Source: Sphingobium sp. Z007
GTDB lineage: Bacteria; Pseudomonadota; Alphaproteobacteria; Sphingomonadales; Sphingomonadaceae
Direction: 5' to 3'
DNA length: 64,000 bases
NCBI RefSeq assembly: GCF_900013425.1
Contig: NZ_FBXK01000005.1
Coordinates: 1,364,001 to 1,428,000 of the forward strand
The position numbers and the translations under genes were made by a program. This document shows positions 1 through 64,000 of the stretch, piece after piece. Positions within the stretch are counted from its first letter, which is position 1. Each line of letters opens with the position of its first letter. A model generated the notes under the pieces. It saw only the letters and a list, made by a program, of their open reading frames with translations, did not search any database and was not told the DNA's origin.

Positions 1-41
1 TGCGCCATAGCAGGTAAGCATGGCCCCGCCTGATGGCTGGC

Positions 42-494
42 TTATGAGTCGGCCATGTAGAAGTCGCGCAGCGCCCGCGCGTCGTGCAGCGCATTGTGCG
101 GCACGCGGCTGTTGGCCGCCGCGCTGAAGCCGGCGGCGTTGATGAGTTCCAGCCGCAGGCCGAAATCGACGCCCGCCATCTTGCCCGGCCCGGTTACCAG
201 CAGCGCGCAGAAATGCGACAAATCCTCCGGCCAGTCGGCGATGATGACCGGATCGCTGTCCCCTTCCAGATAGGCGGCGACATGGTCGGCCGCTTCGACC
301 CGGTTCAGTTCCAGGTCAATGCCTGGTGGAACATGGCGCAGATAGGGGATGACATGCTTTTCAACCCAAGGTTCGATCTGATGGGGTAGCGGCAGCGTTA
401 CGTAAAATTCCTGATCGCCATGTTCTGGAACGAGCGCGACGCTGATCAGAACGCCGCCAAAGCCGTTGAATTCGGTGTCTAGGAAGTACCGCAT
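42..494 (-). CDS. 3'-5' exoribonuclease-like protein (DEDD fold)
   Basis: Predicted 150-residue RNase-T-like nuclease resembling the small Rv2179c-type 3'-5' exoribonucleases. The N terminus carries a DTEF motif (D6, E8), the first acidic pair of DEDD exonucleases. The C terminus has an HDA motif (D138), the usual last catalytic Asp of the DEDDh type, and a middle acidic stretch (ADWPEDLSHF) could supply the third. An upstream start at 596 would add 34 residues with no family character, so the ATG at 494 directly before the RYFLDTEF strand is preferred. It is divergent from the methyltransferase gene at 662. The substrate cannot be told from sequence. Confidence 0.75.
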   Translation of the reverse strand: MRYFLDTEFNGFGGVLISVALVPEHGDQEFYVTLPLPHQIEPWVEKHVIPYLRHVPPGIDLELNRVEAADHVAAYLEGDSDPVIIADWPEDLSHFCALLVTGPGKMAGVDFGLRLELINAAGFSAAANSRVPHNALHDARALRDFYMADS

Positions 495-661
495 GAAAGG
501 AAAACTGCCTGCTTGTGAATGGGCGTCGAAAGGGGTGACGCCGGAGTTCTGGTGCCTGTAGCATTTGCGCGACGGATGCCAAGCTGCCATGCGCATCGCG
601 CGTGGTGCCCCTAGGATAAATGGCGCGACGAATGGCGTGCGGCAGATGGAAGGAAGCGATC

Positions 662-1333
662 ATGATCCCGCGGGAATATCTGGATTCGGCGCAAGTACCG
701 GGCGGGCAGGAACTCAAGCTGTACCGGCGCGGCGCGGATCATATGATCGTGCTTGATCGCAACGAATTGATGAGCAGCCGGATGAGCGGATCGGAAAAGC
801 AGCTGGCGCTGATGACGATCGAACGGTTGCAGGGGCGCAAGGCGCCGCATCTGCTGGTCGGCGGCTATGGCATGGGCTTTACCCTGCGTGCGGCGCTGGG
901 CGTGCTGGACGGATCGGCGCGCGTGACCGTGGCCGAACTGGTGCCCAAGATCATCGAATGGGCGCGTGGCCCTATGGCCGATCTGATGGCCGGGTGCCTG
1001 GACGATCCCCGCGTCGACCTTCTGATAGAGGATGTCGTGCCGGTGATCGCTGCCGGTAAGGCGACCTATGACGCGATCCTGCTGGACGTCGATAATGGCC
1101 CTGACGGCCTGACCGCTGCCGCCAATGACCGGCTCTATTCGGCCAACGGGTTACAGGTGGCCAAGGCGGCTTTGAAGCCCGGTGGGATATTGGCGGTGTG
1201 GTCGGCGGGGTCGGACGATCCCTTCACCCGTCGCCTGCGCAACGCTGGCTTCGACGTCGATGAAGTGGCGGTCAAGGCGCGCGACAATGGCAAGGGGCCA
1301 CGGCACGTCATCTGGTTCGCCCGGAAGCGATAG
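662..1333 (+). CDS. Spermidine-synthase-like SAM-binding protein
   Basis: A 223-residue Rossmann-fold protein of the spermidine synthase/methyltransferase superfamily. It has a glycine-rich SAM-binding strand-loop (LLVGGYGMGFTL, about residues 66-77), an acidic strand end (VTVAELVPKI) and the YDAILLDVDNGP strand typical of short PspeedE-like proteins often called spermine/spermidine synthases in proteobacteria. The ATG at 662 is preferred over the one at 620 because GAAGGA lies just upstream and the family homology begins there. It converges on dnaE2 with only 23 bases between. The actual substrate is unknown, and true polyamine synthesis is doubtful because the protein is short. Confidence 0.7.
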   Translation: MIPREYLDSAQVPGGQELKLYRRGADHMIVLDRNELMSSRMSGSEKQLALMTIERLQGRKAPHLLVGGYGMGFTLRAALGVLDGSARVTVAELVPKIIEWARGPMADLMAGCLDDPRVDLLIEDVVPVIAAGKATYDAILLDVDNGPDGLTAAANDRLYSANGLQVAKAALKPGGILAVWSAGSDDPFTRRLRNAGFDVDEVAVKARDNGKGPRHVIWFARKR

Positions 1334-1356
1334 CTGTCCTCTTTATGTTTCGGCTC

Positions 1357-4300
1357 TTAATGAAAATCGCGTGATCGCGGCAATATCCGCACGTCCCTGG
1401 GGTGGCGGCGCGGCGACGGCGCGGGCCGGGAATGGACCGGATGCGTGACCTCATCCCCGCGCATCATCGGCTGTTCCTGCAACCAGTCGAGCGCGCGGCT
1501 GGCGTCGGTGACGCGATCAACCATCAGATGGACGACATTCTCCTTGCTGCGCTGGACTTCGCCTTCGATCAGCATCAGGCGCGACGCCATCACTGCGCGC
1601 CGCTGCTTTTCCATGTCGCGCGCCCAGAGCAGCGCATTGACGATGCCGCTTTCATCCTCGATCGTGATGAAGACCGCATTGCCCTTGCCCGGCCGCTGGC
1701 GGATCAGGACCACGCCCGCCACCTTCACCTTCGCGCCATCCTTCGCGCCATTGACCGATGCGCAGTCGATGACGCCACGCCGGGCGAAATGATCGCGCAG
1801 AAACTGCATCGGATGTCCCTTCAGCGACAGCCTGTGGGTCTGATAGTCGATCGCGACCTCTTCGGATAAGGGCATGGCAGGCAGCATGGGATCGGCTTCG
1901 CGGCCGAGTTCGGGCAAATCCTGAGCAGCGAAGAGCGGCAGCTGGGCCGGCGGCACGCGACGTGCTTCCCACCCCGCCTCGCGACGGCTGCGGCCAATCG
2001 ATTGGAGCGCGTCAGCATCCGCTAGCAGATGCAAAGCGCGAGCGGGCATCCCGGCCCGGCGAGCGATATCCTCCATGTCGCGCAGAGCGCTGTCCCGCCG
2101 CGCCGCGATCAAGGCCTTGGCCCATTCCTCGCGGAACCCGTCGATCCGATTGAGGCCGAGACGCAGAATACGTTCCCCTTCCAGACTGCTATTCCAGTCG
2201 CTTGCCTGCACATCGATCGGTCGCACCTCCACGCCATGTTGCTGTGCGTCGCGGACCAGTTGTGCGGGGGCGTAGAAGCCCATCGGCTGGCTGTTGAGCA
2301 GGGCGCAGGTGAAGACCGCGGGATAATGGCATTTCAGCCAGGAGGAGACATAGGCGAGCCAACCGAACGCCTGGGCATGGCTTTCGGGAAAGCCATATTC
2401 GCCGAAACCCTCGATCTGCTTGAAGCAGCGTTCGGCGAAATCCCTTTCATAGCCGCGCTTGACCATGCCCTCGATCAGGTCGGTCTGATATTTGCTGACT
2501 TCTCCGGTGCGACGAAAGGTCGCCATCGCCCGGCGCAACCCATCCGCCTGGGCCGGTGAAAACCCGCCCGCGACGATCGCCAGCTTCATCGCCTGCTCCT
2601 GAAACAGGGGAACGCCCAACGTCTTGCCCAGCACCTCCTTCAACTCATCGGGATTACCGGGAGGGCCGGGTACTTCCGCCTTCTCCTCCCCATTTCGCCG
2701 TCGGAGATAAGGATGGACCATGCCGCCCTGGATCGGGCCGGGCCGCACGATCGCGACCTGGATGACGAGGTCGTAGAGTTCCTTCGGCTTCATTCGGGGC
2801 AGCATCGAGATTTGCGCGCGGCTTTCGACCTGGAAGGTGCCGATGCTATCGCCCTTTTGCAGCATGGCGTAGGTCGCCTTGTCCTCCACCGGCACCCGGT
2901 CCAGAGTCAGGTCGCCCAGGCCATGCAGGCGCATCAGGTCGAAGCTCTTGCGGATCGCGGTCAACATGCCGAGCGCCAGCACATCGACCTTCATCAGTTG
3001 CAGCGTGTCGAGATCATCCTTGTCCCATTCGATGAAGGTGCGGTCGGGCATGGCGGCATTGTGGATCGGAACCAGTTCGTCGAGCCTACCATGGCTCAAC
3101 ACGAAGCCGCCAACATGCTGCGACAAATGCCGGGGATATTCGAGCAACCGGCTCGCCATATCGCGCAGCCGGGCAAGTTCGGGATTGGCGGGATCGAAGC
3201 CGGCTTGGGCCAGTCGGGCTTCGGGCACTTCCTGATCGCCGCTCCAACTGCCCCAGACCGTGCCGGACAGGCGCGCCGTCACATCCTCCGTCAGGCCCAG
3301 CGCCTTGCCGACTTCGCGCAGCGCGCTGCGCTGGCGGTAGCGGATGACGGTCGCGGCGATACCTGCCCGCTCGCGCGTGTAGCGGCGGTAGATATATTGC
3401 ATCACTTCCTCGCGCCGCTCATGTTCGAAATCGACATCGATATCAGGTGGTTCGTCGCGGTTTTCGGATAAAAAGCGGGAGAAGAGCAGTTTCTGCTCGA
3501 CCGGGTCGATGGGGGTGACGCCCAGCAGATAACAGACCAGCGAATTGGCCGCAGACCCCCGTCCCTGACACAGGATCGGCGGATCGAGACTGCGGGCGTA
3601 GGCGACGATGTCGTGGACGGTCAGAAAGTAATAGGCGTAGTTTTTGAGTCGGATCAGCCGAAACTCGTCATTCAGCACGTTGCGATAGGCGGGCGGCAAT
3701 CCGTCTGGGAAGCGCGCCTTCGCCGTTTCCTCAACCAGATGTTCGAGCCAGTCCTGCGGCGCCCAGCCCTCCGGCACCGGCTCATGCGGATATTCATAGA
3801 CCAGTTGGTCGAGGTTGAAGTCGATGCAACCCAGCAAGTGCTGCGTCGCGGCGATGGCCTCCGGGCAGGCAGTGAACAGGCGCGCCATTTCGGCAGGGGC
3901 TTTCAGGTGCCGCTCGGCATTGGGCGCAAGACGGCGGCCAGCGGTCTGGATCGTCAGCCCTTCGCGGATGCAGGTCAGCATGTCTTGCATCGGCCGATCC
4001 TCCGCTTCCGCAAAGAGGGCGTCGTTGGTGGCGATCAACGGCACGCCGCATTGCGCCGCCAGCATCCTGCGCCGGGCCAGCATCCGCGCGTCGCGCCCGG
4101 AACGCCCCATAGTCGCCGCGAGCCAGAGGTGCGGGGTAAGCGCCCGCAGTTGCTTCAGCAGGGCTGCGTCGCCGTCCATCGCGATCAACGCCATGTCCTG
4201 CGCATGATCGATCAGGTCCGACAGATTGAGTTCGCATGTCCCCTTGATCGCGCGGCGATTGCCCAGCGTCAGCAACCGGGTCAGCCGTCCCCAGCCGAAA

Positions 4301-4566
4301 CGGGTCATCGGGTAAGCCACAATGTCGGGCGTGCCGTCGGCAAAGACCAGCCGGGCGCCGACGATCACGCGCATGGTGACGCCCAACGGCTGCAAATCCT
4401 TAAGCGCCTGATGCGCGCGCACCACGCCCGCCACCGTATTACGATCGGCAATGCCGATGCCGGTCATGCCCAGATGCGCGGCCTGCTGCACCATGATGGC
4501 GGGATGGGACGCGCCACGCAGGAAGCTGAAATTGGTGGCGGCAACGACCTCTGCAAAGTTGCTCAT
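1357..4566 (-). CDS. dnaE2: Error-prone DNA polymerase DnaE2
   Basis: Alternative C-family polymerase that carries out damage-induced translesion synthesis with ImuA and ImuB. The protein has 1069 residues, the normal DnaE2 length (shorter than replicative DnaE1 at about 1160). A PHP domain fills the first roughly 200 residues. The polymerase catalytic motif PDIDVDF lies at about D375/D377, with a C-terminal OB-fold region after residue about 950 (VKVAGVVLIRQRPG). Its ATG overlaps the imuB stop by 4 bases (ATGA), so the two are translationally coupled. It is the last gene of the SOS cassette, whose promoter lies before imuA. Confidence 0.97.
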   Translation of the reverse strand: MSNFAEVVAATNFSFLRGASHPAIMVQQAAHLGMTGIGIADRNTVAGVVRAHQALKDLQPLGVTMRVIVGARLVFADGTPDIVAYPMTRFGWGRLTRLLTLGNRRAIKGTCELNLSDLIDHAQDMALIAMDGDAALLKQLRALTPHLWLAATMGRSGRDARMLARRRMLAAQCGVPLIATNDALFAEAEDRPMQDMLTCIREGLTIQTAGRRLAPNAERHLKAPAEMARLFTACPEAIAATQHLLGCIDFNLDQLVYEYPHEPVPEGWAPQDWLEHLVEETAKARFPDGLPPAYRNVLNDEFRLIRLKNYAYYFLTVHDIVAYARSLDPPILCQGRGSAANSLVCYLLGVTPIDPVEQKLLFSRFLSENRDEPPDIDVDFEHERREEVMQYIYRRYTRERAGIAATVIRYRQRSALREVGKALGLTEDVTARLSGTVWGSWSGDQEVPEARLAQAGFDPANPELARLRDMASRLLEYPRHLSQHVGGFVLSHGRLDELVPIHNAAMPDRTFIEWDKDDLDTLQLMKVDVLALGMLTAIRKSFDLMRLHGLGDLTLDRVPVEDKATYAMLQKGDSIGTFQVESRAQISMLPRMKPKELYDLVIQVAIVRPGPIQGGMVHPYLRRRNGEEKAEVPGPPGNPDELKEVLGKTLGVPLFQEQAMKLAIVAGGFSPAQADGLRRAMATFRRTGEVSKYQTDLIEGMVKRGYERDFAERCFKQIEGFGEYGFPESHAQAFGWLAYVSSWLKCHYPAVFTCALLNSQPMGFYAPAQLVRDAQQHGVEVRPIDVQASDWNSSLEGERILRLGLNRIDGFREEWAKALIAARRDSALRDMEDIARRAGMPARALHLLADADALQSIGRSRREAGWEARRVPPAQLPLFAAQDLPELGREADPMLPAMPLSEEVAIDYQTHRLSLKGHPMQFLRDHFARRGVIDCASVNGAKDGAKVKVAGVVLIRQRPGKGNAVFITIEDESGIVNALLWARDMEKQRRAVMASRLMLIEGEVQRSKENVVHLMVDRVTDASRALDWLQEQPMMRGDEVTHPVHSRPAPSPRRHPRDVRILPRSRDFH

Positions 4567-6116
4567 GCGAAGAGGCCGTGCAGATACCAGCGTATCTCTA
4601 CCTCTTCGCCAAACAGGCCATGGCGGAACATCCAGTAGCGGCGCCCGTCGCTATCCTCTATCCGGTAATAGTCGCGCGTCTTGCCAGCCCCGCCCGGCTG
4701 ATGCCCGTCCCGCCTGCGCCACCATTCCGCCGCGATCCGCTCCGGCCCTTCGGCCAGCCGCACCTCATGCAGATGGTCGCGCCAGCGGAAGCGCTGGGGC
4801 GGGCCGTCGGGCACGCCAGCGATCACCGCCACCGGCTGGGGCGGGTCGAACAGCAGCAGCGGCCGGGGTGGACGATCCTCCACTATCGGCCAGGGCTGCT
4901 GCCGGGACTGCGTCGCTGGCAGCAGCCTTTGCGCGCCTTCGGGGATATGCCGGTCGCAGGGTTGAAGGCGACGGACATTATCTGGGCCGAGGCGAATACC
5001 GAGCCGATCAATCAGCGCGACGATGCCGTCCTCCGCCGCCCGCGCTTCCCCATCCATCGCCTGCTGCCGTTCGGCCAGCGGCTCCACACGCGGCACCGCC
5101 AGCAGCACGGCGTCGAAGCCGAAGCCGGGATCGAGCGGATCGGCCATCGTATCGATCCGCTCGCGCAGCAGGCGCAGCACGGCGGCGGGATCGCGCACCG
5201 GCTGCCCGGTTTCGATCGCCAGCCCCTGGCGCGCGCCATCGCTGCGCAACAGACGGATGACGAAACGCCGGCCGCCCAGCTTGCGCGCCTCCATCTGCCG
5301 CGCCGCCTGATCCAGCAGATCCTCGATCACGTCCATGACATCTTCGGTCCGGGCGATGGGTTCTGGGAAGCGCGCCTCGGCCCGGATTGGGGCGGCGGCG
5401 CAGCGCGGCGCGATCGGGCTGGGTGCTTCGCCCAATATCTGGCGCAAGCGGGTGACCGCCTGTTCGCCAAAGCGGGCGGCGATCATCCCCATCGGGCGTT
5501 TGGCCAGGTCGCCGATGCTGCGCAGGCCGGCCTGGCGCAGGGCGGCCAGTGCGCCATCGTCCAGTTCGAGCGCCGCGACCGGCAGTGCGGCCACATCACT
5601 GCCGCGTCCGCCATGCCGCGCCAGCGCGCGGGCGGCCATGGCGTTGGGACCGAAGGCATGACGGCTGACATGGCCTGCCATCGCCCGCGCCTGTTGCGCC
5701 AGCGAGCGCGCACCACCGAACAGATGGCTGCAACCGCTGATGTCGAGGATGAGACCATCGGGTGCATCCAGCGCGACCATGGGCGTGAAATGGCGCATCG
5801 CCTCCAGCAAGCGGTCCAGCGCATGCGCATCAGCGACGGGATCAGCCGGACGCGTGACGAGCGTCGGGCAGCGCGCCCGCGCGTCGGCCAGCGTCATGCC
5901 GACCGCCAATCCCTGCTCAACCGCCAGCGCATCCACCGCCGTCAGTCGCAGCGCATTGCCAACCCGCGTCACCAGCGCCAGGGGGTCGGGCCCGCCAGGC
6001 TCAGGCGACCTGTCGCTGGTCCGCCCCATCGTCGCCCGCATCCGTTCGCAGGCGAGAAAAGGGAACCACAGCGCCAGGCAAAGGCGCTTGCCCCCCTGCA
6101 TCCGTTCCGTCTGCAT
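4563..6116 (-). CDS. imuB: ImuB, inactive Y-family polymerase subunit of the mutasome
   Basis: Y-family (DinB/UmuC-like) protein that in characterised systems recruits DnaE2 to the beta clamp. The fold is seen along the protein (thumb-like helix-hairpin-helix near 'LRSIGDLAKRPMGMIAARFG', little-finger region after about residue 240). The N-terminal strand reads LALWFPFLACERM, where catalytic DinB proteins have an Asp-containing DMDxFF motif, so the polymerase site is probably dead, as known for ImuB. Starts are possible at GTG 6137, ATG 6116 or ATG 6101. I chose 6116 for its GAAGGTGG upstream, with low certainty. All options overlap the end of imuA, and dnaE2 follows with a 4-base overlap. 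Confidence 0.93.
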   Translation of the reverse strand: MQTERMQGGKRLCLALWFPFLACERMRATMGRTSDRSPEPGGPDPLALVTRVGNALRLTAVDALAVEQGLAVGMTLADARARCPTLVTRPADPVADAHALDRLLEAMRHFTPMVALDAPDGLILDISGCSHLFGGARSLAQQARAMAGHVSRHAFGPNAMAARALARHGGRGSDVAALPVAALELDDGALAALRQAGLRSIGDLAKRPMGMIAARFGEQAVTRLRQILGEAPSPIAPRCAAAPIRAEARFPEPIARTEDVMDVIEDLLDQAARQMEARKLGGRRFVIRLLRSDGARQGLAIETGQPVRDPAAVLRLLRERIDTMADPLDPGFGFDAVLLAVPRVEPLAERQQAMDGEARAAEDGIVALIDRLGIRLGPDNVRRLQPCDRHIPEGAQRLLPATQSRQQPWPIVEDRPPRPLLLFDPPQPVAVIAGVPDGPPQRFRWRDHLHEVRLAEGPERIAAEWWRRRDGHQPGGAGKTRDYYRIEDSDGRRYWMFRHGLFGEEVEIRWYLHGLFA

Positions 6117-6759
6117 CCCTGAAACATCCACCTTCACTATCCCAAGTCAGCCGCCAGCGTGCCCCCGCCGGCCCGCCACGACAGCGGAGCAATTCAGCCT
6201 CGATCGCCGGCCAGCCGGGCGCGTCCGCCTCCAACGCGACGGAGGGCGCGCTTTTGATCGTCCAGCGGGTTTGCGCGCCGCTCGATCGCGGTTCGGCATC
6301 GCTCCGCAGCAATATTATGCAGGCGCCGGAGGCTTCCGCCGCCAACACCAGGCGGCGGCTGGCGGTCAGGTCATAGTCGGCAAAGCGCCCCTCGCTTTCC
6401 ATCAGCACCCCCGCCACGCCCGGACAGCGCGCCGCCTCCAGCCCGGCGCGCAGCATGTCGACCTCGGTCCGCGTCTCCACGATCGTCAGGCGACTGGGCT
6501 CAATGCCCAGTAGCGCCAGTCCGTCCCCCGAAAACAGTGTCGGCAGGCGCTGGCGGCGCGGCGTGCGCAGGGCAAAGATCGCCCCTGCCCCGGCAAGCGC
6601 CCCTTGCGTCAGGGCAAAGGCAAGCGCCGCCGCCCGATCCGCGGCCTGGCTGTGAATTTCATGCAGATGCCCTTGCTCAAGCGCCGGACAGGACGCTTGC
6701 GCTTCTGACGCATGCCGTCCTTTCGTACGCGCGCCGTTAATGGGACCATTGCTTGTCAT
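6001..6759 (-). CDS. imuA: ImuA, RecA-like mutasome accessory protein
   Basis: First gene of the imuA-imuB-dnaE2 SOS cassette. The 252-residue protein has the alphaproteobacterial ImuA pattern: an N-terminal 'LHEI' strand, a RecA-like core with 'ARCPGVAGVLMES', 'DLTASRRLVLAAEASG' and 'CIILLRSDA', and the C-terminal 'ELLRCRGGPAGARWRLTWD' block. I see no intact Walker A motif. Its 3' end overlaps imuB by more than 100 bases in another frame, a compact arrangement. A LexA box lies 20 bases upstream of the start codon, which argues for direct SOS control of all three genes. Confidence 0.9.
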   Translation of the reverse strand: MTSNGPINGARTKGRHASEAQASCPALEQGHLHEIHSQAADRAAALAFALTQGALAGAGAIFALRTPRRQRLPTLFSGDGLALLGIEPSRLTIVETRTEVDMLRAGLEAARCPGVAGVLMESEGRFADYDLTASRRLVLAAEASGACIILLRSDAEPRSSGAQTRWTIKSAPSVALEADAPGWPAIEAELLRCRGGPAGARWRLTWDSEGGCFRDADGTDAGGQAPLPGAVVPFSRLRTDAGDDGADQRQVA

Positions 6760-6778
6760 ATCTCGAATCGCTCACCAT

Positions 6779-6793
6779 GTTCTTCTTATGTTC
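6779..6793 (-). promoter_or_regulatory. LexA (SOS) box upstream of imuA
   Basis: The plus strand reads GTTCTTCTTATGTTC, a perfect GTTC-N7-GTTC direct repeat, which is the established LexA operator form of Alphaproteobacteria. It ends 20 bases before the imuA ATG at 6759, where a repressor would block the promoter of imuA-imuB-dnaE2. Confidence 0.88.
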
Positions 6794-6825
6794 TCAATGC
6801 GCGCGTTCGTCCAGCATGAAAGGGC

Positions 6826-7401
6826 GTGATGCTGACGCGCAATCTGAGGGAGACGATCGCTGCGAGCCAAGACGCTGACGGTGATCGAAAGCCGCGTAGC
6901 CGCCATGATGAAGGGCGAGGTCAAAGCGTCCCGCGCGCGGCTGGCGCTGGCCAACAGCAATCTAGACCGCGACCGAAGCGCGCATTGCCTGCAACCAGGC
7001 AATCGGCTAATTGTTGGCGGCCGACAGCGGTGGCGGTGTCCTCAACCGCATCGGCATCAACACGCCGGCGGCGGGGTAGGTGATCGCACGCAGCGTCGCG
7101 CCGGGCCAGATGGTCGACGCCAATGCCGAACTTTTCGCGTCGGACCGTGTCGCTCTCGCTCCAGTTGCAATCCGCCGATGCCGGTCGGATGAAGCCAGGC
7201 AACAGCGTTACCGTCACGGCGGCGGGGCGACGGCGCCTGTCCGTTTCGTGTCGCCGGTGCTGGACGAACAGGCCCGGCTTTACCGGCGTGCCGATGGCGC
7301 TGGTGGGCGGAGTGCTGACGCTGTTCGTGCTGCCTACCCTCTATGATCGCTATGGCGGACGGCCAAGGTACAGCGCGGCAGCGCAGGCTATGGCGGCCTG
7401 A
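6826..7401 (+). pseudogene. Remnant of a CzcB-type adaptor fused to a CzcA RND C-terminus
   Basis: No single reading frame is intact, but consecutive frame-shifted stretches read as a heavy-metal RND membrane-fusion protein. They are an 'IESRVAAMMKGEVKASRARLALAN' helical-hairpin piece (about 6881-6970), 'GVLNRIGINTPAAG' then an in-frame stop and 'VIARSVAPGQMVDANAELF' (about 7035-7140), 'SADAGRMKPGNSVTVTA' (about 7165-7215) and 'VRFVSPVLDEQARL' (about 7240-7280). These run into 'GGVLTLFVLPTLYDRYGG' (about 7300-7355), the last transmembrane helix of a CzcA/CusA pump. At least three frameshifts, one stop and a large internal deletion are needed, so the efflux operon is dead here. Confidence 0.72.
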
Positions 7402-7415
7402 ATGTCGTGCAAGCT

Positions 7416-7442
7416 GAGGGAGCGGTTACCCACCGCTCCCTC
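7416..7442. terminator. Perfect 11-bp hairpin between pseudogene and peroxiredoxin gene
   Basis: GAGGGAGCGGT is followed by a 5-base loop and its exact complement. It sits 12 bases past the minus-strand stop at 7455 and just after the plus-strand efflux remnant. There is no U-tract on the downstream side in either direction (five T residues precede it on the minus strand), so its role as a terminator is plausible but not canonical. Confidence 0.45.
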
Positions 7443-7454
7443 AAAAAGACGTCG

Positions 7455-8120
7455 TCAGGATTGGCTTTCATTGATCCAGCGCAGGATGTTGCCCGTTTCC
7501 GGCCGTGCCAGCCAGTCCGGGCTGACATGAAGCCACTGAACAACGCGCCCCGCCCCCACCAGCAGCGCGGCGGGCTGGGGCAATTCCCAGTCGTTGGTGC
7601 CGGTCACTTCGCCGATCCAGCCGGCAGGAGGCGGGGACGGGCGATCGTCGGGCTGGAAGCTGATGCCCAGCAGGCGCGCAAGGCGGTTATCCCTGTCGGA
7701 GGCCACGGGGAAAGGCAGGCCGTGCCGCGTCTTGATGTCGCGCAGGCGATCAGGCTGCTGCGGGCTGAGCGCCACCAGCCTGATGTTGCGATCTGCAAGC
7801 GCGGGATGCAACGTATCGGCATAATAGGGCAAGGCGATGTTGCAGGCCGGGCAGCCGGCGAAGCGGAAGAAGATGAACAAGGCCGGGCCATCGGCGGTCA
7901 GCCTGTCCAGATCGAGCGTACCGCCGCCGACTTCGGCGAAGGACAAAGGCGGCAGGATGTCGCCCGGTTGGGCCACGTTCGCGGGGTCGAAGCGGTCGAC
8001 CAGTTGTTGGCGCTGGGCTGCATTGGCCGCCAGTTGCGTTGCAGGCCAGTTGCGCTCACGCTCAGCCTGCAAAGCGGCGTAACGGTCCTTGAGCGTTTCG
8101 GTGAGAAGTGTCGCCATCAT
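7455..8120 (-). CDS. Peroxiredoxin/thioredoxin-fold protein (AhpC-TSA like)
   Basis: A 221-residue redox protein. An N-terminal helical segment of about 50 residues precedes a thioredoxin fold that starts at 'PGDILPPLSF'. The strand 'LFIFFRFAGCPAC' carries a CPAC redox centre (C90, C93), followed by a cis-Pro region near 'ELPQPAALLVGAGRVV'. This matches the group annotated as peroxiredoxin-like or redoxin proteins and would reduce peroxides or exchange disulfides. I see no signal peptide, so it is probably cytoplasmic. It is transcribed alone, 89 bases downstream of the sulfur operon, and might be a late member of that transcript. Confidence 0.8.
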   Translation of the reverse strand: MMATLLTETLKDRYAALQAERERNWPATQLAANAAQRQQLVDRFDPANVAQPGDILPPLSFAEVGGGTLDLDRLTADGPALFIFFRFAGCPACNIALPYYADTLHPALADRNIRLVALSPQQPDRLRDIKTRHGLPFPVASDRDNRLARLLGISFQPDDRPSPPPAGWIGEVTGTNDWELPQPAALLVGAGRVVQWLHVSPDWLARPETGNILRWINESQS

Positions 8121-8209
8121 GGTCTCCTTGGGTCTGGACTATGATGGCGACAGGCGGTGCTCCTCGCTAATGAGAGTTTCGGCGTGAGTGACGAAAAATC
8201 GTCATAGTT

Positions 8210-9559
8210 TCAGGCGGCATCGCGCCGGGCGGGTGCCTGCTGGTGGCGGCTTGCCGGGATGGGCAGGCCCAGATTGCCGCGCAGTGTATCCGCCTCATAA
8301 TCAGTGCGGAACAGGCCGCGCGCCTGCAGGATCGGCACGACTTCCTCGACGAAACGCTTGAATTGCGCGGGATGGCCGAGATGGACGTTAAGCCCGTCGA
8401 GCGCGCGCTCTTCGAACCAACGCTGGATTTCGTTCGCCACGGTTTGCGCCGACCCGACGAAGGGGCTGCCGCGACCGGCGCGCGCACGCTCCACCGCCTG
8501 CCGCAGGGTTAGACCTTGCTCGACGGCGAGGTCAGTGATCTTCTTCGCCTGGGTGTAGAAGCTGTTTTTCGCATATTTGAGCGCCTGCACCGGGAAGGGT
8601 GCGTCGGGATCATATTGGCGGAAATCATGCCAGCCGAAGGGACGGCCGAACTCCGCCAGCGCCTGCTCGAAACTCTGGTCGAGCGTGCGATAATGGTGTT
8701 CGATATCCTTTGCCTGCGCGTCGGTATCGCCAACTGTGACGAAGAAGCCCGGCAGGATGACGATTTGGTCGGGATCGCGCCCCTGTCGCGCCGCGCGGCC
8801 TTTCAGGTCGGCATAAAAGGCCTGGCCCTGTTCGATCGTCGCTGCATGGGTGAAGATCGCGTCGGCGATGGTCGCCCCCAGATCGCGGCCTTGGTCGCTG
8901 TCGCCCGCCTGGAAGATGACCGGTTCTCCCTGCGGCGAGCGCTGGAGGTTGAGCGGACCGACGACCTGGAAAAATTCCCCGCGATGGTCGAGGCGATGGA
9001 GCCTGTCGGGGTCGAGGAACTGGCCGGTGGCCCTATCGCGGATCAATGCCCCCTCCTCCCAACTCGACCAGAGGCCGCGCGCCACGTCGAGAAACTCGAC
9101 CGCACGGCGGTAGCGGGTATCATAGTCGAAATGTTCCGGCTGGCTGAAATTGCCGGCCGTGCCAGCATCGCCGCTGGTGACGACATTCCAGCCCGCGCGT
9201 CCCTTGCTGATGAGGTCGAGCGAGGCAAAGCGGCGCGCCAGATTGAAGGGATCATTATAGGATGTGGTGAGCGTGGCGACCAAGCCGATATGCTTGGTCG
9301 CCACGGCCAACGCCGACAGGAGGGTGAGCGGTTCCAGCCGGTTGAGATAATGGGGCGGCGAATTGGCGGTGATGAACTGGCTATCGACGATGAAGACGAG
9401 GTCGAACTTCGCCGCCTCCGCCTGACGCACGACATCGATATACCAATCGACATTTACGCTGGCGTCGAGAGGAATGTCCGTATCGAGCCAGCGATTGCTG
9501 TCGCCAGGGCCACCGACGCCGGTGGGGACGAGACCGAGTTTGAGTTGGCGCTTGGTCAT
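8210..9559 (-). CDS. LLM-class flavin monooxygenase (NtaA/SnaA/DszA family)
   Basis: A 449-residue FMNH2-dependent monooxygenase of the bacterial luciferase superfamily. The subgroup resembles dibenzothiophene sulfone monooxygenase DszA and nitrilotriacetate monooxygenase NtaA. Seen: 'FDLVFIVDSQF' (strand 2), 'LATLTTSYNDPFNLARRFASLDLISKGRAGWNVVTSGD', the signature block of the family, and 'PVIFQAGDSDQGRDLGA'. It needs a flavin reductase, and none is in the window. It is the last gene of the long sulfur-scavenging unit, 10 bases after the class II aldolase, so an organosulfur substrate (C-S cleavage) is the likely role. The exact substrate is unknown. Confidence 0.85.
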   Translation of the reverse strand: MTKRQLKLGLVPTGVGGPGDSNRWLDTDIPLDASVNVDWYIDVVRQAEAAKFDLVFIVDSQFITANSPPHYLNRLEPLTLLSALAVATKHIGLVATLTTSYNDPFNLARRFASLDLISKGRAGWNVVTSGDAGTAGNFSQPEHFDYDTRYRRAVEFLDVARGLWSSWEEGALIRDRATGQFLDPDRLHRLDHRGEFFQVVGPLNLQRSPQGEPVIFQAGDSDQGRDLGATIADAIFTHAATIEQGQAFYADLKGRAARQGRDPDQIVILPGFFVTVGDTDAQAKDIEHHYRTLDQSFEQALAEFGRPFGWHDFRQYDPDAPFPVQALKYAKNSFYTQAKKITDLAVEQGLTLRQAVERARAGRGSPFVGSAQTVANEIQRWFEERALDGLNVHLGHPAQFKRFVEEVVPILQARGLFRTDYEADTLRGNLGLPIPASRHQQAPARRDAA

Positions 9560-9569
9560 GAGCCGATTC

Positions 9570-10361
9570 CTATGCGTCGAAGCCGGGGGACTGGCGTTCT
9601 GCTTTGCGCAGGGCCGCTTCCCAGACCAGGTCGTAGTGGGACTTGGCGCCTTCGACCGGCTTACGTTCCCGGCTCATCTGGCGGCGCACTTCCTCCTGCG
9701 CCTCTTCCGGGGCGATCAATATCTTGTCGCGGCCGATGGACAGGGTTCGCACCTGCGCCTTGCAGGCTTCCTCCAAATGGTAGATGCCGCTGAACGCTTC
9801 ACCCGGCGTCGCGCCCAGCGCCAGCGTGCCGTGATTGCGGAGCAGCATGACTTTCGTATCACCAAGATCGGCCACCAGTCGCTCACGCTCGTCCAGATTG
9901 AGCGCCACGCCTTCATAGTCGTGGTAAGACAGACGCGGAATCAGCGCGAGCGCGCGCTGGTTGAGCGGCAGCAGACCTTCGGCATGGGCCGACACCGCCA
10001 TGCCGTCGGCGCTGTGGAAATGGGCGATATAATGGGCGTCGTCGCGCGCGGCGTGGATCGCCGAGTGGATCACATAGCCGGCATAGTTGATGCCATAGTC
10101 GCTGTCCCCGATGACGTTGCCGTCCAGGTCGACCTTCACCAGACTGGACGCCGTAATCTCATCGAACATCAGGCCGAACGGGTTGATGAGGAAATGATGA
10201 TCCGGTCCCGGTGCGCGGGCCGAGATATGGGTGTAGATGAAATCGTCCCAGCCATAGAGGGCGGACAGGCGATAGAAGGCGGCGAGGTCGACACGGACCT
10301 TCCATTCCGCTTCGCTGATCCCGGATGCGCGGAAACGATCGTCTTTCAGGACTGTAGCCAT
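9570..10361 (-). CDS. Class II aldolase/adducin-family protein
   Basis: A 263-residue protein with the class II aldolase fold: 'THISARAPGPDHHFLINPFGLMFDEITASSLVKVDLDGNV' near the N terminus, the metal-binding 'HFHSADGMAVSAH' and a later 'LLRNHGTLALG' supplying another His. This is the Zn site pattern of fuculose-1-phosphate aldolase relatives. The start at 10361 is set by AAAGGAG seven bases upstream; longer readings to 10508 lack homology. It lies between a sulfonate-type binding protein and a DszA-like monooxygenase. It may cleave or decarboxylate a sulfur-containing hydroxy-carbonyl compound, but that is inference from position only. Confidence 0.85.
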   Translation of the reverse strand: MATVLKDDRFRASGISEAEWKVRVDLAAFYRLSALYGWDDFIYTHISARAPGPDHHFLINPFGLMFDEITASSLVKVDLDGNVIGDSDYGINYAGYVIHSAIHAARDDAHYIAHFHSADGMAVSAHAEGLLPLNQRALALIPRLSYHDYEGVALNLDERERLVADLGDTKVMLLRNHGTLALGATPGEAFSGIYHLEEACKAQVRTLSIGRDKILIAPEEAQEEVRRQMSRERKPVEGAKSHYDLVWEAALRKAERQSPGFDA

Positions 10362-10443
10362 GGGAATGCTCCTTTGCGGGCAAATGTAGGCAGAAGGCAG
10401 GGGGCCGCCCAATGAGAATGTCTGATGGATGGACGCGCCGCGC

Positions 10444-11409
10444 TCATGCCGGGAAGATGCCGGGATCGACGATGCGTGAGACATCGACATGGACAGGTAA
10501 TTCGCCATCGGCGTGGAAGCGATCGACCACCCGCTGAAGCGGCTTGATGACCGCCGCGTCGGGCGGGACGAGGACGGGATTCTGCCGATCGACGATCAGC
10601 TTCGCCAGCCTGGGATCGACGCCCGTCGCCTTGGCGAACAGGGTGGCGTAAGCGCCTGGATGTGCCTGCGCCCATAGGCTGGCGGTGCGGAAGCGGGCAA
10701 GCACATCCTTGAGCGCGGCGCGCTTGGCCGGATCATCCAGCGCCGCCTGCGACGCCGCGATCAGGGTGAGGCCGGTGTTGATCCCCTGCCCGTCGCGCAA
10801 CACCCGCGCCCCGCGATCTTCTGCCGCTATCTGATAGGTGCCGAAGGTCGCCCAAGCGTCGATCCGGCCGGCGGCGAAGGCGGCGGCGGCGTCATTGGGC
10901 AGCATGAATCCGATATCGACGCTCTTGCGATCGACCTTCGCTTCCTTGAGCGCTTCGAGCAGCAGATAGTGCGAGATGCTGCCGCGCGCGCTCGACACGA
11001 TGACGCGATGGCCGACAAGACCAGCGACGTTACGAATGGGCGAGCCGGGCGGCACGATGATGCCGATGTCGCGGGTGGACGAGATAGAGCCGGCGATCAC
11101 CTTGAGCGGGACGCCCGCCGCCGCCGCCAGCACGACGGGCAGGTCGCCCGCCGGCGCGGTGTCGACCGCCCCGGCATTAAGCGCTTCCAATAACGGCGCG
11201 GCACCGACGAAATTAGCCCATTCTATGTCGTAGGTCAGCCCCTTGAGCGCGTCGGCGGCTTCCGCCTTGGACTGGAGCAGATGGACCTGGTCACCCAGCA
11301 CGAGCTTGGTGCGCCCGCCCTTCCCGGCCCCGCCGCAAGCAGTGAGGCCGAGCGCGGCAGCGCCCGCAAGGAAGGTTCGACGATCAGAAAGCAAGAGCGA
11401 TCCGTCCAT
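10444..11409 (-). CDS. ABC substrate-binding lipoprotein, sulfonate/nitrate/taurine type (first)
   Basis: A 321-residue NMT1/THI5-like (SsuA/TauA) periplasmic binding protein. It begins with a twin-arginine-like signal (SDRRTFLAGAAALGLTAC) and a lipobox ending in C25. Core features are 'GAAPLLEALNAGAVDTAPAGDLPVVLAAAAG', 'RGSISHYLLLEALKEA' and 'AFAAGRIDAWATFGTYQIAAE', typical of aliphatic sulfonate binders. The ATG at 11409 overlaps the end of the TonB receptor by 26 bases, so the two are probably translationally coupled. No permease or ATPase adjoins it. It likely shares the SsuB/SsuC pair at the head of the same unit. Confidence 0.87.
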   Translation of the reverse strand: MDGSLLLSDRRTFLAGAAALGLTACGGAGKGGRTKLVLGDQVHLLQSKAEAADALKGLTYDIEWANFVGAAPLLEALNAGAVDTAPAGDLPVVLAAAAGVPLKVIAGSISSTRDIGIIVPPGSPIRNVAGLVGHRVIVSSARGSISHYLLLEALKEAKVDRKSVDIGFMLPNDAAAAFAAGRIDAWATFGTYQIAAEDRGARVLRDGQGINTGLTLIAASQAALDDPAKRAALKDVLARFRTASLWAQAHPGAYATLFAKATGVDPRLAKLIVDRQNPVLVPPDAAVIKPLQRVVDRFHADGELPVHVDVSRIVDPGIFPA

Positions 11410-13960
11410 AATAATAGCCGCCTGCGGGATTGAAGGGCGACGGGCCATAATAGCCTTGCCCCGTTTGGGGATTGCCCGGCCCATTGGTTTCGGGACGGAC
11501 GTCGAACAGGTTGGTGGCGCCGATAGAGAGGGTGGCGAAGTCGGTGACCTTCGCGCTGATGCTGGCATCGGTGATGATCTTCGCCCCGAAATAGCGGTCG
11601 TCGCCGGCCGCAGTGCGCTGCGTATATTTGCCGTAGCGGGTGTTGGTGACGCTGAGGCCGAAAATGCCCTTGGTCCAGTTCAGCGTGCTGACCAGCTTGG
11701 TATGCGGCTGAAGCACTTCCAGTTCGCCGATCTTGTCGCCGCCGAAGAAGACCGATCCCGCCCCCAGCAGAGACGCGCCATTGGCGCCGAACAGTTGCGA
11801 GGGCGTGGCGACGATGTCGGTGACCTTGGTCTTACTGTAATTGAAAGCTAGGGTGACGCCCAGCTTCCCGAAATCGCCAAGGCCGGTCGAATAATCGGCG
11901 ACCAGGTCGAAGCCCTTCGTCTCGGTATCGGCGGCGTTGATGAAATATTCGGCCTGCTCGATATCCGACAAGCCGTTGGCGGCGAGGATGGCGGAGATGC
12001 CGGCGCCGAACAGGCGGCCGGTGCGTTCGACCCGGTCCTTGATCTTGATATAATAGCCATCGAGCGTGATCGACAGCGCCGGGATCGGCGTGAAGACGAT
12101 GCCAAGCCCGGCGTTCCAGGTCTTTTCCGCCTTGAGCGGCTTGGCACCCAGCAGCTTCCCGACATTGGAGTCTGCGGTCACCAGCTTGGCGACGGTGGGG
12201 CGCAATTCGGTCTGGCCGGTTTCGGTGTTGAAGAAGGAGGAGGTGCGGCCATCGGTCTGGGCATAGCCGATCTGAGTCAGCGACGGCGCGCGGAAGCCGG
12301 TGCCGACGGTGCCGCGAATGGCGAACGCGGGGCTGAATTCGTAGCGGCTGTTGAGCTTCAGGCCGATCGGGCTGCCCGACCCGTCGCTATAATGTTCGGC
12401 GCGGATGGCCGCGCCGATATACCAGGCGTCGGTCGGATAGATGCCAAGGTCGATATAGCCGGCATAGACCTTCCGGCTGATATCGGCTTCGTCGTCCGGG
12501 GAGAGGACGATCGCGCCCTGGACCACTGGTGAGGCAACGCGGCCGACATTCCAGTCATATTGCTGGTCGCCCGGCTGAAACGTGTAGGTCGCAGGTTCAT
12601 AGGCGAGCGGATCGCCAGCAAAGGTGCGGAAGCGGTCGAGTCGATATTCACCGCCGATCGACACCTGTAACGGCTTGGCGAAGCCGATGTCGAACTCGCG
12701 CGTGAGATCGACATTGTGGGTCCATTGGCGGAACTCGAAATTGGCGAGATTGGGCCAGCTGGTCGGGCTATCCGGACCGAGCGAGGGGCGGATGGAGAGC
12801 TTGGAAAACTGGCGGCTGGCGTTGCGGCCAAAGGAAGAGGACAGGTCATAATCCCAGCCCGCCAGCACGCCCTTCAGACCGCCGACAAACTGGAAATCCG
12901 TCTCGTCGATATTGTTGAGCGGATAATAGCCGTCGGGGAACAAGGCGGTGAAATTGGCGGTGCTGTTGGGGCGGCGGAAATTATTGCCGATCTGGGCGTC
13001 GCGCTCGCCATAGGTGCCGAAGCTATAGAGGGTGGCGTTGTCCGTCACCGGTAGCTGCGCGTTATAGCCAAGGTTGAACGCCTTGATCTGCGGATCGCCA
13101 TTATGCGCGCCGTCGCGGTTCCAGGCAGCGTTGCGGGCATTGGCGTCGGCGATGTTCGCCTCCACCTGCGCGCGGGTCAGGCCGCTGCTGGCGACCACCT
13201 GGTCGATGGTGCGACCGGCGGGCAGGCCATAGAGATTGGTGTCGGTCGCGGGCAGGTTCCACCAGGCGCCGCCGCGCTTGCGGATGTCACCGCTGACGGT
13301 CAGGAAGCCGCCATCGTCGCCGATCCTGGTGCCGTAACGGATGGTGCCCTTCCAACTGTCCGGCTTGCCATTGGCGGAATAGAGCGTGCCATAGGTGAAG
13401 TCGCCGCTCAGACCTTCCTTTTCGGCCAGTTGGATGTTGATCACTCCGGCGATCGCGTCGGTACCATATTGGGCGGCGGCGCTGTCTTTGAGCACTTCGA
13501 TCCGGTCGATGCCGCTGGTCGGAATGAGGTCGATATCGACCGGGTTGGAACCGGATGTGTCGGCGGTCGAATTGCTGAGGAAAGCCCCATTGTGGCGGCG
13601 CTTTCCGTTGACCAGTACCAGCGTATAGGCCGGCGCCAGGCCGCGATTTGTGACCGGGCGGCCGATCGAAAAGACGCCGGCATGGGTCGAACCGAAATTG
13701 AGCGAGGGCAGCAGTTTGGACAGCGCTTCGCCAAATTCGGCCGAGCCGGTCGCCTGCAACTTGTCCGCGCTGACGACGTCGATCGGAGCGGGGCTTTCGG
13801 CGATGGTGCGCGGCGCGCCGCGAACACCGGTGACGATGATCGTTCCGGCGTCGGTGGCGGCATCGTCCGGTGTGCTGAGCGCCTGCGCCGATGCCGGTGA
13901 GACAGCGAGTGCGACAGCTGTGAGCGCCGAGGATGCGAGATAGTAAGCGGTCTTCTTCAT
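11384..13960 (-). CDS. TonB-dependent outer-membrane receptor (sulfur operon)
   Basis: An 858-residue receptor with a cleavable signal peptide (through 'SPASAQA', about residue 26), a TonB-box-like stretch 'GTIIVTG', a plug domain ('LVLVNGKRRHNGAF', 'SGIDRIEVLKDSAAAQYGTDAIAGVIN') and a beta-barrel ending in the aromatic '...GRIALAF', a normal C terminus for outer-membrane insertion. A GGGGGAA ribosome site precedes the ATG. The 128-base gap upstream (13961-14088) is the largest in this minus-strand unit and may hold an internal promoter. Flanking sulfonate-binding proteins suggest it imports a sulfonate, sulfate ester or similar compound across the outer membrane. Confidence 0.95.
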   Translation of the reverse strand: MKKTAYYLASSALTAVALAVSPASAQALSTPDDAATDAGTIIVTGVRGAPRTIAESPAPIDVVSADKLQATGSAEFGEALSKLLPSLNFGSTHAGVFSIGRPVTNRGLAPAYTLVLVNGKRRHNGAFLSNSTADTSGSNPVDIDLIPTSGIDRIEVLKDSAAAQYGTDAIAGVINIQLAEKEGLSGDFTYGTLYSANGKPDSWKGTIRYGTRIGDDGGFLTVSGDIRKRGGAWWNLPATDTNLYGLPAGRTIDQVVASSGLTRAQVEANIADANARNAAWNRDGAHNGDPQIKAFNLGYNAQLPVTDNATLYSFGTYGERDAQIGNNFRRPNSTANFTALFPDGYYPLNNIDETDFQFVGGLKGVLAGWDYDLSSSFGRNASRQFSKLSIRPSLGPDSPTSWPNLANFEFRQWTHNVDLTREFDIGFAKPLQVSIGGEYRLDRFRTFAGDPLAYEPATYTFQPGDQQYDWNVGRVASPVVQGAIVLSPDDEADISRKVYAGYIDLGIYPTDAWYIGAAIRAEHYSDGSGSPIGLKLNSRYEFSPAFAIRGTVGTGFRAPSLTQIGYAQTDGRTSSFFNTETGQTELRPTVAKLVTADSNVGKLLGAKPLKAEKTWNAGLGIVFTPIPALSITLDGYYIKIKDRVERTGRLFGAGISAILAANGLSDIEQAEYFINAADTETKGFDLVADYSTGLGDFGKLGVTLAFNYSKTKVTDIVATPSQLFGANGASLLGAGSVFFGGDKIGELEVLQPHTKLVSTLNWTKGIFGLSVTNTRYGKYTQRTAAGDDRYFGAKIITDASISAKVTDFATLSIGATNLFDVRPETNGPGNPQTGQGYYGPSPFNPAGGYYYGRIALAF

Positions 13961-14088
13961 GGATATTCCCCCAAACAGACTTGGAGGCCTGCCTATTTTC
14001 TATTGATTTGGTTGAGAAATGACTTTGGCGACATATCTATGATTAAAACTAAACTTTAGATCATCTTTCCGCTGACAAACTTATTGTT

Positions 14089-15048
14089 TCATTGGGATTT
14101 GGCGAAGCTAGAGTCGAAGGCGCTCGCGACGTCGCGTTGACCATCGATCAGTCCGGCTTTCTGAAACCGAGCGGTGATCGCCTGCTCGTGGGCGATGATT
14201 TTCGCGTCGATCGGCTGCGCGATCCGGTTGCTGCGGTCGAAGCTGGCGCGGGCGATGTCGAGCGGCAAGCCGGTCTCCTTTGCCAGCACCTGCGCAAATT
14301 GATCGGGATGGGCGCGCGCCCAGGCGACGGCTTTGGCCTCGCGCTGAAGGAAGTCGGCCAGCATCGCCCGCTTGGGATCGATCGAATCGGTGTTGGCGAT
14401 ATCGATATAAAGCGGCAGGCCATAGTCTTTCGCATCGACGACGGCGCGCCCGCCTTCCTTGATCGCGACATTGGTATAGGGGGTCCAGGTCGCCCAGGCG
14501 TCGATCGCGCCGCTGTCGAACGCCGCCTTCGCATCGCCCGGCGGCAGGAAGGTGACGCGGACCTTGTCCGCCGGGATATGGGCGCGTTCCAGCGCCTGAA
14601 GCAGGAGATGATGGCCGATCGACCCGCGGGTGGTGGCAACCGATTTGCCGATCAAATCCTGCGCGCCTTTCAGCGGCGATCCGTTTTTCACCACTATCGC
14701 AAGCGCATCGCTCACCTGGTTGGCCGGGGCCTGGACGGCGATGGCCTTGACCGGGCTGCCGCTCTGATAGGCGAAGATGAAGGGCGCGTCGGCCGCGAGG
14801 CCCAAGTCCGCCGCGCCGCCGCCCACCGCTTCGAGCAGGGGCTGGGCCGCGGGAAATTCCGACCATTCGACCGTGTAGGGCGCGCCTTCCAGCGCGCCGG
14901 ACGCGAGCATCATGGCCTTGACCTGCCCTTTCTGATTGGCCACGCGCAAGACTTTGTCGTTCCCTGCGCGAAAAGTCGCGGCGGCGAGCGCTATGCCCGC
15001 CACCGCGACAAGGGACGCCGACAGGATGACGACGGTCTTCTTGGACAT
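14089..15048 (-). CDS. ABC substrate-binding protein, aliphatic sulfonate type (second)
   Basis: A 319-residue SsuA-like periplasmic binding protein. The N terminus has a hydrophobic signal (VVILSASLVAVAGIALAAATF) without a clear lipobox Cys. Core motifs match the sulfonate family: 'FPAAQPLLEAVGGGAADLGLAADAPFIFAYQSG', 'ATTRGSIGHHLLLQALERA', 'AAFDSGAIDAWATWTPYTNVAI'. It lies 3 bases downstream of the SsuD-like monooxygenase gene. It is paralogous to the binding protein at 10444-11409, with which it shares the same block order, and to the one at 22945-23934. Confidence 0.9.
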   Translation of the reverse strand: MSKKTVVILSASLVAVAGIALAAATFRAGNDKVLRVANQKGQVKAMMLASGALEGAPYTVEWSEFPAAQPLLEAVGGGAADLGLAADAPFIFAYQSGSPVKAIAVQAPANQVSDALAIVVKNGSPLKGAQDLIGKSVATTRGSIGHHLLLQALERAHIPADKVRVTFLPPGDAKAAFDSGAIDAWATWTPYTNVAIKEGGRAVVDAKDYGLPLYIDIANTDSIDPKRAMLADFLQREAKAVAWARAHPDQFAQVLAKETGLPLDIARASFDRSNRIAQPIDAKIIAHEQAITARFQKAGLIDGQRDVASAFDSSFAKSQ

Positions 15049-15051
15049 GGA

Positions 15052-16140
15052 TCAGCCCGCCAGGGCGAGGCCAGCGGCTTCGCGCTCGGCAACCTTGCGG
15101 CGCACGACCGGCAGCAGCTCACGGCCATAGACAATGGAATCGCCCAGCGGATCGAAACCCCGGATCAGGAAATGGTCGATGCCGATGTCATAATAATCCA
15201 GCATCGCGTCGGCGACCTGTTCGGGCGTGCCCACCAGGCCGGTGCTGTTGCCGGCCGCGCCGGTCAGCGCCGCGACGCCGGTCCACAGGCGTGTATCCTG
15301 CCGATTGCTGCTGGCGGCATCAAGCAGGCGAAGCGATCCGGCGTTGGGCGGGCGATGGCCGGTCAGCGGAAGGCCCGCCGCGACGCGGTTTTCGCGCACC
15401 TGCTCCTCGATCTCCGCCGCGCGCTTCCAGGCGGCTTCTTCGGTATCGGCGATGACCGGACGCAGCGACAGCGAGAAGCCGGGGCTGCGGCCATAGCGCG
15501 CGGCCGACTTGCGCACGGCGCGGACCGTGTCCTGCACCGCTTCGAGCGTTTCGCCCCACAGCGCATAGACATCGGCATGGCGGCCGGCGACCTCGATCGC
15601 CTCGGCCGACGATCCGCCGAAGAAGACCGGTAGATTGTCGGGCTTGATCGCGCTGAACGCCTGACGAATGTCGTAGAACTTGCCCTGATGGTCGAAGGGC
15701 TTGGCCTCTGTCCATTCCTGCCGCAGGATGGTCAGATATTCGTCGGTGCGGGCGTAGCGTTCGGACTTTACAGTCCTGGTGTCGCCGTCGCGCGCCATTT
15801 CCTCGTCCGCGCCGCCAGTGATGATATGGACAGCGACGCGGCCGCCCGACAATTGATCCAGCGTCGCCAGCTGGCGCGCAGCAACGGTTGGCTGCGTGAA
15901 GCCGGGGCGATGGGCGACGAGGAAGCCCAGCTTCGTGGTGATGGCGGCGGCGTGGGCCGCGACGATCTGGCTTTCCGGGCTGTTGGAGCCGAAGGGAATG
16001 AGGACGCGGTCGAAGCCGCCCGCTTCCTGCGCCTTTGCGGCCGCATTGACATAATCGGTGTCCAGCGCGCGGCTGCGGACCGCCGCTTGCGTTTCAGAAC
16101 CGTTATTGAAGCCGATATAGCCGATGAACTTGACGCTCAT
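15052..16140 (-). CDS. ssuD: FMNH2-dependent alkanesulfonate monooxygenase-like (SsuD family)
   Basis: A 362-residue luciferase-superfamily enzyme. 'RVLIPFGSNSPESQIVAAHAAAITTKLGF', 'AHRPGFTQPTVAARQLATLDQLSGGRVAVHIITGG' and 'PVFFGGSSAEAIEVAGRHADVYALWGE' match SsuD. SsuD converts alkanesulfonates to aldehyde plus sulfite, using reduced flavin from a separate reductase. No SsuE is in the window. It stands 18 bases after the rhodanese gene and 3 bases before an SsuA-like gene, in an operon that also has SsuB and SsuC. Substrate preference (alkanesulfonate, methanesulfonate or dimethylsulfone) cannot be decided here, so the symbol is tentative. Confidence 0.87.
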   Translation of the reverse strand: MSVKFIGYIGFNNGSETQAAVRSRALDTDYVNAAAKAQEAGGFDRVLIPFGSNSPESQIVAAHAAAITTKLGFLVAHRPGFTQPTVAARQLATLDQLSGGRVAVHIITGGADEEMARDGDTRTVKSERYARTDEYLTILRQEWTEAKPFDHQGKFYDIRQAFSAIKPDNLPVFFGGSSAEAIEVAGRHADVYALWGETLEAVQDTVRAVRKSAARYGRSPGFSLSLRPVIADTEEAAWKRAAEIEEQVRENRVAAGLPLTGHRPPNAGSLRLLDAASSNRQDTRLWTGVAALTGAAGNSTGLVGTPEQVADAMLDYYDIGIDHFLIRGFDPLGDSIVYGRELLPVVRRKVAEREAAGLALAG

Positions 16141-16158
16141 GGAAATTCTCCCAAAATT

Positions 16159-17421
16159 TTAAATGACGTAGAAGCCGTGGGTGCCGTCGCGCTCCAATTG
16201 GGCGACGAGGCCATATTCCCAGTCGAGATAGGCCTGCATCGCGGCCGCCTTGTTGTCCGTGCCTTCATAGGGGCGCTTGTAGCGGCCCTCCGGCCCGCGT
16301 GGCGCAGGCGCGCCGTCCGGTCCGGTTTCCAGCGTGACAGCCGACCAGTCGACGTCGAGGATGGAAACGTCCCAACCAAGTTGGGCGAGCCAGGAGGCGG
16401 TCATGTCCGCGCGCGGACCAACATTGTCGGTCACGACAATGCGGGCACCGCGCACTGGAGCATTGTGGTCGGTTTCCTGCACCAGTTGCCCACCCTGCGC
16501 ATTGCGGAAGCCAGGCAGATGGCCGCTTTCATATTCGCGCGGCTGGCGCACATCGTAGAGATAGAGGGTGCGAGCCGTATCGGCCTGAAACGCGGCCAGT
16601 TCGTCCCAGCCGATGCGTTTCACGCCGGCGCGATAGGCGACGTCGCGGGCATGGGTGCGCGCTTCCTCGATCGCCACATCGTCGACTTCGGGCGCGGTGC
16701 GGGTCTGGCCGGTTTCGAGTTGTTGACCCGCCAGTGTCCAGCCGATCGTACCGTTGCGCAGCGCAAACACCTTGTTGGGGACGCCCGCATTGACCAGCGA
16801 TTGCGCGCCAATGATCGAACGAGTGCGGCCGGCACAATTGACGATGATGGTGATGTCGGGATCGGGCGCGATGGTGCGTGCCCGCAACGCCAGTTCCGCG
16901 CCGGGCACGCTGGTCCCGGTGGGGATGCTCATCGTGTTATATTCGTCGTAGCGGCGCGCATCCAAGATCTTGATGTCGGCTTTTTCATCGATCAGCGCCT
17001 GCACGTCTTCGGCGGCCAGTGACGGCGTATGGCGGCGATGCTCGACCAGTTCGCCGAACGCTTTGGAGTAGCTGTTGACGTCCTCGAACAGTTCATAGCC
17101 AGCCGCCGCCCAAGCAGAGAGACCGCCGTCCAGTTCGCGGACATTGGTATAGCCCAGCGCTTCGAGGCGGATCGCCGCTTTGCGGGCGAAGCCTTCCCCA
17201 TTGTCATAGACAATGACCGGCGTGGCGAGGCGCGGGATGCGCCAGCGGGCCTCCTCGTCGATGCGGCGCAGCGGGATTTGCGCGGCGAAGAGCGGGTGAC
17301 CCTGCGCAAAGTCATGTTCTTCGCGCACGTCGATGATGGCGATTTCGCTGCCGACCAGCAGGGCGTGGCGGATATCCTGCGGCGTGGCGGTCTGGATTTT
17401 GTCCAGCGTTTGCGTAGTCAT
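16159..17421 (-). CDS. Three-domain rhodanese-like sulfurtransferase
   Basis: A 420-residue protein with three tandem rhodanese domains at about residues 10-112, 132-236 and 268-350, then a C-terminal tail. Each domain shows the DxR strand (IIDVREEHDF, ILDARRYDEY, LYDVRQPREY). Only the middle domain keeps the active-site Cys (VNCAGRTRS, C196). Domains 1 and 3 have Asp at that position (VYDNGEG, D73; VTDNVGP, D332). Expected role: transfer of sulfane sulfur or detoxification of sulfide/sulfite products. The stop of the upstream cupin gene overlaps its ATG by 4 bases, so the two are coupled. Confidence 0.9.
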   Translation of the reverse strand: MTTQTLDKIQTATPQDIRHALLVGSEIAIIDVREEHDFAQGHPLFAAQIPLRRIDEEARWRIPRLATPVIVYDNGEGFARKAAIRLEALGYTNVRELDGGLSAWAAAGYELFEDVNSYSKAFGELVEHRRHTPSLAAEDVQALIDEKADIKILDARRYDEYNTMSIPTGTSVPGAELALRARTIAPDPDITIIVNCAGRTRSIIGAQSLVNAGVPNKVFALRNGTIGWTLAGQQLETGQTRTAPEVDDVAIEEARTHARDVAYRAGVKRIGWDELAAFQADTARTLYLYDVRQPREYESGHLPGFRNAQGGQLVQETDHNAPVRGARIVVTDNVGPRADMTASWLAQLGWDVSILDVDWSAVTLETGPDGAPAPRGPEGRYKRPYEGTDNKAAAMQAYLDWEYGLVAQLERDGTHGFYVI

Positions 17422-18044
17422 GCGGTTTTCGATCTGTCCCAGAGGTTGGGGATCACGCTGTTCGCGTAACCCGAAATGAAGGTCTTGGGCGTGCCGTCGA
17501 GGGCGTAGGTCGCGCGCTCGACCGCGCCGATATTGGCGCCATAGACATGGATGCTGACGGACGGCCGGTCGGCGAGCCCATTGGTGACGCGATGGATATC
17601 GCCAATGCGGGGGGAGACGGCATCCACCTCCCCTTCGTGCAGCAGTTCCTCGCCCTGATCGACCAGGGCGCCGCTTGGCAGGCGACGGAAGCGTTCGACC
17701 TTTTCGATCCCGCGCAGGACGCCGACCAGACCCCAGACGCTATGGTCGTGGATGGGGGTGGACTGGCCCGGTCCCCAGACGAAGCTGACGACGCTGAACC
17801 GCTCGCGGCTGTCGCAGTGGAGCAGATATTGCTGGTAGCGATCGGGATTGGGCCGGGCGAAGGCTTCGGGCAGCCAGTCGTCGGTGGCGATCAGGCGGCT
17901 GAGCAGTGCGCGACCGCTGTCCAATATCGCCTGCTCGTCGCGGGTCGCGGCCAGCAGGTCGGCAAAGGCGGTGACGAAGCCGCGCAGGCGGCTGGTGTTA
18001 GGCGCGGTTTCGACCGGGCGTTCGATGGCGGCGAGCGCGTTCAT
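17418..18044 (-). CDS. Cysteine dioxygenase-like cupin (thiol dioxygenase)
   Basis: A 208-residue cupin of the cysteine dioxygenase/3-mercaptopropionate dioxygenase family. The iron-binding three-His set is visible: 'STPIHDHSVWG' (H99, H101) and 'GDIHRVTNG' (H151), with 'SIHVYGANI' (Y168) near the C terminus. Such enzymes oxidise a thiol to a sulfinate with O2 and Fe(II). In this operon it would feed or complete thiol and sulfonate degradation. Its ATG overlaps the SsuB-like stop by 4 bases, and its own stop overlaps the rhodanese start. Which thiol it uses is not readable from sequence. Confidence 0.85.
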   Translation of the reverse strand: MNALAAIERPVETAPNTSRLRGFVTAFADLLAATRDEQAILDSGRALLSRLIATDDWLPEAFARPNPDRYQQYLLHCDSRERFSVVSFVWGPGQSTPIHDHSVWGLVGVLRGIEKVERFRRLPSGALVDQGEELLHEGEVDAVSPRIGDIHRVTNGLADRPSVSIHVYGANIGAVERATYALDGTPKTFISGYANSVIPNLWDRSKTA

Positions 18045-18823
18045 TCAGCGGCGACCGCGAGGGGAACGACGCCTTCGCCATGATCGTCGCCGCCCAGATG
18101 CGAGAGCAGTTTCTCGCGCAGGCGAGCCGCAAAGCTGCTGCGCTCGCCGCGCGGGGCGGTGATGCGTTCTTCGGCGACGATACGACCCCGGTCGAGCACC
18201 AGCACGCGATCGGCCAGCGCAATCGCTTCCTCAACATCATGGGTCACGATCAGGATAGCGGGCTTGTGCTTGCGCCAGAGCGACAGCACCAGATCGTGCA
18301 TCCGATAGCGGGTCAGGGCATCAAGCGCGGCGAAGGGTTCGTCCAGCAGCAGCAATTGCGGCTCGCGCACCAAAGCGCGGGCCAGCGCCACGCGTTGGGC
18401 TTCGCCGCCCGACAAGGTCAGCGGCCAGGCGTCGAGCCGGTGGCCAAGGCCCACTTCCTTGAGCGCAGCCTCGGCGCGGTCGCGGCCGTTGTCGCCCTTC
18501 AGGCCTAGCGCGACATTCTTCCAGACCGGCTTCCATGGCAGAAGGCGGGCATCCTGGAAGACGACGGCGCGGGAATTGGGGACTTCGACGTCCTGATCGC
18601 GCACTTCGTCCAGACCGGCGAGCGTGCGCAGCAAAGTGGTCTTGCCAGAGCCGGAGCGGCCCAGCAGGGCGATAAACTCGCCGGGCCCGATGTCGAGGTC
18701 AAGGCCGTTGATGATGGTGTTGGCGCCGAAGCGCCGGGTAAAGCCACGCAGGCGGACGACGGGTTCGGGATGGGGCTGGTGAACAGCGCTATCGACCGTG
18801 GAAAAACCGAGGCGAGCGTCCAT
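18041..18823 (-). CDS. ssuB: ABC transporter ATPase, sulfonate/nitrate type (SsuB-like)
   Basis: A 260-residue ATPase. Walker A (GRSGSGKTT, about residues 55-63), signature LSGGEAQRVALARAL, Walker B LLLLDEPFAALDALTR and the switch His (VTHDVEEA) are all intact. The family is SsuB/TauB/NrtD. The ATG at 18823 is chosen because the upstream extension to 19099 is only the out-of-frame shadow of the permease gene. It follows the permease with 2 bases between and overlaps the cupin gene by 4 bases. It probably powers uptake for all three binding proteins in the region. Confidence 0.93.
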   Translation of the reverse strand: MDARLGFSTVDSAVHQPHPEPVVRLRGFTRRFGANTIINGLDLDIGPGEFIALLGRSGSGKTTLLRTLAGLDEVRDQDVEVPNSRAVVFQDARLLPWKPVWKNVALGLKGDNGRDRAEAALKEVGLGHRLDAWPLTLSGGEAQRVALARALVREPQLLLLDEPFAALDALTRYRMHDLVLSLWRKHKPAILIVTHDVEEAIALADRVLVLDRGRIVAEERITAPRGERSSFAARLREKLLSHLGGDDHGEGVVPLAVAAE

Positions 18824-18825
18824 GC

Positions 18826-19659
18826 TTATTGCTCCACTATGCTGGGGCGCCAGATGAGGGCGCGGGCTTCGATCGTGCGGACCAGCCAGTCGGCGCCAAG
18901 GCCGAGGATGGCGTAAACCATTAGGCAGACGACGATGATGTCGGTCCGCATGAAATCGCGAGCGTTGTTGATGAGATAGCCAAGGCCGGCCGATGCGTTG
19001 ATCTGTTCGGCGACGACCAGCACCAGAATCGACACCGATAGGGCGTAGCGCAGCCCGACCAGCAGCGAGGGCAAGGCAGAGGGCAATATGACGTGCCATA
19101 TCTGTTCCCAGCGGCTGAGACCGAAGCTCTTTGCCGCATCGAGCAAGCGCAGATCAACGCTGCGGATGCCGCTGTAGAGGTTGAGATAGACCGGGAAGAT
19201 GGTGCCGAAGGCGATCAGGGCGACCTTGGGCGTTTCGCCGATGCCGAACCAGACGATGAAAAGCGGGGTCAGCGCCAGCGCGGGGATGGTGCGCTTAATC
19301 TGCATGAGCGGATCGACCGCCAGTTCGCCCGACCGCGACAGGCCAGCGACGAGGCCGAGGCCCAGGCCCAGGCTCACGCCGATCAGCAGGCCGACGGCGA
19401 CGCGGGCGAAGGACACCAGCAGATTGGAGGGGAGTTCGCCGGAGATCACCATCTCCAGCAACGTGCCCAGCACCGCCGATGGCGCAGCGAGCGTGCGTTC
19501 GGGGATAAGGCCGAGACGCGATCCCGCTTCCCAAAGCAGGAGCAGCAGTACCGGGGAAAGCCAGCGGCCGCCGAAGCGCGAAAGAGAGAATGGGCGTGGC
19601 GCCAACGCCGAACGGCCTTGCGCTACCTGTGATGTATCGTTGATCGTCAAAACCGCCAT
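18826..19659 (-). CDS. ssuC: ABC transporter permease, sulfonate type (SsuC-like)
   Basis: A 277-residue inner-membrane permease of the SsuC/TauC/NrtB family. About six hydrophobic segments run from 'LSPVLLLLLWEAGSRLGL' to 'IIVVCLMVYAILGLGADWLV'. The EAA-type cytoplasmic loop is 'RLLDAAKSFGLSRWEQIWHVILPSALP'. It starts the long minus-strand sulfur unit. The ATG at 19659 follows an AAAGGG stretch; an earlier in-frame ATG at 19710 would add 17 unlikely residues. The region upstream, shared with the divergent LysR gene, contains a T-N11-A inverted repeat. Confidence 0.93.
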   Translation of the reverse strand: MAVLTINDTSQVAQGRSALAPRPFSLSRFGGRWLSPVLLLLLWEAGSRLGLIPERTLAAPSAVLGTLLEMVISGELPSNLLVSFARVAVGLLIGVSLGLGLGLVAGLSRSGELAVDPLMQIKRTIPALALTPLFIVWFGIGETPKVALIAFGTIFPVYLNLYSGIRSVDLRLLDAAKSFGLSRWEQIWHVILPSALPSLLVGLRYALSVSILVLVVAEQINASAGLGYLINNARDFMRTDIIVVCLMVYAILGLGADWLVRTIEARALIWRPSIVEQ

Positions 19660-19732
19660 GTCCGGCCCTTTATGTAACTGCGGACAAGCCCAACATGTAT
19701 TGTCTACCAATTCAATTAAGTTTTTCTAGGCG

Positions 19733-19757
19733 GACCTATCAGCGTTCATCATAGGTC
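19733..19757. promoter_or_regulatory. Probable LysR operator, T-N11-A inverted repeat
   Basis: GACCTAT and ATAGGTC form a perfect 7-bp inverted repeat separated by 11 bases, matching the classical T-N11-A LysR-binding pattern exactly. It lies in the 291-base divergent region (19660-19950), 74 bases before the ssuC-like ATG and 194 bases before the LysR start. This is a suitable place to control the sulfur operon and to autoregulate. Confidence 0.6.
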
Positions 19758-19950
19758 GCCTTTCGTCGTCATGGAGGGACGGATCAGCGCCGATATCGGG
19801 GGGTTGCCGTGCGGCCTTTCATTCCAGCGTAGTTTTTTCTTGGCCGGACAAATCTCTACTATTTTGATTGATATATTGGCATCGGCGATAAGCGGCTTTC
19901 CGTTTCCGACTTCGGATCGGCTTCCCATCTTTCCATCCAAGGGGCTCATC

Positions 19951-20787
19951 GTGCCGGTCAATCTGCCGACCAATTTGCTGCGCAGCTTCGTCGCCATCGT
20001 CGATACAGGGTCGATGCTCAATGCGTCGGAGCAGGTGTTCGTGACGCAATCCGCGCTCAGCCTTCAGATCAAACGGCTGGAGGAACTGGTGCAGCAGACG
20101 CTGTTCCTGCGCGAAGGGCGGCGGCTGATCCTGACGTCAGCGGGGACCGTGCTGCTTGACTATGCGCGGCGTGTGCTGCTGCTGCATGACGAGGCGGTGG
20201 CGGCGGTCAGTGCGGGGCGCTTTGCCGGGCCGGCGCGGATCGGCATGGTGCAGGATTTCGCGGACACGTTGCTGACGGGCCTGTTGTCACGCTTTTCCGA
20301 ATTGCATCCCGACGCGCAAATCTATGCGCGCGTGGCGGGCACGGCGGAATTGCAGGCGTTGCTGGAGCGGCGGGAACTGGACATCGTGCTGGGCTTTGCA
20401 GCGCCCAATGACGCCCATGCGGTGACGGTCGCGCCGATGAGCTGGTATGGCGAGGCGACGCTGGCCGATCGTGCGGTCATCCCGCTGGCGGTGCTGGAGG
20501 AGCCGTGCCGTTTCCGCGAGGCAGCGATCCGGGCGCTGGAGGATGCCGGGCTGCAATGGCGGATCACGGTGGAAACGCCCAATCTCGCGACGCTCAAGGC
20601 GGCTGTCGGTGCCGGGCTGGGCATCACCTGCCGCACCCATTTGTTTCTGGAGAACAGCGCGGCGCTGGAGCATGAGCGGCTGCCGCAACTGCCGCGCGTG
20701 GCGGCGATCCTGCGGTCGGGCGACAAATTGGACAAGGCGGCGCAGAGATTGGCGGAACTGGCGCGGGAAACGGTCGAAGCACTCTGA
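19951..20787 (+). CDS. LysR-family regulator of the sulfur operon
   Basis: A 278-residue LysR-type transcription factor. The winged HTH is at residues 4-62 ('LRSFVAIVDTGSMLNASEQVFVTQSALSLQIKRLEEL'), followed by the co-inducer domain ('GPARIGMVQDFADTLLTGLLSRFSELHPD'). The start is taken as GTG 19951 with AAGGGG upstream, because HTH homology begins at once (PVNLPTNLLRSF). The 60 residues possible upstream (from 19771) look non-coding. It is divergent from the SsuC-like gene, the usual layout for a LysR regulator and its target. The effector may be a sulfur metabolite, by analogy to CysB/Cbl, but the protein is not clearly either of them. Confidence 0.9.
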   Translation: MPVNLPTNLLRSFVAIVDTGSMLNASEQVFVTQSALSLQIKRLEELVQQTLFLREGRRLILTSAGTVLLDYARRVLLLHDEAVAAVSAGRFAGPARIGMVQDFADTLLTGLLSRFSELHPDAQIYARVAGTAELQALLERRELDIVLGFAAPNDAHAVTVAPMSWYGEATLADRAVIPLAVLEEPCRFREAAIRALEDAGLQWRITVETPNLATLKAAVGAGLGITCRTHLFLENSAALEHERLPQLPRVAAILRSGDKLDKAAQRLAELARETVEAL

Positions 20788-20805
20788 ACGGCTCCCGCCC
20801 TGGCT

Positions 20806-21753
20806 TCAATAGCCGCGCACTGGATCAACGATATCGCTGGGCGCTTCGCCGCGGGCGAAACGAGAAATGTCGTCCCGCACTTTTTCCAGCAGCCTGTGAC
20901 GCACCAGGGTGTGATTGCTGGAGACATGCGGGGTCAGCCGCACGCGCCGGTGCGTGTAGAGCGGATGGCCGTCCGGCAAAGGTTCTGGATCGGTGACGTC
21001 CAGCGTCGCAAAGCCGGGGCCGCCCTCCCCGTCCAGGGCATCGATCAAGGCGTCCTGGTCGATCACCGATCCGCGGGCGACATTGATGATATGCGCGCCG
21101 GGCTTCACCTTGGCGAGCAGCGCCGCATTGAACAAATGATGGGTTTGCGGCGTAGCCGGTACGGCGACGATGATGTGGTCGGCACGGGCGACGAGCGTTT
21201 CAATATCGCCGACATGCTCCACGCCGCTGATGCCCGATTGCGCGCCGGTGCGACGCAAACCGACGACCTGCGCTCCCAGCGCCAGGCCGCGTCGCGCCAC
21301 CGCCTGACCGATCGCGCCCAGACCGACGATGCCGATCGTGGTGCCCGATACCCGGCCAAGCGGCACATTGATCCATTCCGCCCGCGACCGTGCGGTGATC
21401 GCCTCCAGGTTCTTGGCATGGGCGTAAATGGCGGCAATGACATAGTCGGCAATCTCATCCGACGCGACTCCCCGGCCGCAGGTCACGAGCGGCGCGTCGA
21501 GCAGCCAAGGGGGATAGAAATCGATCCCCGCCGACGCGCTATAGACCCATTTCAGACGTCCCGGCCAGGCGAACGGGCGGGTGGCAGATGGCTGGCGCCA
21601 GGCGGGCGAGGGCCGCACCAGCAGCACGTCAGCTTCAGCGGCGGCGCTCCATGGTGCTTCGTCGGCGACATCGATCAGGATGGGCGCGATCGGGTGCTGG
21701 CCAAGGCCACGATTGAATTCTGCATCGAGTTGGCTTGCGATAATCAATGACAT
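20806..21753 (-). CDS. D-2-hydroxyacid dehydrogenase family protein
   Basis: A 315-residue NAD(P)-dependent dehydrogenase. The nucleotide site 'TIGIVGLGAIGQAVARRGLALG' and the catalytic Arg region 'INVARGSVIDQDALIDAL' are present. The catalytic Glu/His pair is probably in 'LDVTDPEPLPDGHPLY' and 'RLTPHVSSN', the usual positions. It is the last gene of the minus-strand unit with the third binding protein and the DszC-like enzyme, 1 base after the latter. The ATG at 21753 is set by homology (MSLIIASQLD). It may oxidise or reduce a 2-hydroxy acid released from an organosulfur compound. It converges on the LysR gene with 18 bases between. Confidence 0.87.
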   Translation of the reverse strand: MSLIIASQLDAEFNRGLGQHPIAPILIDVADEAPWSAAAEADVLLVRPSPAWRQPSATRPFAWPGRLKWVYSASAGIDFYPPWLLDAPLVTCGRGVASDEIADYVIAAIYAHAKNLEAITARSRAEWINVPLGRVSGTTIGIVGLGAIGQAVARRGLALGAQVVGLRRTGAQSGISGVEHVGDIETLVARADHIIVAVPATPQTHHLFNAALLAKVKPGAHIINVARGSVIDQDALIDALDGEGGPGFATLDVTDPEPLPDGHPLYTHRRVRLTPHVSSNHTLVRHRLLEKVRDDISRFARGEAPSDIVDPVRGY

Positions 21754-21754
21754 G

Positions 21755-22939
21755 TCAGTTCCCAAGCGCCGCCCGGCCGGCTGCGACCAATATGGTGTCG
21801 GTTTGTGGCGAATGGATGCGGCTGCACAGGACGTCGCGATAATGGCGTTCAAGCGGGTTCTGCCGGCTGATGCCAGGATTTCCAGTGAGTTCCAGACCGA
21901 TCTCCACCGCACGGATGGCATTGGCGGTCGCGAGATATTTGATATTGTTCACCTCCACCGCGCTGGGCGGATCACCCGCATCATAACGCACGGCCGCGTC
22001 GCGGATCAGAGTGCGGTTGACCTGCAACAGCGTTTCGATCTTGCCGAATTTTTCCTGCACGCGCGGCAGGGTGGCGAGTGCGGCGCCGAGATTGGTGGGC
22101 ACCCGGTCGTTGAGATAGGCGCGCAACCAGTCCCGCGCCGCCCGCGCGACGCCGTCATAGATGGTCGAGATTGCAAGCGCGTTCCAGATCGCCAGGCTGG
22201 GATCGCCCGCACCAGCCGCCCATTGCTCAGGAAGACGGATGTCAACGGCGTGGTCGAGAGGCGTGGGGGTATCAGCGAAATGCACAGCGTGGCTGACCGT
22301 GGCGCGCATCCCCAAATGGTCCCACACCGGCTCTATATCGATGCCGGGACTGTCGGACCGCACCAGGAAATTGCCCACGCGCGGCTCTACCTCATCCGTT
22401 TTCGCCCAGACCGAGAACCAGTCTAGCCCCGTCGATCCGGTCGAATAGATTTTGGTGCCGGTGATCGCCCAGCCATTGGCGGTTCGCCGCGCGACGGTTG
22501 CGGGCAGACCGCCGCGCACCGGCGTGCCCAGTTCCGGCTCCACGCGCAGCCCACCGATCAATCCCCTGCCCGCCACCGCATCGCGTGCCAGCCGCTCGTA
22601 GATGGCCTGCGGCCAGTTGCGGGCGCGCGCGGGGGTGGCGTGATAATGATAGGTCATGAACAGGATGAGCGCGGTCGACGGCTCCCCCTTCGCAACGGCC
22701 GCCAGCACCCGGATCGCCTCCCCAAGCCCGGCACCGCGACCACCCAGTTCGCGCGGCACGGTCAGGCCGATAAGTCCCTCACTCGCAAGCAGGTCGAAAT
22801 TGGCGCGTGGGAACTCGCCGCTGCGGTCGTAGTGTTCGGCGGTTTCGGCCAGTCGCCGGGTCAGTTGGTCGAGTTGGTCGGCGCTGATGGGGGCGATGGG
22901 CGCGGGCGCGTCGTCGCGTTGAATTGCCTGGGTTGCCAT
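21755..22939 (-). CDS. Acyl-CoA-dehydrogenase-fold flavin monooxygenase (DszC/SfnB-like)
   Basis: A 394-residue protein with the acyl-CoA dehydrogenase fold: an N-terminal helical domain ('LIGLTVPRELGGRGAGLGEAIRVLAAVAKGEPSTALIL'), a beta domain ('WAITGTKIYSTGSTGLDWFSVWAK') and a C-terminal helical domain ending 'RHYRDVLCSRIHSPQTDTILVAAGRAALG'. The 'RDVLCSRIHSPQTD' ending and organosulfur neighbours favour the DszC/SfnB monooxygenase-like branch over true fatty-acid oxidation. No CoA-pathway gene is nearby. It lies 5 bases downstream of a sulfonate-type binding protein. It probably uses reduced flavin and O2 on an S-containing substrate, by inference. Confidence 0.83.
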   Translation of the reverse strand: MATQAIQRDDAPAPIAPISADQLDQLTRRLAETAEHYDRSGEFPRANFDLLASEGLIGLTVPRELGGRGAGLGEAIRVLAAVAKGEPSTALILFMTYHYHATPARARNWPQAIYERLARDAVAGRGLIGGLRVEPELGTPVRGGLPATVARRTANGWAITGTKIYSTGSTGLDWFSVWAKTDEVEPRVGNFLVRSDSPGIDIEPVWDHLGMRATVSHAVHFADTPTPLDHAVDIRLPEQWAAGAGDPSLAIWNALAISTIYDGVARAARDWLRAYLNDRVPTNLGAALATLPRVQEKFGKIETLLQVNRTLIRDAAVRYDAGDPPSAVEVNNIKYLATANAIRAVEIGLELTGNPGISRQNPLERHYRDVLCSRIHSPQTDTILVAAGRAALGN

Positions 22940-22944
22940 GCGTC

Positions 22945-23934
22945 TCAGCCTCTCTTGGGAATGGCGGTATTGAAGCGCGCGTCCCAGAGCGGGCGCACGT
23001 CGACCGCTTTGGGCAGCAGTTTTTGGCGGAAGAACAGGTCCGCGACCTGTTGTTGGGACGCGATCGCCGCGTCCGTGACCGGGCGCAGTTCATAGGTCGC
23101 GCTTTTGCGCTTGAACTGATCGACCACATAATCGCGCGGGACGCCGATATCCTGGGCGATGATCGTCGCCCATTCATCCTGATGCGCGGCCGCCCAGCCA
23201 TAGGCTTTCTGAACCAGCGCCAGATAATCGCCGATCAGCCTGGCCTTGTCGGGATCGGCCAGTGCGTCGATATGCGCCGCCACCAGATAATTGCCCGACA
23301 ATATGCCATAGGCCGTCTTGAGGATGCGCGCGCCTTCGGTCGCGATGGCGCGCTGGATCGGGAAGCCGTAGATCGCCCATGCGTCGAGCGACCCCTGCGA
23401 AAAGGCGGCGGCGCCGTCGGATACGCCCATCGCTACCGGAGTGATGTCGCCCCAGGTCAAGCCGACCTCCTCCAGCATGCGGATCAGGAAATATTGCGAG
23501 GTTGTGGCGCGGACATAGCCGACGCGCTTGCCCTTAAGATCAGCGATCGACTTGGCCTTCGAGCCCTTGGGCACCAGCACGACCTGGTTGTTGACGTCGC
23601 CATGGGCGACCGCGATCTGGCGGAAGCTCTGGATGGTGGAGGCCGCCGCGAAGATTGGCGGGATCTCGCTCATGCCGCCATAGTCGAGCGAGCCGCCGTT
23701 GAGCGCCTCCACAACCAAATGGCCGGACTGGAACTCACTATAGGTCAGGTCGAAGCCTTCGGGCTTGATTCCCGCCGCCTTGAACAGCAAACGGCTGTCG
23801 CCTTCGCCTTTTCCGGTGACGGACACGCGCAGCCTGGGCCGGCCAGCCTGACCTTCGCTGCATCCCGCCACGATCAGGCAGGACGCCGCGCCAGCGCCGA
23901 TGAAGGCGCGCCGCGACAGTCGATCAGCGACCAT
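22945..23934 (-). CDS. ABC substrate-binding lipoprotein, sulfonate type (third)
   Basis: A 329-residue SsuA/TauA-like binding protein. The twin-arginine signal SRRAFIGAGAASCLIVAGC ends in a lipobox at C25. The core shows 'SEFQSGHLVVEALNGGSLDYGGMSEIPPIFAA', 'VPKGSKAKSIADLKGKRVGYVRATTSQYFLIRMLEEVGL' and 'AFSQGSLDAWAIYGFPIQRA'. It is the main gene of the second sulfur unit, with no permease or ATPase beside it. The nearest are the SsuB/SsuC pair 3-5 kb away, on the same strand but in another transcript. Confidence 0.9.
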   Translation of the reverse strand: MVADRLSRRAFIGAGAASCLIVAGCSEGQAGRPRLRVSVTGKGEGDSRLLFKAAGIKPEGFDLTYSEFQSGHLVVEALNGGSLDYGGMSEIPPIFAAASTIQSFRQIAVAHGDVNNQVVLVPKGSKAKSIADLKGKRVGYVRATTSQYFLIRMLEEVGLTWGDITPVAMGVSDGAAAFSQGSLDAWAIYGFPIQRAIATEGARILKTAYGILSGNYLVAAHIDALADPDKARLIGDYLALVQKAYGWAAAHQDEWATIIAQDIGVPRDYVVDQFKRKSATYELRPVTDAAIASQQQVADLFFRQKLLPKAVDVRPLWDARFNTAIPKRG

Positions 23935-24061
23935 GCACAGCTTCGCGCGCCGGTTTGGCTTGGCGTTCGAACAGGATCACGTCTGGGTCGCGCAGAAATT
24001 CGCGCCGTGCAGATTCACGCAGTCGCGCCAATCCTTGCCCCAGTAAACCTAACAGGCGCAT
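23924..24061 (-). CDS. Small 45-residue ORF leading the second sulfur unit
   Basis: Unrecognised. The reading frame MRLLGLLGQGLARLRESARR... ends 'REAVHGR' and is Arg/Leu-rich, suggesting a short amphipathic helix. GGAG lies 7 bases before the ATG at 24061. The stop overlaps the start of the binding-protein gene by 11 bases, the geometry of a translationally coupled first gene. A longer version could begin at 24160 but would run over the divergent start codon at 24159. It may be a real small protein or a leader peptide, or simply an open frame over the 5' leader. Confidence 0.4.
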   Translation of the reverse strand: MRLLGLLGQGLARLRESARREFLRDPDVILFERQAKPAREAVHGR

Positions 24062-24158
24062 TGTGGTCTCCATCGCTGCAGTTAATGCTTTATCTATTTC
24101 ATCAGTAGAGATATGTCTCACAAGGAATGTTGGGCGAACCATTAGAAATGCTTGATCC

Positions 24159-25511
24159 ATGATGCAGGTCGATCATGTGGCCATCATCGGTGGCGGGTTC
24201 AGCGGGGTGCTGCTGGCCATCAACCTGTTGCGACATGGCAATGTGCGCGTGACGCTGGTGGAGCGACGGCCCGACCGGCTGGGCCGCGGCCTGGCCTATG
24301 GCGCGGCGCAGGCGGGCCATATCCTCAATGTGCGCGCCGCCAATATGAGCGCGCTGCCCGACCAGCCCCGTCATTTCGTCGACTGGCTGACGGCGCAGGG
24401 ACTGGGGCAGGAGGGCAGCTTCGCCACCAGGCGCGACTATGGCAGCTATCTTTGCGCGATGCTGGACGAAGCGCGCACGGCGGCCGGAGACCGGATCGCC
24501 ATCCTGAACGACGAGGCGAACGATGTGGTCGTGGCGAACGACGGCGCGTTTATCGCGCTGCGATCAGGCGCGACCGTCGCCGCGGATGTGGCCGTGATCG
24601 CGCCGGGCAACCTGCCGCCGCATGACCTCCCCGCCTTTGTCGGCCTTGATCGCCCTGCTTATGTCGATGATCCCTGGGCGGCGGACATCGGCGCGGGCTT
24701 GGGGAACGACGACACGCTGTTGCTGCTGGGCAGCGGTTTGACCGCCGTCGATTGCGCGCTGAGCCTGGACAGCGCGGGGTTCCGGGGAACGATCATGTCG
24801 CTGTCGCGGCGCGGCCTGACCCCGCACGCCCACGCGCCCGCCCCGCCCTATGTCGTGCGGCGCGAACGGCCTGTCGGGGCGGCGTCCGCGCTGGTGCGTA
24901 GCGTGCGTGAACGGGCGGCCGAAATTGGTTGGCGCAATGCTGTGGACGAATTGCGCCCCTACACCGCCGACATATGGCGCGCCGCGAGTGCCGTCGAACG
25001 CAGTCGTTTCCTGCGCCATTTGCGCCCCTATTGGGACGTGCATCGCCATCGGATCGCGCCGCAGGTCGCAGAGCGGCTGGACGCGATACGTGCGCAAGGG
25101 CGGTTGGCGGTGCGGGCGGCCAAGGTGATGTCGGCCACGCCCGACGGGGACAGCCTGGTCGTCAGCCTTCGCCCGCGCGGCGCGGCTAAGAGCGAAACGC
25201 TGAAAGTGGCGCGCGTGGTCAACTGCACGGGGCCGCTGGGCGACCTGCGCCGCGTGACCGATCCGCTGCTGCGCAACCTGTTCGATCGCGGCGACATTCG
25301 GCCCGATCCGCTGGCGATCGGTATCGACGTCGACCGCCAATGTCATGCCATCGCTGCCGATGGCCGGGCGCAAACGCGGCTGCATGTCGTGGGGCCGATG
25401 ACGCGCGGCGCGCATTGGGAAATCGTCGCCGTGCCGGACATAAGGCGGCAGGTCTGGGCGCTCGCCCGTGAGTTGACCAGCGCCCATTGGGTCGAAGCCG
25501 AAGGGCTATAG
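24159..25511 (+). CDS. FAD/NAD(P)-binding protein (YdhS/HpnW-like oxidoreductase family)
   Basis: A 450-residue flavoprotein. The N-terminal dinucleotide fold is 'HVAIIGGGFSGVLLAINLL', followed by 'RGLAYGAAQAGHILNVRAANMSALPDQPRHFVDWL', the hallmark of the family annotated as FAD-NAD(P)-binding protein YdhS. A second Rossmann site is 'DTLLLLGSGLTAVDCALSL', and a late 'VVNCTGPLGDLRR' strand follows. The catalytic function of this family is not established. It is divergent from the second sulfur unit, with 97 bases between start codons, so it may be co-regulated with it. Confidence 0.82.
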   Translation: MMQVDHVAIIGGGFSGVLLAINLLRHGNVRVTLVERRPDRLGRGLAYGAAQAGHILNVRAANMSALPDQPRHFVDWLTAQGLGQEGSFATRRDYGSYLCAMLDEARTAAGDRIAILNDEANDVVVANDGAFIALRSGATVAADVAVIAPGNLPPHDLPAFVGLDRPAYVDDPWAADIGAGLGNDDTLLLLGSGLTAVDCALSLDSAGFRGTIMSLSRRGLTPHAHAPAPPYVVRRERPVGAASALVRSVRERAAEIGWRNAVDELRPYTADIWRAASAVERSRFLRHLRPYWDVHRHRIAPQVAERLDAIRAQGRLAVRAAKVMSATPDGDSLVVSLRPRGAAKSETLKVARVVNCTGPLGDLRRVTDPLLRNLFDRGDIRPDPLAIGIDVDRQCHAIAADGRAQTRLHVVGPMTRGAHWEIVAVPDIRRQVWALARELTSAHWVEAEGL

Positions 25512-25548
25512 GCCGTTCGTTGGCCAGAAGCGGCGGCGCGTTTCGCGC

Positions 25549-25720
25549 TCAGGCGCTACGTGGATCGAGGCCGCCCACCATCGCGTCGGCAATCTGCGCC
25601 GTGGATACAGCCCCATTGGGTTCATGCCAGCGCGCCGACAAGCTCAGAGCGCCCGCCAGCGCACCAGCCGTCATCTTCACATCGACCGGCCCGATCGACG
25701 CATCGTCCACCGCTTCCTGT
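25549..25720 (-). pseudogene. C-terminal fragment of a TetR-family regulator
   Basis: The minus-strand frame ending at 25549 reads 'DVKMTAGALAGALSLSARWHEPNGAVSTAQIADAMVGGLDP', the typical end of a TetR ligand-binding domain. Upstream of about 25720 the frame stays open but loses family character, and the opposite strand there codes for a thiolase piece. No DNA-binding domain remains, so this is a truncated regulator. Confidence 0.55.
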
Positions 25721-25722
25721 CG

Positions 25723-26038
25723 CAACAGGCGCTGCAATTCGCGGCCCAGTCCGTCAGGTCCGGCACGCAGAATGCCGTGATCGCCGCTGGTGCGGAAAGC
25801 ATGACGCGCGGGCCGATGTTCTTCAACACCCTCTATCATCAGCGCGAAGGCGTGGGCGTCGGTCCGTTCATCGACCGCATCAAGCAGCTTTTCGGAGTCG
25901 AGACGTTCAGCCAGTCCGAGGGCGCGGAGATGATCGCGACCCTGGTCCACGCTTTGCGCCCGCGGCGGGCCTTGCGGCCTGCTGACCATGTGCGAAGGCG
26001 GCGGCATCGCCAATGTGACGATTGTAGAGACGCTGTAA
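25723..26038 (+). pseudogene. Thiolase (acetyl-CoA acyltransferase) remnant
   Basis: The plus strand reads 'SQQALQFAAQSVRSGTQNAVIAAGAESMTRGPMFFNT' from 25720, the block just after the thiolase nucleophile Cys. It continues with 'FGVETFSQSEGAEMIAT' near 25900, and, in a shifted frame, ends with 'TMCEGGGIANVTIVETL' and a stop at 26036-26038, the thiolase C terminus. The N-terminal third (with the active Cys), most of the central part and one frame are lost, so it cannot be active. It abuts the TetR fragment. Confidence 0.7.
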
Positions 26039-26140
26039 ATGCCCTCAAAACCCCAATCAACGAATTGTCCGCCATCTGGCGTCCGGCTTAGGATGGTCCG
26101 CATTATGCCGGCCCGCTTGCGCGGGGAAGCAGGATCGCCT

Positions 26141-27052
26141 TCAGGATATGCTCGCAGCGGTGGCTTCGCGCAGTTGCTCGCGAAACCAGGTCAGTCCGGT
26201 ATCTGCGGCCCGTGCATGGTGATATTGCAGCATTTCGCGCATGATCGGCAAATCAACGGGCGCATCGACGATGCGCAACGGCAATCTTGACGCCATCACC
26301 CTGGCCAGCCGTTCATGCATCAGCGCCAGTCTGGTCGTCCCCGGCAACATCCAGGCCGCCTGGCTGAAGGCGGCGCAGATAATCTCTATGCGGCGGCGAT
26401 CGCCATGTTCCCGCAGATGATTTTCAATGAAGGTGCCATCGCGTGACACGCTCACCGCGACATGACCAGCGCTATAGTAGAGGTCTTCCGTCAGCGGTTG
26501 TTGCAGCATCGGATTGCCGGACCAGCCCACGACGACATGGCGCTCTTCGAACAGCAGTTCGCGCGGATGCGGCCCCTCCAGGAAACGCTCCGGCGCGACA
26601 ATGAAATCCAGTTCCCCGTCTTCCAGCCGTTCATGAATGTCGTTGCGGGGGAGCGTGATCTCTATCCGCACGCCCGGCGCAGACTGCTGCAACCGCTCCA
26701 GCATCGGGCCGATGAGGACCGTCGTCACATAATCGGACGCCACGATACGGAAGATGCGCTGGCTCTGTGACGGATCGAAGCTGAGGCCGCGCGCGATGAT
26801 ACCGCGCAGGTCCGCCACGACGGCCGAGATTTCGGGCGCGAGAGAGAGGGCCGCGGCGGTCGGGATCATCTTCTTGCCATGCTGCACCAGGATTTCGTCC
26901 GCAAAGGCGTCCCGCAAGCGGCGAAGCGCGGCGCTCATCGCCGATTGCGTCAGGTTCAAGCGCTTGGCCGCGCGGGTCACGTTCCGCTCCTCGACCAATA
27001 TATCGAACGCCACCAGCAGGTTAAGGTCGAAGCGGTCCAATCGCAAAATCAT
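26141..27052 (-). CDS. LysR-family regulator (NodD-like), aromatic cluster
   Basis: A 303-residue LysR protein of the NodD/NahR-like branch: N terminus 'DLNLLVAFDILVEERNVTRAAKRLNLTQSAMSAALRRLRDAFADEILVQHGKKMIPTAAA' (HTH about residues 20-45), then a ligand-binding domain with 'ASDYVTTVLIGPMLERL'. It is divergent from the TonB receptor that opens the catabolic cluster, with a 105-base AT-richer gap (27053-27157). It is therefore the probable activator of that cluster in response to a substrate or intermediate. Confidence 0.92.
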   Translation of the reverse strand: MILRLDRFDLNLLVAFDILVEERNVTRAAKRLNLTQSAMSAALRRLRDAFADEILVQHGKKMIPTAAALSLAPEISAVVADLRGIIARGLSFDPSQSQRIFRIVASDYVTTVLIGPMLERLQQSAPGVRIEITLPRNDIHERLEDGELDFIVAPERFLEGPHPRELLFEERHVVVGWSGNPMLQQPLTEDLYYSAGHVAVSVSRDGTFIENHLREHGDRRRIEIICAAFSQAAWMLPGTTRLALMHERLARVMASRLPLRIVDAPVDLPIMREMLQYHHARAADTGLTWFREQLREATAASIS

Positions 27053-27157
27053 GAATCCTATTGATCGTTTTTAACATATATCATCCATTTTACTGCTTTT
27101 GCAAATCATGTCACCCCCCGTCCATCCCGCGCAGATCGGGCATAAAGGGAGGAAGCC

Positions 27158-29449
27158 ATGAAAAATATTCTTTGGAGCGCCACGATGTTGGCCGGTGCGA
27201 TCATACCGCAGGCCGCCGTCGCGCAGGATTCAGAGGCGCAGGCGTCCGACGGGGGACTGGCGGAAATCGTGGTGACCGCGCAAAGGCGTGAGGAAAGCCT
27301 GCAACGCGCGGCGATCGCCGTCACCGCCGTCACCGGCGACGATCTGACCCGCTCCGGCATCACCGAAACATCCAATCTCGGCAAGCTGGTGCCCGCCCTT
27401 GTCGTGCAACCCACCGGGGGCACGACCAGCTTCTTCCTACGCGGCGTCGGCACCAACTCGCAGAACAGCTTTTCCGAAAACGCGATCGCCTTCAATTTCA
27501 ACGGCGTCTATGTCGGCCGCCCGACTGCGCCCGCCGGCGTATTCTACGATCTGGAACGGGTCGAGGTGGTGAAGGGCCCGCAAGGCACGCTCTATGGCCG
27601 CAACGCGACCGGTGGCGCGATCAACGTGCTGCCCAAAAAGCCCACGCTTGGCAAATTCGGCGTCGAAGGGCTGGCCGAATATGGCAATTATGACAGCAAG
27701 AAGGGCTTCCTGGCCGTCAACGTTCCTTTCGGTGAGATCGCCGCGCTGCGCGTCGCAGGCCAGGTGGTCGATCGCGACGGCTATATTTCGGACGGCTATG
27801 ACGATGACAAGGGCGAAGCGGTGCGCGCCTCCTTCCTGCTCAAGCCGTCGGACATCTGGTCGATCAACATCGTCGGCGATTATTATCATCAGGGCGGCAA
27901 GGGCGGCGGCGCGGTGTTGCTGCCCAGCAAGGCCTTCGCTGTGCCATCGGTCAATGATCGGGTCAGCATTTCCGATCCGCGCGCGATCGCGGCGATCAAC
28001 GGCTATGCCTCCACACTGTTCGCCCCGCCCTTCTGCGCGGGTGGCTTCATCGCCAGCGGCTGCATCGAAAATGCGCGCTCGGACGGCTATCTCGACAATC
28101 ATTTCTACGGTCTGAGCGCGCAGGTCGATGGCGACATGGGCTTTGCCACGCTGTCCGTCATTCCCGCCTGGCGCAAATCGGAAGCGGATTTCCGCACCTA
28201 TCTCCCCGGCTTCCGTGGCGAAATACAGGATAATGCCGAACAAATGTCGCTGGAAATGCGGCTGACCTCGGCTGCCGACCAGCGGCTGCGCTATGTCCTG
28301 GGCGGCTTCTTCTTCAACGAGCAGCAGGATACGCTCAACTATTTCCGCCAGGGTCGATTGTCCACCACCCGCTTCACCCCCCGCCTCAAGACGCAGAGCC
28401 TGGCCGCTTTCGGTCAGCTGACCTTCGACGTCACCGACGCCCTGCGCCTGATCGCTGGCGGACGCTATACGCAGGAAGACAAGTCGCAACTGACCGCGTC
28501 AGTCGGCGGCGGTTTGCCTGGCCCGGTCGACCCGCCGCTGGGCGCGCCCATCACCGGCGACCTCAGCTTCAAAAAATTCACCTGGAAGGCGGGAGTCGAA
28601 CTCGACGCCGGTCCTGCTTCCCTAGTCTATGCCAATGTCGCCACCGGGTTCAAATCGGGCGGCTTCTACGTCGCGGCCCCGCCTAACAACAGCTTCCGTC
28701 CGGAAAGCCTGACCGCCTATACGATCGGTGCCAAGAACCGCTTCTTCGGCAACAAGCTCCAGCTCAATATTGAAGCCTTCTACTGGGACTATAAGGACCA
28801 GCAGGTGACGTTCGTGGGGGGGGTGCGGACCGGCAACGGCCTGTTCGCGCAGGGATCGCTCACCACGAATGCAGGCAAGTCGCGCATTTTCGGCACCGAA
28901 GTCGAGGCCCGCTTCGCGCCGACCCGGGACGATCTGTTCAACATCAACGTCCAATATCTGAACGGCAAATATAAGAGCCTGCAGACCGCCAACTTCTCCC
29001 CCACCGGCGCGCCCGTCACCACCGGCTGCACGACCATCGGATCGCGGCTCGCCAATCCGGGCGTCAACGGCGCGCGCTTTTACGACATCGACTGTTCGGG
29101 TCGGCCCACGGTCAACTCGCCGCGCTGGGCGCTCAATATGGGCTATCAACACAGCTTCCATATCGGCGGCGACATGGTGCTGGTGGCGGGCGTCCGGTCG
29201 AACATCGAATCCAGCCGCTACATGAACTCCAACTTCCGCGAAGAGGAAAAGCAGGGCAGCTTCATGATGTCCGACGCGTTCCTGACGCTGGAAGGGCCGC
29301 AGGACAAATGGAGCGTCACGGCCTTCATCAACAATATCGAGGATAAGGAAGTGCTGGCCCGCGCCGGCACGCGCCCGATCCTCGACTTCCCGGTCGGCAC
29401 GCTGCGTCCGCCGCGCACCTATGGCGTACGTGTGGGCTTCAATCTGTGA
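27158..29449 (+). CDS. TonB-dependent receptor (catabolic cluster)
   Basis: A 763-residue outer-membrane receptor. It has a signal peptide (cleavage near 'QAAVAQ'), a TonB box-like 'LAEIVVTAQRREESLQ', a plug with 'NSFSENAIAFNFNGVYVGRPTAPAGVFYDLERVEVVKGPQGTLYGRNATGGAINV', and a barrel ending 'TYGVRVGFNL'. This is the sphingomonad subgroup often found next to catabolic genes. AGGGAGGAA precedes the ATG. Its stop overlaps the start of the metallo-hydrolase gene by 4 bases (GTGA), so the receptor is the first gene of the catabolic operon and probably imports its substrate. Confidence 0.95.
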   Translation: MKNILWSATMLAGAIIPQAAVAQDSEAQASDGGLAEIVVTAQRREESLQRAAIAVTAVTGDDLTRSGITETSNLGKLVPALVVQPTGGTTSFFLRGVGTNSQNSFSENAIAFNFNGVYVGRPTAPAGVFYDLERVEVVKGPQGTLYGRNATGGAINVLPKKPTLGKFGVEGLAEYGNYDSKKGFLAVNVPFGEIAALRVAGQVVDRDGYISDGYDDDKGEAVRASFLLKPSDIWSINIVGDYYHQGGKGGGAVLLPSKAFAVPSVNDRVSISDPRAIAAINGYASTLFAPPFCAGGFIASGCIENARSDGYLDNHFYGLSAQVDGDMGFATLSVIPAWRKSEADFRTYLPGFRGEIQDNAEQMSLEMRLTSAADQRLRYVLGGFFFNEQQDTLNYFRQGRLSTTRFTPRLKTQSLAAFGQLTFDVTDALRLIAGGRYTQEDKSQLTASVGGGLPGPVDPPLGAPITGDLSFKKFTWKAGVELDAGPASLVYANVATGFKSGGFYVAAPPNNSFRPESLTAYTIGAKNRFFGNKLQLNIEAFYWDYKDQQVTFVGGVRTGNGLFAQGSLTTNAGKSRIFGTEVEARFAPTRDDLFNINVQYLNGKYKSLQTANFSPTGAPVTTGCTTIGSRLANPGVNGARFYDIDCSGRPTVNSPRWALNMGYQHSFHIGGDMVLVAGVRSNIESSRYMNSNFREEEKQGSFMMSDAFLTLEGPQDKWSVTAFINNIEDKEVLARAGTRPILDFPVGTLRPPRTYGVRVGFNL

Positions 29450-30426
29450 AGCGCCTGTCCGCCCGGATCACCGGCGTGGCGCTGTCCGGCGTGATCGCCC
29501 TGCTGGCGACGGCAGCGGCGGCCGCCGGGCCGCCGCGCGCCGCCTTCGTCACCTTGGGGACGATGGGCGGCCCGGTGCCGGACGGACATCGATCGCAACC
29601 GGCCAACGCCATCCTGCACGATGGGAAGACCTATCTGGTCGATACGGGCGACGGGACTGTGGAACAGATGGCGCGGGCGGGCCTGCCTCTGCCAGGGGTC
29701 CGCGCCATTTTCCTCAGCCACCTGCATGTCGATCATATCGGCGGGCTGGCGGCGATATTGGGATTGCGCAACCAGACCGAGGCGCGCGACGCGCTGGCTA
29801 TCTATGGCCCGCCCGGCACGCGGGAACTGGTGGCAGGCATCGTCGCCAGCCTCCAGCCGTCGGCCAAGGCAGGCTATGGCATTCCCGGCAAGTCCTGGAC
29901 GCCGCCTGAAAATACCGTGTCGGTGATCGAGTTGCGGGACGGGGAAACCATTCGCGTGGACGACATGATGGTCCGCGTCGCGCAGAACACCCATTATGAC
30001 TTCGCGCCCGGCAGCGTGGAGGATCGCAACTATAAATCCTACGCTTTGCGGTTCGATCTGCCGGGCCGGTCCATCGCCTATACCGGTGACACCGGCCCCA
30101 GTGCCGCGGTCGAAAGGCTGGCGTCTGGTGCGGACCTGCTGGTCAGCGAGATGATCGACATCGACGCTACGCTGGATCGCGTGGCGCGCACCAGCCCGAA
30201 CATGCCCGCCACGGTCAAGGCGACCATGGTCCAGCATCTCGCCACCCATCACCTGACGCCGGAAGACGTCGGCACGCTGGCTGGACGGGCCAAGGTGAAA
30301 GCGCTGGCAGTCACGCATATCGCCGGCGGCACGCCCGATGCGGCCCGAACAAGCGCCTATATCGCCGCCATCGCCAAGAATTTCGCCGGACCGACCGCGA
30401 TCGCCGATGATCTCGACCGCTTCTGA
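29446..30426 (+). CDS. Exported metallo-beta-lactamase-fold hydrolase
   Basis: A 326-residue MBL-fold protein. It begins at GTG 29446 with an export signal (SARITGVALSGVIALLATAAAAAGPP). The metal motif HLHVDH is intact (H92, H94, D96, H97), followed by 'QNTHYDF' and 'AYTGDTGPS', giving the later His and Asp ligands, and a late 'THIAGG'. The closest general likeness is to RNase Z/PqqB/phosphodiesterase-like hydrolases rather than true beta-lactamases. Coupling to the TonB receptor and a periplasmic location suggest it trims the incoming substrate (ester, lactone or sulfate/phosphate ester) before inner-membrane transport. The true bond cleaved is unknown. Confidence 0.87.
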   Translation: MKRLSARITGVALSGVIALLATAAAAAGPPRAAFVTLGTMGGPVPDGHRSQPANAILHDGKTYLVDTGDGTVEQMARAGLPLPGVRAIFLSHLHVDHIGGLAAILGLRNQTEARDALAIYGPPGTRELVAGIVASLQPSAKAGYGIPGKSWTPPENTVSVIELRDGETIRVDDMMVRVAQNTHYDFAPGSVEDRNYKSYALRFDLPGRSIAYTGDTGPSAAVERLASGADLLVSEMIDIDATLDRVARTSPNMPATVKATMVQHLATHHLTPEDVGTLAGRAKVKALAVTHIAGGTPDAARTSAYIAAIAKNFAGPTAIADDLDRF

Positions 30427-30470
30427 TTTTCGTTTGTCCCGACCCTTTCTCATGAGGCCCCGAACCAACC

Positions 30471-31586
30471 ATGGACAATAGCAACATCCTCATCATTGGC
30501 GGTGGCATAGGTGGCCTCACCTCCGCCATCGCACTGCGTCGAAAAGGGTTCGACGTCACCGTTATCGAGCGTGATCCCGACTGGTCGGTCTATGGGGTCG
30601 GGATCATCCAGCAGTCCAACGTGCTGCGCGCCATGGATCATCTGGACCTGCTGGACGAATATGTCGCCGCAGGCGCAGGGTTCGACACGGTCGAAGTGTT
30701 CGCACCCGATGGCACGAAGGTCGCGCGCGTCCCCTCCCCGCGTCTGGTCGATGGCTATCCCGCCAATCTGGGCGTCGGCCGCCCTGCCCTGCACAAGGTA
30801 TTGGGCGATCGCACGATCGCATCGGGCGCCAAGGTGCGGCTGGGCGTCACTGCGACCGCCATCCATGATGCGGGCGATCATGTAGCGGTGCAATTTTCCG
30901 ACGGCACGCAGGAGAGTTTCGATCTGGTCGTGGGCGCGGACGGGGTTTATTCGCAGACCCGCGCGCTGCTGTTCCCCGACGCACCCTCACCACATTATAC
31001 GGGGCAGGCCGTATGGCGCTACAACCTGCCCCGGACCGAGGGCATGGACTCGCTTCAGGCCTATAATGGTCCCACCGGCGTCGGGCTGGTGCCGATTTCG
31101 CCAGAGCTGATGTATATGTTCGTGACTACCGCAGAACCGGACAATCCGCGTTATCCGCGCGAAGGTCTTGCTGCAACGATGCGCGCCAAGATCGCCCGCT
31201 GCTCGCCCGCAATTCAGGCGCTGGGCGACCATATCACGGACGACGACGGTGTGGTTTATCGTCCCCTGGAAGCGTTCATGCTGGACGGTCCCTGGCATAA
31301 GGGCCGTGTCGTCCTGCTGGGTGATGCCGTCCACGCCACCACCCCCCATCTGGGCCAGGGCGCGGGCATGGCAATCGAGGACAGCATCGTGCTGGCGGAA
31401 GAACTGGCCCGCCATGACGATCTGGACAGCGCGCTGACCGCCTATCGCGACCGCCGCCACGACCGGTGCCGCTACATCGTGGAAAAATCGCTCGAAATCT
31501 GCATGGGCCAGCTCGGTAAGGGCGCGCCCATCGACAATCATAAAGCTACCGCGGACATGTTCGCGATGGTCTCCCAGCCGATCTGA
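30471..31586 (+). CDS. FAD-dependent aromatic monooxygenase
   Basis: A 371-residue class A flavoprotein hydroxylase of the salicylate/3-hydroxybenzoate 6-hydroxylase type. The FAD fingerprints are complete: GGGIGG at about residues 8-13 (NILIIGGGIGGLTSAIAL), the DG motif 'LVVGADGVYSQTR' and the GD motif 'VVLLGDAVHATTPHLGQGAGMAIEDS'. It would hydroxylate, possibly decarboxylating, an aromatic ring with NAD(P)H and O2. It follows the hydrolase by 44 bases and precedes the dioxygenase by 11, so it likely makes the diol that the dioxygenase opens. Confidence 0.92.
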   Translation: MDNSNILIIGGGIGGLTSAIALRRKGFDVTVIERDPDWSVYGVGIIQQSNVLRAMDHLDLLDEYVAAGAGFDTVEVFAPDGTKVARVPSPRLVDGYPANLGVGRPALHKVLGDRTIASGAKVRLGVTATAIHDAGDHVAVQFSDGTQESFDLVVGADGVYSQTRALLFPDAPSPHYTGQAVWRYNLPRTEGMDSLQAYNGPTGVGLVPISPELMYMFVTTAEPDNPRYPREGLAATMRAKIARCSPAIQALGDHITDDDGVVYRPLEAFMLDGPWHKGRVVLLGDAVHATTPHLGQGAGMAIEDSIVLAEELARHDDLDSALTAYRDRRHDRCRYIVEKSLEICMGQLGKGAPIDNHKATADMFAMVSQPI

Positions 31587-31597
31587 AGGAAGCCGAT

Positions 31598-32500
31598 ATG
31601 AGCCGCGTTACAGAAATTCGTTATGTGGGCTACGCCCTACCCGATCTGGAGGCCGAGCGCGCCTTCTATGCCGACCAGTGGAAGCTGGTCGAAGCGGGCG
31701 AAAAGGACGGCATGGTCTATTTCGCCGCCGATGGCGGGCATGAGCATCATGTCGTGCGGCTGCGTCAAGCCGAAGAACAACGCATCGACGTGATTGCGCT
31801 GGCCGCCGACAGCCGCGCCGATGTCGATGCCCTGCATGACAAGGTCGTTGCGTCGGGCTGCCGCATCATCTTCGCGCCCAAGGATCTGGACTCGCTGGGC
31901 GGCGGCTATGGCTTCCGCTTTTTTTCGCCCGACGGCCTGACCTTCGAAGTGTCGAGCGACGTGGCCCGCCGCACCGCACGCGAGTTGGCCCGCTGGGAAG
32001 GCGTCCCGCAGAAGATCAGCCACATCGTCCTGCACTCGCCCGATCACAAGGCGATGGTCACATGGTTCTGCGATGTACTGGGCTTCAAGGTCAGCGACTG
32101 GCTGGGCGACTTCATGTGCTTCCTGCGCTGCAACGCCGCGCATCACCGCATCGCCTTCCTGCCCGGACCGCCCTGCCTCAACCATGTCGCATATGACATG
32201 CTGACCATCGATGACATGATGGTAGGCGTCAACCGGCTGCGGCTGAAGGGCACCGACATTCGCTGGGGTCCGGGCCGTCACACCGCTGGCAACAACACGT
32301 TCAGCTATTTCACCACGCCTGCGGGCTTTGCGGTCGAATATAGCTCAGAACTGGAGGATGTGGACTTCGAAACCCACCAGTCTCAGGTTCACGCCCCCGC
32401 CCCCGGCATCATGGACCAGTGGGGCATCGGCGTCGGAGGTCCGCAAACCATGCCGCATGCCGCGCCCGACAAGGGGCTGTTCCAGGCAGTGGAGGTCTGA
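31598..32500 (+). CDS. Two-domain extradiol ring-cleavage dioxygenase (VOC fold)
   Basis: A 300-residue type I extradiol dioxygenase. There are two VOC modules (residues about 5-120 and 138-250). The C-terminal module keeps the metal set H142 (KISHIVLH), H196 (CLNHVAYD) and E247 (AVEYSSE). Other conserved pieces are 'GPGRHTAGNNTFSYFTTPAGFAVEY'. It is expected to cleave a catechol-type ring next to the diol with Fe(II) and O2. It is placed between the monooxygenase and the alpha/beta hydrolase, the normal order of a meta-cleavage route. Confidence 0.93.
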   Translation: MSRVTEIRYVGYALPDLEAERAFYADQWKLVEAGEKDGMVYFAADGGHEHHVVRLRQAEEQRIDVIALAADSRADVDALHDKVVASGCRIIFAPKDLDSLGGGYGFRFFSPDGLTFEVSSDVARRTARELARWEGVPQKISHIVLHSPDHKAMVTWFCDVLGFKVSDWLGDFMCFLRCNAAHHRIAFLPGPPCLNHVAYDMLTIDDMMVGVNRLRLKGTDIRWGPGRHTAGNNTFSYFTTPAGFAVEYSSELEDVDFETHQSQVHAPAPGIMDQWGIGVGGPQTMPHAAPDKGLFQAVEV

Positions 32501-32503
32501 TCG

Positions 32504-33661
32504 ATGGCTTTGTTCGAATATTTCCCCAACTATATCTGGAACCTGTCCGTCGCGATCGCGATGGAGAGCGGCGGGCGCATCGGCGAAATCGTCGATATGT
32601 GCCAGCCGATCAAGGACGCCGCCGCCAACGGTGCGGATGCGGGCACGCCCCTGTTCATGGCGCAGTGGGTCGCGATGGCCGACAAGCTGATCGACCTGGC
32701 GGCGGAGGATGAGGCGCAGGGTCGCGGCTTCTCCGCTTCCGACAAGCTGGAGCGCGCGTCGCTCTACCTGTTCAACGCCGAACGGATGCAGGGCCATGGC
32801 CATCCAGGGCGAGAGGCGACCTATGCCAAGGCGCGCGATATGTTCGACCGGTCGACCGCTCTGGGCCGGATCAACCGTCGGCGCGTGGAAATCCCGCTCA
32901 GCACCGGCACCATGCCCGCGCTCTACACAAGTGCGCCGGGCGATGGCCCGCATCCGGTCGTCGTCTATTGCAACGGTCTCGATAGCTGCAAGGAACTGCT
33001 CTACTGGTCGCGCCTGCCGCAAGTGCTCGCGCGGCGCGGTATTTCGACGCTGTGCGTCGATCAGCCCGGATCGGGCGAAGCCCTGCGCCTTCAAAACCTG
33101 CCCGTCGATCCGCACAGCGAAAACTGGGCGAGCAAGGCGGTGGACTGGCTGGAGCAGCAGAGCGACGTCGATCCCAAGCGGATCGGCATGACCGGTATTT
33201 CGCTCGGCGGTCATTTCGCGCCGCGTGCCGTCGCCTATGAACCGCGCTTCGCATCCGGCGCGGTCTGGGGCGCCAACCATAATTGGGCGGAAGTGCAGCA
33301 AAAGCGGATGAAGCGCGAAGGCGAGAACCCCGTCCCCCATTATTGGGCGCATGTCATGTGGGCTTTCGGCGCGAGCGACATGGACGACTTCCTGGCTAAG
33401 GCGGCGGACATGAACCTCAACGGTCATATGGACGGGATCAAGGTGCCCTTCCTGGTCACTCATGGCGCGAAGGACCGGCAGATCAGCGTCGATTATGCCC
33501 ATGACTGCTACGATCAGCTGCTCAACAGCCCCCGGCGCGCGCTCAAGCTGTTCACCGAGCGCGAAGGCGGCGTCGAACATGTCGGTGCGGATAATATGTC
33601 CTACGGCTGCGACTATATCGCCGATTGGTTCGCCGATACGCTGGGCGGCAAGACCGCTTGA
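32504..33661 (+). CDS. Alpha/beta hydrolase, probable C-C bond hydrolase
   Basis: A 385-residue serine hydrolase with a long helical N-terminal part (about residues 1-125) before the alpha/beta core. This is the shape of 2,6-dihydroxypseudooxynicotine hydrolase and FrsA-like enzymes rather than of BphD. The triad is visible as S233 (GISLGG), D324 (HGAKDRQI) and H359 (GVEHVGADN). It begins 3 bases after the dioxygenase stop. It probably hydrolyses a carbon-carbon bond in the ring-cleavage product or in an acylated aromatic intermediate. Confidence 0.88.
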   Translation: MALFEYFPNYIWNLSVAIAMESGGRIGEIVDMCQPIKDAAANGADAGTPLFMAQWVAMADKLIDLAAEDEAQGRGFSASDKLERASLYLFNAERMQGHGHPGREATYAKARDMFDRSTALGRINRRRVEIPLSTGTMPALYTSAPGDGPHPVVVYCNGLDSCKELLYWSRLPQVLARRGISTLCVDQPGSGEALRLQNLPVDPHSENWASKAVDWLEQQSDVDPKRIGMTGISLGGHFAPRAVAYEPRFASGAVWGANHNWAEVQQKRMKREGENPVPHYWAHVMWAFGASDMDDFLAKAADMNLNGHMDGIKVPFLVTHGAKDRQISVDYAHDCYDQLLNSPRRALKLFTEREGGVEHVGADNMSYGCDYIADWFADTLGGKTA

Positions 33662-33692
33662 TCGCTGCGGAAGACAGATTGGTTTAGGACAT

Positions 33693-34268
33693 ATGCTCAT
33701 GGAAATTCAACCCGTTCGCCGCATCGTCACCGGTCATGACAACGCTGGCCGCGCCATCATCCAGGAAGACGGCCCGGTCCAACGCACCCAGCGCATCGGC
33801 GGGGACATCGGCCCGATGTTCCACGAAGTCTGGAACACGCAGGCTACCCCCGCCCCGATCGACGGGGCGTCGGGCGAACCGGTGGAACAGGGCATCATCC
33901 TCGCGCCGCCCAGGAACGGCACCCGCATCCGCGTGCTCGACATCCCGCCCGAAGGCGACGGCATCCGCACGATGTCGCCGGAAGAAGCCCGCGCCCATTT
34001 CGCCGAAGTGGGCGCGCATGACGCCTCCGTCCATGATGGCGAAGGATCGCGCCACGCGCTGATGCACCGCACCGAAACGATCGACTACGGCATCGTTGTG
34101 GAGGGCGAGTTGGTGCTCATCATGGACGAGGGGGAAACTACGGTCCGTGCCGGCGACATCGTCATCCAGCGCGGCACCAATCATGGCTGGTCCAATCGAT
34201 CGGACCACAATTGCCGGATCGTGTTCGTCCTGATCGACGGCGCATTTGACGACAATCTGAAGCGCTGA
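33693..34268 (+). CDS. Cupin-domain protein of the catabolic cluster
   Basis: A 191-residue small cupin. The cupin barrel is C-terminal (about residues 110-180): 'HRTETIDYGIVVEGELVLIMDEGETTVRAGDIVIQRGTNHGWSNRSDHNCRI', with conserved His/Glu/His metal ligands in the usual places. A start at ATG 33699 is equally possible, with AGGA spaced better. Cupins of this type are often found beside aromatic degradation genes as isomerase-, decarboxylase- or hydrolase-like accessory enzymes. No specific reaction can be assigned. It lies between the C-C hydrolase and the FAH-family gene in the same operon. Confidence 0.82.
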   Translation: MLMEIQPVRRIVTGHDNAGRAIIQEDGPVQRTQRIGGDIGPMFHEVWNTQATPAPIDGASGEPVEQGIILAPPRNGTRIRVLDIPPEGDGIRTMSPEEARAHFAEVGAHDASVHDGEGSRHALMHRTETIDYGIVVEGELVLIMDEGETTVRAGDIVIQRGTNHGWSNRSDHNCRIVFVLIDGAFDDNLKR

Positions 34269-34319
34269 CCCGTGCATCTGCACGGATATGTCCAGATTGA
34301 TTGAGAAAGGAACGAACCG

Positions 34320-35285
34320 ATGCGTTTTGCGACGCGCGCCAACGGCACGACTGATGGAGAATTGATCCTCATTTCGCGGGATGGAGCGCGCTGCCTGCCG
34401 CTAGGCGCGCGGTGGCCTAATCTGCTGCACGCGATCACTGAATGGGACGCGCTGCTGGACGACGCGGCGGCTGTATCGACCAAGCTGGAGTCGGGCACGG
34501 GCGACAATGTCGATCACGCCGCGCTCCTGGCCCCGCTGCCGCGCACCTGGCAGTGGCTGGACGGGTCGGCTTTCGCGAACCACGGCGTCCTGATGCAGAA
34601 AGCGTTCGATCATCCCCCCATCGAAACCGATCTTCCCCTGATGTATCAGGGTATGAGCCATCGCTTTCTGGCCCCGCTGGAAGATGTCGCGCTCCCGACC
34701 GAAGCGGACTGCATCGATTTCGAAGGGGAATTCGGCATCGTCACGGACGATGTGCCGATGGGATGTTCAGCGCAGGACGCAATGGGTCATATTCGTCTCA
34801 TTCTGCTCATCAACGACTGGTCGCTCCGCGCCGTCGCGCCCGCGGAAATGAAGACGGGGTTCGGCTGGATTCAGGCCAAGCCAGCCTGTAGCGCGGCGCC
34901 GATCGCGATCACTCCCGATGAACTGGGCGACTCTTGGCGGGACGGCCGCGTTTGCCTGCCCCTGCGGGTAGAGGTGAACGGCGCGTGGTTTGGTCATCCT
35001 TCGGGAGACGCCATGGGCTATGGTTTTCACGAACTGATCGCGCATGCAGCCCGCACGCGCGCCCTTTGCGCTGGCACGATCATAGGTTCTGGAACGGTAT
35101 CCGACGCCGATTTCAAGCGTGTAGGATCGACCTGCATTTCCGAACGGCGTGCGATCGAAATGATCGAACATGGCCACGCCCTAACGCCCTTTTTGCGCTT
35201 TGGCGATCAAGTGCGGATGCAGGCGGGAGAGAGCGAAAACCTGTTTGGCGAACTCAACCAGAAGGTCGTCCAATGGGTGGCGTGA
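34320..35285 (+). CDS. Fumarylacetoacetate hydrolase (FAH) family protein
   Basis: A 321-residue member of the FAH superfamily, with the metal-binding acidic set in 'DCIDFEGEFGIVTDDVP' (E-x-E ... D pattern) and 'INDWSLRAVAP', plus 'FGHPSGDAMGYGFHELIAHAART', 'AGTIIGSGTVS' and 'GDQVRMQAGESENLFGELNQKV'. Members hydrolyse acylpyruvates or act as hydratase/decarboxylase or isomerase in aromatic degradation. AGAAAGGAA precedes the ATG. Last gene of the catabolic operon, it probably handles the oxo-dienoate or acylpyruvate left after ring opening. Confidence 0.9.
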   Translation: MRFATRANGTTDGELILISRDGARCLPLGARWPNLLHAITEWDALLDDAAAVSTKLESGTGDNVDHAALLAPLPRTWQWLDGSAFANHGVLMQKAFDHPPIETDLPLMYQGMSHRFLAPLEDVALPTEADCIDFEGEFGIVTDDVPMGCSAQDAMGHIRLILLINDWSLRAVAPAEMKTGFGWIQAKPACSAAPIAITPDELGDSWRDGRVCLPLRVEVNGAWFGHPSGDAMGYGFHELIAHAARTRALCAGTIIGSGTVSDADFKRVGSTCISERRAIEMIEHGHALTPFLRFGDQVRMQAGESENLFGELNQKVVQWVA

Positions 35286-35586
35286 TGATGCCGCCGGTCC
35301 CGATTTTTTAAGCAACAGCCGCGATTCCTTTTCGATATGATCGAGAAGGTCAGCATCATCGGAGTGGTGGAAAAGTGGGTTAGGCTATTGTGCGCTCCAC
35401 ACCCCGGACTGTGCCCACGAAGATGATTGCGCTGGCAAGAAGTTGGTCTGCGGACAGGCGCCCCCTCCCTAAGCCCAGGGAGGTCCATTGAGAGGATGAC
35501 GGATTTGGCGCGGCAAACTCAGTGTGTCCGCCACAACCGACCGTAAACTGTTGCGCCGGCGAAGGCGCTTGCAGGTGGAGCGCATG
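35286..35586. other. Gene-free convergent region with a 7-bp hairpin
   Basis: About 300 bases between two converging genes. I find no convincing gene in either strand. It contains a T-run after the FAH stop (CGATTTTTTA, 35311-35320) and an inverted repeat CCTCCCT-6-AGGGAGG at 35464-35483 without a following T-run. Either may slow transcription from the two sides. Confidence 0.5.
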
Positions 35587-36648
35587 TCAGGGGATCAACC
35601 GATCCTTACGGAGCCGCTCAAACAGTGCGAAGAACGCGGCGTCCGTAGCCTGATAATCTGTGAAGCCCAGGCTTCGGCTCTTCGACATGTCCGTCACGAC
35701 CTCGATCGGGCGGCCTAGGTCGGCATCGCTATGCCATGGCGATGCCAGTCGGCCAAGATCCGGCTCCGCCAGACCTTCGCGGACCGCTATGTTGCGCCAG
35801 ATGTCGGCATCATCCTTCATCTGCTCCTCAAGCGGGCGCATAGTCCCGTCGAACGGCGCAGGCTCCAGCCCGAACCATCGGGCGATGCGCCCCCACATCC
35901 ATTGCCAGCGAAAGACGTCTCCATTGACGACATTGAACGCTTCATTGTGCGCCGCGGGCGTCTCCACCGCCCAGAGAAGATGCGAGGCAAGCTGGCCCGC
36001 ATCGGTCATGTCAGTGAGCGAACGCCATTGCGTGGCGGAACCGGGGAAGTAAAATGGCCGACCGGTTTCGCGACATAGCGTAGCATAGGCCGCAAGGGTC
36101 GTACCCATGTTCATGGCGTTTCCGACCGCCTTGCCGATCACCGTATGGGGACGATGGACGCTCCAGGTGAAACCGTCGCGGGCGGCGGCGGCGAAAAGCT
36201 CGTCCTCCTGCGCATAGTAGAAGTTTTCGATATCGAGGCGTTCCTGATCCTCACGAAACGGCGTCTGCGGCAGCGCGCCCTTTCCATAGGCTTCGAACGG
36301 TCCAAGATAATGTTTGAGGCCAGTCACCAGCGCGACATGGCGTGGGGTCGCTGGCGAAGGCAGGCCATCGAGCAGGTTACGGACCATGGTCGCGTTGACC
36401 CGGATATTTTCGGCTTCGCTGTCCTGCCGCAGCCAGGTCGTGATGAACACGGCATCAGGGTGGATGGTCTTTAAAGCCTGCGCCGTGCCGGGCGCATCCA
36501 GCAAGTCCGCTTCAACCGGCAGCACCCCAGCTTGGACAACAGGCCGTCTTGCAAGGCCATAAACTGTCCAACCCTTGCTCACCAGCAGTGCGGCGGTCGC
36601 ACTGCCGACGATGCCGCTCGCGCCTACCACCAGAGCTGTCTTGGCCAT
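35587..36648 (-). CDS. SDR-family NAD(P)-dependent reductase (PRISE-like)
   Basis: A 353-residue extended short-chain dehydrogenase. The N-terminal 'ALVVGASGIVGSATAALLVSKGWTVYGLARRP' is the NADP-binding site. The pattern 'HVALVTGLKHYLGPFEAYGKG' and 'TPFREDQERLDIENFYYAQEDELF' matches PRISE enzymes (progesterone 5-beta-reductase/iridoid synthase-like enone reductases). In these the active site uses Tyr/Lys placed differently from classical SDRs; here 'NFYYAQEDEL' offers the Tyr. It is divergent from an HxlR regulator with 98 bases between. It probably reduces an activated C=C bond of an unknown enone. Confidence 0.85.
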   Translation of the reverse strand: MAKTALVVGASGIVGSATAALLVSKGWTVYGLARRPVVQAGVLPVEADLLDAPGTAQALKTIHPDAVFITTWLRQDSEAENIRVNATMVRNLLDGLPSPATPRHVALVTGLKHYLGPFEAYGKGALPQTPFREDQERLDIENFYYAQEDELFAAAARDGFTWSVHRPHTVIGKAVGNAMNMGTTLAAYATLCRETGRPFYFPGSATQWRSLTDMTDAGQLASHLLWAVETPAAHNEAFNVVNGDVFRWQWMWGRIARWFGLEPAPFDGTMRPLEEQMKDDADIWRNIAVREGLAEPDLGRLASPWHSDADLGRPIEVVTDMSKSRSLGFTDYQATDAAFFALFERLRKDRLIP

Positions 36649-36746
36649 TTATCACTCCTCATATTCTGGCGTTGCATCTAGGCATTTGCGCAACGCGCAT
36701 CTAGACGGCACCTTTTTGGGACATAGGCACCTTGAGGTAACCACCC
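36649..36746. promoter_or_regulatory. Divergent SDR/HxlR promoter region with paired direct repeats
   Basis: Two direct-repeat pairs are present: GCATCTAG at 36674-36681 and 36697-36704 (23-base period), and GGCACCTT at 36707-36714 and 36726-36733 (19-base period). About two helical turns separate each pair, so they are candidate operator half-sites for the HxlR-type protein. Confidence 0.4.
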
Positions 36747-37130
36747 ATGCAATCTGGATCACCCGAAGAATCCTGGCGCGAGGATTGCGCGCCGCGACGC
36801 ATGCTAGAGTTGTTCGCCACCAAATGGACCAGCATGATCCTGCATACGCTTCATGCGCGGCATGGCGGCGTAGCGCGAACAGGCGTTCTCCTGCGCAGTC
36901 TGCCAGGGATTTCCAAGAAGATGCTGACCCAGACATTACGGGAAATGGAGGCCAGCGGGCTGATTTCGCGCCATGTGCATGGCAGCGTTCCACCGGCAGT
37001 CGAATACCGCCTCACCCCGCTAGGCGACCGCTTTGTCGAACCGATCGAGCTGCTTTATGCCTGGGGCCGGAACAATGCGGACGCCCTTGACGAACTGGGT
37101 CAGCGCCCGACATCCCGCAGGCAAGGATAA
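36747..37130 (+). CDS. HxlR-family transcriptional regulator
   Basis: A 127-residue winged-helix repressor of the HxlR (MarR-like) family. Seen: 'MLELFATKWTSMILHTL' (helix with the family KW motif), 'LLRSLPGISKKMLTQTLREMEASGLISRHV' (recognition helix) and 'PPAVEYRLTPLGDRFVEPIELLYAWGRNN' (wing and dimer helix). A single Cys (C16, REDCAPRR) lies near the N terminus, where redox-sensing relatives have one. It sits divergent from the SDR reductase and probably represses it in response to an electrophile or the enone substrate. Confidence 0.9.
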   Translation: MQSGSPEESWREDCAPRRMLELFATKWTSMILHTLHARHGGVARTGVLLRSLPGISKKMLTQTLREMEASGLISRHVHGSVPPAVEYRLTPLGDRFVEPIELLYAWGRNNADALDELGQRPTSRRQG

Positions 37131-37366
37131 GCGCTGCAATGCCAGCAGAGATGCATTGTGTCTGACCGGCTTGCGCGATATGTGCTGAGTGCGATTATGC
37201 CGCATATTTGCCATCATCATGCGCCGACGCGCGATGAGTCCAAAATCCAATCCCTACTTGATCGGTGGACAATTCCAGCTAACGTCGCGCGCCATCCTGA
37301 ACGACGCTGGACGCCCCTATTCATGCCCTCAACACATAGCAGCAACGCCATGGTTATAGGCGTCTC

Positions 37367-38272
37367 GTGACCGATCTCGCCATTCTGTACGAACATCCGC
37401 TGTGGTTCGTCCCGCTGTTCGCGGCCCTTGACCGCAGAGGGATCGCCTACAGCACGATCGGCACGCAGGGCAATTTCGATCCCGCTGCGGCAACGGCGCC
37501 CGCCCCGCTCATTCTCAACCGCGTGGCGATGTCTGCCTTCCTGCGGGATGCGGAACATCCTATCTTCTGGTCTCTCGCGCTGCTCGACCATTGGCAGCAG
37601 GCGGGCGCGAAAGTCATCAACGGCCCACTGGCGCTCGCCATCGACACGTCGAAGGCGCGGCAGCTCTCGCTGCTCAGTTCGCTCGGCCTAGCGGTGCCGC
37701 GCACGCGGGTTGTTCATCGCGCCGTTGACCTGATCGATGCCGCCGATTCCATCGGCTTCCCGCTGCTTGTAAAGGCCAATATCGGCGGCGCAGGCGCAGG
37801 CATCGCGCGTTTCGACGATCGCGAAGCGCTGCGCGCCGCACTGGCCGATCTTGACCTGCCACGCAGCATCGATGGCGTGCTGCTGGTGCAGGACGTGATC
37901 CCCGCGCGGGGCGACCGTATCACCCGCATCGAAACCCTCGATCGCGACTATCTCTATGCCATCGACGTGTCCGGCGCAGGGGCGTTCGATCTCTGTCCGG
38001 CCGACGCATGTCAGGTCGGAGGAACACCGATCCAGATGGTGGCGGCCGAACCGGACAAGACATTGCGCGATGCGGCCAAAGCCATCGCGCATGCCGCGCA
38101 TCTGGACCTGGGCGGGGTTGAGATGATGATCGACGATCGCGACGGCATACCCCGTTTCTACGACATCAACGCATTGTCCAACTTCGTCGCCAACCCGTTG
38201 GACGTGCTGGGCTGGGACCCGCATGACAGGCTGGTCGATCGGCTGGTTGGCTGGATCGCGGAAACCCGATGA
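37367..38272 (+). CDS. ATP-grasp ligase (RimK-like)
   Basis: A 301-residue ATP-grasp protein. N-terminal domain 'LAILYEHPLWFVPLFAALDRRGIAY'; ATP-binding part 'FPLLVKANIGGAGAGIARFDDREAL'; and C-terminal 'LGGVEMMIDDRDGIPRFYDINALSNF', which carries the Mg-binding Glu, Asp and Asn. The fold couples ATP hydrolysis to formation of an amide or peptide bond (RimK, glutamate or small-peptide ligases). It starts at GTG 37367, and its stop overlaps the LLM monooxygenase start (ATGATG). The 236-base gap upstream has no evident gene and should hold the operon promoter. The substrate is unknown. Confidence 0.87.
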   Translation: MTDLAILYEHPLWFVPLFAALDRRGIAYSTIGTQGNFDPAAATAPAPLILNRVAMSAFLRDAEHPIFWSLALLDHWQQAGAKVINGPLALAIDTSKARQLSLLSSLGLAVPRTRVVHRAVDLIDAADSIGFPLLVKANIGGAGAGIARFDDREALRAALADLDLPRSIDGVLLVQDVIPARGDRITRIETLDRDYLYAIDVSGAGAFDLCPADACQVGGTPIQMVAAEPDKTLRDAAKAIAHAAHLDLGGVEMMIDDRDGIPRFYDINALSNFVANPLDVLGWDPHDRLVDRLVGWIAETR

Positions 38273-39288
38273 TGCGCTATGGTTACTGGATGCCCGTGTT
38301 CGGCGGCTGGCTGCGCAACGTCCCGGACGAGGGCATGGACGCAAGCTGGGACTATGCCAAGCGCCTGACCCTGGACGCGGAACGCTGGGGCTATGACTTG
38401 ACGCTGATCGCGGAACTCAACCTCAACGACATAAAGGGAATAGAGCAGCCTGCGCTGGACGCCTGGTCGACCGCGGCGGCGCTCGCCGCGGTGACGGATC
38501 GGGTGGAGATGATGGTCGCGGTGCGCCCGAACTTCCATCACCCGGCCCTGTTCGCCAAGGCGGCCGCCAACATCGACCGCATATCCGGCGGCCGGCTTTC
38601 CCTCAATGTCGTCTCCTCCTGGTGGGCGGACGAGGCGCGACAATATGGGCTGCAATTCGACGAGCATGACGATCGCTATGCGCGCACCGCCGAATGGCTG
38701 ACCGTGGTCGATGGTCTTTGGACGCAGACGCGGTTCAGCTTCGACGGCGCCTATTATCGCACGGATAACGCGATCTGCGCGCCCAAGCCGACCAAGCGCC
38801 CGACCATTTATGCCGGTGGCGAAAGTGACAAGGCCAAGGCAATGATCGCACGTCAGTGCGACGCCTATGTGATGCATGGCGATCCGGTCGATGCCATCGC
38901 CCCCAAAATCGCCGATATGGCCGAGCGACGACAGGCGGCAGGCGGCGCGCCGATGCAATTCGGCATGGCGGCCTACGCCATCGTGCGCGATAGCGAGGCG
39001 GAAGCGAAACGCGAACTGGAAAGGATCACGACGGTCGGCGAGTTACCGGCTGGCTATGCCAATTTCGACCAGTGGCTGTCGGGCACACAGTTGGAGCGGG
39101 ACCTGAAATTACAGGAATATGCCGTGTCCAACCGCGGCCTGCGCCCTAATCTGGTCGGCACGCCCGAACAATTGAAGGAACGGATTGCGGCATATGAGGA
39201 TGCGGGCCTCAATCTGCTGCTGCTCCAGATGAGCCCACAGGCGGAAGAGATGGAACGCTTCGCTAATCAGGTTATGGGCACGGCATGA
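38269..39288 (+). CDS. LLM-class flavin monooxygenase (SsuD-type branch)
   Basis: A 339-residue luciferase-superfamily enzyme: '[51 protein letters not shown]', '[46 protein letters not shown]' and '[27 protein letters not shown]'. The 'RPNFHHP ... NIDRISGGR' block is that of alkanesulfonate-type monooxygenases. It overlaps the ATP-grasp gene by 4 bases and the MetN-like gene by 4 bases, so it works with the importer, most likely removing sulfur from (or oxidising) the compound taken in. Confidence 0.9.
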
Positions 39289-40013
39289 TCGAACTGCGTA
39301 GCATATCCAAACGCTTCCCCGACGGAACAGTAGGGCTCGACAACATAGACCTGTCGATCCCCAAAGGCTCGGTTTTCGGTATCATCGGCCGGTCGGGTGC
39401 GGGCAAATCCACGCTGCTGCGCCTTATCAACGGCCTGGAGCGACCGACGTCCGGCGAGGTGATTGTCGACGACGTGTCGCTCTCCACGCTCTCGCGTCCC
39501 GGTCTGCGCGCCCTGCAACGGCGGATCGGGATGATCTTCCAATCCTTCGGCCTGTTGGCCAACCGCACCATCGCGGGCAATGTCGCGCTGCCGCTGGAAC
39601 TGGCGGGCGTGGGCAAGGCGGAGCGCGCCGCGCGCGTCGCCGAACTGCTCGCACGGGTAGGCATCAGCGACAAGGCGGACGTTTATCCTTCGCGGCTGTC
39701 GGGTGGCCAGCGCCAGCGCGTCGGCATCGCGCGTGCGCTCGCCACGCGGCCCGACATACTGCTGTGTGACGAGGCGACAAGCGCGCTCGACCCGGAAACC
39801 ACGCGATCGGTGCTCGCGCTGCTGGCCGATCTCAACCGGGAAATGGGGCTGACGATCGTCCTTATCACCCATGAAATGGCGGTTGTGCGCGCGATCTGCG
39901 ATCGTGTCGCGGTGCTGGATCAGGGCAGGCTGGTGGAAGTCGGGCCGGTGGACAGCGTCTTTGCCGGGTCGCGTGAACAGGCGACCCTTGCCCTGCTAGG
40001 GGAGGTTGGGTGA
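39285..40013 (+). CDS. metN: ABC transporter ATPase, methionine type, lacking NIL domain
   Basis: A 242-residue ATPase with Walker [10 protein letters not shown], signature [15 protein letters not shown], Walker [17 protein letters not shown] and '[22 protein letters not shown]', all as in MetN. Canonical MetN (about 340 residues) has a C-terminal NIL domain that senses methionine. Here the protein ends right after the nucleotide-binding domain, so such feedback control would be absent. It overlaps the LLM gene upstream and the permease downstream by 4 bases each. The symbol reflects family, not proven substrate. Confidence 0.9.
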
Positions 40014-40678
40014 TGGACGGCTTTTTTCAGAACGTCTCGTGGCCCGACATCGGCCAGGCGACGATCGATACGCTGGTAATGCTGGGCGGATCGCTGGCGC
40101 TTAGTATCGCGCTGGGCATCCCTCTTGGCATATTGCTGTTCCTGACCGACCGCGGTCAAATTGGCCAGAATGTCGTCCTCAACCGAACGCTCGGCGTCAT
40201 CGTCAATGTCCTTCGCTCCATCCCGTTCGTCATCCTGCTGATCGTCATGATCCCGCTGACATTGCGCCTGATGGGGACGTCGCTTGGCGTGGCGGGCGCG
40301 ATACCGCCGCTGGTTGGTGGCGCCGCGCCCTTCTACGCCCGCCTGGTGCAAGGCGCGCTGCGCGACATCCCCCGCGCCACGATCGAGGCGGCGCAGGCGA
40401 TGGGCGCGACCCGGCTACAGATCATACGTCACGTCCTTCTGCCCGAAGCGCTGCCCGGCCTCATATCCGGCGCGACCGTGACGGCGATAGCGCTCGTCTC
40501 CTTTACCGCCATGGCCGGGGTCGTGGGTGGCGGTGGCCTTGGTGATCTTGCCATCCGCTTTGGCTATCAACGCTTTCAGGCCGACGTCATGCTGGTGACG
40601 GTCGTGCTACTCGTCCTGCTTGTCCAGTGCATCCAATGGTCCGGCGACTGGTTCGCGCGCCGGGTCGATCATCGTTGA
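40010..40678 (+). CDS. metI: ABC transporter permease, methionine type
   Basis: A 222-residue inner-membrane protein of the MetI family. About five hydrophobic segments are visible, with the EAA loop '[67 protein letters not shown]', strongly like MetI. The start may be GTG 40010 or the adjacent ATG 40013; both overlap or abut the metN-like stop. It pairs with the ATPase before it and the lipoprotein after it. Confidence 0.92.
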
Positions 40679-40689
40679 GGAAGTCCTTT

Positions 40690-41496
40690 ATGAAGCGCCG
40701 TTCGCTCATCATCCTGCTCCCGGCCCTGCTGCTCGCCGCCTGTGGCGGAGGCAAAAATGACGGTGCGAAATCGGACCCCAACAGGCTGAGCGTCGCGGCG
40801 ACGGCCGTCCCCCACGCGGAAATATTGGAGCATGTCAAACCCGTGCTGGAGAAGCAGGGCCTGACGCTCGATATCCGGGTATTCAACGATTATGTGCAAC
40901 CCAATCTGCAAGTCGACCAGGGCCAGATTGACGTCAATTATTTCCAGACCGGCCCCTATCTGGCCGAATTCAATAAGGCGCAGAATACCGACCTGACGCC
41001 CATTGCCGGCATTCATATCGAGCCGCTGGGCGCCTATTCGCGCAAGTGGAAGAGCTTGGCGCAGCTGCCGGTTGGCGCGACGGTCGCCATCCCCAATGAA
41101 CCCAGCAACGGCGGTCGCGCACTGCTGCTGTTGCAGAAGGCTGGCCTGCTGAAGCTGAAAGATCCGGCCAACCCGCTGTCAACCGTTCGCGACGTGACCG
41201 ATAATCCCAAGAAGTTCGTTTTTCGGGAACTGGAATCCGCGACGCTGCCACGCACCCTGGGGGAGGTCGATCTGGCGCTGATCAATACCAATTACGCGCT
41301 CGACGCAAAACTCAACCCGGTGCGCGATGCGCTGGTGATCGAGGATGGCAAGTCGCCCTATGTCAATTTCGTCGTCGGCAAACCGCGCAGCGACAAGGAT
41401 CCGCGCGTGCAAAAACTGGTCGCGGCCCTCCGCAGCGAAGACGTTCGCCGTTTCATGGCGGATAAATATAAGGGCGCAGTTCTGCCTGCTTTTTGA
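40690..41496 (+). CDS. metQ: ABC substrate-binding lipoprotein, MetQ family
   Basis: A 268-residue lipoprotein of the NLPA/MetQ family. The signal peptide with lipobox (LLAAC, C18) is followed by a Gly/Asn linker. Core: 'VAATAVPHAEILEHVKPVLEKQGLTLDIRVFNDYVQPNLQVDQGQIDVNYFQTGPYLAEFN', 'VAIPNEPSNGGRALLLLQKAGLLKL' and 'DLALINTNYALDAKLNPVRDAL'. GAGGAAG precedes the ATG at 40690. It completes the MetNIQ-type importer at the end of the five-gene unit. Family members bind methionine or its derivatives, and a modified amino acid or dipeptide is possible here. Confidence 0.93.
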   Translation: MKRRSLIILLPALLLAACGGGKNDGAKSDPNRLSVAATAVPHAEILEHVKPVLEKQGLTLDIRVFNDYVQPNLQVDQGQIDVNYFQTGPYLAEFNKAQNTDLTPIAGIHIEPLGAYSRKWKSLAQLPVGATVAIPNEPSNGGRALLLLQKAGLLKLKDPANPLSTVRDVTDNPKKFVFRELESATLPRTLGEVDLALINTNYALDAKLNPVRDALVIEDGKSPYVNFVVGKPRSDKDPRVQKLVAALRSEDVRRFMADKYKGAVLPAF

Positions 41497-41587
41497 CGGG
41501 TAAGGCTGCGACGACCGCGTTGCGCCTCTATCAAACAGCGCATCGGACGGAGCGGAACCGATCGGCGCGCCAATCGTCCCTTGGATC

Positions 41588-42382
41588 ATGCAGAACCAAC
41601 AGCAGCATCATGGTGCCCCGCCTTCCATCAGCCTCTCTCCCGAAGGTAAGGCGGCAGCCGCCACGATCGCAGCGCGCCACGGCGTCAGCGTAGGCGCTGT
41701 TGCCGAACTGATTGGCGCTATTGCACGCGGTAGCGGCCGACAGGCGCAGTTCAATCATCCTGATTTGGGCGGCATGGGCCAGTGGTCGCAAGGCGGCATG
41801 GTGATGGTTGGAGATATGTTCGATAACAGGCTCAAGGCGCAGGTCGCTTCAATGTGCCAGGATGTTGCGTCTCTGCTTGAACGCGAAAATATTGGCGCTG
41901 AGGCAGAGGGCAAGTTGTCATCCTTCCTCGCATCACCAGCCTTGTCGCCTGATGACGGCGCATGGCCCGCATCGCTGGGACGACCGTCCTCTTCCGGTTC
42001 GCAAAACGGCATGCGCTATGCTGTTTTCCCGCAACATCGGCGCCTTGCCATCGAAGTGGGCGGCAAAACCACGATCTATGACACCGCCGGACATCAGATC
42101 AGCGGCTTTGGCCAGCAGCAAGGCGACGTTGGATCGCTCACGCTGACGGGCCAGAACGGGCTGGTCCATTTGGCGGATCTGTCCGTCGTCAGCAGCGAAC
42201 CGGCGCAGGCTGCGCCGCAGGGATCATCGCTGCCGACCACAAGCCGAGCGCCCAACGCCGCCCAGGCAAGCGACGGTACGATCTTCGCCAAGATCGAGGG
42301 CCTTGCCGATCTTCATGCCAAAAATCTGTTGAGCGATGAGGAATATCACGCCAAGAAGGCCGAGTTGCTGGCGAGGATATGA
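41588..42382 (+). CDS. SHOCT-domain protein of unknown function
   Basis: A 264-residue protein not recognised overall. An N-terminal region of about 110 residues (LSPEGKAAAATIAARHGVSVGAVAELIGAIARG, partly helical) is followed by a middle beta-rich part ('MRYAVFPQHRRLAIEVGGKTTIYDTAGHQISGFGQQQ') and a low-complexity linker. The last 30 residues (KIEGLADLHAKNLLSDEEYHAKKAELLARI) are a SHOCT motif, a short C-terminal module thought to aid oligomerisation or nucleic-acid or protein contact. No signal or membrane segment is seen. It sits alone between the MetNIQ unit and the catalase operon. Confidence 0.82.
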   Translation: MQNQQQHHGAPPSISLSPEGKAAAATIAARHGVSVGAVAELIGAIARGSGRQAQFNHPDLGGMGQWSQGGMVMVGDMFDNRLKAQVASMCQDVASLLERENIGAEAEGKLSSFLASPALSPDDGAWPASLGRPSSSGSQNGMRYAVFPQHRRLAIEVGGKTTIYDTAGHQISGFGQQQGDVGSLTLTGQNGLVHLADLSVVSSEPAQAAPQGSSLPTTSRAPNAAQASDGTIFAKIEGLADLHAKNLLSDEEYHAKKAELLARI

Positions 42383-42521
42383 CAGGCTCCTATGTCGTCG
42401 CATGATGGCAGGACATGGATCATTCTCCAATCCAATCTGGGCCATCGCCGGAATATAAGCCTGGCCAGGAGTGTGTTGCGATACCGCAACATATGCGTGA
42501 TGATTTTGCGGGAGACGGTGT

Positions 42522-43640
42522 TTGGCGGACGATAGGCGACAAACCCACGAGCCACGGCCCCAAGGCACTCTCGACCTGCTGAAGCAAAGACCGTTGCAAG
42601 CCATCGGCATTGGCGTGCTGCTGGCCGCGACGACGGGCCTGTTCCTCTATACTGGCGGATTTCTAACGAGCGCGCGACTGAGCGGCGCACGCATGACCGA
42701 TCAAATCGAGACCAGCGGGGGCGGCGCGCATGCAGGCTTTCGTCGCGCGCATGCCAAAGGGATTTGCATAGCCGGATCGTTCGTGGGCACCGCCGCAGGA
42801 CGCGCCCTGTCGAAGGCGGCCGTGTTCCAGGGCAGCATCGTCCCTGTCACAGGGCGTTTTGCGGTCGGCAGCCCGGACCCCTATGCCAAAGATCCCGATG
42901 TCGGCGTGCGTAGCATGGCGTTACGGCTCCAGCCTGCCGGCGCGCAGGAATGGCGCATGGCGATCAACGACACGCCGGGCCTTGCGGTCTCGACCCCACA
43001 GGCTTTTTATGAGAACGCCGTCGCCTCCGCTCCCGATCCCGCCACGGGAAAGCTTGATCCGAAAAAGGTGGCGGCGTTCCTGGCGAAACATCCCGAAACG
43101 GTCGCGTTCAAGGCGCGGATGATGGCCAAACCCATGGCATCGGGTTTCGCCAACGACAGCTACAACAGCATCAACGGTTTCATATTCGTGGCGCCTGACG
43201 GCAAGCGTCGGCTCGTGCGCTGGTCGATGCAGGCGCTCGATCCCTTCGCGGTGCTATCGCCCGCCATGCGTAAAGGTCGATCGGCCAACTATATGTTCGA
43301 CGATCTGCTGGCGCGCGTCGCGAAGGGACCGATCCGCTGGCGCCTCATCGCCACCATAGCCGAGCCTGGCGATCCCAATCGCGCCGCTGAAGTCTGGCCT
43401 GACGACAGGAAGACGGTCGACATGGGCATGCTGACGATCGACCATGTCGAGGCCGAGACGAAGGGCAACTGCCAGGATGTGAATTTCGATCCGCTGATCC
43501 TTCCTGCGGGGATCGAACCGTCGGACGACCCCATTCCTTTCGCCCGGTCGGCTGTCTATGCCGAGAGCTTCCGTCGCCGGGCGGGCGAACATAAACGGCC
43601 GGGCGCCTTATCGAACCAATCTGCAGGGGCAGCGCGATGA
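42522..43640 (+). CDS. Catalase-fold haem peroxidase, membrane anchored
   Basis: A 372-residue catalase-related peroxidase (SrpA-like, the small catalase-core class). One transmembrane segment lies near the N terminus (AIGIGVLLAATTGLFLYTGG, about residues 27-46), placing the enzyme in the periplasm. The distal His is in 'RRAHAKG' (H77), and the proximal haem ligand pattern R-x-x-x-Y is 'RSANY' (R253, Y257). The start is TTG at 42522 with GGGAGA upstream. Its stop overlaps the cytochrome b561 start by 4 bases, and the two probably form one peroxide- or lipid-peroxide-reducing system fed with electrons from the membrane quinone pool. Confidence 0.88.
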   Translation: MADDRRQTHEPRPQGTLDLLKQRPLQAIGIGVLLAATTGLFLYTGGFLTSARLSGARMTDQIETSGGGAHAGFRRAHAKGICIAGSFVGTAAGRALSKAAVFQGSIVPVTGRFAVGSPDPYAKDPDVGVRSMALRLQPAGAQEWRMAINDTPGLAVSTPQAFYENAVASAPDPATGKLDPKKVAAFLAKHPETVAFKARMMAKPMASGFANDSYNSINGFIFVAPDGKRRLVRWSMQALDPFAVLSPAMRKGRSANYMFDDLLARVAKGPIRWRLIATIAEPGDPNRAAEVWPDDRKTVDMGMLTIDHVEAETKGNCQDVNFDPLILPAGIEPSDDPIPFARSAVYAESFRRRAGEHKRPGALSNQSAGAAR

Positions 43641-44164
43641 CCCGGACCGTTACCCGTTTTCCGCTCCTGTCCCGCGTCCTCCACTGGACGATGGCGGTGT
43701 TGATAGTGGCCATGCTGTTCATCGGCGTCGGCATGGTCAGCACGACGTCGCCGCGCTATGATGCGCTATTATCGATCCACCGCAGCATCGGGATCTTTAT
43801 CCTTGTTCTGGTTGCGCTGCGCCTGATCAATCGGCTGTTCAATCCGCCCCCTTCCCTTCCGGCAGACCTGCCGGTTTGGCAGACAATGTTGGCCAAGGCT
43901 TCCCACCTCCTGCTCTATGGATTGATGTTCGCCTTGCCGATCATCGGCTGGGCCATGCTGTCGGCGGGCGGCTATCCTTTTGAGATATTCGGATCGATAG
44001 ACCTGCCACCCATCACGCCGCGCGATTTGGCCTTGTTCGCGATGCTGAGGTCTGCGCACACGATTCTGGCATTCATTCTGTTTGCGACTTTTCTGGCGCA
44101 TGTCGGCGCCGCCCTGTTCCACGGCTTTATCCGTCGGGACGGGGTCCTCAAAAGCATGACCTGA
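43637..44164 (+). CDS. Cytochrome b561 family membrane protein
   Basis: A 175-residue integral membrane cytochrome with four hydrophobic helices (starting 'LLSRVLHWTMAVLIVAMLFIGVGM'). Histidines in helices 1 (VLHW), 2 (SIHRSIGIFILVLVALRL), 3 (ASHLLLYGLMFALPIIGW) and 4 (AHTILAFILFATFLAHVGAALFH) can ligate two b haems, as in the YodB/CybB type. It is translationally coupled (ATGA) to the catalase-fold peroxidase, so it is the likely electron donor to it. Confidence 0.92.
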   Translation: MTRTVTRFPLLSRVLHWTMAVLIVAMLFIGVGMVSTTSPRYDALLSIHRSIGIFILVLVALRLINRLFNPPPSLPADLPVWQTMLAKASHLLLYGLMFALPIIGWAMLSAGGYPFEIFGSIDLPPITPRDLALFAMLRSAHTILAFILFATFLAHVGAALFHGFIRRDGVLKSMT

Positions 44165-44209
44165 CACACAAACTATTGGTCTTAACGATATAGGGGCGGA
44201 GATGCCGAT

Positions 44210-45004
44210 ATGATGAAGTTCGGCATATTAGGCATCGCGCTCATCGCTGCATCCTGCGCGGATAAAGCGCCGCCGCCGCCGGAAAATGCAACCGCCCAGG
44301 CCCAAGGCGCGCTGGCCGTGGCCGCCGAGACGGTCATCATCGGCACCAATGATGGAAAAAAGATTTTCGCCGATCACGTCCCTGTCGAACATGGGCGGGC
44401 CACTATCGTCCTGTTCCATCAGGCGGGATCGAGCAGCTACGAATATGCCGACATCGCCCCGAAGCTGAATGCTTTGGGCTACAGCACCCTGGTCGTCGAT
44501 CAGCGCTCCGGCGGCAAGCTGTACGGTCCCAACCGGACCGTGAACGAATATGGCCAATCGGCGGGATCCTCTATCGACGCATTGCCGGACCTCGAAGCGG
44601 CGCTCAACTGGGCGCGCCTGCAGGGACAGCCTGTGATCCTCTGGGGTAGCAGCTATTCCGCATCGCTCGCCCTGCGCATCGCAGCGGACAACCCGACACT
44701 GGTCGCGGCGGTGTTGGCTTTCTCACCAGGGGAATATTTTGACGACAAAAATTATGTCCGCGCCGCCGCTGCAAAAGTGACGGTGCCGGTCTTCATCACC
44801 CAAGGCAAAGACGCCAAGGAAATGGCACAGTCGCAACCCATTTTCGACGCGCTGGCCAGCGGACAGAAAAAGATGTTCACGCCCCGCACAGGCGGGGTCC
44901 ACGGCGCGTCCACATTGCGCGCCGACCGCAATCCGAACGGATCGGCCGAAAACTGGCAAGCGGTGGCGGCGTTTCTCGACGGGCTGAAGCTACCGCGATC
45001 TTGA
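44210..45004 (+). CDS. Alpha/beta hydrolase lipoprotein
   Basis: A 264-residue secreted hydrolase. Signal with lipobox (LIAASC, C16), then a Pro/Ala-rich linker. Core: 'TIVLFHQAGSSSYEYADIAPKLNALGYSTLVVDQRSGG', the nucleophile elbow 'LWGSSYSASLAL' (S148) and, near the end, 'GVHGASTL', probably the catalytic His. The family is dienelactone-hydrolase or esterase-like. It would act in the periplasm on an ester or peptide-like bond. It is transcribed alone, 45 bases after cytochrome b561 and just before the tRNA gene on the other strand. Confidence 0.85.
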   Translation: MMKFGILGIALIAASCADKAPPPPENATAQAQGALAVAAETVIIGTNDGKKIFADHVPVEHGRATIVLFHQAGSSSYEYADIAPKLNALGYSTLVVDQRSGGKLYGPNRTVNEYGQSAGSSIDALPDLEAALNWARLQGQPVILWGSSYSASLALRIAADNPTLVAAVLAFSPGEYFDDKNYVRAAAAKVTVPVFITQGKDAKEMAQSQPIFDALASGQKKMFTPRTGGVHGASTLRADRNPNGSAENWQAVAAFLDGLKLPRS

Positions 45005-45033
45005 GGATGTCCGCTATTAGATAGTTTGATATT

Positions 45034-45110
45034 TGGTGGGCCCGGCAGGACTTGAACCCGCAACCTATCCGTTATGAGCGGACAGCTCTAACCAGTTGAG
45101 CTACAGGCCC
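45034..45110 (-). tRNA. tRNA with CAU anticodon, probably tRNA-Ile2 (lysidine type)
   Basis: A 77-base cloverleaf with encoded CCA. The acceptor stem GGGCCTG/CGGGCCC, D arm GCTC...GAGC, anticodon loop CTCATAA (anticodon CAT) and T loop TTCAAGT are complete. CAU is shared by Met and by Ile2. The acceptor pairs C4-G69 and C5-G68 are the positive determinants known for TilS lysidine modification, favouring Ile2 over elongator Met. Isotype is therefore likely but not certain. Confidence 0.93.
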
Positions 45111-45134
45111 CACCTGCGCTGCCGATAAGCGGCA

Positions 45135-45566
45135 TTACGCCGCTTTGCAAGCCTGTCCGCGCGGGGGAACTGCCGCAATAAGTTGATCGATGCTCGCGGC
45201 GGTGACGCCGCGCCGCGCCAAATGCGCCAGCACGCCGCCCCACCAACGGTAAAAGACCGCCAGGTCGGCTTCATCGCGGACATAGGGCGTATGTCCCGGC
45301 TCCAGTGTCGGCGAATGGAAGCTGAAATTCAGCACTCGCACGCCCTCTTCCATCAGCGCGTCGATCGCGGCTATGGCCTCCTGCAGCGGGACGCCTTCGG
45401 GCGTCAGCGGGATACGGCTGAACATCCTAGCGCGCGACAGGGCGCCCGCCAGCGGCCCGATCGCCTGGGCCGCGCGATACAAGCGTTCGCCGCCGCCACG
45501 CAACAGCCCCGCAAAGGCGGTGGAAAGCGGCAGTTCGATCAGTAAGCGGGTCGGCCCGGCCCAATA
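45135..45566 (-). pseudogene. 3' fragment of a polysaccharide deacetylase split by the transposon
   Basis: The minus-strand frame from the transposon edge reads 'YWAGPTRLLIELPLSTAFAGLLRGGGERLYRAAQ', then 'RIPLTPEGVPLQEAIAAIDALMEEGVRVLNFSFHSPTLEPGHTPYVRDEADLAVFYRWWGGVLAHL' and ends 'QACKAA'. This is the C-terminal part of a WalW-like polysaccharide deacetylase, with the late catalytic His region (FSFHSPTLEPGHTPYV). Its 5' half is at 49676-50286 on the same strand. The intact gene would give about 340 residues. Without a start or the metal-binding half, this piece is inactive. Confidence 0.85.
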
Positions 45567-45611
45567 GGCCCAGTCGGCCCCAAGCTGCGATTTTGGCCAA
45601 GTCGGAGAACG
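45567..45611 (+). repeat. Left terminal inverted repeat of the Tn3-family element
   Basis: Begins GGCCCAGTCGGCCC and runs inward to ...AGAACG. It matches the reverse complement of 49631-49675 except at 4 positions (15, 34, 37, 39 of the repeat). At 45 bases it is longer than the usual 38 for Tn3 elements, and its outer end is GGCCC rather than GGGG. Confidence 0.9.
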
Positions 45612-45689
45612 TTTTGGGAACGTGGCATTCGGTATTGACGATGGAAATCATAGAAGAGGACAGTTCGCTCCATCATAGGGAGTGGGTTG

Positions 45690-48599
45690 ATGGATCGGAG
45701 TATTCCGGGCGGGGATTTGATCGGACGATGGAGCCTGAGCTTTGCCGATATTGATTTTGTAAATTCGAAGCCGGCCCTGACGCGCCTTGGCCTCGCCGCG
45801 CAGCTGAAATTCTTCGCTTCCCTGGGGTTTTTCGCGATCGATCCCGGCTCAATCCCTACCGATGGCCTCTCGTATCTGGCCGAGCAACTCGGTGTCGAGG
45901 CTGGCGAGATAGCCGGTTATGACTTTTCCAGTCGGACAGCACGACGGCATTGTGCGGAGATCCTGATCCATCTTGGATATCACCGCATGAAGCGGGTGGA
46001 TCGCGCGCAATTGACGGAATGGATTGCTGGCGAGCTGTGCCCGGGCGGCCAGTCGATCAATGCCATGCTTGAGCATGTTTTCCTGTGGTGCCGGGACCGG
46101 CGTATTTATGGGCCGTCGCGCAAGGAGCTTGAACGTGTCGTTCGCTCACAACGGCAAGATTATCTGGACACCTGGCTGATCGGAGCCAGTGATCGGCTTT
46201 CGTCAGATGCGGTGGCGTTATTGGAAGCCTCGCTTGCCGATCCGGACAGCTCGACCGGATTCAACAGGATGAAGGGTGACGCCGGACAGGCAACGCTCGA
46301 CAACATTCTCGACGTGACCGAGAAACTCGCCTTTATCCAGAGACTTGATCTTCCCCATGATCTCCTGACGGCTACGGGCAAGCCATGGGTCGATCAGATT
46401 GTTCGCCGCGTTGCCGGTGAAAAGGCCTCGGAGATGCGCCGGCATGCGCCGGCGCGACAGCTCGGCCTTTATGCGATTTATCTAATGTCGCGGGAGGCGC
46501 AACTCACTGACGCGATGATCGACCTGCTGATCGAAACCGTTCACAAGATCGGAACGCGCTCGAAACGCAAGGTGGTGGGCGATATCGCGAAAGACATCGA
46601 GCGGGTCTATGGAAAGGAGCGCCTGCTGGTCGAGATCGCCAGCGCCTCGATCAATGAACCATCGGGGCGCATCTGCGATGTCATTTTCCCGATCGCCGGT
46701 AAGGCCAAGCTGGCGGCGATCGTCAAGGAGAGCCATGCGAAGGGCGCTCTGGACCGGCGCATCTACAAGGTGATGCGTGGTTCCTGGGCCAATCATTACC
46801 GGCGCATGCTGCCAAGCCTGCTTTCCGTACTTGAGTTCCGGTCGAACAACGCGGTGTGGCGGCCGGTCCTGGCGGCCCTCGACTGGATCAGGAGCAAGGT
46901 GGATGGCGGATGCCGCTTCGTGCCATTGCAGGATGTTCCGATCGATGAGGTGATTCCAGCGCGATGGCGCAGTTCCGTCATTGATGACGATGGGCGGGTA
47001 AACCGGATCAGCTATGAGCTTTGCGTCCTGACGCAACTGCGCGACCGCATCCGCTCCAAAGAAATCTGGGTGGTCGGGGCGGATCGCTATCGCAATCCCG
47101 ATGACGATCTTCCCAAGGACTTCGAGATCAGGCGAGATGCGTACTATTCCGGCCTCAGCCTGACGCCAGATGCGCAGGCGTTTTGCGCCTCGATCCGGGA
47201 GGAGCTTGAACGGGAACTGTTGCTCCTCAATGCCAATATTCCACAAAACGACAAGGTCCGGCTCCTGTGGCGCGGCGACAACCGGATATCGATTACACCG
47301 TTCAAGCCCTTGCCCGAACCGAAGGGTCTCGCTTCGATCAAAAGCGAGATCGGTCAGCGCTGGCCGATGACCGGACTGCTGGACGTGTTGAAAGAGGCTG
47401 CTCTGGACACGGGATTGATGGATGCTTTCGAAACGTCGGCCTCGCGGGTTACCCTGTCGAAAGCAGCCTTGGCTCAGCGTCTTTTGCTGTGTCTCTATGG
47501 CTTGGGCACGAACGCCGGGCTCAAGCGGGTCGCTGGCGCAACACCCGATGTCAGTTACGAGGAATTGCTGCATGTCCATCGCCGTTTCATCCACGCGCCA
47601 GCGCTGAGGGAGGCGTGCGCGCGGGTAGCAAACGCGACACTGGCAATCCGCAATGCCGCAGTATGGGGAGATGCGGGCACGGCATGCGCGTCCGATTCAA
47701 CGAAGTTCGGCGCGTGGGACCGCAACCTGATGACGGAATGGCACGCCCGCTATGGCGGCCGTGGCGTCATGATCTACTGGCATGTGGAGAAGCGCGCGAC
47801 CTGCGTTTATTCCCAGCTCAAGCGGTGCTCTTCCTCGGAGGTCGCCTCCATGATCGAAGGCGTGCTACGCCATTGCACCGACATGGAAATCCAGCGCCAG
47901 TACGTCGATAGCCACGGCCAGAGCGCAGTCGGCTTTGCGTTCTGCCGACTCCTTGGATTTGAGCTTGCCCCGCGGCTGAAAGCAGTGGCACGCCAGAAAC
48001 TGGCCCTTCCCCAAGCCGGCATGCGCACGCGGCTTTCCAATTTACTGCCGATCCTCTCCAGCCCGATCGACTGGGACGAGATCGAGCAACAATATGACGA
48101 AATGGTCAAATATGCCGCTGCCATGCAATCGCGCACCGCCGATCCGGAAGCGATCCTGCTCCGGTTTGCCAGAGCCGAAGTGATGCACCCGACCTACAAG
48201 GCGCTGAGTGAACTCGGCCGCGCGGTCAAAACAATCTTCCTATGCCGGTATTTGCGTCAGGAGGCATTCCGCCGCGAGATCCACGAAGGGCTGAATGTGG
48301 TTGAGAACTGGAACGGCGCTAATGGTTTCGTGTTCTTCGGCAAGGGCGGCGAGATCGCCACCAACCGCATCCATGAGCAGGAAATCTCCGTTCTGGCGCT
48401 ACACCTCCTGCAAGCGTCGCTGGTGTATGTGAACACCCGCATGCTTCAGACCGTACTGGTTGAGCCGAAGTGGGCGGGGCGGATGACGCCGGAAGATTAT
48501 CGTGGTCTCACGCCGTTGATCTACAGTCATGTGAACCCTTATGGCCGCTTCGACCTCGACCTGAACGACCGGATTGATTTTGGACGGCTTGCAGCGTGA
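45690..48599 (+). CDS. tnpA: Tn3-family transposase TnpA
   Basis: A 969-residue DDE transposase. The start is ATG 45690 with GGGAG six bases upstream; TTG 45687 is an alternative. The N-terminal DUF4158-type DNA-binding region binds the inverted repeats. The C-terminal catalytic half has D669 (ASDSTKFG), D740 (QYVDSHGQS) and E872 ([21 protein letters not shown]), the triad of Tn3 transposases. Full length with no stop or frameshift, so it appears functional. It performs replicative transposition through a cointegrate that the neighbouring resolvase would resolve. Confidence 0.97.
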
Positions 48600-48651
48600 G
48601 GCGGCTGATCGGCCTATAACATTTGGGTACACCCCAGAGTGATAGGGCCGA

Positions 48652-48730
48652 GTGACACCATTCGTCTGTCACAAAAGGGTGGGTTTGCGCTCAATGTGAC
48701 GATACACTGCAAGAGCCACCCTAATGTGAC
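48652..48730. other. Probable res (resolution) region
   Basis: Between tnpA and tnpR. The motif GTGAC/GTCAC recurs four times: GTGACA (48652-48657) facing TGTCAC (48667-48672) as an inverted pair, and TGTGAC at 48695-48700 and 48725-48730. Spacing and position fit resolvase subsites, with the last one touching the tnpR start, where resolvase would also repress its own gene. Confidence 0.55.
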
Positions 48731-48735
48731 GGATT

Positions 48736-49608
48736 TTGCACTTGGCTCGTATCGGATATGCCCGCGTCAGCACCACGGACCAGGATCTGGATATCCAGAT
48801 TGGCCGCCTCAAGAATGCAGGTTGCGAAATTATCCGTTCCGAGACCGGATCGGGGGCCTCGCGGAGCGGGCGCACGGAACTGGAAACGATCATGCAGTTT
48901 ATGCACACCGGCGACGAGCTGGTCGTGCTGCGGCTCGACCGGCTCGGCCGCTCCACGCGCGATGTCCTGAACCTGGTGCATGAGCTTGATGAAAAGGGAG
49001 CTTCGCTGCGCATCCTTGAGCCAGAGGTGACGACGGCGGGCGACATGGGGCGAATGGTCATCACCATACTCGGCATGGTCGCCGATATGGAGCTGAAGTT
49101 CATCAAGGATCGTCAGCGCGCCGGGATCGAAGCGGCGCGCGCCGAAGGCGTTTACAAAGGCCGGAAGAAGAACGTCGATGACGATGAAATCCGCCGTCGC
49201 CTTGCCGCCGGCGCCAGCAAGGCCCGCGTTGCCCGCGACCTGAAGGTCTCACGAATGACCGTCTATCGGGCGCTCGACATTATTCCGTCACAGACCAAAC
49301 TGCCGGAAAAGCCGCCCACTGCCAGCATCGCCCTGCATCTGATTATCGAGAACTTCAACAAGCGTGGAAGAGGTAGAAAACCCGCTCGGGAGCGGATTGA
49401 GGCGATGCTGGAACGCGACTACGCCATGGTAAAAAACGGCAATTGTGATTACAAACTGACCGTCGCCTATGACCCCGATCCGGATGGCATTTCCCTTGAT
49501 GAGGAAATCCAAAGCCTCCTCTCCGAGATGTTCAACATCGCAGAGAGCTACAATTGCTCCATGGAAGCCGATATCTACGAGGTCGGTGGTCAGCAACGGT
49601 CCTGGTAG
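48736..49608 (+). CDS. tnpR: Serine resolvase TnpR with long C-terminal extension
   Basis: A 290-residue serine recombinase. The catalytic domain at residues 4-140 has the nucleophile S12 (YARVSTTDQD), 'RLDRLGRSTRDVLNLVHELDEKGASLRIL' and 'MVADMELKFIKDRQRAGIEAARAEGVYKGRKK', followed by a Hin-type HTH (about residues 148-183, ASKARVARDLKVSRMTVYRAL). Standard Tn3 resolvases end there at about 185 residues. This one continues for about 105 more with no recognised domain, resembling the extended resolvases described for ISXc5 and Tn163. The start is TTG 48736 or TTG 48742. Confidence 0.93.
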   Translation: MHLARIGYARVSTTDQDLDIQIGRLKNAGCEIIRSETGSGASRSGRTELETIMQFMHTGDELVVLRLDRLGRSTRDVLNLVHELDEKGASLRILEPEVTTAGDMGRMVITILGMVADMELKFIKDRQRAGIEAARAEGVYKGRKKNVDDDEIRRRLAAGASKARVARDLKVSRMTVYRALDIIPSQTKLPEKPPTASIALHLIIENFNKRGRGRKPARERIEAMLERDYAMVKNGNCDYKLTVAYDPDPDGISLDEEIQSLLSEMFNIAESYNCSMEADIYEVGGQQRSW

Positions 49609-49630
49609 AATCAATCAAGCGTTCAGTGTT

Positions 49631-49675
49631 CGTTCTTCAACCTGGCCAAAATCGCAGCTTCGGGCCGACTGGGCC
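49631..49675 (-). repeat. Right terminal inverted repeat of the Tn3-family element
   Basis: Inverse copy of the left repeat at 45567-45611, with 4 differences in 45 bases. Read outward on the plus strand it ends ...CGACTGGGCC at 49675. It lies 22 bases after the tnpR stop. Confidence 0.9.
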
Positions 49676-50286
49676 ATCTTGGGTTCCTGCGCTAGGCCAC
49701 GGAAATCCGGGCCATGCTGGTGGCTATAGTCGAAGCGGCTGCGTACCGAACTGTCGAGGCGGAAACCCGCCTCCTCCAACAGGCGCGCGCTGTTGGGGCC
49801 GACGCCATAGCGTCCGGCGCGATAGGCGATGGGGCGGCGGCCGAACCGCGCTTCGATGCGCTGGCACAGCGCCTCCAGCTTCGCGCGCTCGACCGCTTCG
49901 GGCAGGAAGCCGACATAGCTGTTGGCGGCGTTCACATCCTCGACATGCGGCGGATTGACCCACGGGTGGAGATGGGCGCCGATGTCGGCCGCGCCATCGC
50001 TGATCCATTGGCCCATCATCGTGGCGGCGGCATCGCTGTCGATCACGGGATAATCGGTCACATAGATGGGTTTCACACCAGCCGCCGCGAAATAGGCCTG
50101 GCCACGGGCCATCCCCGCCAGCGCGGTGACGCGATCGCTGGCGCGGTTGAACGGGGCATCCCAGTCAAACTCTTCCTCGGTATCGACGAACAGCATGAAC
50201 CGAGTTCCGAAGGCGGGGTCGAGGGCGATCATGTCCTGCGCCAGCGGCGGCTGGAGCAGATTGCCATCATGGAATTGAGCAGTCAT
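49676..50286 (-). pseudogene. 5' fragment of the split polysaccharide deacetylase
   Basis: Starts at ATG 50286: 'GTRFMLFVDTEEEFDWDAPFNR' holds the catalytic/metal Asp, 'YVTDYPVIDSDAAATMMGQWISDGAADIGAHLHPWVNPPH' the metal His pair, and 'RRPIAYRAGRYGVGPNSARLLEEAGFRLDSSV' the third motif. The frame then reads 'HGPDFRGLAQEPK' and enters the transposon's inverted repeat, stopping inside it at about 49615. About 205 native residues remain, so the protein is probably non-functional without the C-terminal part at 45135-45566. Such enzymes remove N-acetyl or similar groups from cell-envelope polysaccharides. Confidence 0.87.
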
Positions 50287-50293
50287 GGCGTAT

Positions 50294-50320
50294 CCCTATC
50301 GCCCAATCGTTGCGATAGGG
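50294..50320 (-). promoter_or_regulatory. Leader hairpin over the deacetylase ribosome site
   Basis: A perfect 9-bp stem, CCCTATCGC (50294-50302) with GCGATAGGG (50312-50320), and a 9-base loop. On the minus-strand transcript the only Shine-Dalgarno-like run before the deacetylase ATG (AGGGA, 50293-50297) lies mostly in the stem, so the hairpin could limit translation. It also follows the histidine kinase stop. Confidence 0.4.
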
Positions 50321-50364
50321 TTTCCCTGCCCCCCCCTCAGGCTTGGCCCGTTAGACTTGGCCCC

Positions 50365-52152
50365 TCAGGCGTGATCCGCCAGATCACTGACGACCGCGAC
50401 CGCGGGAATGGTCAGCAGCAACCGTCCCGGCTCAATCGTCAGCCCACCACCGCATGTCGCGGCCAGGCCGCGGATCAGCCGCAGCGAAAAGCCCAGGCCC
50501 AGCAACGGGCCATCGACCCAGTCGCCGCTGGCATCATAGCCCGGATCGAGCAATTGCGCTTCATCCATGCCGATCAGGGTGGAGGGCCGATCGACCGCCA
50601 ACACGACCCGCCCCGCCGCGCCATCCGGCTGGAACCAGCAAGCGCCAGTCACTGCCTCTGCCGGCGGCGCCACCGAAACGGCCGTGCGCAGCAGATGCTG
50701 CACCATCCGTTCGCCCTGCACCGGGTCGATGCGCACCTGCGGCAATCCGGGCGCAACGGCAATGTCGATATCGACCGCCCCCTGGTCGGCAAAGCGGGTC
50801 GCAACCTGCGTCACCAACAGCGCGGGATCGATCAATTGGGGCATGGTCACGCCATCGCCGCGCGATACCCTGGCCGCCAGATCCAGATCGTCGAACGCGG
50901 CGAGCAGGTGGCGCGCATCGACGGCGATCTTGCCGGCCATGTCGCGATACTGGACCCCGGCGGCGCCGAACAATTCCTGCTCGATGATCTCGGCGAAGCC
51001 CAATATCGCGTTCAGGGGCGTCCGCAGTTCATGCACCAGTTGCCGCAGCGAATCGGCCGACAGTCCAGCGATGGCCATGGCGGCCGGCTTGGGTTCACTC
51101 GCGACTTCATGCAGGAAAGGGCGGCGCGCCTGTCCGCGATAGCCCTGGAAACGGCCTGAGCGGGTGTCGAAAAACGGGGTTGCGGACAAACGCCACTCGC
51201 CCGCCATCGCACCGCCGACGATCGTATAACGGCCGTTCTGGAAGCCGCTGCGGCGCGCGAAAGCACCGGCGACATAAGCGTCAGGGCCGCTGCCGCCCTC
51301 CAGCGCGACATCGCCCAATGTAAGTCCAATCAGAGCCGCGCGCGGACCCTGATCGATCCACAGGATGATGCCCTCCGCATCGGTTTCGAACGCGAAGTCG
51401 CGGGGTGCCGCCTCCCGGACGGGGAATGTGTCGGCGTTGGCGGGTTCCGGCGGCTTGCGCGTGCTGGTGAAGCGCGCGATCCGATCGACTAGGTTACGGA
51501 TCTGCCCCTCGTCGCCCGGCTGCGGACGCAGCGGCGTGATTGTCGCAGACGCCTTCGGCTCGATCGCCGACCGTTCGGAATCCGCCGCCATCTCCGGGGT
51601 CAGGATCATGTCGCTGTCGCCGACCATGTCCTGCCGCGCCGTGGACAGCACCAGATCATGCGCGCCGAACGCTTCGAGCGCCTGGCGGGTCGCCGGACCG
51701 ATGTCGCGCCGCCCGCGCAGCACGCCACGCGCCGTCGGCGTCAGGTGCGGCAGCAGGTCGATCCAGGCCGCCTCCGGCAATTGCGCGCGCGCCGTGGCGG
51801 CGGCGGCGATCGAAGGCCGATCATTGGCGAAGAAGGTGACTAGGCTGGGCGAACGCAGGCGGCCGCCCAGCTCGACCACGGTCGCGATTCGCTGCGTTTC
51901 GGTCAGTTGCGGCCGCAGGGCGGACAAGCGGTCGAGGAGCGCGCCACGCTCTTCCGCTGCCATGGTCGGTCGCTCCGCCCGATCGCGCTGGGCGAGGAGG
52001 TCGACACATTGGCGCCACAACGTCACCGCGCCCAGCCCGCTACGGTCCTGCGCCGCCAGCACTGTCTGCATGAGATCGTCGAAACGCACCAAAATCCCCA
52101 AATTATGCGGGTTATCGGCCGGTGTCTCGCAGCATACGGACACGACCCCCAT
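50365..52152 (-). CDS. Sensor histidine kinase with helical N-terminal domain
   Basis: About 595 residues from ATG 52152; ATG 52218 or a later one at 'MQTVLAAQDRS' are alternatives. No transmembrane segments are seen, so it is cytoplasmic. Residues about 20-150 form a helical, repeat-like region ('LWRQCVDLLAQRD', 'LVTFFANDRPSIAAAATARAQLP'). A PAS-like middle domain follows ('FAFETDAEGIILWIDQGPRAALIGLTLGD'), then a HisKA domain with phospho-accepting H374 (LVHELRTPLNAILGF), and a degenerate ATPase end with a G-box 'LLGLGFSLRLIRGLA'. The N-box Asn is not obvious, so kinase activity is uncertain. No partner response regulator is adjacent. Confidence 0.82.
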   Translation of the reverse strand: MGVVSVCCETPADNPHNLGILVRFDDLMQTVLAAQDRSGLGAVTLWRQCVDLLAQRDRAERPTMAAEERGALLDRLSALRPQLTETQRIATVVELGGRLRSPSLVTFFANDRPSIAAAATARAQLPEAAWIDLLPHLTPTARGVLRGRRDIGPATRQALEAFGAHDLVLSTARQDMVGDSDMILTPEMAADSERSAIEPKASATITPLRPQPGDEGQIRNLVDRIARFTSTRKPPEPANADTFPVREAAPRDFAFETDAEGIILWIDQGPRAALIGLTLGDVALEGGSGPDAYVAGAFARRSGFQNGRYTIVGGAMAGEWRLSATPFFDTRSGRFQGYRGQARRPFLHEVASEPKPAAMAIAGLSADSLRQLVHELRTPLNAILGFAEIIEQELFGAAGVQYRDMAGKIAVDARHLLAAFDDLDLAARVSRGDGVTMPQLIDPALLVTQVATRFADQGAVDIDIAVAPGLPQVRIDPVQGERMVQHLLRTAVSVAPPAEAVTGACWFQPDGAAGRVVLAVDRPSTLIGMDEAQLLDPGYDASGDWVDGPLLGLGFSLRLIRGLAATCGGGLTIEPGRLLLTIPAVAVVSDLADHA

Positions 52153-52291
52153 CACCGATAGGCGCTCCACGCGGAAAGGAAAAGGCCCCGACGCTGCGAA
52201 CGAAAGCGATCGTCGCATAGTGGGACAATTGCATTGCCCTGAAACATTATTATGATGGGTCGTATAAACAGGACAGGAAATAAGCGAAATA

Positions 52292-52765
52292 ATGGCCGGC
52301 CCCAATATCGACGACATCGACATGCAGATCCTGGGCGAACTGCAACAGGACGGCAGGATGACCAATGTGGAATTGGCGCGCAAAGTCGGTCTGACCGCGC
52401 CGCCATGCCTGCGTCGGGTCCGCGCTCTGGAGGAAGCCGGTGCGATCAAATCCTACCATGCCGTCGTCGATCCGGCGATGCTGGGCTATACGATCACCGT
52501 GTTCGCCATGGTCAGTCTGAAAAGCCAGGCGGAGGCCGATCTCAAGGCGTTTCAGGACCATGTCGCATCGCTGCCCGAAGTGCGCGAATGCCATATGCTG
52601 AACGGAGAAATCGACTTCATCCTAAAAGTGGTGGCGCGCGATCTCCAGAGCTTCCAGCAGTTCCTGACGTCGAAACTGACGCCGGCGCCCAATGTCGTCA
52701 GCGTCAAGACGTCGCTGACGATCCGCACATCCAAGAACCAGCCCGGCGTCCCCCTGCCCGTCTGA
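52292..52765 (+). CDS. Lrp/AsnC-family transcriptional regulator
   Basis: A 157-residue feast/famine regulator. The HTH is at about residues 8-55 ('IDDIDMQILGELQQDGRMTNVELARKVGLTAPPCLRRVRALEEAGAI'), then the RAM ligand domain ('ITVFAMVSLKSQAEADLKAFQDHVASLPEVRECHMLNGEIDFILKVVARD'). It is divergent from the histidine kinase, from whose most likely start it is 139 bases away. The effector is probably an amino acid, but the target genes are not shown by the sequence. Confidence 0.95.
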   Translation: MAGPNIDDIDMQILGELQQDGRMTNVELARKVGLTAPPCLRRVRALEEAGAIKSYHAVVDPAMLGYTITVFAMVSLKSQAEADLKAFQDHVASLPEVRECHMLNGEIDFILKVVARDLQSFQQFLTSKLTPAPNVVSVKTSLTIRTSKNQPGVPLPV

Positions 52766-52794
52766 ACTTGGACGGCGGGGGAAGCCCGATCGCG

Positions 52795-54045
52795 TTAGCC
52801 AGTCTTCCGGTCCTGATGCGCGGTCCAGGCGGTCCAGAAGCCTGCGATTGCGGTCCAGGGACCGGTGACCTGCGCCAGCGTCGCCTGGGCATTGGGCAGG
52901 TCGCCGGACCGTGCCAGCGCCACGCCCAGCCGCGCATTGGCGCGCCCTTCGTCGATCCCGCCCTTCGTCAACGCCACGCGATATTGTTCGACCGCCTGCG
53001 GGAATTGGCCAAGCGAGAAATAGCTGTCCGCGACAGCCAGCGCATCCTTGCCGTTGCTTGCCGCCGCCGCCTTTTTCAACATGGCGGGCAAGGCGGCGAT
53101 TTCCTTGGTAGCCTTGGGTGTGACGCTCTTGAGCAACTGGCTGGTCACGCTCTGGGTAGGGGTCAACTTACCCGCCTTGCGGCCGGATTCGATGATCGCC
53201 TTGGCTTCGGAATAATAGCCTGACTTCTCGGCCGCCTGCGCATAGGCCTGATAGTCCCGCTCGCTCGCCATTGCGCCATTGGCCGCCTGCAGGCGATAGA
53301 GATCGAGTTGCAGTTGCGGCTCCAATTCGGCGGCGGCCTGGTAATTGACAAGGGCGGACCGCCATTCTTCCTTGCCATCCTGCTGGTTCAGCCGGTCACG
53401 ATATAATTGTCCGACTTCGGTCCAGTCGCCGGCCTGATAGGCCATAGAGATAGCCCGATCAATCCAGGCCAGCGTCACCGGCTGTCCCGACGCCTTCTGC
53501 CGGGCAATCGCCTCCTGAACGAAGGGGCGGGCTTCCTTGGGCTTGTTGCGGCGCAGGGCGATATCGGCGCGCAGCATGGTCGCGTCGATGCCGTCATAGC
53601 CCAACGTCTTGGCATAATCGAGTTGCGCGGTAGCGTCCGCATAATTGCCGACCATGTAGGACAGATAGGCCGCGACATAGCGCAGTCGCGGCGCTTCGCT
53701 GCGCGGCAGGGCGGTGGTCTTGAACATGTCGGTCAGGGCAATGCGCTCCGCCTGCACGTCGCGACGCTGCGCCGCCAATTGGAAACGCATGCCGGCCGCC
53801 ACATAGGATTCGAAATCATTGGCGGGGCTGAGCGCGGCGATCCGCGCGCTGGCCGTGGCCGTATCACGCGCCCTGAGCGCGGCTTCCGCCGACTGCGCAG
53901 CGGCGCGAAAACCATCCGACATTTCGATCGGCGGACCGGTCACGACCGGCACTTTCTTCTTCGCCGATACAGGCGTCGCCATAATCGCAATGGCGGTCGC
54001 CAGCGCCGCCAGCGGCAGGCGGGAAATCTTGATATTCATGCGCAT
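52795..54045 (-). CDS. Secreted TPR-like repeat protein (copy A)
   Basis: A 416-residue exported protein with an N-terminal signal (LPLAALATAIAIMATPVSA) and then alpha-helical repeats over the whole length ('ALRARDTATASARIAAL', 'YLSYMVGNYADATAQLDYAKTLG', 'ADSYFSLGQFPQAVEQYRVALTKGG'). It resembles the protein encoded next to it (54145-55419), most clearly in the C-terminal block 'GGIDEGRANARLGVALARSGDLPNAQATLAQVTG', against 'GGVEADEINSRLGIAKTLGGDNAGAKAAFEAVQG' there. Probably a periplasmic scaffold of unknown partner. The start is ATG 54045; ATG 54039 is possible. Confidence 0.8.
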   Translation of the reverse strand: MRMNIKISRLPLAALATAIAIMATPVSAKKKVPVVTGPPIEMSDGFRAAAQSAEAALRARDTATASARIAALSPANDFESYVAAGMRFQLAAQRRDVQAERIALTDMFKTTALPRSEAPRLRYVAAYLSYMVGNYADATAQLDYAKTLGYDGIDATMLRADIALRRNKPKEARPFVQEAIARQKASGQPVTLAWIDRAISMAYQAGDWTEVGQLYRDRLNQQDGKEEWRSALVNYQAAAELEPQLQLDLYRLQAANGAMASERDYQAYAQAAEKSGYYSEAKAIIESGRKAGKLTPTQSVTSQLLKSVTPKATKEIAALPAMLKKAAAASNGKDALAVADSYFSLGQFPQAVEQYRVALTKGGIDEGRANARLGVALARSGDLPNAQATLAQVTGPWTAIAGFWTAWTAHQDRKTG

Positions 54046-54144
54046 GGCCGCCCCGGCCTCCCCCGAATAATAATCATATAATGCGACAAGGGCGCCGCGG
54101 CAGCAACCTGCCGCCACGGCGCCCTCCCTGTCAATCAAGCGCTA

Positions 54145-55419
54145 TCAGGCGCCCTTGGTGCCCAGATAGGCGAGCCACAGGCCAGCGACCTGCTTGCGCG
54201 AACCGCCCTGCACCGCTTCGAATGCGGCCTTGGCGCCGGCATTGTCGCCGCCCAGCGTCTTGGCGATGCCCAGGCGCGAGTTGATCTCGTCCGCTTCAAC
54301 GCCGCCCTTCTGCTTGGCGAGTTCGAACATCGCTGCAGCCTTCGCATAGTCGCCATAGCCCAGATAGGCGTCGCCTGTGGCGGCGGCGATCTTGCCGTTG
54401 GCGGCCTTCTTGGCGTCGGCTTCGGCAGCGCCCAGCGTGCTCTTGTCGCCCGCAATCTTGGGCACGGCGGTCTGGTAAACATCGGCGCCCTGGGTGGCGC
54501 TCAGCACGCCCTTGGAGCGGCCGGCGTCGATGGCGGTCTTGACCTCGCCATAGATGCCGGTTTTCGACGCCATTTCGGCATATTCGGTATAGTCCGCCGC
54601 GATGACCAGGCCGCCCGATACCGACAGAAGTCGCAGGACGTCGAGATTCTCGCGGTTCGAGATATTGGGATTGGCGCGCTGGAACAGGCGCACCAACGTC
54701 CGCAGATTCTGGCCGCTGGGTTCAGCCTGATAGGCCATCTTCGCCCATTCAGTCACATCCGGCAGCTTGGCTGCCTCGGCCCGGCTGACGCCGATCTGAT
54801 ACCATTGGGCCGGGACCTGCTGGCCCGCCGCCTTCATCGCATCGGCCGCGGCCTTGAGCGCCGTCAGACCCTGCTGGTTGAAGCCACGTGCCGGCTCGAC
54901 CGAACCATTGCCGGTGCCCGCCTTGCCAAAATAGGCCTGGGCGATGGTGGGCTGCACCGATTCCGGCTTGTAACCGGCGGCGAGCGCCGCCTGGCCGCGC
55001 TGGATCGCAACATCGTAATTCTTGGCGGCCATCGCCTGATCGGCCGCGATTGCGTTGAACTGGCCGGCCTGTTCAGGCGGGGTCAGGCCGCTGTCCAGCA
55101 TCTGGTTGAGCGCCTCGCCCTGCAATGCCGTATCCTTGGCCGCGATCGAGGTGTTCAGCTTGATCGCACCGATCTGATATTTGTCGTCGTTGGACGTGGC
55201 CTTGCTGTCCGCTTCGGCGAGCGCAGCCTTCGCGCCGGCGAAATCCTGCGCTTCTGCGGCCTTCTGCGCGGTTTGCAGCGCCTTGATGACGTCAGGCGAC
55301 ACGTTGAGCTTCGGGCCGGCCTTCTTTTCTTCCTTCTTCGCGGCGAAGGCAGGGGCGCTGATCGCGCCACCGGTCATCGCCAAAGCCAGCGCGAGCGCCA
55401 CCGGGGTAACAAAACGCAT
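54145..55419 (-). CDS. Secreted TPR-like repeat protein (copy B)
   Basis: A 424-residue periplasmic protein. Signal peptide (FVTPVALALALAMTGGAISAPAFA), a short Lys-rich stretch (KKEEKKAGPK), then helical repeats ('ALQTAQKAAEAQDFAGAKAALAEADS', 'AAKNYDVAIQRGQAALAAGYKPE', 'GDAYLGYGDYAKAAAMFELAKQKGG'). ATG 55419 is preferred because AGGAG stands 9 bases before it; ATG 55428 would have no spacer. Copy A follows 99 bases downstream on the same strand and is a diverged duplicate. Function unknown. Confidence 0.82.
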   Translation of the reverse strand: MRFVTPVALALALAMTGGAISAPAFAAKKEEKKAGPKLNVSPDVIKALQTAQKAAEAQDFAGAKAALAEADSKATSNDDKYQIGAIKLNTSIAAKDTALQGEALNQMLDSGLTPPEQAGQFNAIAADQAMAAKNYDVAIQRGQAALAAGYKPESVQPTIAQAYFGKAGTGNGSVEPARGFNQQGLTALKAAADAMKAAGQQVPAQWYQIGVSRAEAAKLPDVTEWAKMAYQAEPSGQNLRTLVRLFQRANPNISNRENLDVLRLLSVSGGLVIAADYTEYAEMASKTGIYGEVKTAIDAGRSKGVLSATQGADVYQTAVPKIAGDKSTLGAAEADAKKAANGKIAAATGDAYLGYGDYAKAAAMFELAKQKGGVEADEINSRLGIAKTLGGDNAGAKAAFEAVQGGSRKQVAGLWLAYLGTKGA

Positions 55420-55438
55420 GATCCTCATCTCCTCTGCG

Positions 55439-55462
55439 CGCCTGACGAGGGGACATCAGGCG
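55439..55462 (-). promoter_or_regulatory. 5' leader hairpin before repeat-protein gene
   Basis: CGCCTGA and TCAGGCG form a perfect 7-bp stem with a 10-base loop. In the minus-strand transcript it ends just before the AGAGGAG ribosome site, the usual place of a 5' stabilising stem-loop on an abundant mRNA or of a translational control element. Confidence 0.35.
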
Positions 55463-55698
55463 ACTTTTCGCTGTTGAGCGCCGATTAGGGGGCGGCGCGT
55501 GAACGGCCATTGAACAGCCGATATCGTCGGATTTTGCAACCGTTATGCAGCCGCTTCGTTCCACTTGCGAACATATCTGCGCTTCCTACCGTGTTGGTTG
55601 CCTGTGCGGGCGCGCGCGTGCGCGCGAGGGGTGACAGATTTGTTTCGCTCGGCTAGGGGTTGGGCAACAGAATCCATCCTGAAAAAAAGAGAATCGCA

Positions 55699-58389
55699 TT
55701 GACCGACGAGACTGTCCTCGCCGACCCTTCGGACATCAGCCCCATCTCCATCGTGGAGGAGATGAAGGCCAGCTATCTCGACTATGCCATGTCCGTCATC
55801 GTCGCACGCGCCCTGCCGGACGTGCGCGACGGGCTGAAGCCGGTCCATCGCCGCATTCTCTTCTCCGCCCAGGAATCGGGCTTCGTTTACAATCGCCCCT
55901 ATCGCAAATCCGCGCGCCTCGTCGGTGAGGTGATGGGTAAATATCACCCCCATGGCGACAGTTCGATCTACGACGCCTTGGCCCGCATGACGCAGGACTG
56001 GTCGATGCGGGTGCCGCTGATCGACGGCCAGGGGAACTTCGGTTCCATGGACCCCGATCCGCCAGCCGCCATGCGCTACACCGAAGCGCGCCTGGCGAAG
56101 GTGGCGACTGCGCTGCTGGACGATCTGGACAAGGACACGGTCGATTTCACGCCCAACTATGACGCGTCGGAAAGCGAGCCGCAGGTATTGCCTGCCCGTT
56201 TTCCAAACCTGCTGGTCAACGGCGCGGGCGGCATCGCGGTCGGCATGGCGACCAATATTCCGCCGCATAACCTGGGCGAAGTGCTGCGCGCGTGCCTCGC
56301 CTATATCGACAATCCCGGCATCACGACCGACGAGTTGATCGCGATCGTCCCCGGTCCTGATTTCCCGACCGCGCCGTTGATCCTGGGCCAGTCGGGCGCG
56401 CGCAGCGCCTATCATACCGGGCGCGGCTCCATCATGATGCGTTCGCGCCATGTGATCGAAAGCGGGCGCGGCGCCAGAAATGACGGGCGTGAATCCATCG
56501 TCCTGACCGCCATCCCCTATCAGGTCGGCAAGAACGGCCTCGTTGAAAAGATCGCCGAAGCCGCCAAGGACAAGCGGATCGAAGGCATTAGTGACATTCG
56601 CGACGAATCCAACCGCGAAGGCGTGCGGATCGTCATGGATCTCAAGCGCGACGCGACGCCCGAAGTCGTGCTGAATCAGCTGTGGCGCAACACCCCGGCC
56701 CAGTCGAGCTTCCCGGCCAACATGCTGGCAATCCGCGGCGGCCGCCCCGAATTGCTGGGCTTGCGCGAGATTATCGAGGCCTTCGTCAAGTTCCGCGAAG
56801 AGGTCATCACCCGCCGCACCAAGTTCGAACTGAACAAGGCGCGCGACCGGGCGCATATCTTGCTGGGCCTGGTCGTCGCGGTCAGCAACCTGGACGAGAT
56901 GGTCAAGATCATCCGTGGATCGTCCAGCCCCGCCGAAGCCCGCGAAAAGCTGCTGGCGCGCGAATGGCCGATCGGCGAGATCGCGCCCTATCTGCGCCTG
57001 GTGGAAGCGATCGAGAGTGACGTCCATGGCGACGTCTACAAGCTGTCGGACATTCAGGTCCGCGCGATCCTGGACCTTCGTTTGCATCGCTTGACGGCAT
57101 TGGGCCGCGACGAGATCGGCAAGGAACTGTCCGAACTGGCCGAAGCGATTGCGGAATATCTGGCGATTCTGGGCGATCGGGTGAAGCTCTACGCGGTGAT
57201 GCGCGAAGAACTGGAAGCGATCGAAAAGGAATTTGCGACCCCGCGCCTGTCGGAAATCACCGCCGCCGCCGACGGGATCGAGGACGAGGATCTGATCGAG
57301 CGCGAGGAGATGGTCGTCACCGTCACCGTGCAGGGCTATATCAAGCGCACCCCGCTCGAAAGTTTCCGCGCGCAGGCGCGCGGCGGCAAGGGCCGGTCCG
57401 GCATGGCGACCAAGGATGAGGACGCCGTCACCGAAATGTTCGTGACGTCGACCCATACGCCGGTCCTGTTCTTCTCGACCGCCGGCAAAGTCTATCGCAT
57501 GAAAGTGTGGCGCCTGCCCGAAGGCGGCCCGGCGACGCGCGGCCGGCCGATGGTCAACCTGCTGCCACTGGGTCCGGGCGAAACCATCCGCACCGTGCTG
57601 CCGCTGCCGGAGGATGAGGATAGCTGGAAGGATCTGCACGTCATGTTTGCGACAGCGAACGGGACGGTTCGCCGCAATAGCATGGACGCTTTCGCCAATG
57701 TGCCCAGCAACGGCAAGCTCGCCATGCGCTTCGACGAAGGCAGCGACGATCGCCTGATCGGCGTGGCGCTGCTGACCGAGGAGGATGACGTGCTGCTGGC
57801 GACCCGCCAGGGCAAGGCGATCCGTTTCGCCGCGACCGACGTGCGCGAGTTCCAGAGCCGCACCTCGACCGGGGTGCGCGGCATGACATTGAAGGACGAT
57901 GACGAGGTCATCTCCCTGTCGATCCTCAAGGGCTTCGACGCTACCCCGGACGAACGCGAGGCCTATCTGCGCGCCGCGCCGTGGAAGGATAATGACGCGG
58001 AATCGACTTTGCCGGCCGAACGCGCCGCGCAATTTGCCGCGGCGGAACAGTTCATCCTGACCGTTTGCACCAATGGCTATGGCAAATTGTCGTCCGCTTA
58101 TGATTATCGCCGCACAGGCCGTGGCGGTCAGGGCATCACCAATATCGACAATATCGCCCGCAACGGCCCGGTCGTCGCCAGCTTCGCCGCCACCCAGGCG
58201 GACCAGTTGATGTTGGTCACCGATCAGGCCAAGCTCATTCGCATGGGCCTCGACAGCCTGCGCGTCATCGGTCGCAATTCGGCGGGCGTGCGCCTGTTCG
58301 ATGTGGCGAAGGACGAGCATGTCGTGGGCGCCGCGAAGATCGAGGAAAGCGAAGAGGCCGAACCGACCGAGGCGACGCCGGACGCATGA
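55699..58389 (+). CDS. gyrA: DNA gyrase subunit A
   Basis: An 896-residue type IIA topoisomerase subunit that breaks and rejoins DNA to add negative supercoils with GyrB. TTG 55699 is taken as start ([53 protein letters not shown]). The in-frame TTG at 55660 adds 13 residues without homology. The catalytic Tyr is Y128 ([10 protein letters not shown]). The quinolone region reads GDSSIYDA with S88 and D92, the susceptible wild-type residues. The GyrA box 'QARGGKG' and six-bladed C-terminal wrap are present, so this is gyrase rather than ParC. Its end overlaps the next gene by 4 bases. Confidence 0.97.
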
Positions 58390-58733
58390 GCGACCTTTTC
58401 GCCTATAAGGTGCTGACTGCCGAGCAATATGACCAGTTCAAGGCCGACGGTGTGTTCAAGGGCGCGCCGATCGACCTGACGGACGGTTATATCCATATGT
58501 CGACCCGCGATCAGGCGGCCGAAACGGTGGCCAAGCATTTTGCCGGGCAGGATCGGCTGGTCATGCTGATGATCGATCTCGCGCCGTTCGGCGACGCGAT
58601 CCGGTGGGAGGAATCGCGCGGCGGCGCGCTGTTCCCCCACCTCTATGCCGACCTGCCGATCAGCGCGGTTGCGGGCAAGGTGGTGCTACGCGTCGGCGAC
58701 GATGGGCGACATCTGTTCCCGGCCGGGTTTTAA
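58386..58733 (+). CDS. DUF952 family protein
   Basis: A 115-residue protein of the DUF952 family. Characteristic pieces are 'AYKVLTAEQYDQFKADGVFKGAPIDLTDGYIHMSTRDQAAETVAKHFAGQDRLVMLMIDL', 'WEESRGGALFPHLYADLP'. The His in 'GYIHMST', the 'HF' pair and 'FPHLYADLP' are the conserved family residues, reminiscent of ADP-ribosyltransferase-like folds; biochemical function is unestablished. The ATG overlaps the gyrA stop (ATGA), so it is translated with gyrase. Confidence 0.9.
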   Translation: MSDLFAYKVLTAEQYDQFKADGVFKGAPIDLTDGYIHMSTRDQAAETVAKHFAGQDRLVMLMIDLAPFGDAIRWEESRGGALFPHLYADLPISAVAGKVVLRVGDDGRHLFPAGF

Positions 58734-58881
58734 CGACCGGTCGTCATATGACGCGCCGGCTGTCCTATTGCGGGCGTGCATGGTACAAGCCGTTGAGGCG
58801 GCGCTCAGGATCGCGACAGCCACGACATAAAATTTCCTACATTGGTATCGAAATTTCAAAACGAGCGGGAAATGTGCGAAG

Positions 58882-60003
58882 TTAAGCGCGATCCATGCGT
58901 ATCACCCTGCCGCCCTTGACCCGATAATTCCAGCCGCCCCAGCATATGCCGTTCGATGTAGCAGCCGCCAGTTGCACCGCCAGATGCGCCCATGCCACGG
59001 CGAACGGCGCCGCCATGTCCCACAGAAGTGATCGCCGTGCCTTGGCCGCCTGCGCCGGCTCCAGCACCGCGCCGATGATCACGCGCCGCACCAGCGCCCG
59101 GCTCCATGCCGCGCCATAGCCGATCGCGACTGCAACCCATCCGCCCCAGCCCAGCGCCCAGGCCCAGGCCCCAGCCTGCACCGCCACCACGCCGGTCGCC
59201 AGCGCCCACATGCCGATGCTGTTGGTGGCGATATGGCGATATTGGCGAACGCCGAAATCCAGCAGATCGGCCGTCCGCCCTTCCAACGGGCTGGCAACCA
59301 GCAGGTCGCGCACCGGCCGCAGCCGCAGTTTCGCGCGCCAACCTGCAAGGCCAATCGTCATGTCGTCGGACAGGCGACCGGCCAGCGCCGCGGCAAGGTC
59401 CAGCCGGTTCGCGACCTCCCGCGTCAGGGCCATCGCCCCGCCCCATGGCATGGTCGCGTTGGCAGACCGCGGCAGTGTCGCCAGCTGCATCTCGACCGCG
59501 CCGACCAGCGCCGCCATCGCCCCACGCTCCGGCAGCAGCAGGCGATAGCCGGTCACGATATCGGCCTTGCCCCGCACCAGCGGGAATAGCAGCCGCCCGA
59601 CCAGCCGCACTGGCGGTTCTATATCGGCGTCGATGAAGACGAGATAGCGATCGTCCGGCCGCAGCGCCCGCAGCGCCGCGCGCAGCTTGTGGACCTTCTG
59701 CCCCTCATCCACCGCCACGCCGGCCGCAACGACCTGAACCCAGTCACCTTCCCGCGCGGCCAGCAGGTCGGCCGCCGGACAATTGCCTGATGTGGCAATC
59801 AACAGCCGAAACGGAGCGCTCTGCGCCTTTAACCGGGCAATCAGATTGGCCCCGCCGTCCCACTCGTCGCGAACGCTCAGGATGACGACCACCCCCTTAG
59901 GTGCCTCGATCTTGCGCTCCTTTGGCAGGTGCCGCCAATAATTTACTACCCCCAGAAGCGTCAGCGCCTGAAGGGCGGTCCAAAGCCATATCATCGCTGT
60001 CAC
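58882..60003 (-). CDS. Family 2/21 glycosyltransferase, membrane bound
   Basis: A 373-residue membrane glycosyltransferase. One N-terminal hydrophobic segment (MIWLWTALQALTLLGVVNYW) precedes the catalytic domain ('VVVILSVRDEWDGGANLIARL', D-x-D-like 'FIDADIEPPVRLVGRLL', acidic 'LSDDMTIG' and 'RQYRH', the QxxRW-like site), followed by three or so C-terminal hydrophobic helices. The layout is that of ceramide or hopanoid glycosyltransferases (GT21, HpnI-like). Sphingomonads make glycosphingolipids, so a lipid acceptor is plausible, but I cannot prove it. It is divergent from the LpxL-like gene with 45 bases between. Confidence 0.82.
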   Translation of the reverse strand: MTAMIWLWTALQALTLLGVVNYWRHLPKERKIEAPKGVVVILSVRDEWDGGANLIARLKAQSAPFRLLIATSGNCPAADLLAAREGDWVQVVAAGVAVDEGQKVHKLRAALRALRPDDRYLVFIDADIEPPVRLVGRLLFPLVRGKADIVTGYRLLLPERGAMAALVGAVEMQLATLPRSANATMPWGGAMALTREVANRLDLAAALAGRLSDDMTIGLAGWRAKLRLRPVRDLLVASPLEGRTADLLDFGVRQYRHIATNSIGMWALATGVVAVQAGAWAWALGWGGWVAVAIGYGAAWSRALVRRVIIGAVLEPAQAAKARRSLLWDMAAPFAVAWAHLAVQLAAATSNGICWGGWNYRVKGGRVIRMDRA

Positions 60004-60048
60004 TGCACCCCTTTACCGCCTCGTCTGCTGCTGTATGACGCTTGCCCG

Positions 60049-60930
60049 ATGCTCTCCAACCCCTTTCTCTTCTTCCTGATGCGCTTGCTCCCCGCGCGGC
60101 TCGCATCCTGGCTTGGCGGCTGGCTGTCGGCGCATGTCGCCCGGCCGCGCATGAAGCTGCGCGACGCACGGGCGCGCACCAATCTCGCGCTGTTGCGCCC
60201 GGACCTGTCGGAAATGGAGCGTGAGGCGATGCTGACGCGGCGCTGGGTCAACATCGGGCGGACGATGGGCGAACTTGCCAATATCGACCGGCTGGTGAAT
60301 GACGCCCATGTCCGCGTGATCGACCAGCCGGGCTATAAGGCGGTGTTGGACGGACCCGGCCCGATGATCGCCTTCACCTGCCACCTGGGCAATTGGGATT
60401 TGCTGGCCGCTTACATCAAATGGTCGACGGATCGGCCGGGCCTGGGCGTCTATGAAGATCCCGATGATCCCAAAATCGCCGCCCAACTCAAGAAAGCGCG
60501 CTCCAGCTATATGGGTGAGGCGATCGGCGGCGGCGGCGCGGCGCGCGGCGTGTTCAAGCATCTGACCCAGAAGGATCGGGCCACCCTTTATATATTGGCG
60601 GACGAGCGGCGGGACCGGCAGGTCTGGTTTCCGACTTTCGGCCGCCAAATAGAGCCGTCGGGCAATTTGTCGATTGCGTTACGTTTGGCGCGCAAGGTCG
60701 GGGCCAAATTCCTGCCTTTCTACCTTGCCCGCACTAACGGCCCGCATTTCGATCTGCACTGGCGCGCACCGCTCGATCCGGCGACGATGAACGATGCGGA
60801 GATCGTCACCGCGCTCGATCGCTTTCTGGGCGATGCCTGCATCGCCCATGCCGACCAGTGGCTGGGACTGCATGACATGGACCTGACCCTGCCGGGTCAT
60901 GGGGCCGGGCCACGCGCCTATGTTCCCTAG
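60049..60930 (+). CDS. LpxL/HtrB-like lipid acyltransferase
   Basis: A 293-residue lysophospholipid/lipid A acyltransferase-family protein. The catalytic H-x4-D is intact (CHLGNWD, H112 and D117). The N terminus has a hydrophobic membrane-contact helix (LFFLMRLLPARLASWLGGWL), followed by 'RRWVNIGRTMGELANIDRL' and 'TLYILADERRDRQVWFPTFGRQIEPSGNLSIALRLARK'. The start at ATG 60049 is chosen because the 40 residues upstream lack homology. The usual role is adding a secondary acyl chain to lipid A; another membrane lipid is possible. It is followed after 41 bases by trpF. Confidence 0.88.
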   Translation: MLSNPFLFFLMRLLPARLASWLGGWLSAHVARPRMKLRDARARTNLALLRPDLSEMEREAMLTRRWVNIGRTMGELANIDRLVNDAHVRVIDQPGYKAVLDGPGPMIAFTCHLGNWDLLAAYIKWSTDRPGLGVYEDPDDPKIAAQLKKARSSYMGEAIGGGGAARGVFKHLTQKDRATLYILADERRDRQVWFPTFGRQIEPSGNLSIALRLARKVGAKFLPFYLARTNGPHFDLHWRAPLDPATMNDAEIVTALDRFLGDACIAHADQWLGLHDMDLTLPGHGAGPRAYVP

Positions 60931-60971
60931 GCCATGTGACTTGGCGGCGGATCGCCGCTAAAGCGCGGGAC

Positions 60972-61616
60972 ATGTCCCGACTCGCGATCAAGATATGCGG
61001 CCTGTCCACGCCCGAAACGGTGGGCGCGGCGGTCAGCGGCGGCGCGAGCCATATCGGCTTTGTCCATTTCGCCAAAAGCCCGCGCCATGTGGAGCCGGAC
61101 CAGATCAAGGCGCTCGCCGCCCTTGCCCCCGCTTATGTCGAAAAGGTCGCCGTCGTCGTCGATCCGACCGACGAGATGCTGGGCGAACTGGTCGGCACGG
61201 GCGCGCTCACCACGCTGCAACTCCATGGCAAGGAAAGCCCGCAGCGCGCCGCCGCCATTCGCGCCCGCTTCGGCCTGCCGGTGTGGAAGGCGATCGCGGT
61301 CAAGACCAGCGCCGATATCGACGGTGCAACCGCCTATGTCGGCGCGGTCGATCGACTGCTGTTCGACGCCAAGACGCCCGACGGCGCGGCGCTGCCCGGC
61401 GGCATGGGGCTACGCTTCGACTGGACGCTGCTGCGTGGCCTGGCGATCCCGGCACCATGGGGGCTGTCGGGCGGGCTTGGAATCGACAATGTCGTGGAAG
61501 CGATCCGCATCAGCGGCGCGCCGCTGATCGACGTGTCTTCCGGCGTCGAAAGCGCGCCGGGCATCAAGAGTGTGGACAAGATCATGGCCTTCTGCAAAGC
61601 GGTGCAGCCATGTTGA
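60972..61616 (+). CDS. trpF: Phosphoribosylanthranilate isomerase
   Basis: A 214-residue TIM-barrel enzyme of tryptophan synthesis that rearranges phosphoribosylanthranilate to CdRP. The catalytic Cys is in 'IKICGLSTPE' (C9), and the acid is in the 'DRLLFDAKTP' region. The phosphate site is 'GGLGIDNVVEAI' and 'IDVSSGVESAPGIKSVDKI'. The start is ATG 60972; in-frame ATG 60936 lacks homology. trpB follows after 96 bases, then trpA and accD. Confidence 0.96.
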   Translation: MSRLAIKICGLSTPETVGAAVSGGASHIGFVHFAKSPRHVEPDQIKALAALAPAYVEKVAVVVDPTDEMLGELVGTGALTTLQLHGKESPQRAAAIRARFGLPVWKAIAVKTSADIDGATAYVGAVDRLLFDAKTPDGAALPGGMGLRFDWTLLRGLAIPAPWGLSGGLGIDNVVEAIRISGAPLIDVSSGVESAPGIKSVDKIMAFCKAVQPC

Positions 61617-61712
61617 CGTTGAACGCCCCTGCCGTGCGCATTGAAGGACGATGGCGCTGATCGCTTCCCTACGCCAAGCGAACGCACCATTTGTCCCGGA
61701 AAGACCGACATC

Positions 61713-62954
61713 ATGACTGATACCATATCCTTGCCCAACAGCCTGCGATCGCAGCCCGACGCCAACGGCCATTTCGGTGCGTTCGGCGGCCGCTATGTCG
61801 CCGAAACGCTGATGCCGCTGATCCTGGAACTGGAGCGCGTCTATAAGGAGGCGAAGGCTGATCCCGCCTTCGACGCGGAGTTCGCCGAACTGCTGCGCTC
61901 CTATGTCGGCCGCCCCAATCCGCTTTATTATGCCGTGCGGCTGACCGAAGCGGTGCGCGCCAAGGCGCAGCCGGGCAAGGGAGCGAAAATCTACCTCAAG
62001 CGCGAAGAACTGAACCATACTGGCGCGCACAAGATCAATAATTGCATCGGCCAAGCGCTGCTCGCCCGGCGCATGGGCAAGAAGAAGGTCATCGCCGAAA
62101 CCGGCGCGGGCCAGCATGGCGTCGCCACCGCGACCGTCGCCGCGCTGTTCGGCATGGAATGCAAAATCTTCATGGGTGCCAAGGATGTCGAGCGGCAGAA
62201 GCCCAACGTGTTCCGCATGAAGCTGCTGGGCGCAGAGGTAATCCCGGTCCATTCGGGGTCCGCGACGCTTAAGGATTCGATGAACGACGCGCTGCGTTAT
62301 TGGGTGTCGAACGTGCATGACACATTCTACATCATCGGCACGGCGGCGGGTCCGCACCCCTATCCTGAGTTGGTCCGCGATTTCCAGTCGATCATCGGCA
62401 AGGAAACCCGCGCACAGATGCTGGAGGCCGAAGGCCGCCTGCCCGACATGCTGATCGCGCCGGTCGGCGGCGGCTCCAACGCCATTGGCCTGTTCCACCC
62501 CTTCCTGGACGACCCGGAAGTCGCGATGATCGGCGTGGAAGCCGCGGGTGAAGGGCTGGACAAGAAGCATGCCGCATCGCTGGCCGGCGGCGCGTCGGGC
62601 ATCCTGCACGGCAACCGCACCTATCTGTTGCAGGATGAGGACGGCCAGATCACCGAAGCGCACAGCATTTCCGCTGGCCTCGACTATCCGGGCATCGGCC
62701 CCGAACATAGCTGGCTGCACGAGATCGGCCGCGTGAAATATATGCCGATCAAGGACGACGAAGCGCTGACCAGTTTCCAGACGCTCAGCAAGCTGGAGGG
62801 GATCATCCCCGCGCTCGAATCCGCCCATGCGGTGGCCGCGGCCGAACAGATCGCGCCGACGCTGGACGCGGACAAGATCATCGTCATCAACCTGTCGGGC
62901 CGGGGTGACAAGGATATCTTTACCGTGGCCGAAGCGTTGGGAGCGGAAATGTGA
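61713..62954 (+). CDS. trpB: Tryptophan synthase beta chain
   Basis: A 413-residue PLP enzyme that joins indole and serine. '[23 protein letters not shown]' at the N terminus; PLP Lys in '[15 protein letters not shown]' (K107); phosphate loop 'VGGGSNAIG'; C-terminal '[15 protein letters not shown]'. The start is ATG 61713 with GGAAAG upstream. Its stop overlaps the trpA start by 4 bases, as expected for equal production of the two subunits. Confidence 0.98.
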
Positions 62955-63778
62955 GCGCCATTATGTCTGGGGATCGCCTCTCCACCCGCTTCGCCACCTG
63001 CAAGGCGCAGGGCCGGGCTGCTCTCATTACCTTCGTGACCGCCGGCGACCCTGACGTCGCTGCGACGCCCGCCATTCTCGACGCATTGGTCGCGGGCGGC
63101 GCAGACATTATCGAACTGGGTATGCCCTTTACCGATCCGATGGCCGATGGCCCGGCGATCGAACTGGCGAACCTGCGCAGTCTGGGGTCGGGCACGAAGA
63201 CCAAGCATATCTTCGCCCTTGCCGCCGATTTCCGCGCGCGTCACCCCGACACGCCGCTGATCCTGATGGGCTATGCCAATCCGATGCTGATCCGCGGCGG
63301 TGACTGGTTCGCCGACCAGTGCAAGGCCGCCGGCGTCGATGGCGTGATCTGCGTCGACGCGCCGCCAGAGGAAGATGCCGAGATCGGCCCGGCCCTGCGC
63401 GCGGCTGGTGTCCATCTTGTTCGCCTGGCCACCCCCACGACCGATGCGGCGCGCTTACCGACCGTGTTGAATGGCGCCAGCGGCTTCCTTTATTATGTCT
63501 CGGTCGCAGGCATCACCGGCAAACAGTCGGCAGCCCAGGCATCGATCGAAATCGCGGTCGCAAAGCTGAAGGCCGCCACCGACCTGCCGGTCGCGGTGGG
63601 CTTTGGCGTGCGCGGGCCGGAACAGGCGGCCGCCATCGGCCGAATCGCCAATGGCGTGGTGGTAGGGTCCGCCATTGTCGATATCGTCGGGTCGCATGGC
63701 GATGCCGCCGCCCCCTTCGTCCAGAAATTCGTCGCCACGCTGCGCGAAGCCCTTCACATTCGGGAGACAGCCGCATGA
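62951..63778 (+). CDS. trpA: Tryptophan synthase alpha chain
   Basis: A 275-residue TIM-barrel subunit that releases indole from indole-3-glycerol phosphate. Catalytic E55 (IIELGMPF) and D66 (MADGPAIE) are in place. The phosphate-binding end is '[29 protein letters not shown]'. The start is GTG 62951, overlapping the trpB stop (GTGA). The stop overlaps the accD start by 4 bases. Confidence 0.98.
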
Positions 63779-64000
63779 GCTGGATCAACCGCGTTCGTAA
63801 CGCCCTGCCCTTCACCAAGAAGGAAAGCACCGCCGAAACGCTGTGGCACAAATGCCCGTCCTGCAACGAGATGATCTTCATCAAGGAATGGGAAGAAAAT
63901 CTGTCGGTCTGCCCGCGTTGCAACCATCATGGCCGCATCGGCCCGTCGGAGCGGTTCGAGCAGATATTGGACGCCGGCTTCATCCTGTTGCCGACGCCGC
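63775..64000 (+). CDS. accD: Acetyl-CoA carboxylase carboxyltransferase beta subunit (partial)
   Basis: The first 75 residues of AccD; the gene runs off the window edge. The N-terminal zinc ribbon is complete (C27, C30 and C46, C49 in KCPSC...VCPRC), followed by 'NHHGRIGPSERFEQILD'. It is coupled to trpA by an ATGA overlap, so fatty-acid precursor formation is co-transcribed with tryptophan synthesis. Confidence 0.96.
   Translation, partial: MSWINRVRNALPFTKKESTAETLWHKCPSCNEMIFIKEWEENLSVCPRCNHHGRIGPSERFEQILDAGFILLPTP

Follow-up and report, generated by a model that had tools for sequence, protein, structure and literature searches.

A conserved ATP-grasp ligase and LLM monooxygenase gene pair with exchangeable amino-acid importers in Sphingobium sp. 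Z007 and its relatives

Gene layout and products of the locus

The locus lies within a 64,000-nucleotide stretch of Sphingobium sp. Z007 DNA (hereafter the window) and comprises five genes on the forward strand:

37367..38272, + strand: ATP-grasp ligase, RimK/LysX-like (core gene 1), 301 aa; weak Pfam match to RimK-type ATP-grasp
38269..39288, + strand: LLM-class FMN-dependent monooxygenase (core gene 2), 339 aa; Bac_luciferase, 203 bits
39285..40013, + strand: MetN-like ABC ATPase, 242 aa; Pfam ABC_tran, no C-terminal NIL domain seen
40010..40678, + strand: MetI permease; BPD_transp_1, and NF008049 at 215.9 bits (cut-off 212)
40690..41496, + strand: MetQ substrate-binding lipoprotein, FQT replacing FQH; PF03180 (NlpA lipoprotein) at 308 bits, read from 40627

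The first four open reading frames (ORFs) overlap by 4 bases each and metQ follows metI after 11 bases, coordinates that confirm the layout given in an earlier note on this DNA. The ATG at 40690 was taken as the metQ start, and the protein from there was used in alignments; an upstream GTG at 40627, also in the ORF list, begins the protein used for the PF03180 score. A riboswitch search of the 64-kb window with Rfam gathering scores returned only one tRNA, and the words shared by 71 upstream regions did not make a convincing common DNA motif. Two SsuA-family genes lie 13–23 kb upstream of the operon in the same window.

The ligase matched the Pfam RimK domain PF08443 weakly (25.8 bits, cut-off 21) and fell below the cut-off of the RimK family alpha-L-glutamate ligase model TIGR00768 (54.1 vs 143.4 bits). 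In a fold search with its AF2 model, the leading matches were ATP-grasp enzymes, with ArgX/LysX closest at 15–18% identity. E252, D266 and N268, which by analogy we take to be the metal-binding acidic residues and Asn of ATP-grasp enzymes, are present at 97 of 97 loci. The protein is thus predicted to have an ATP-grasp fold with putative metal-binding residues. LysX and ArgX are likewise RimK-like ATP-grasp enzymes and act on the alpha-amino group of an amino acid, but the present ligase differs from them in its low identity, its gene neighbours and its genome, in which a search for lysW (TIGR01206) gave no match at E ≤ 1. A script that looked for a C-terminal LysW-like motif in the window and at 96 loci also found none. 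A LysW-type carrier was rejected on these results, leaving this form of the carrier conjugation envisaged in the earlier note unsupported.

The monooxygenase groups with SfnG and SsuD rather than with NtaA and DmoA. Its best curated model was SfnG (TIGR04021), although the score of 230.2 bits is below the cut-off of 382.95; the SsuD model TIGR03565 gave 158.6 bits against a cut-off of 518.2. The nearest solved structures are 8vw6 and 3rao, the latter from Bacillus. According to PMC8234197, MsuD requires W195, R225 and R296 for sulfite release. The window enzyme and 90 of 90 orthologues have His and Ala in place of the first two. The R296 position, in the sulfonate-binding loop RGGA, aligns to Asn with an Arg adjacent, and Asn stands there in 87 of the 90 orthologues with a gap in three, in a region where the alignment is unsure. 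SfnG also lacks Arg at the R225 position, carrying Asn. Because two of the three residues are absent and the third is unsure, an SsuD/MsuD-like site releasing sulfite was rejected, and the oxidative sulfite release proposed earlier finds no support.

The transporter resembles the MetNIQ methionine importer in having all three subunits, and MetQ, the sole PF03180 protein in the genome, matches structure 4k3f at 308 bits. By alignment, MetQ retains the residues for binding the alpha groups, an Arg and two Asn (R143, N199 and N226). It differs in that MetN has no NIL domain at E ≤ 1e-3 in a Pfam search and falls short of the MetN equivalog TIGR02314 (314.8 bits vs a cut-off of 499.7, covering model positions 1–234 of 343), and in that E. 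coli MetQ H88 aligns to T87. This His lines the pocket around the methionine thioether, as described in PMC6739813. The His-to-Thr change was found in 11 of 11 MetQ proteins of a survey of the same family, Sphingomonadaceae (control: five with the ligase–LLM pair, five without). Since Thr occurs in relatives with and without the pair, it is no pointer to the pair's pathway and was rejected as a mark of it.

A conserved two-gene core with exchangeable importers

Among 249 Sphingomonadaceae genomes, 26 have the ligase and 22 the LLM. All 22 LLM-bearing genomes, including one (G398) whose LLM is a 144-residue fragment, also carry the ligase, and the two genes adjoin. We also gathered 97 distinct loci (the window, 92 found with the ligase and four via MetQ; gene calls in the locus scripts were heuristic). 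At 90 of them the ligase has the LLM next to it, and seven ligase loci lack an LLM. The order ligase–LLM–MetN–MetI–MetQ recurs in other sphingomonads; with adjacency in all 22 family genomes, the gene order is more than chance. The ligase and LLM form a conserved, co-occurring two-gene core with an exchangeable importer. The conserved neighbourhood of the five-gene system suggested earlier thus holds, but the unit is the ligase–LLM pair, and MetNIQ is one of several importers (30/97 loci). Named loci are the best 80 of 560 confirmed, mostly from sphingomonads, and 7874 of 8000 candidates scored for the RimK-like ligase lay at E ≤ 1e-10. No published description of the pair appeared in the portions of the literature that our search returned.

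A conserved cysteine pair in the ligase, CPA[DE]xC, is retained at the 90 loci that have the LLM and is gone from the four LLM-less genomes of one genus. It is no firm marker of the pair and was rejected as such, because L040, L044 and L063 keep the cysteines in genomes that lack the LLM.

By locus, MetNIQ was seen in 30, an SDF symporter in nine and neither in 58 of the 97. The MetNIQ share is inflated by the four loci gathered via MetQ and by near-identical Sphingomonas genomes; some of the 58 importer-less loci are cut by contig ends, and nine have less than 3 kb of sequence. In a quick tree with two long branches, importers of the amino-acid type (MetNIQ or SDF) are found next to the pair on several separate branches. 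MetNIQ was enriched in family genomes with the pair (6/22 vs 5/227, p 8e-5, kinship uncorrected) and adjoins it in all six. The acid-binding Arg is absent from eight of the nine SDF symporters and present in L036. The Ala-type protein that was aligned has no NMDGT motif, and the differences in its pocket may therefore be wider.

Outside the sphingomonads, two Deinococcus species have the orthologous LLM directly after an ATP-grasp ligase other than the one described here. In Deinococcus deserti the two genes sit in a cluster with the cysteate-degradation genes cuyA and cuyB; the pair in D. peraridilitoris has no cuyAB alongside. Cytobacillus carries MetNIQ close to a 30% LLM relative, and no ATP-grasp gene is among those listed there. 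A Spirosoma locus encodes a ligase of about 45% identity, two amino-acid permeases and then an LLM. It was downgraded as support for the pair, being weaker than first appeared because the LLM there, whose nearest match is 7olf, belongs to another type and retains the sulfonate residues.

Candidate functions of the pair

We propose, with a probability of about 0.38, that the two enzymes of the pair, served by an exchangeable importer, form a module that salvages an alpha-amino acid containing sulfur (or carrying another modification). MetNIQ would bring in the amino acid, and the ligase would use ATP to attach a small carboxylate or a further amino acid to the alpha-amino group of this substrate as an amide. 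The LLM, with FMNH2 from a separate reductase, would then oxygenate the carbon adjoining sulfur and break the C–S bond, and a peptidase or amidase encoded elsewhere would release the product. A sulfur substrate is suggested by the kinship of the LLM and by one Deinococcus operon. The earlier idea that a modified sulfur amino acid is imported, ligated and oxidised remains plausible.

This logic would be that of yxe and cmo: mask the amine, cut the C–S bond with a flavin monooxygenase and unmask, with a ligase replacing the acetyltransferase. PMC9706529 and PMC10863075 describe amine masking and C–S cleavage by a flavin monooxygenase in Bacillus for salvage of S-(2-succino)cysteine (yxe, or scm) and S-alkylcysteine (cmo); the former also places an ABC importer within the yxe cluster, a further likeness. 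The systems differ in that an N-acetyltransferase stands there in place of the ligase, and the LLM here is of another subfamily. Among 30 neighbour genes scanned with Pfam, some of them unnamed, no N-acetyltransferase, deacetylase or unmasking enzyme was recognised; the peptidases were one of family S15 (L071) and a signal peptidase (L058). Several observations weigh against the salvage reading: this lack of an unmasking enzyme, the 58 loci with neither MetNIQ nor SDF, the seven ligase loci lacking an LLM, the Arg kept in the L036 symporter, the SfnG/SsuD placement of the LLM and the Cytobacillus arrangement.

It is rather unlikely that the pair instead makes a small amide-containing metabolite, with MetNIQ an ordinary methionine importer for the precursor or a chance neighbour. 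The likeness of MetQ to 4k3f, the many pair loci with no importer seen and the five of 11 MetNIQ genomes in the family survey that lack the pair would fit. However, the enrichment and adjacency of MetNIQ, kinship uncorrected, argue otherwise, as do the 30 scanned neighbours, in which exporter or carrier genes were recognised only as single cases: an HlyD-family protein (L053), an MFS protein (L081) and ion or phosphate transporters (L030, L034).

RimK-type ligases also form amino-acid conjugates. The LLM could act first on the imported amino acid, which might itself be a sulfone or sulfoxide, with the ligase then conjugating the oxidised product for detoxification or to give a dipeptide. Gene order is compatible with any order of action, and the best curated model of the LLM is the sulfone enzyme SfnG. 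Yet the best fold match of the ligase masks the starting amino acid, and the yxe and cmo monooxygenases act on a masked amino acid (PMC9706529, PMC10863075), which makes this order improbable.

Equally unlikely is desulfonation of a cysteate-type amino acid to sulfite, for which CuyA and CuyB in D. deserti, a TauE-family gene preceding the ligase in L014, the two SsuA-family genes in the window and the Arg beside the R296 position would speak, but which sits poorly with the His and Ala at W195 and R225, the Asn at the unsurely aligned R296 position, the eight SDF symporters without the acid-binding Arg and the D. peraridilitoris pair without cuyAB.

Extending the salvage reading, bacteria and archaea may process sulfur amino acids by an ATP-driven 'mask and cut' route that arose on more than one occasion, with different ATP-grasp ligases and LLMs as its parts; the ligase would cap the amino group as an amide, the LLM would cut the C–S bond and the importer would change from host to host. 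We regard this generalisation as doubtful. Were it true, oxygenolytic sulfur scavenging would gain a ligase-based branch, and a function would be suggested for the many RimK-like ligases and for the LLMs grouped with 3rao and 8vw6. The pair would then also provide a simple system of two genes in which to test why an amine should be masked ahead of C–S cleavage.

Among other neighbours, an argininosuccinate lyase gene lies upstream of L029 and an argininosuccinate synthase gene upstream of L044; both were taken for housekeeping genes.

The ligase–monooxygenase pair in the window and in genome surveys

The five-gene set given in the earlier note was confirmed by ORF calls in the window:

37367–41496, + strand: ATP-grasp ligase, LLM-class FMN-dependent monooxygenase (LLM), MetN, MetI and MetQ

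Genes 1–4 are joined by three 4-base overlaps, and metQ follows 11 bases on (start taken as ATG 40690). Domain searches returned a weak RimK-type ATP-grasp match for the ligase and a Bac_luciferase monooxygenase for gene 2, while domain and curated-model searches identified genes 3–5 as a MetNIQ set, an ABC importer. MetN is short (242 aa) with no NIL domain visible, and MetQ was the sole PF03180 protein found in its own genome.

We regard the ligase–LLM pair as a functional unit (probability about 0.95). Across 249 genomes from the family to which the window belongs, its own genome among them, we detected the ligase in 26 and the LLM in 22 (E ≤ 1e-40). All 22 LLM genomes also carry the ligase, adjacent by coordinates (G398 has a 144-residue LLM fragment), and the four ligase-only genomes all belong to one genus, g173. 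MetNIQ exceeded the cut-off in 11 of the 249 genomes; six of these have the pair, with MetNIQ next to it in every case, and a close LLM was not found in the other five, one of which has a distant LLM (34%). Of 61 genomes from the window's own genus, the source genome itself was the one that yielded the ligase, and in the phylum survey ligase and LLM were each detected in 2 of 299, the same two genomes, one being its own. The pair is rare and patchy across the surveyed genomes, which fits transfer or repeated loss.

Scanning public genomes with the ligase alignment provided 80 loci, the best of 560 confirmed. Adding the window, 5 loci reached via MetQ and 18 that the family survey gave via the ligase brought the total to 104, and removal of seven duplicates left 97 (the window, 92 by ligase and 4 by MetQ). 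In this set, which includes the best 80 of 560, the LLM lies next to the ligase in 90 of 97 loci, with at most 60 bases between match ends in 89 of the 90; in the remaining one, L038, the LLM match is in two pieces. No LLM was found in L040, L044, L063 and L143–L146, nor a close LLM in their whole genomes; g173 genomes show an LLM at 31–32%.

Several loci displayed further features. The ligases kept without an LLM in L143–L146 (one genus) have lost both conserved cysteines of the CPAxxC loop. Ligase genes 64–74% identical to the window's stand under Arthrobacter, Wenzhouxiangella and Actinobacteria titles (L008, L044, L063, L084), which may reflect mislabelling, misbinning or transfer. A second RimK-type ATP-grasp gene with a stronger match (149.5 bits) lies 3' of the pair at L038:10981–12345. 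Directly after the LLM, all three of L069, L074 and L077 have a 267-aa gene; the one product searched (L069) matched diaminopimelate epimerase.

Related ligase–LLM combinations

Plasmid 3 of Deinococcus deserti (L088:3879–8026) has a run of cuyA, cuyB, a 426-aa 'carboxylate--amine ligase' and an LLM with 58.6% identity to that of the window (CuyA, 535 bits against 450; CuyB, 271 against 190). The ligase is also paired with an LLM (57.3%) in D. peraridilitoris, where cuyAB are absent. No Pfam family matched the Deinococcus ligase at E ≤ 1e-5, and its match to the window-ligase profile was weak (hhalign probability 87, 12% identity), so orthologous LLMs are partnered by two distant ATP-grasp ligases. 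The haloarchaeon Natrononativus combines a relative of the Deinococcus ligase (35%) with an NtaA/DmoA-class LLM, and in Spirosoma a window-type ligase gene is followed by genes for two amino-acid permeases and, after these, for a 7olf-type LLM (7olf being a solved structure). No ATP-grasp gene was found among the listed neighbours of LLM relatives in Methylobacterium, Variovorax and Antarctobacter (34–40%) or Cytobacillus (30%; L095:1–6047), the plasmid gene table being incomplete, indicating that the ligase link belongs to the close LLM group and not to LLMs generally. The Cytobacillus locus also contains MetNIQ and two 4-hydroxyphenylacetate 3-hydroxylase-like genes.

Exchangeable importers and the predicted substrate

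In the same set, including the best 80 of 560, MetNIQ lies beside the pair or ligase in 30 of 97 loci (26 of 93 with those gathered via MetQ set aside), 5' of the pair in L056, L061 and L078, and an SDF symporter lies within 200 bases downstream in 9 of 97. The other 58 have neither; 9 of these have less than 3 kb of sequence past the LLM, and L006, one of the nine, stops within the importer with MetN already present. With L006 scored as MetNIQ and the other eight short loci left out, a quickly built tree of 90 pairs requires 9 changes of the MetNIQ label (at least 7 on starred branches) and 6 of the SDF label (at least 4); without the short-locus correction the counts were 10 and 8, and 6 and 4. 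These repeated changes indicate that the importer is an exchangeable part.

By alignment, window MetQ keeps R143, N199 and N226 (E. coli R144, N202 and N229), and E. coli H88 is replaced by T87. In Neisseria MetQ the matching residues are described as holding the alpha groups and packing on the thioether (PMC6739813). The 26 system MetQ proteins, from the window and 25 loci, all show the His-to-Thr change, as do all 10 MetQ proteins of a comparison in the family, 5 of them from genomes without the pair, so the change says little on the pair's pathway. In SDF proteins, Arg binds the acidic side chain and Asp and Asn bind backbone groups (PMC7682989). Among the nine symporters beside the pair this Arg is Ala in four and Tyr in four, all eight keeping Asp and Asn; the NMDGT motif is missing from the Ala-type protein that was aligned. 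The ninth (L036, 142 bases from the pair) keeps Arg, its best model being DctA, under its cut-off. Taken together, the MetQ and SDF residue patterns are read most economically as import of an alpha-amino acid whose side chain is not acidic.

A possible masking pathway

The top curated model for the window LLM was SfnG, not reached at 230 bits versus a cut-off of 383; the nearest solved structures are 3rao (414 bits) and 8vw6 (373 bits), and our literature search found no paper naming 8vw6. Sulfite formation by MsuD requires each of W195, R225 and R296 (PMC8234197). W195 and R225 align with H and A in the window LLM and in all 90 orthologues, and R296 with N in the window, in a low-confidence stretch with an adjacent Arg, and in 87 of the 90 (3 gapped; set including the best 80 of 560). 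With this residue pattern, a plain sulfonate is an unlikely direct substrate.

A sulfur-containing substrate is slightly favoured. In the yxe and cmo pathways, the amine of a modified cysteine is acetyl-masked, a flavin monooxygenase breaks the C–S bond, and unmasking follows (PMC9706529, PMC10863075). The module likewise offers an LLM and a candidate masking enzyme, plus an importer, and a mask, cut C–S and unmask route by analogy is a tentative reading, somewhat less probable than its alternatives combined. The importer would bring in the amino acid, the ligase would mask it and the LLM would then act as the flavin monooxygenase; we infer this order, as well as a partner carboxylate, a flavin reductase and an unmasking enzyme. 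A literature search, mostly outside subscription journals, found no description of the ligase–LLM pair.

A second organosulfur cluster lies at 8210–23934 of the window, 13–29 kb 5' of the ligase:

8210–9559: LLM monooxygenase, NtaA/DmoA type
15052–16140: LLM monooxygenase, SsuD-like
within 8210–23934: two SsuA-family binding proteins, above cut-off
within 8210–23934: ABC permease, rhodanese and acyl-CoA-dehydrogenase-like protein

At 45037–49608 a tRNA gene lies near a putative Tn3-type transposase and a resolvase, as judged from their first residues.
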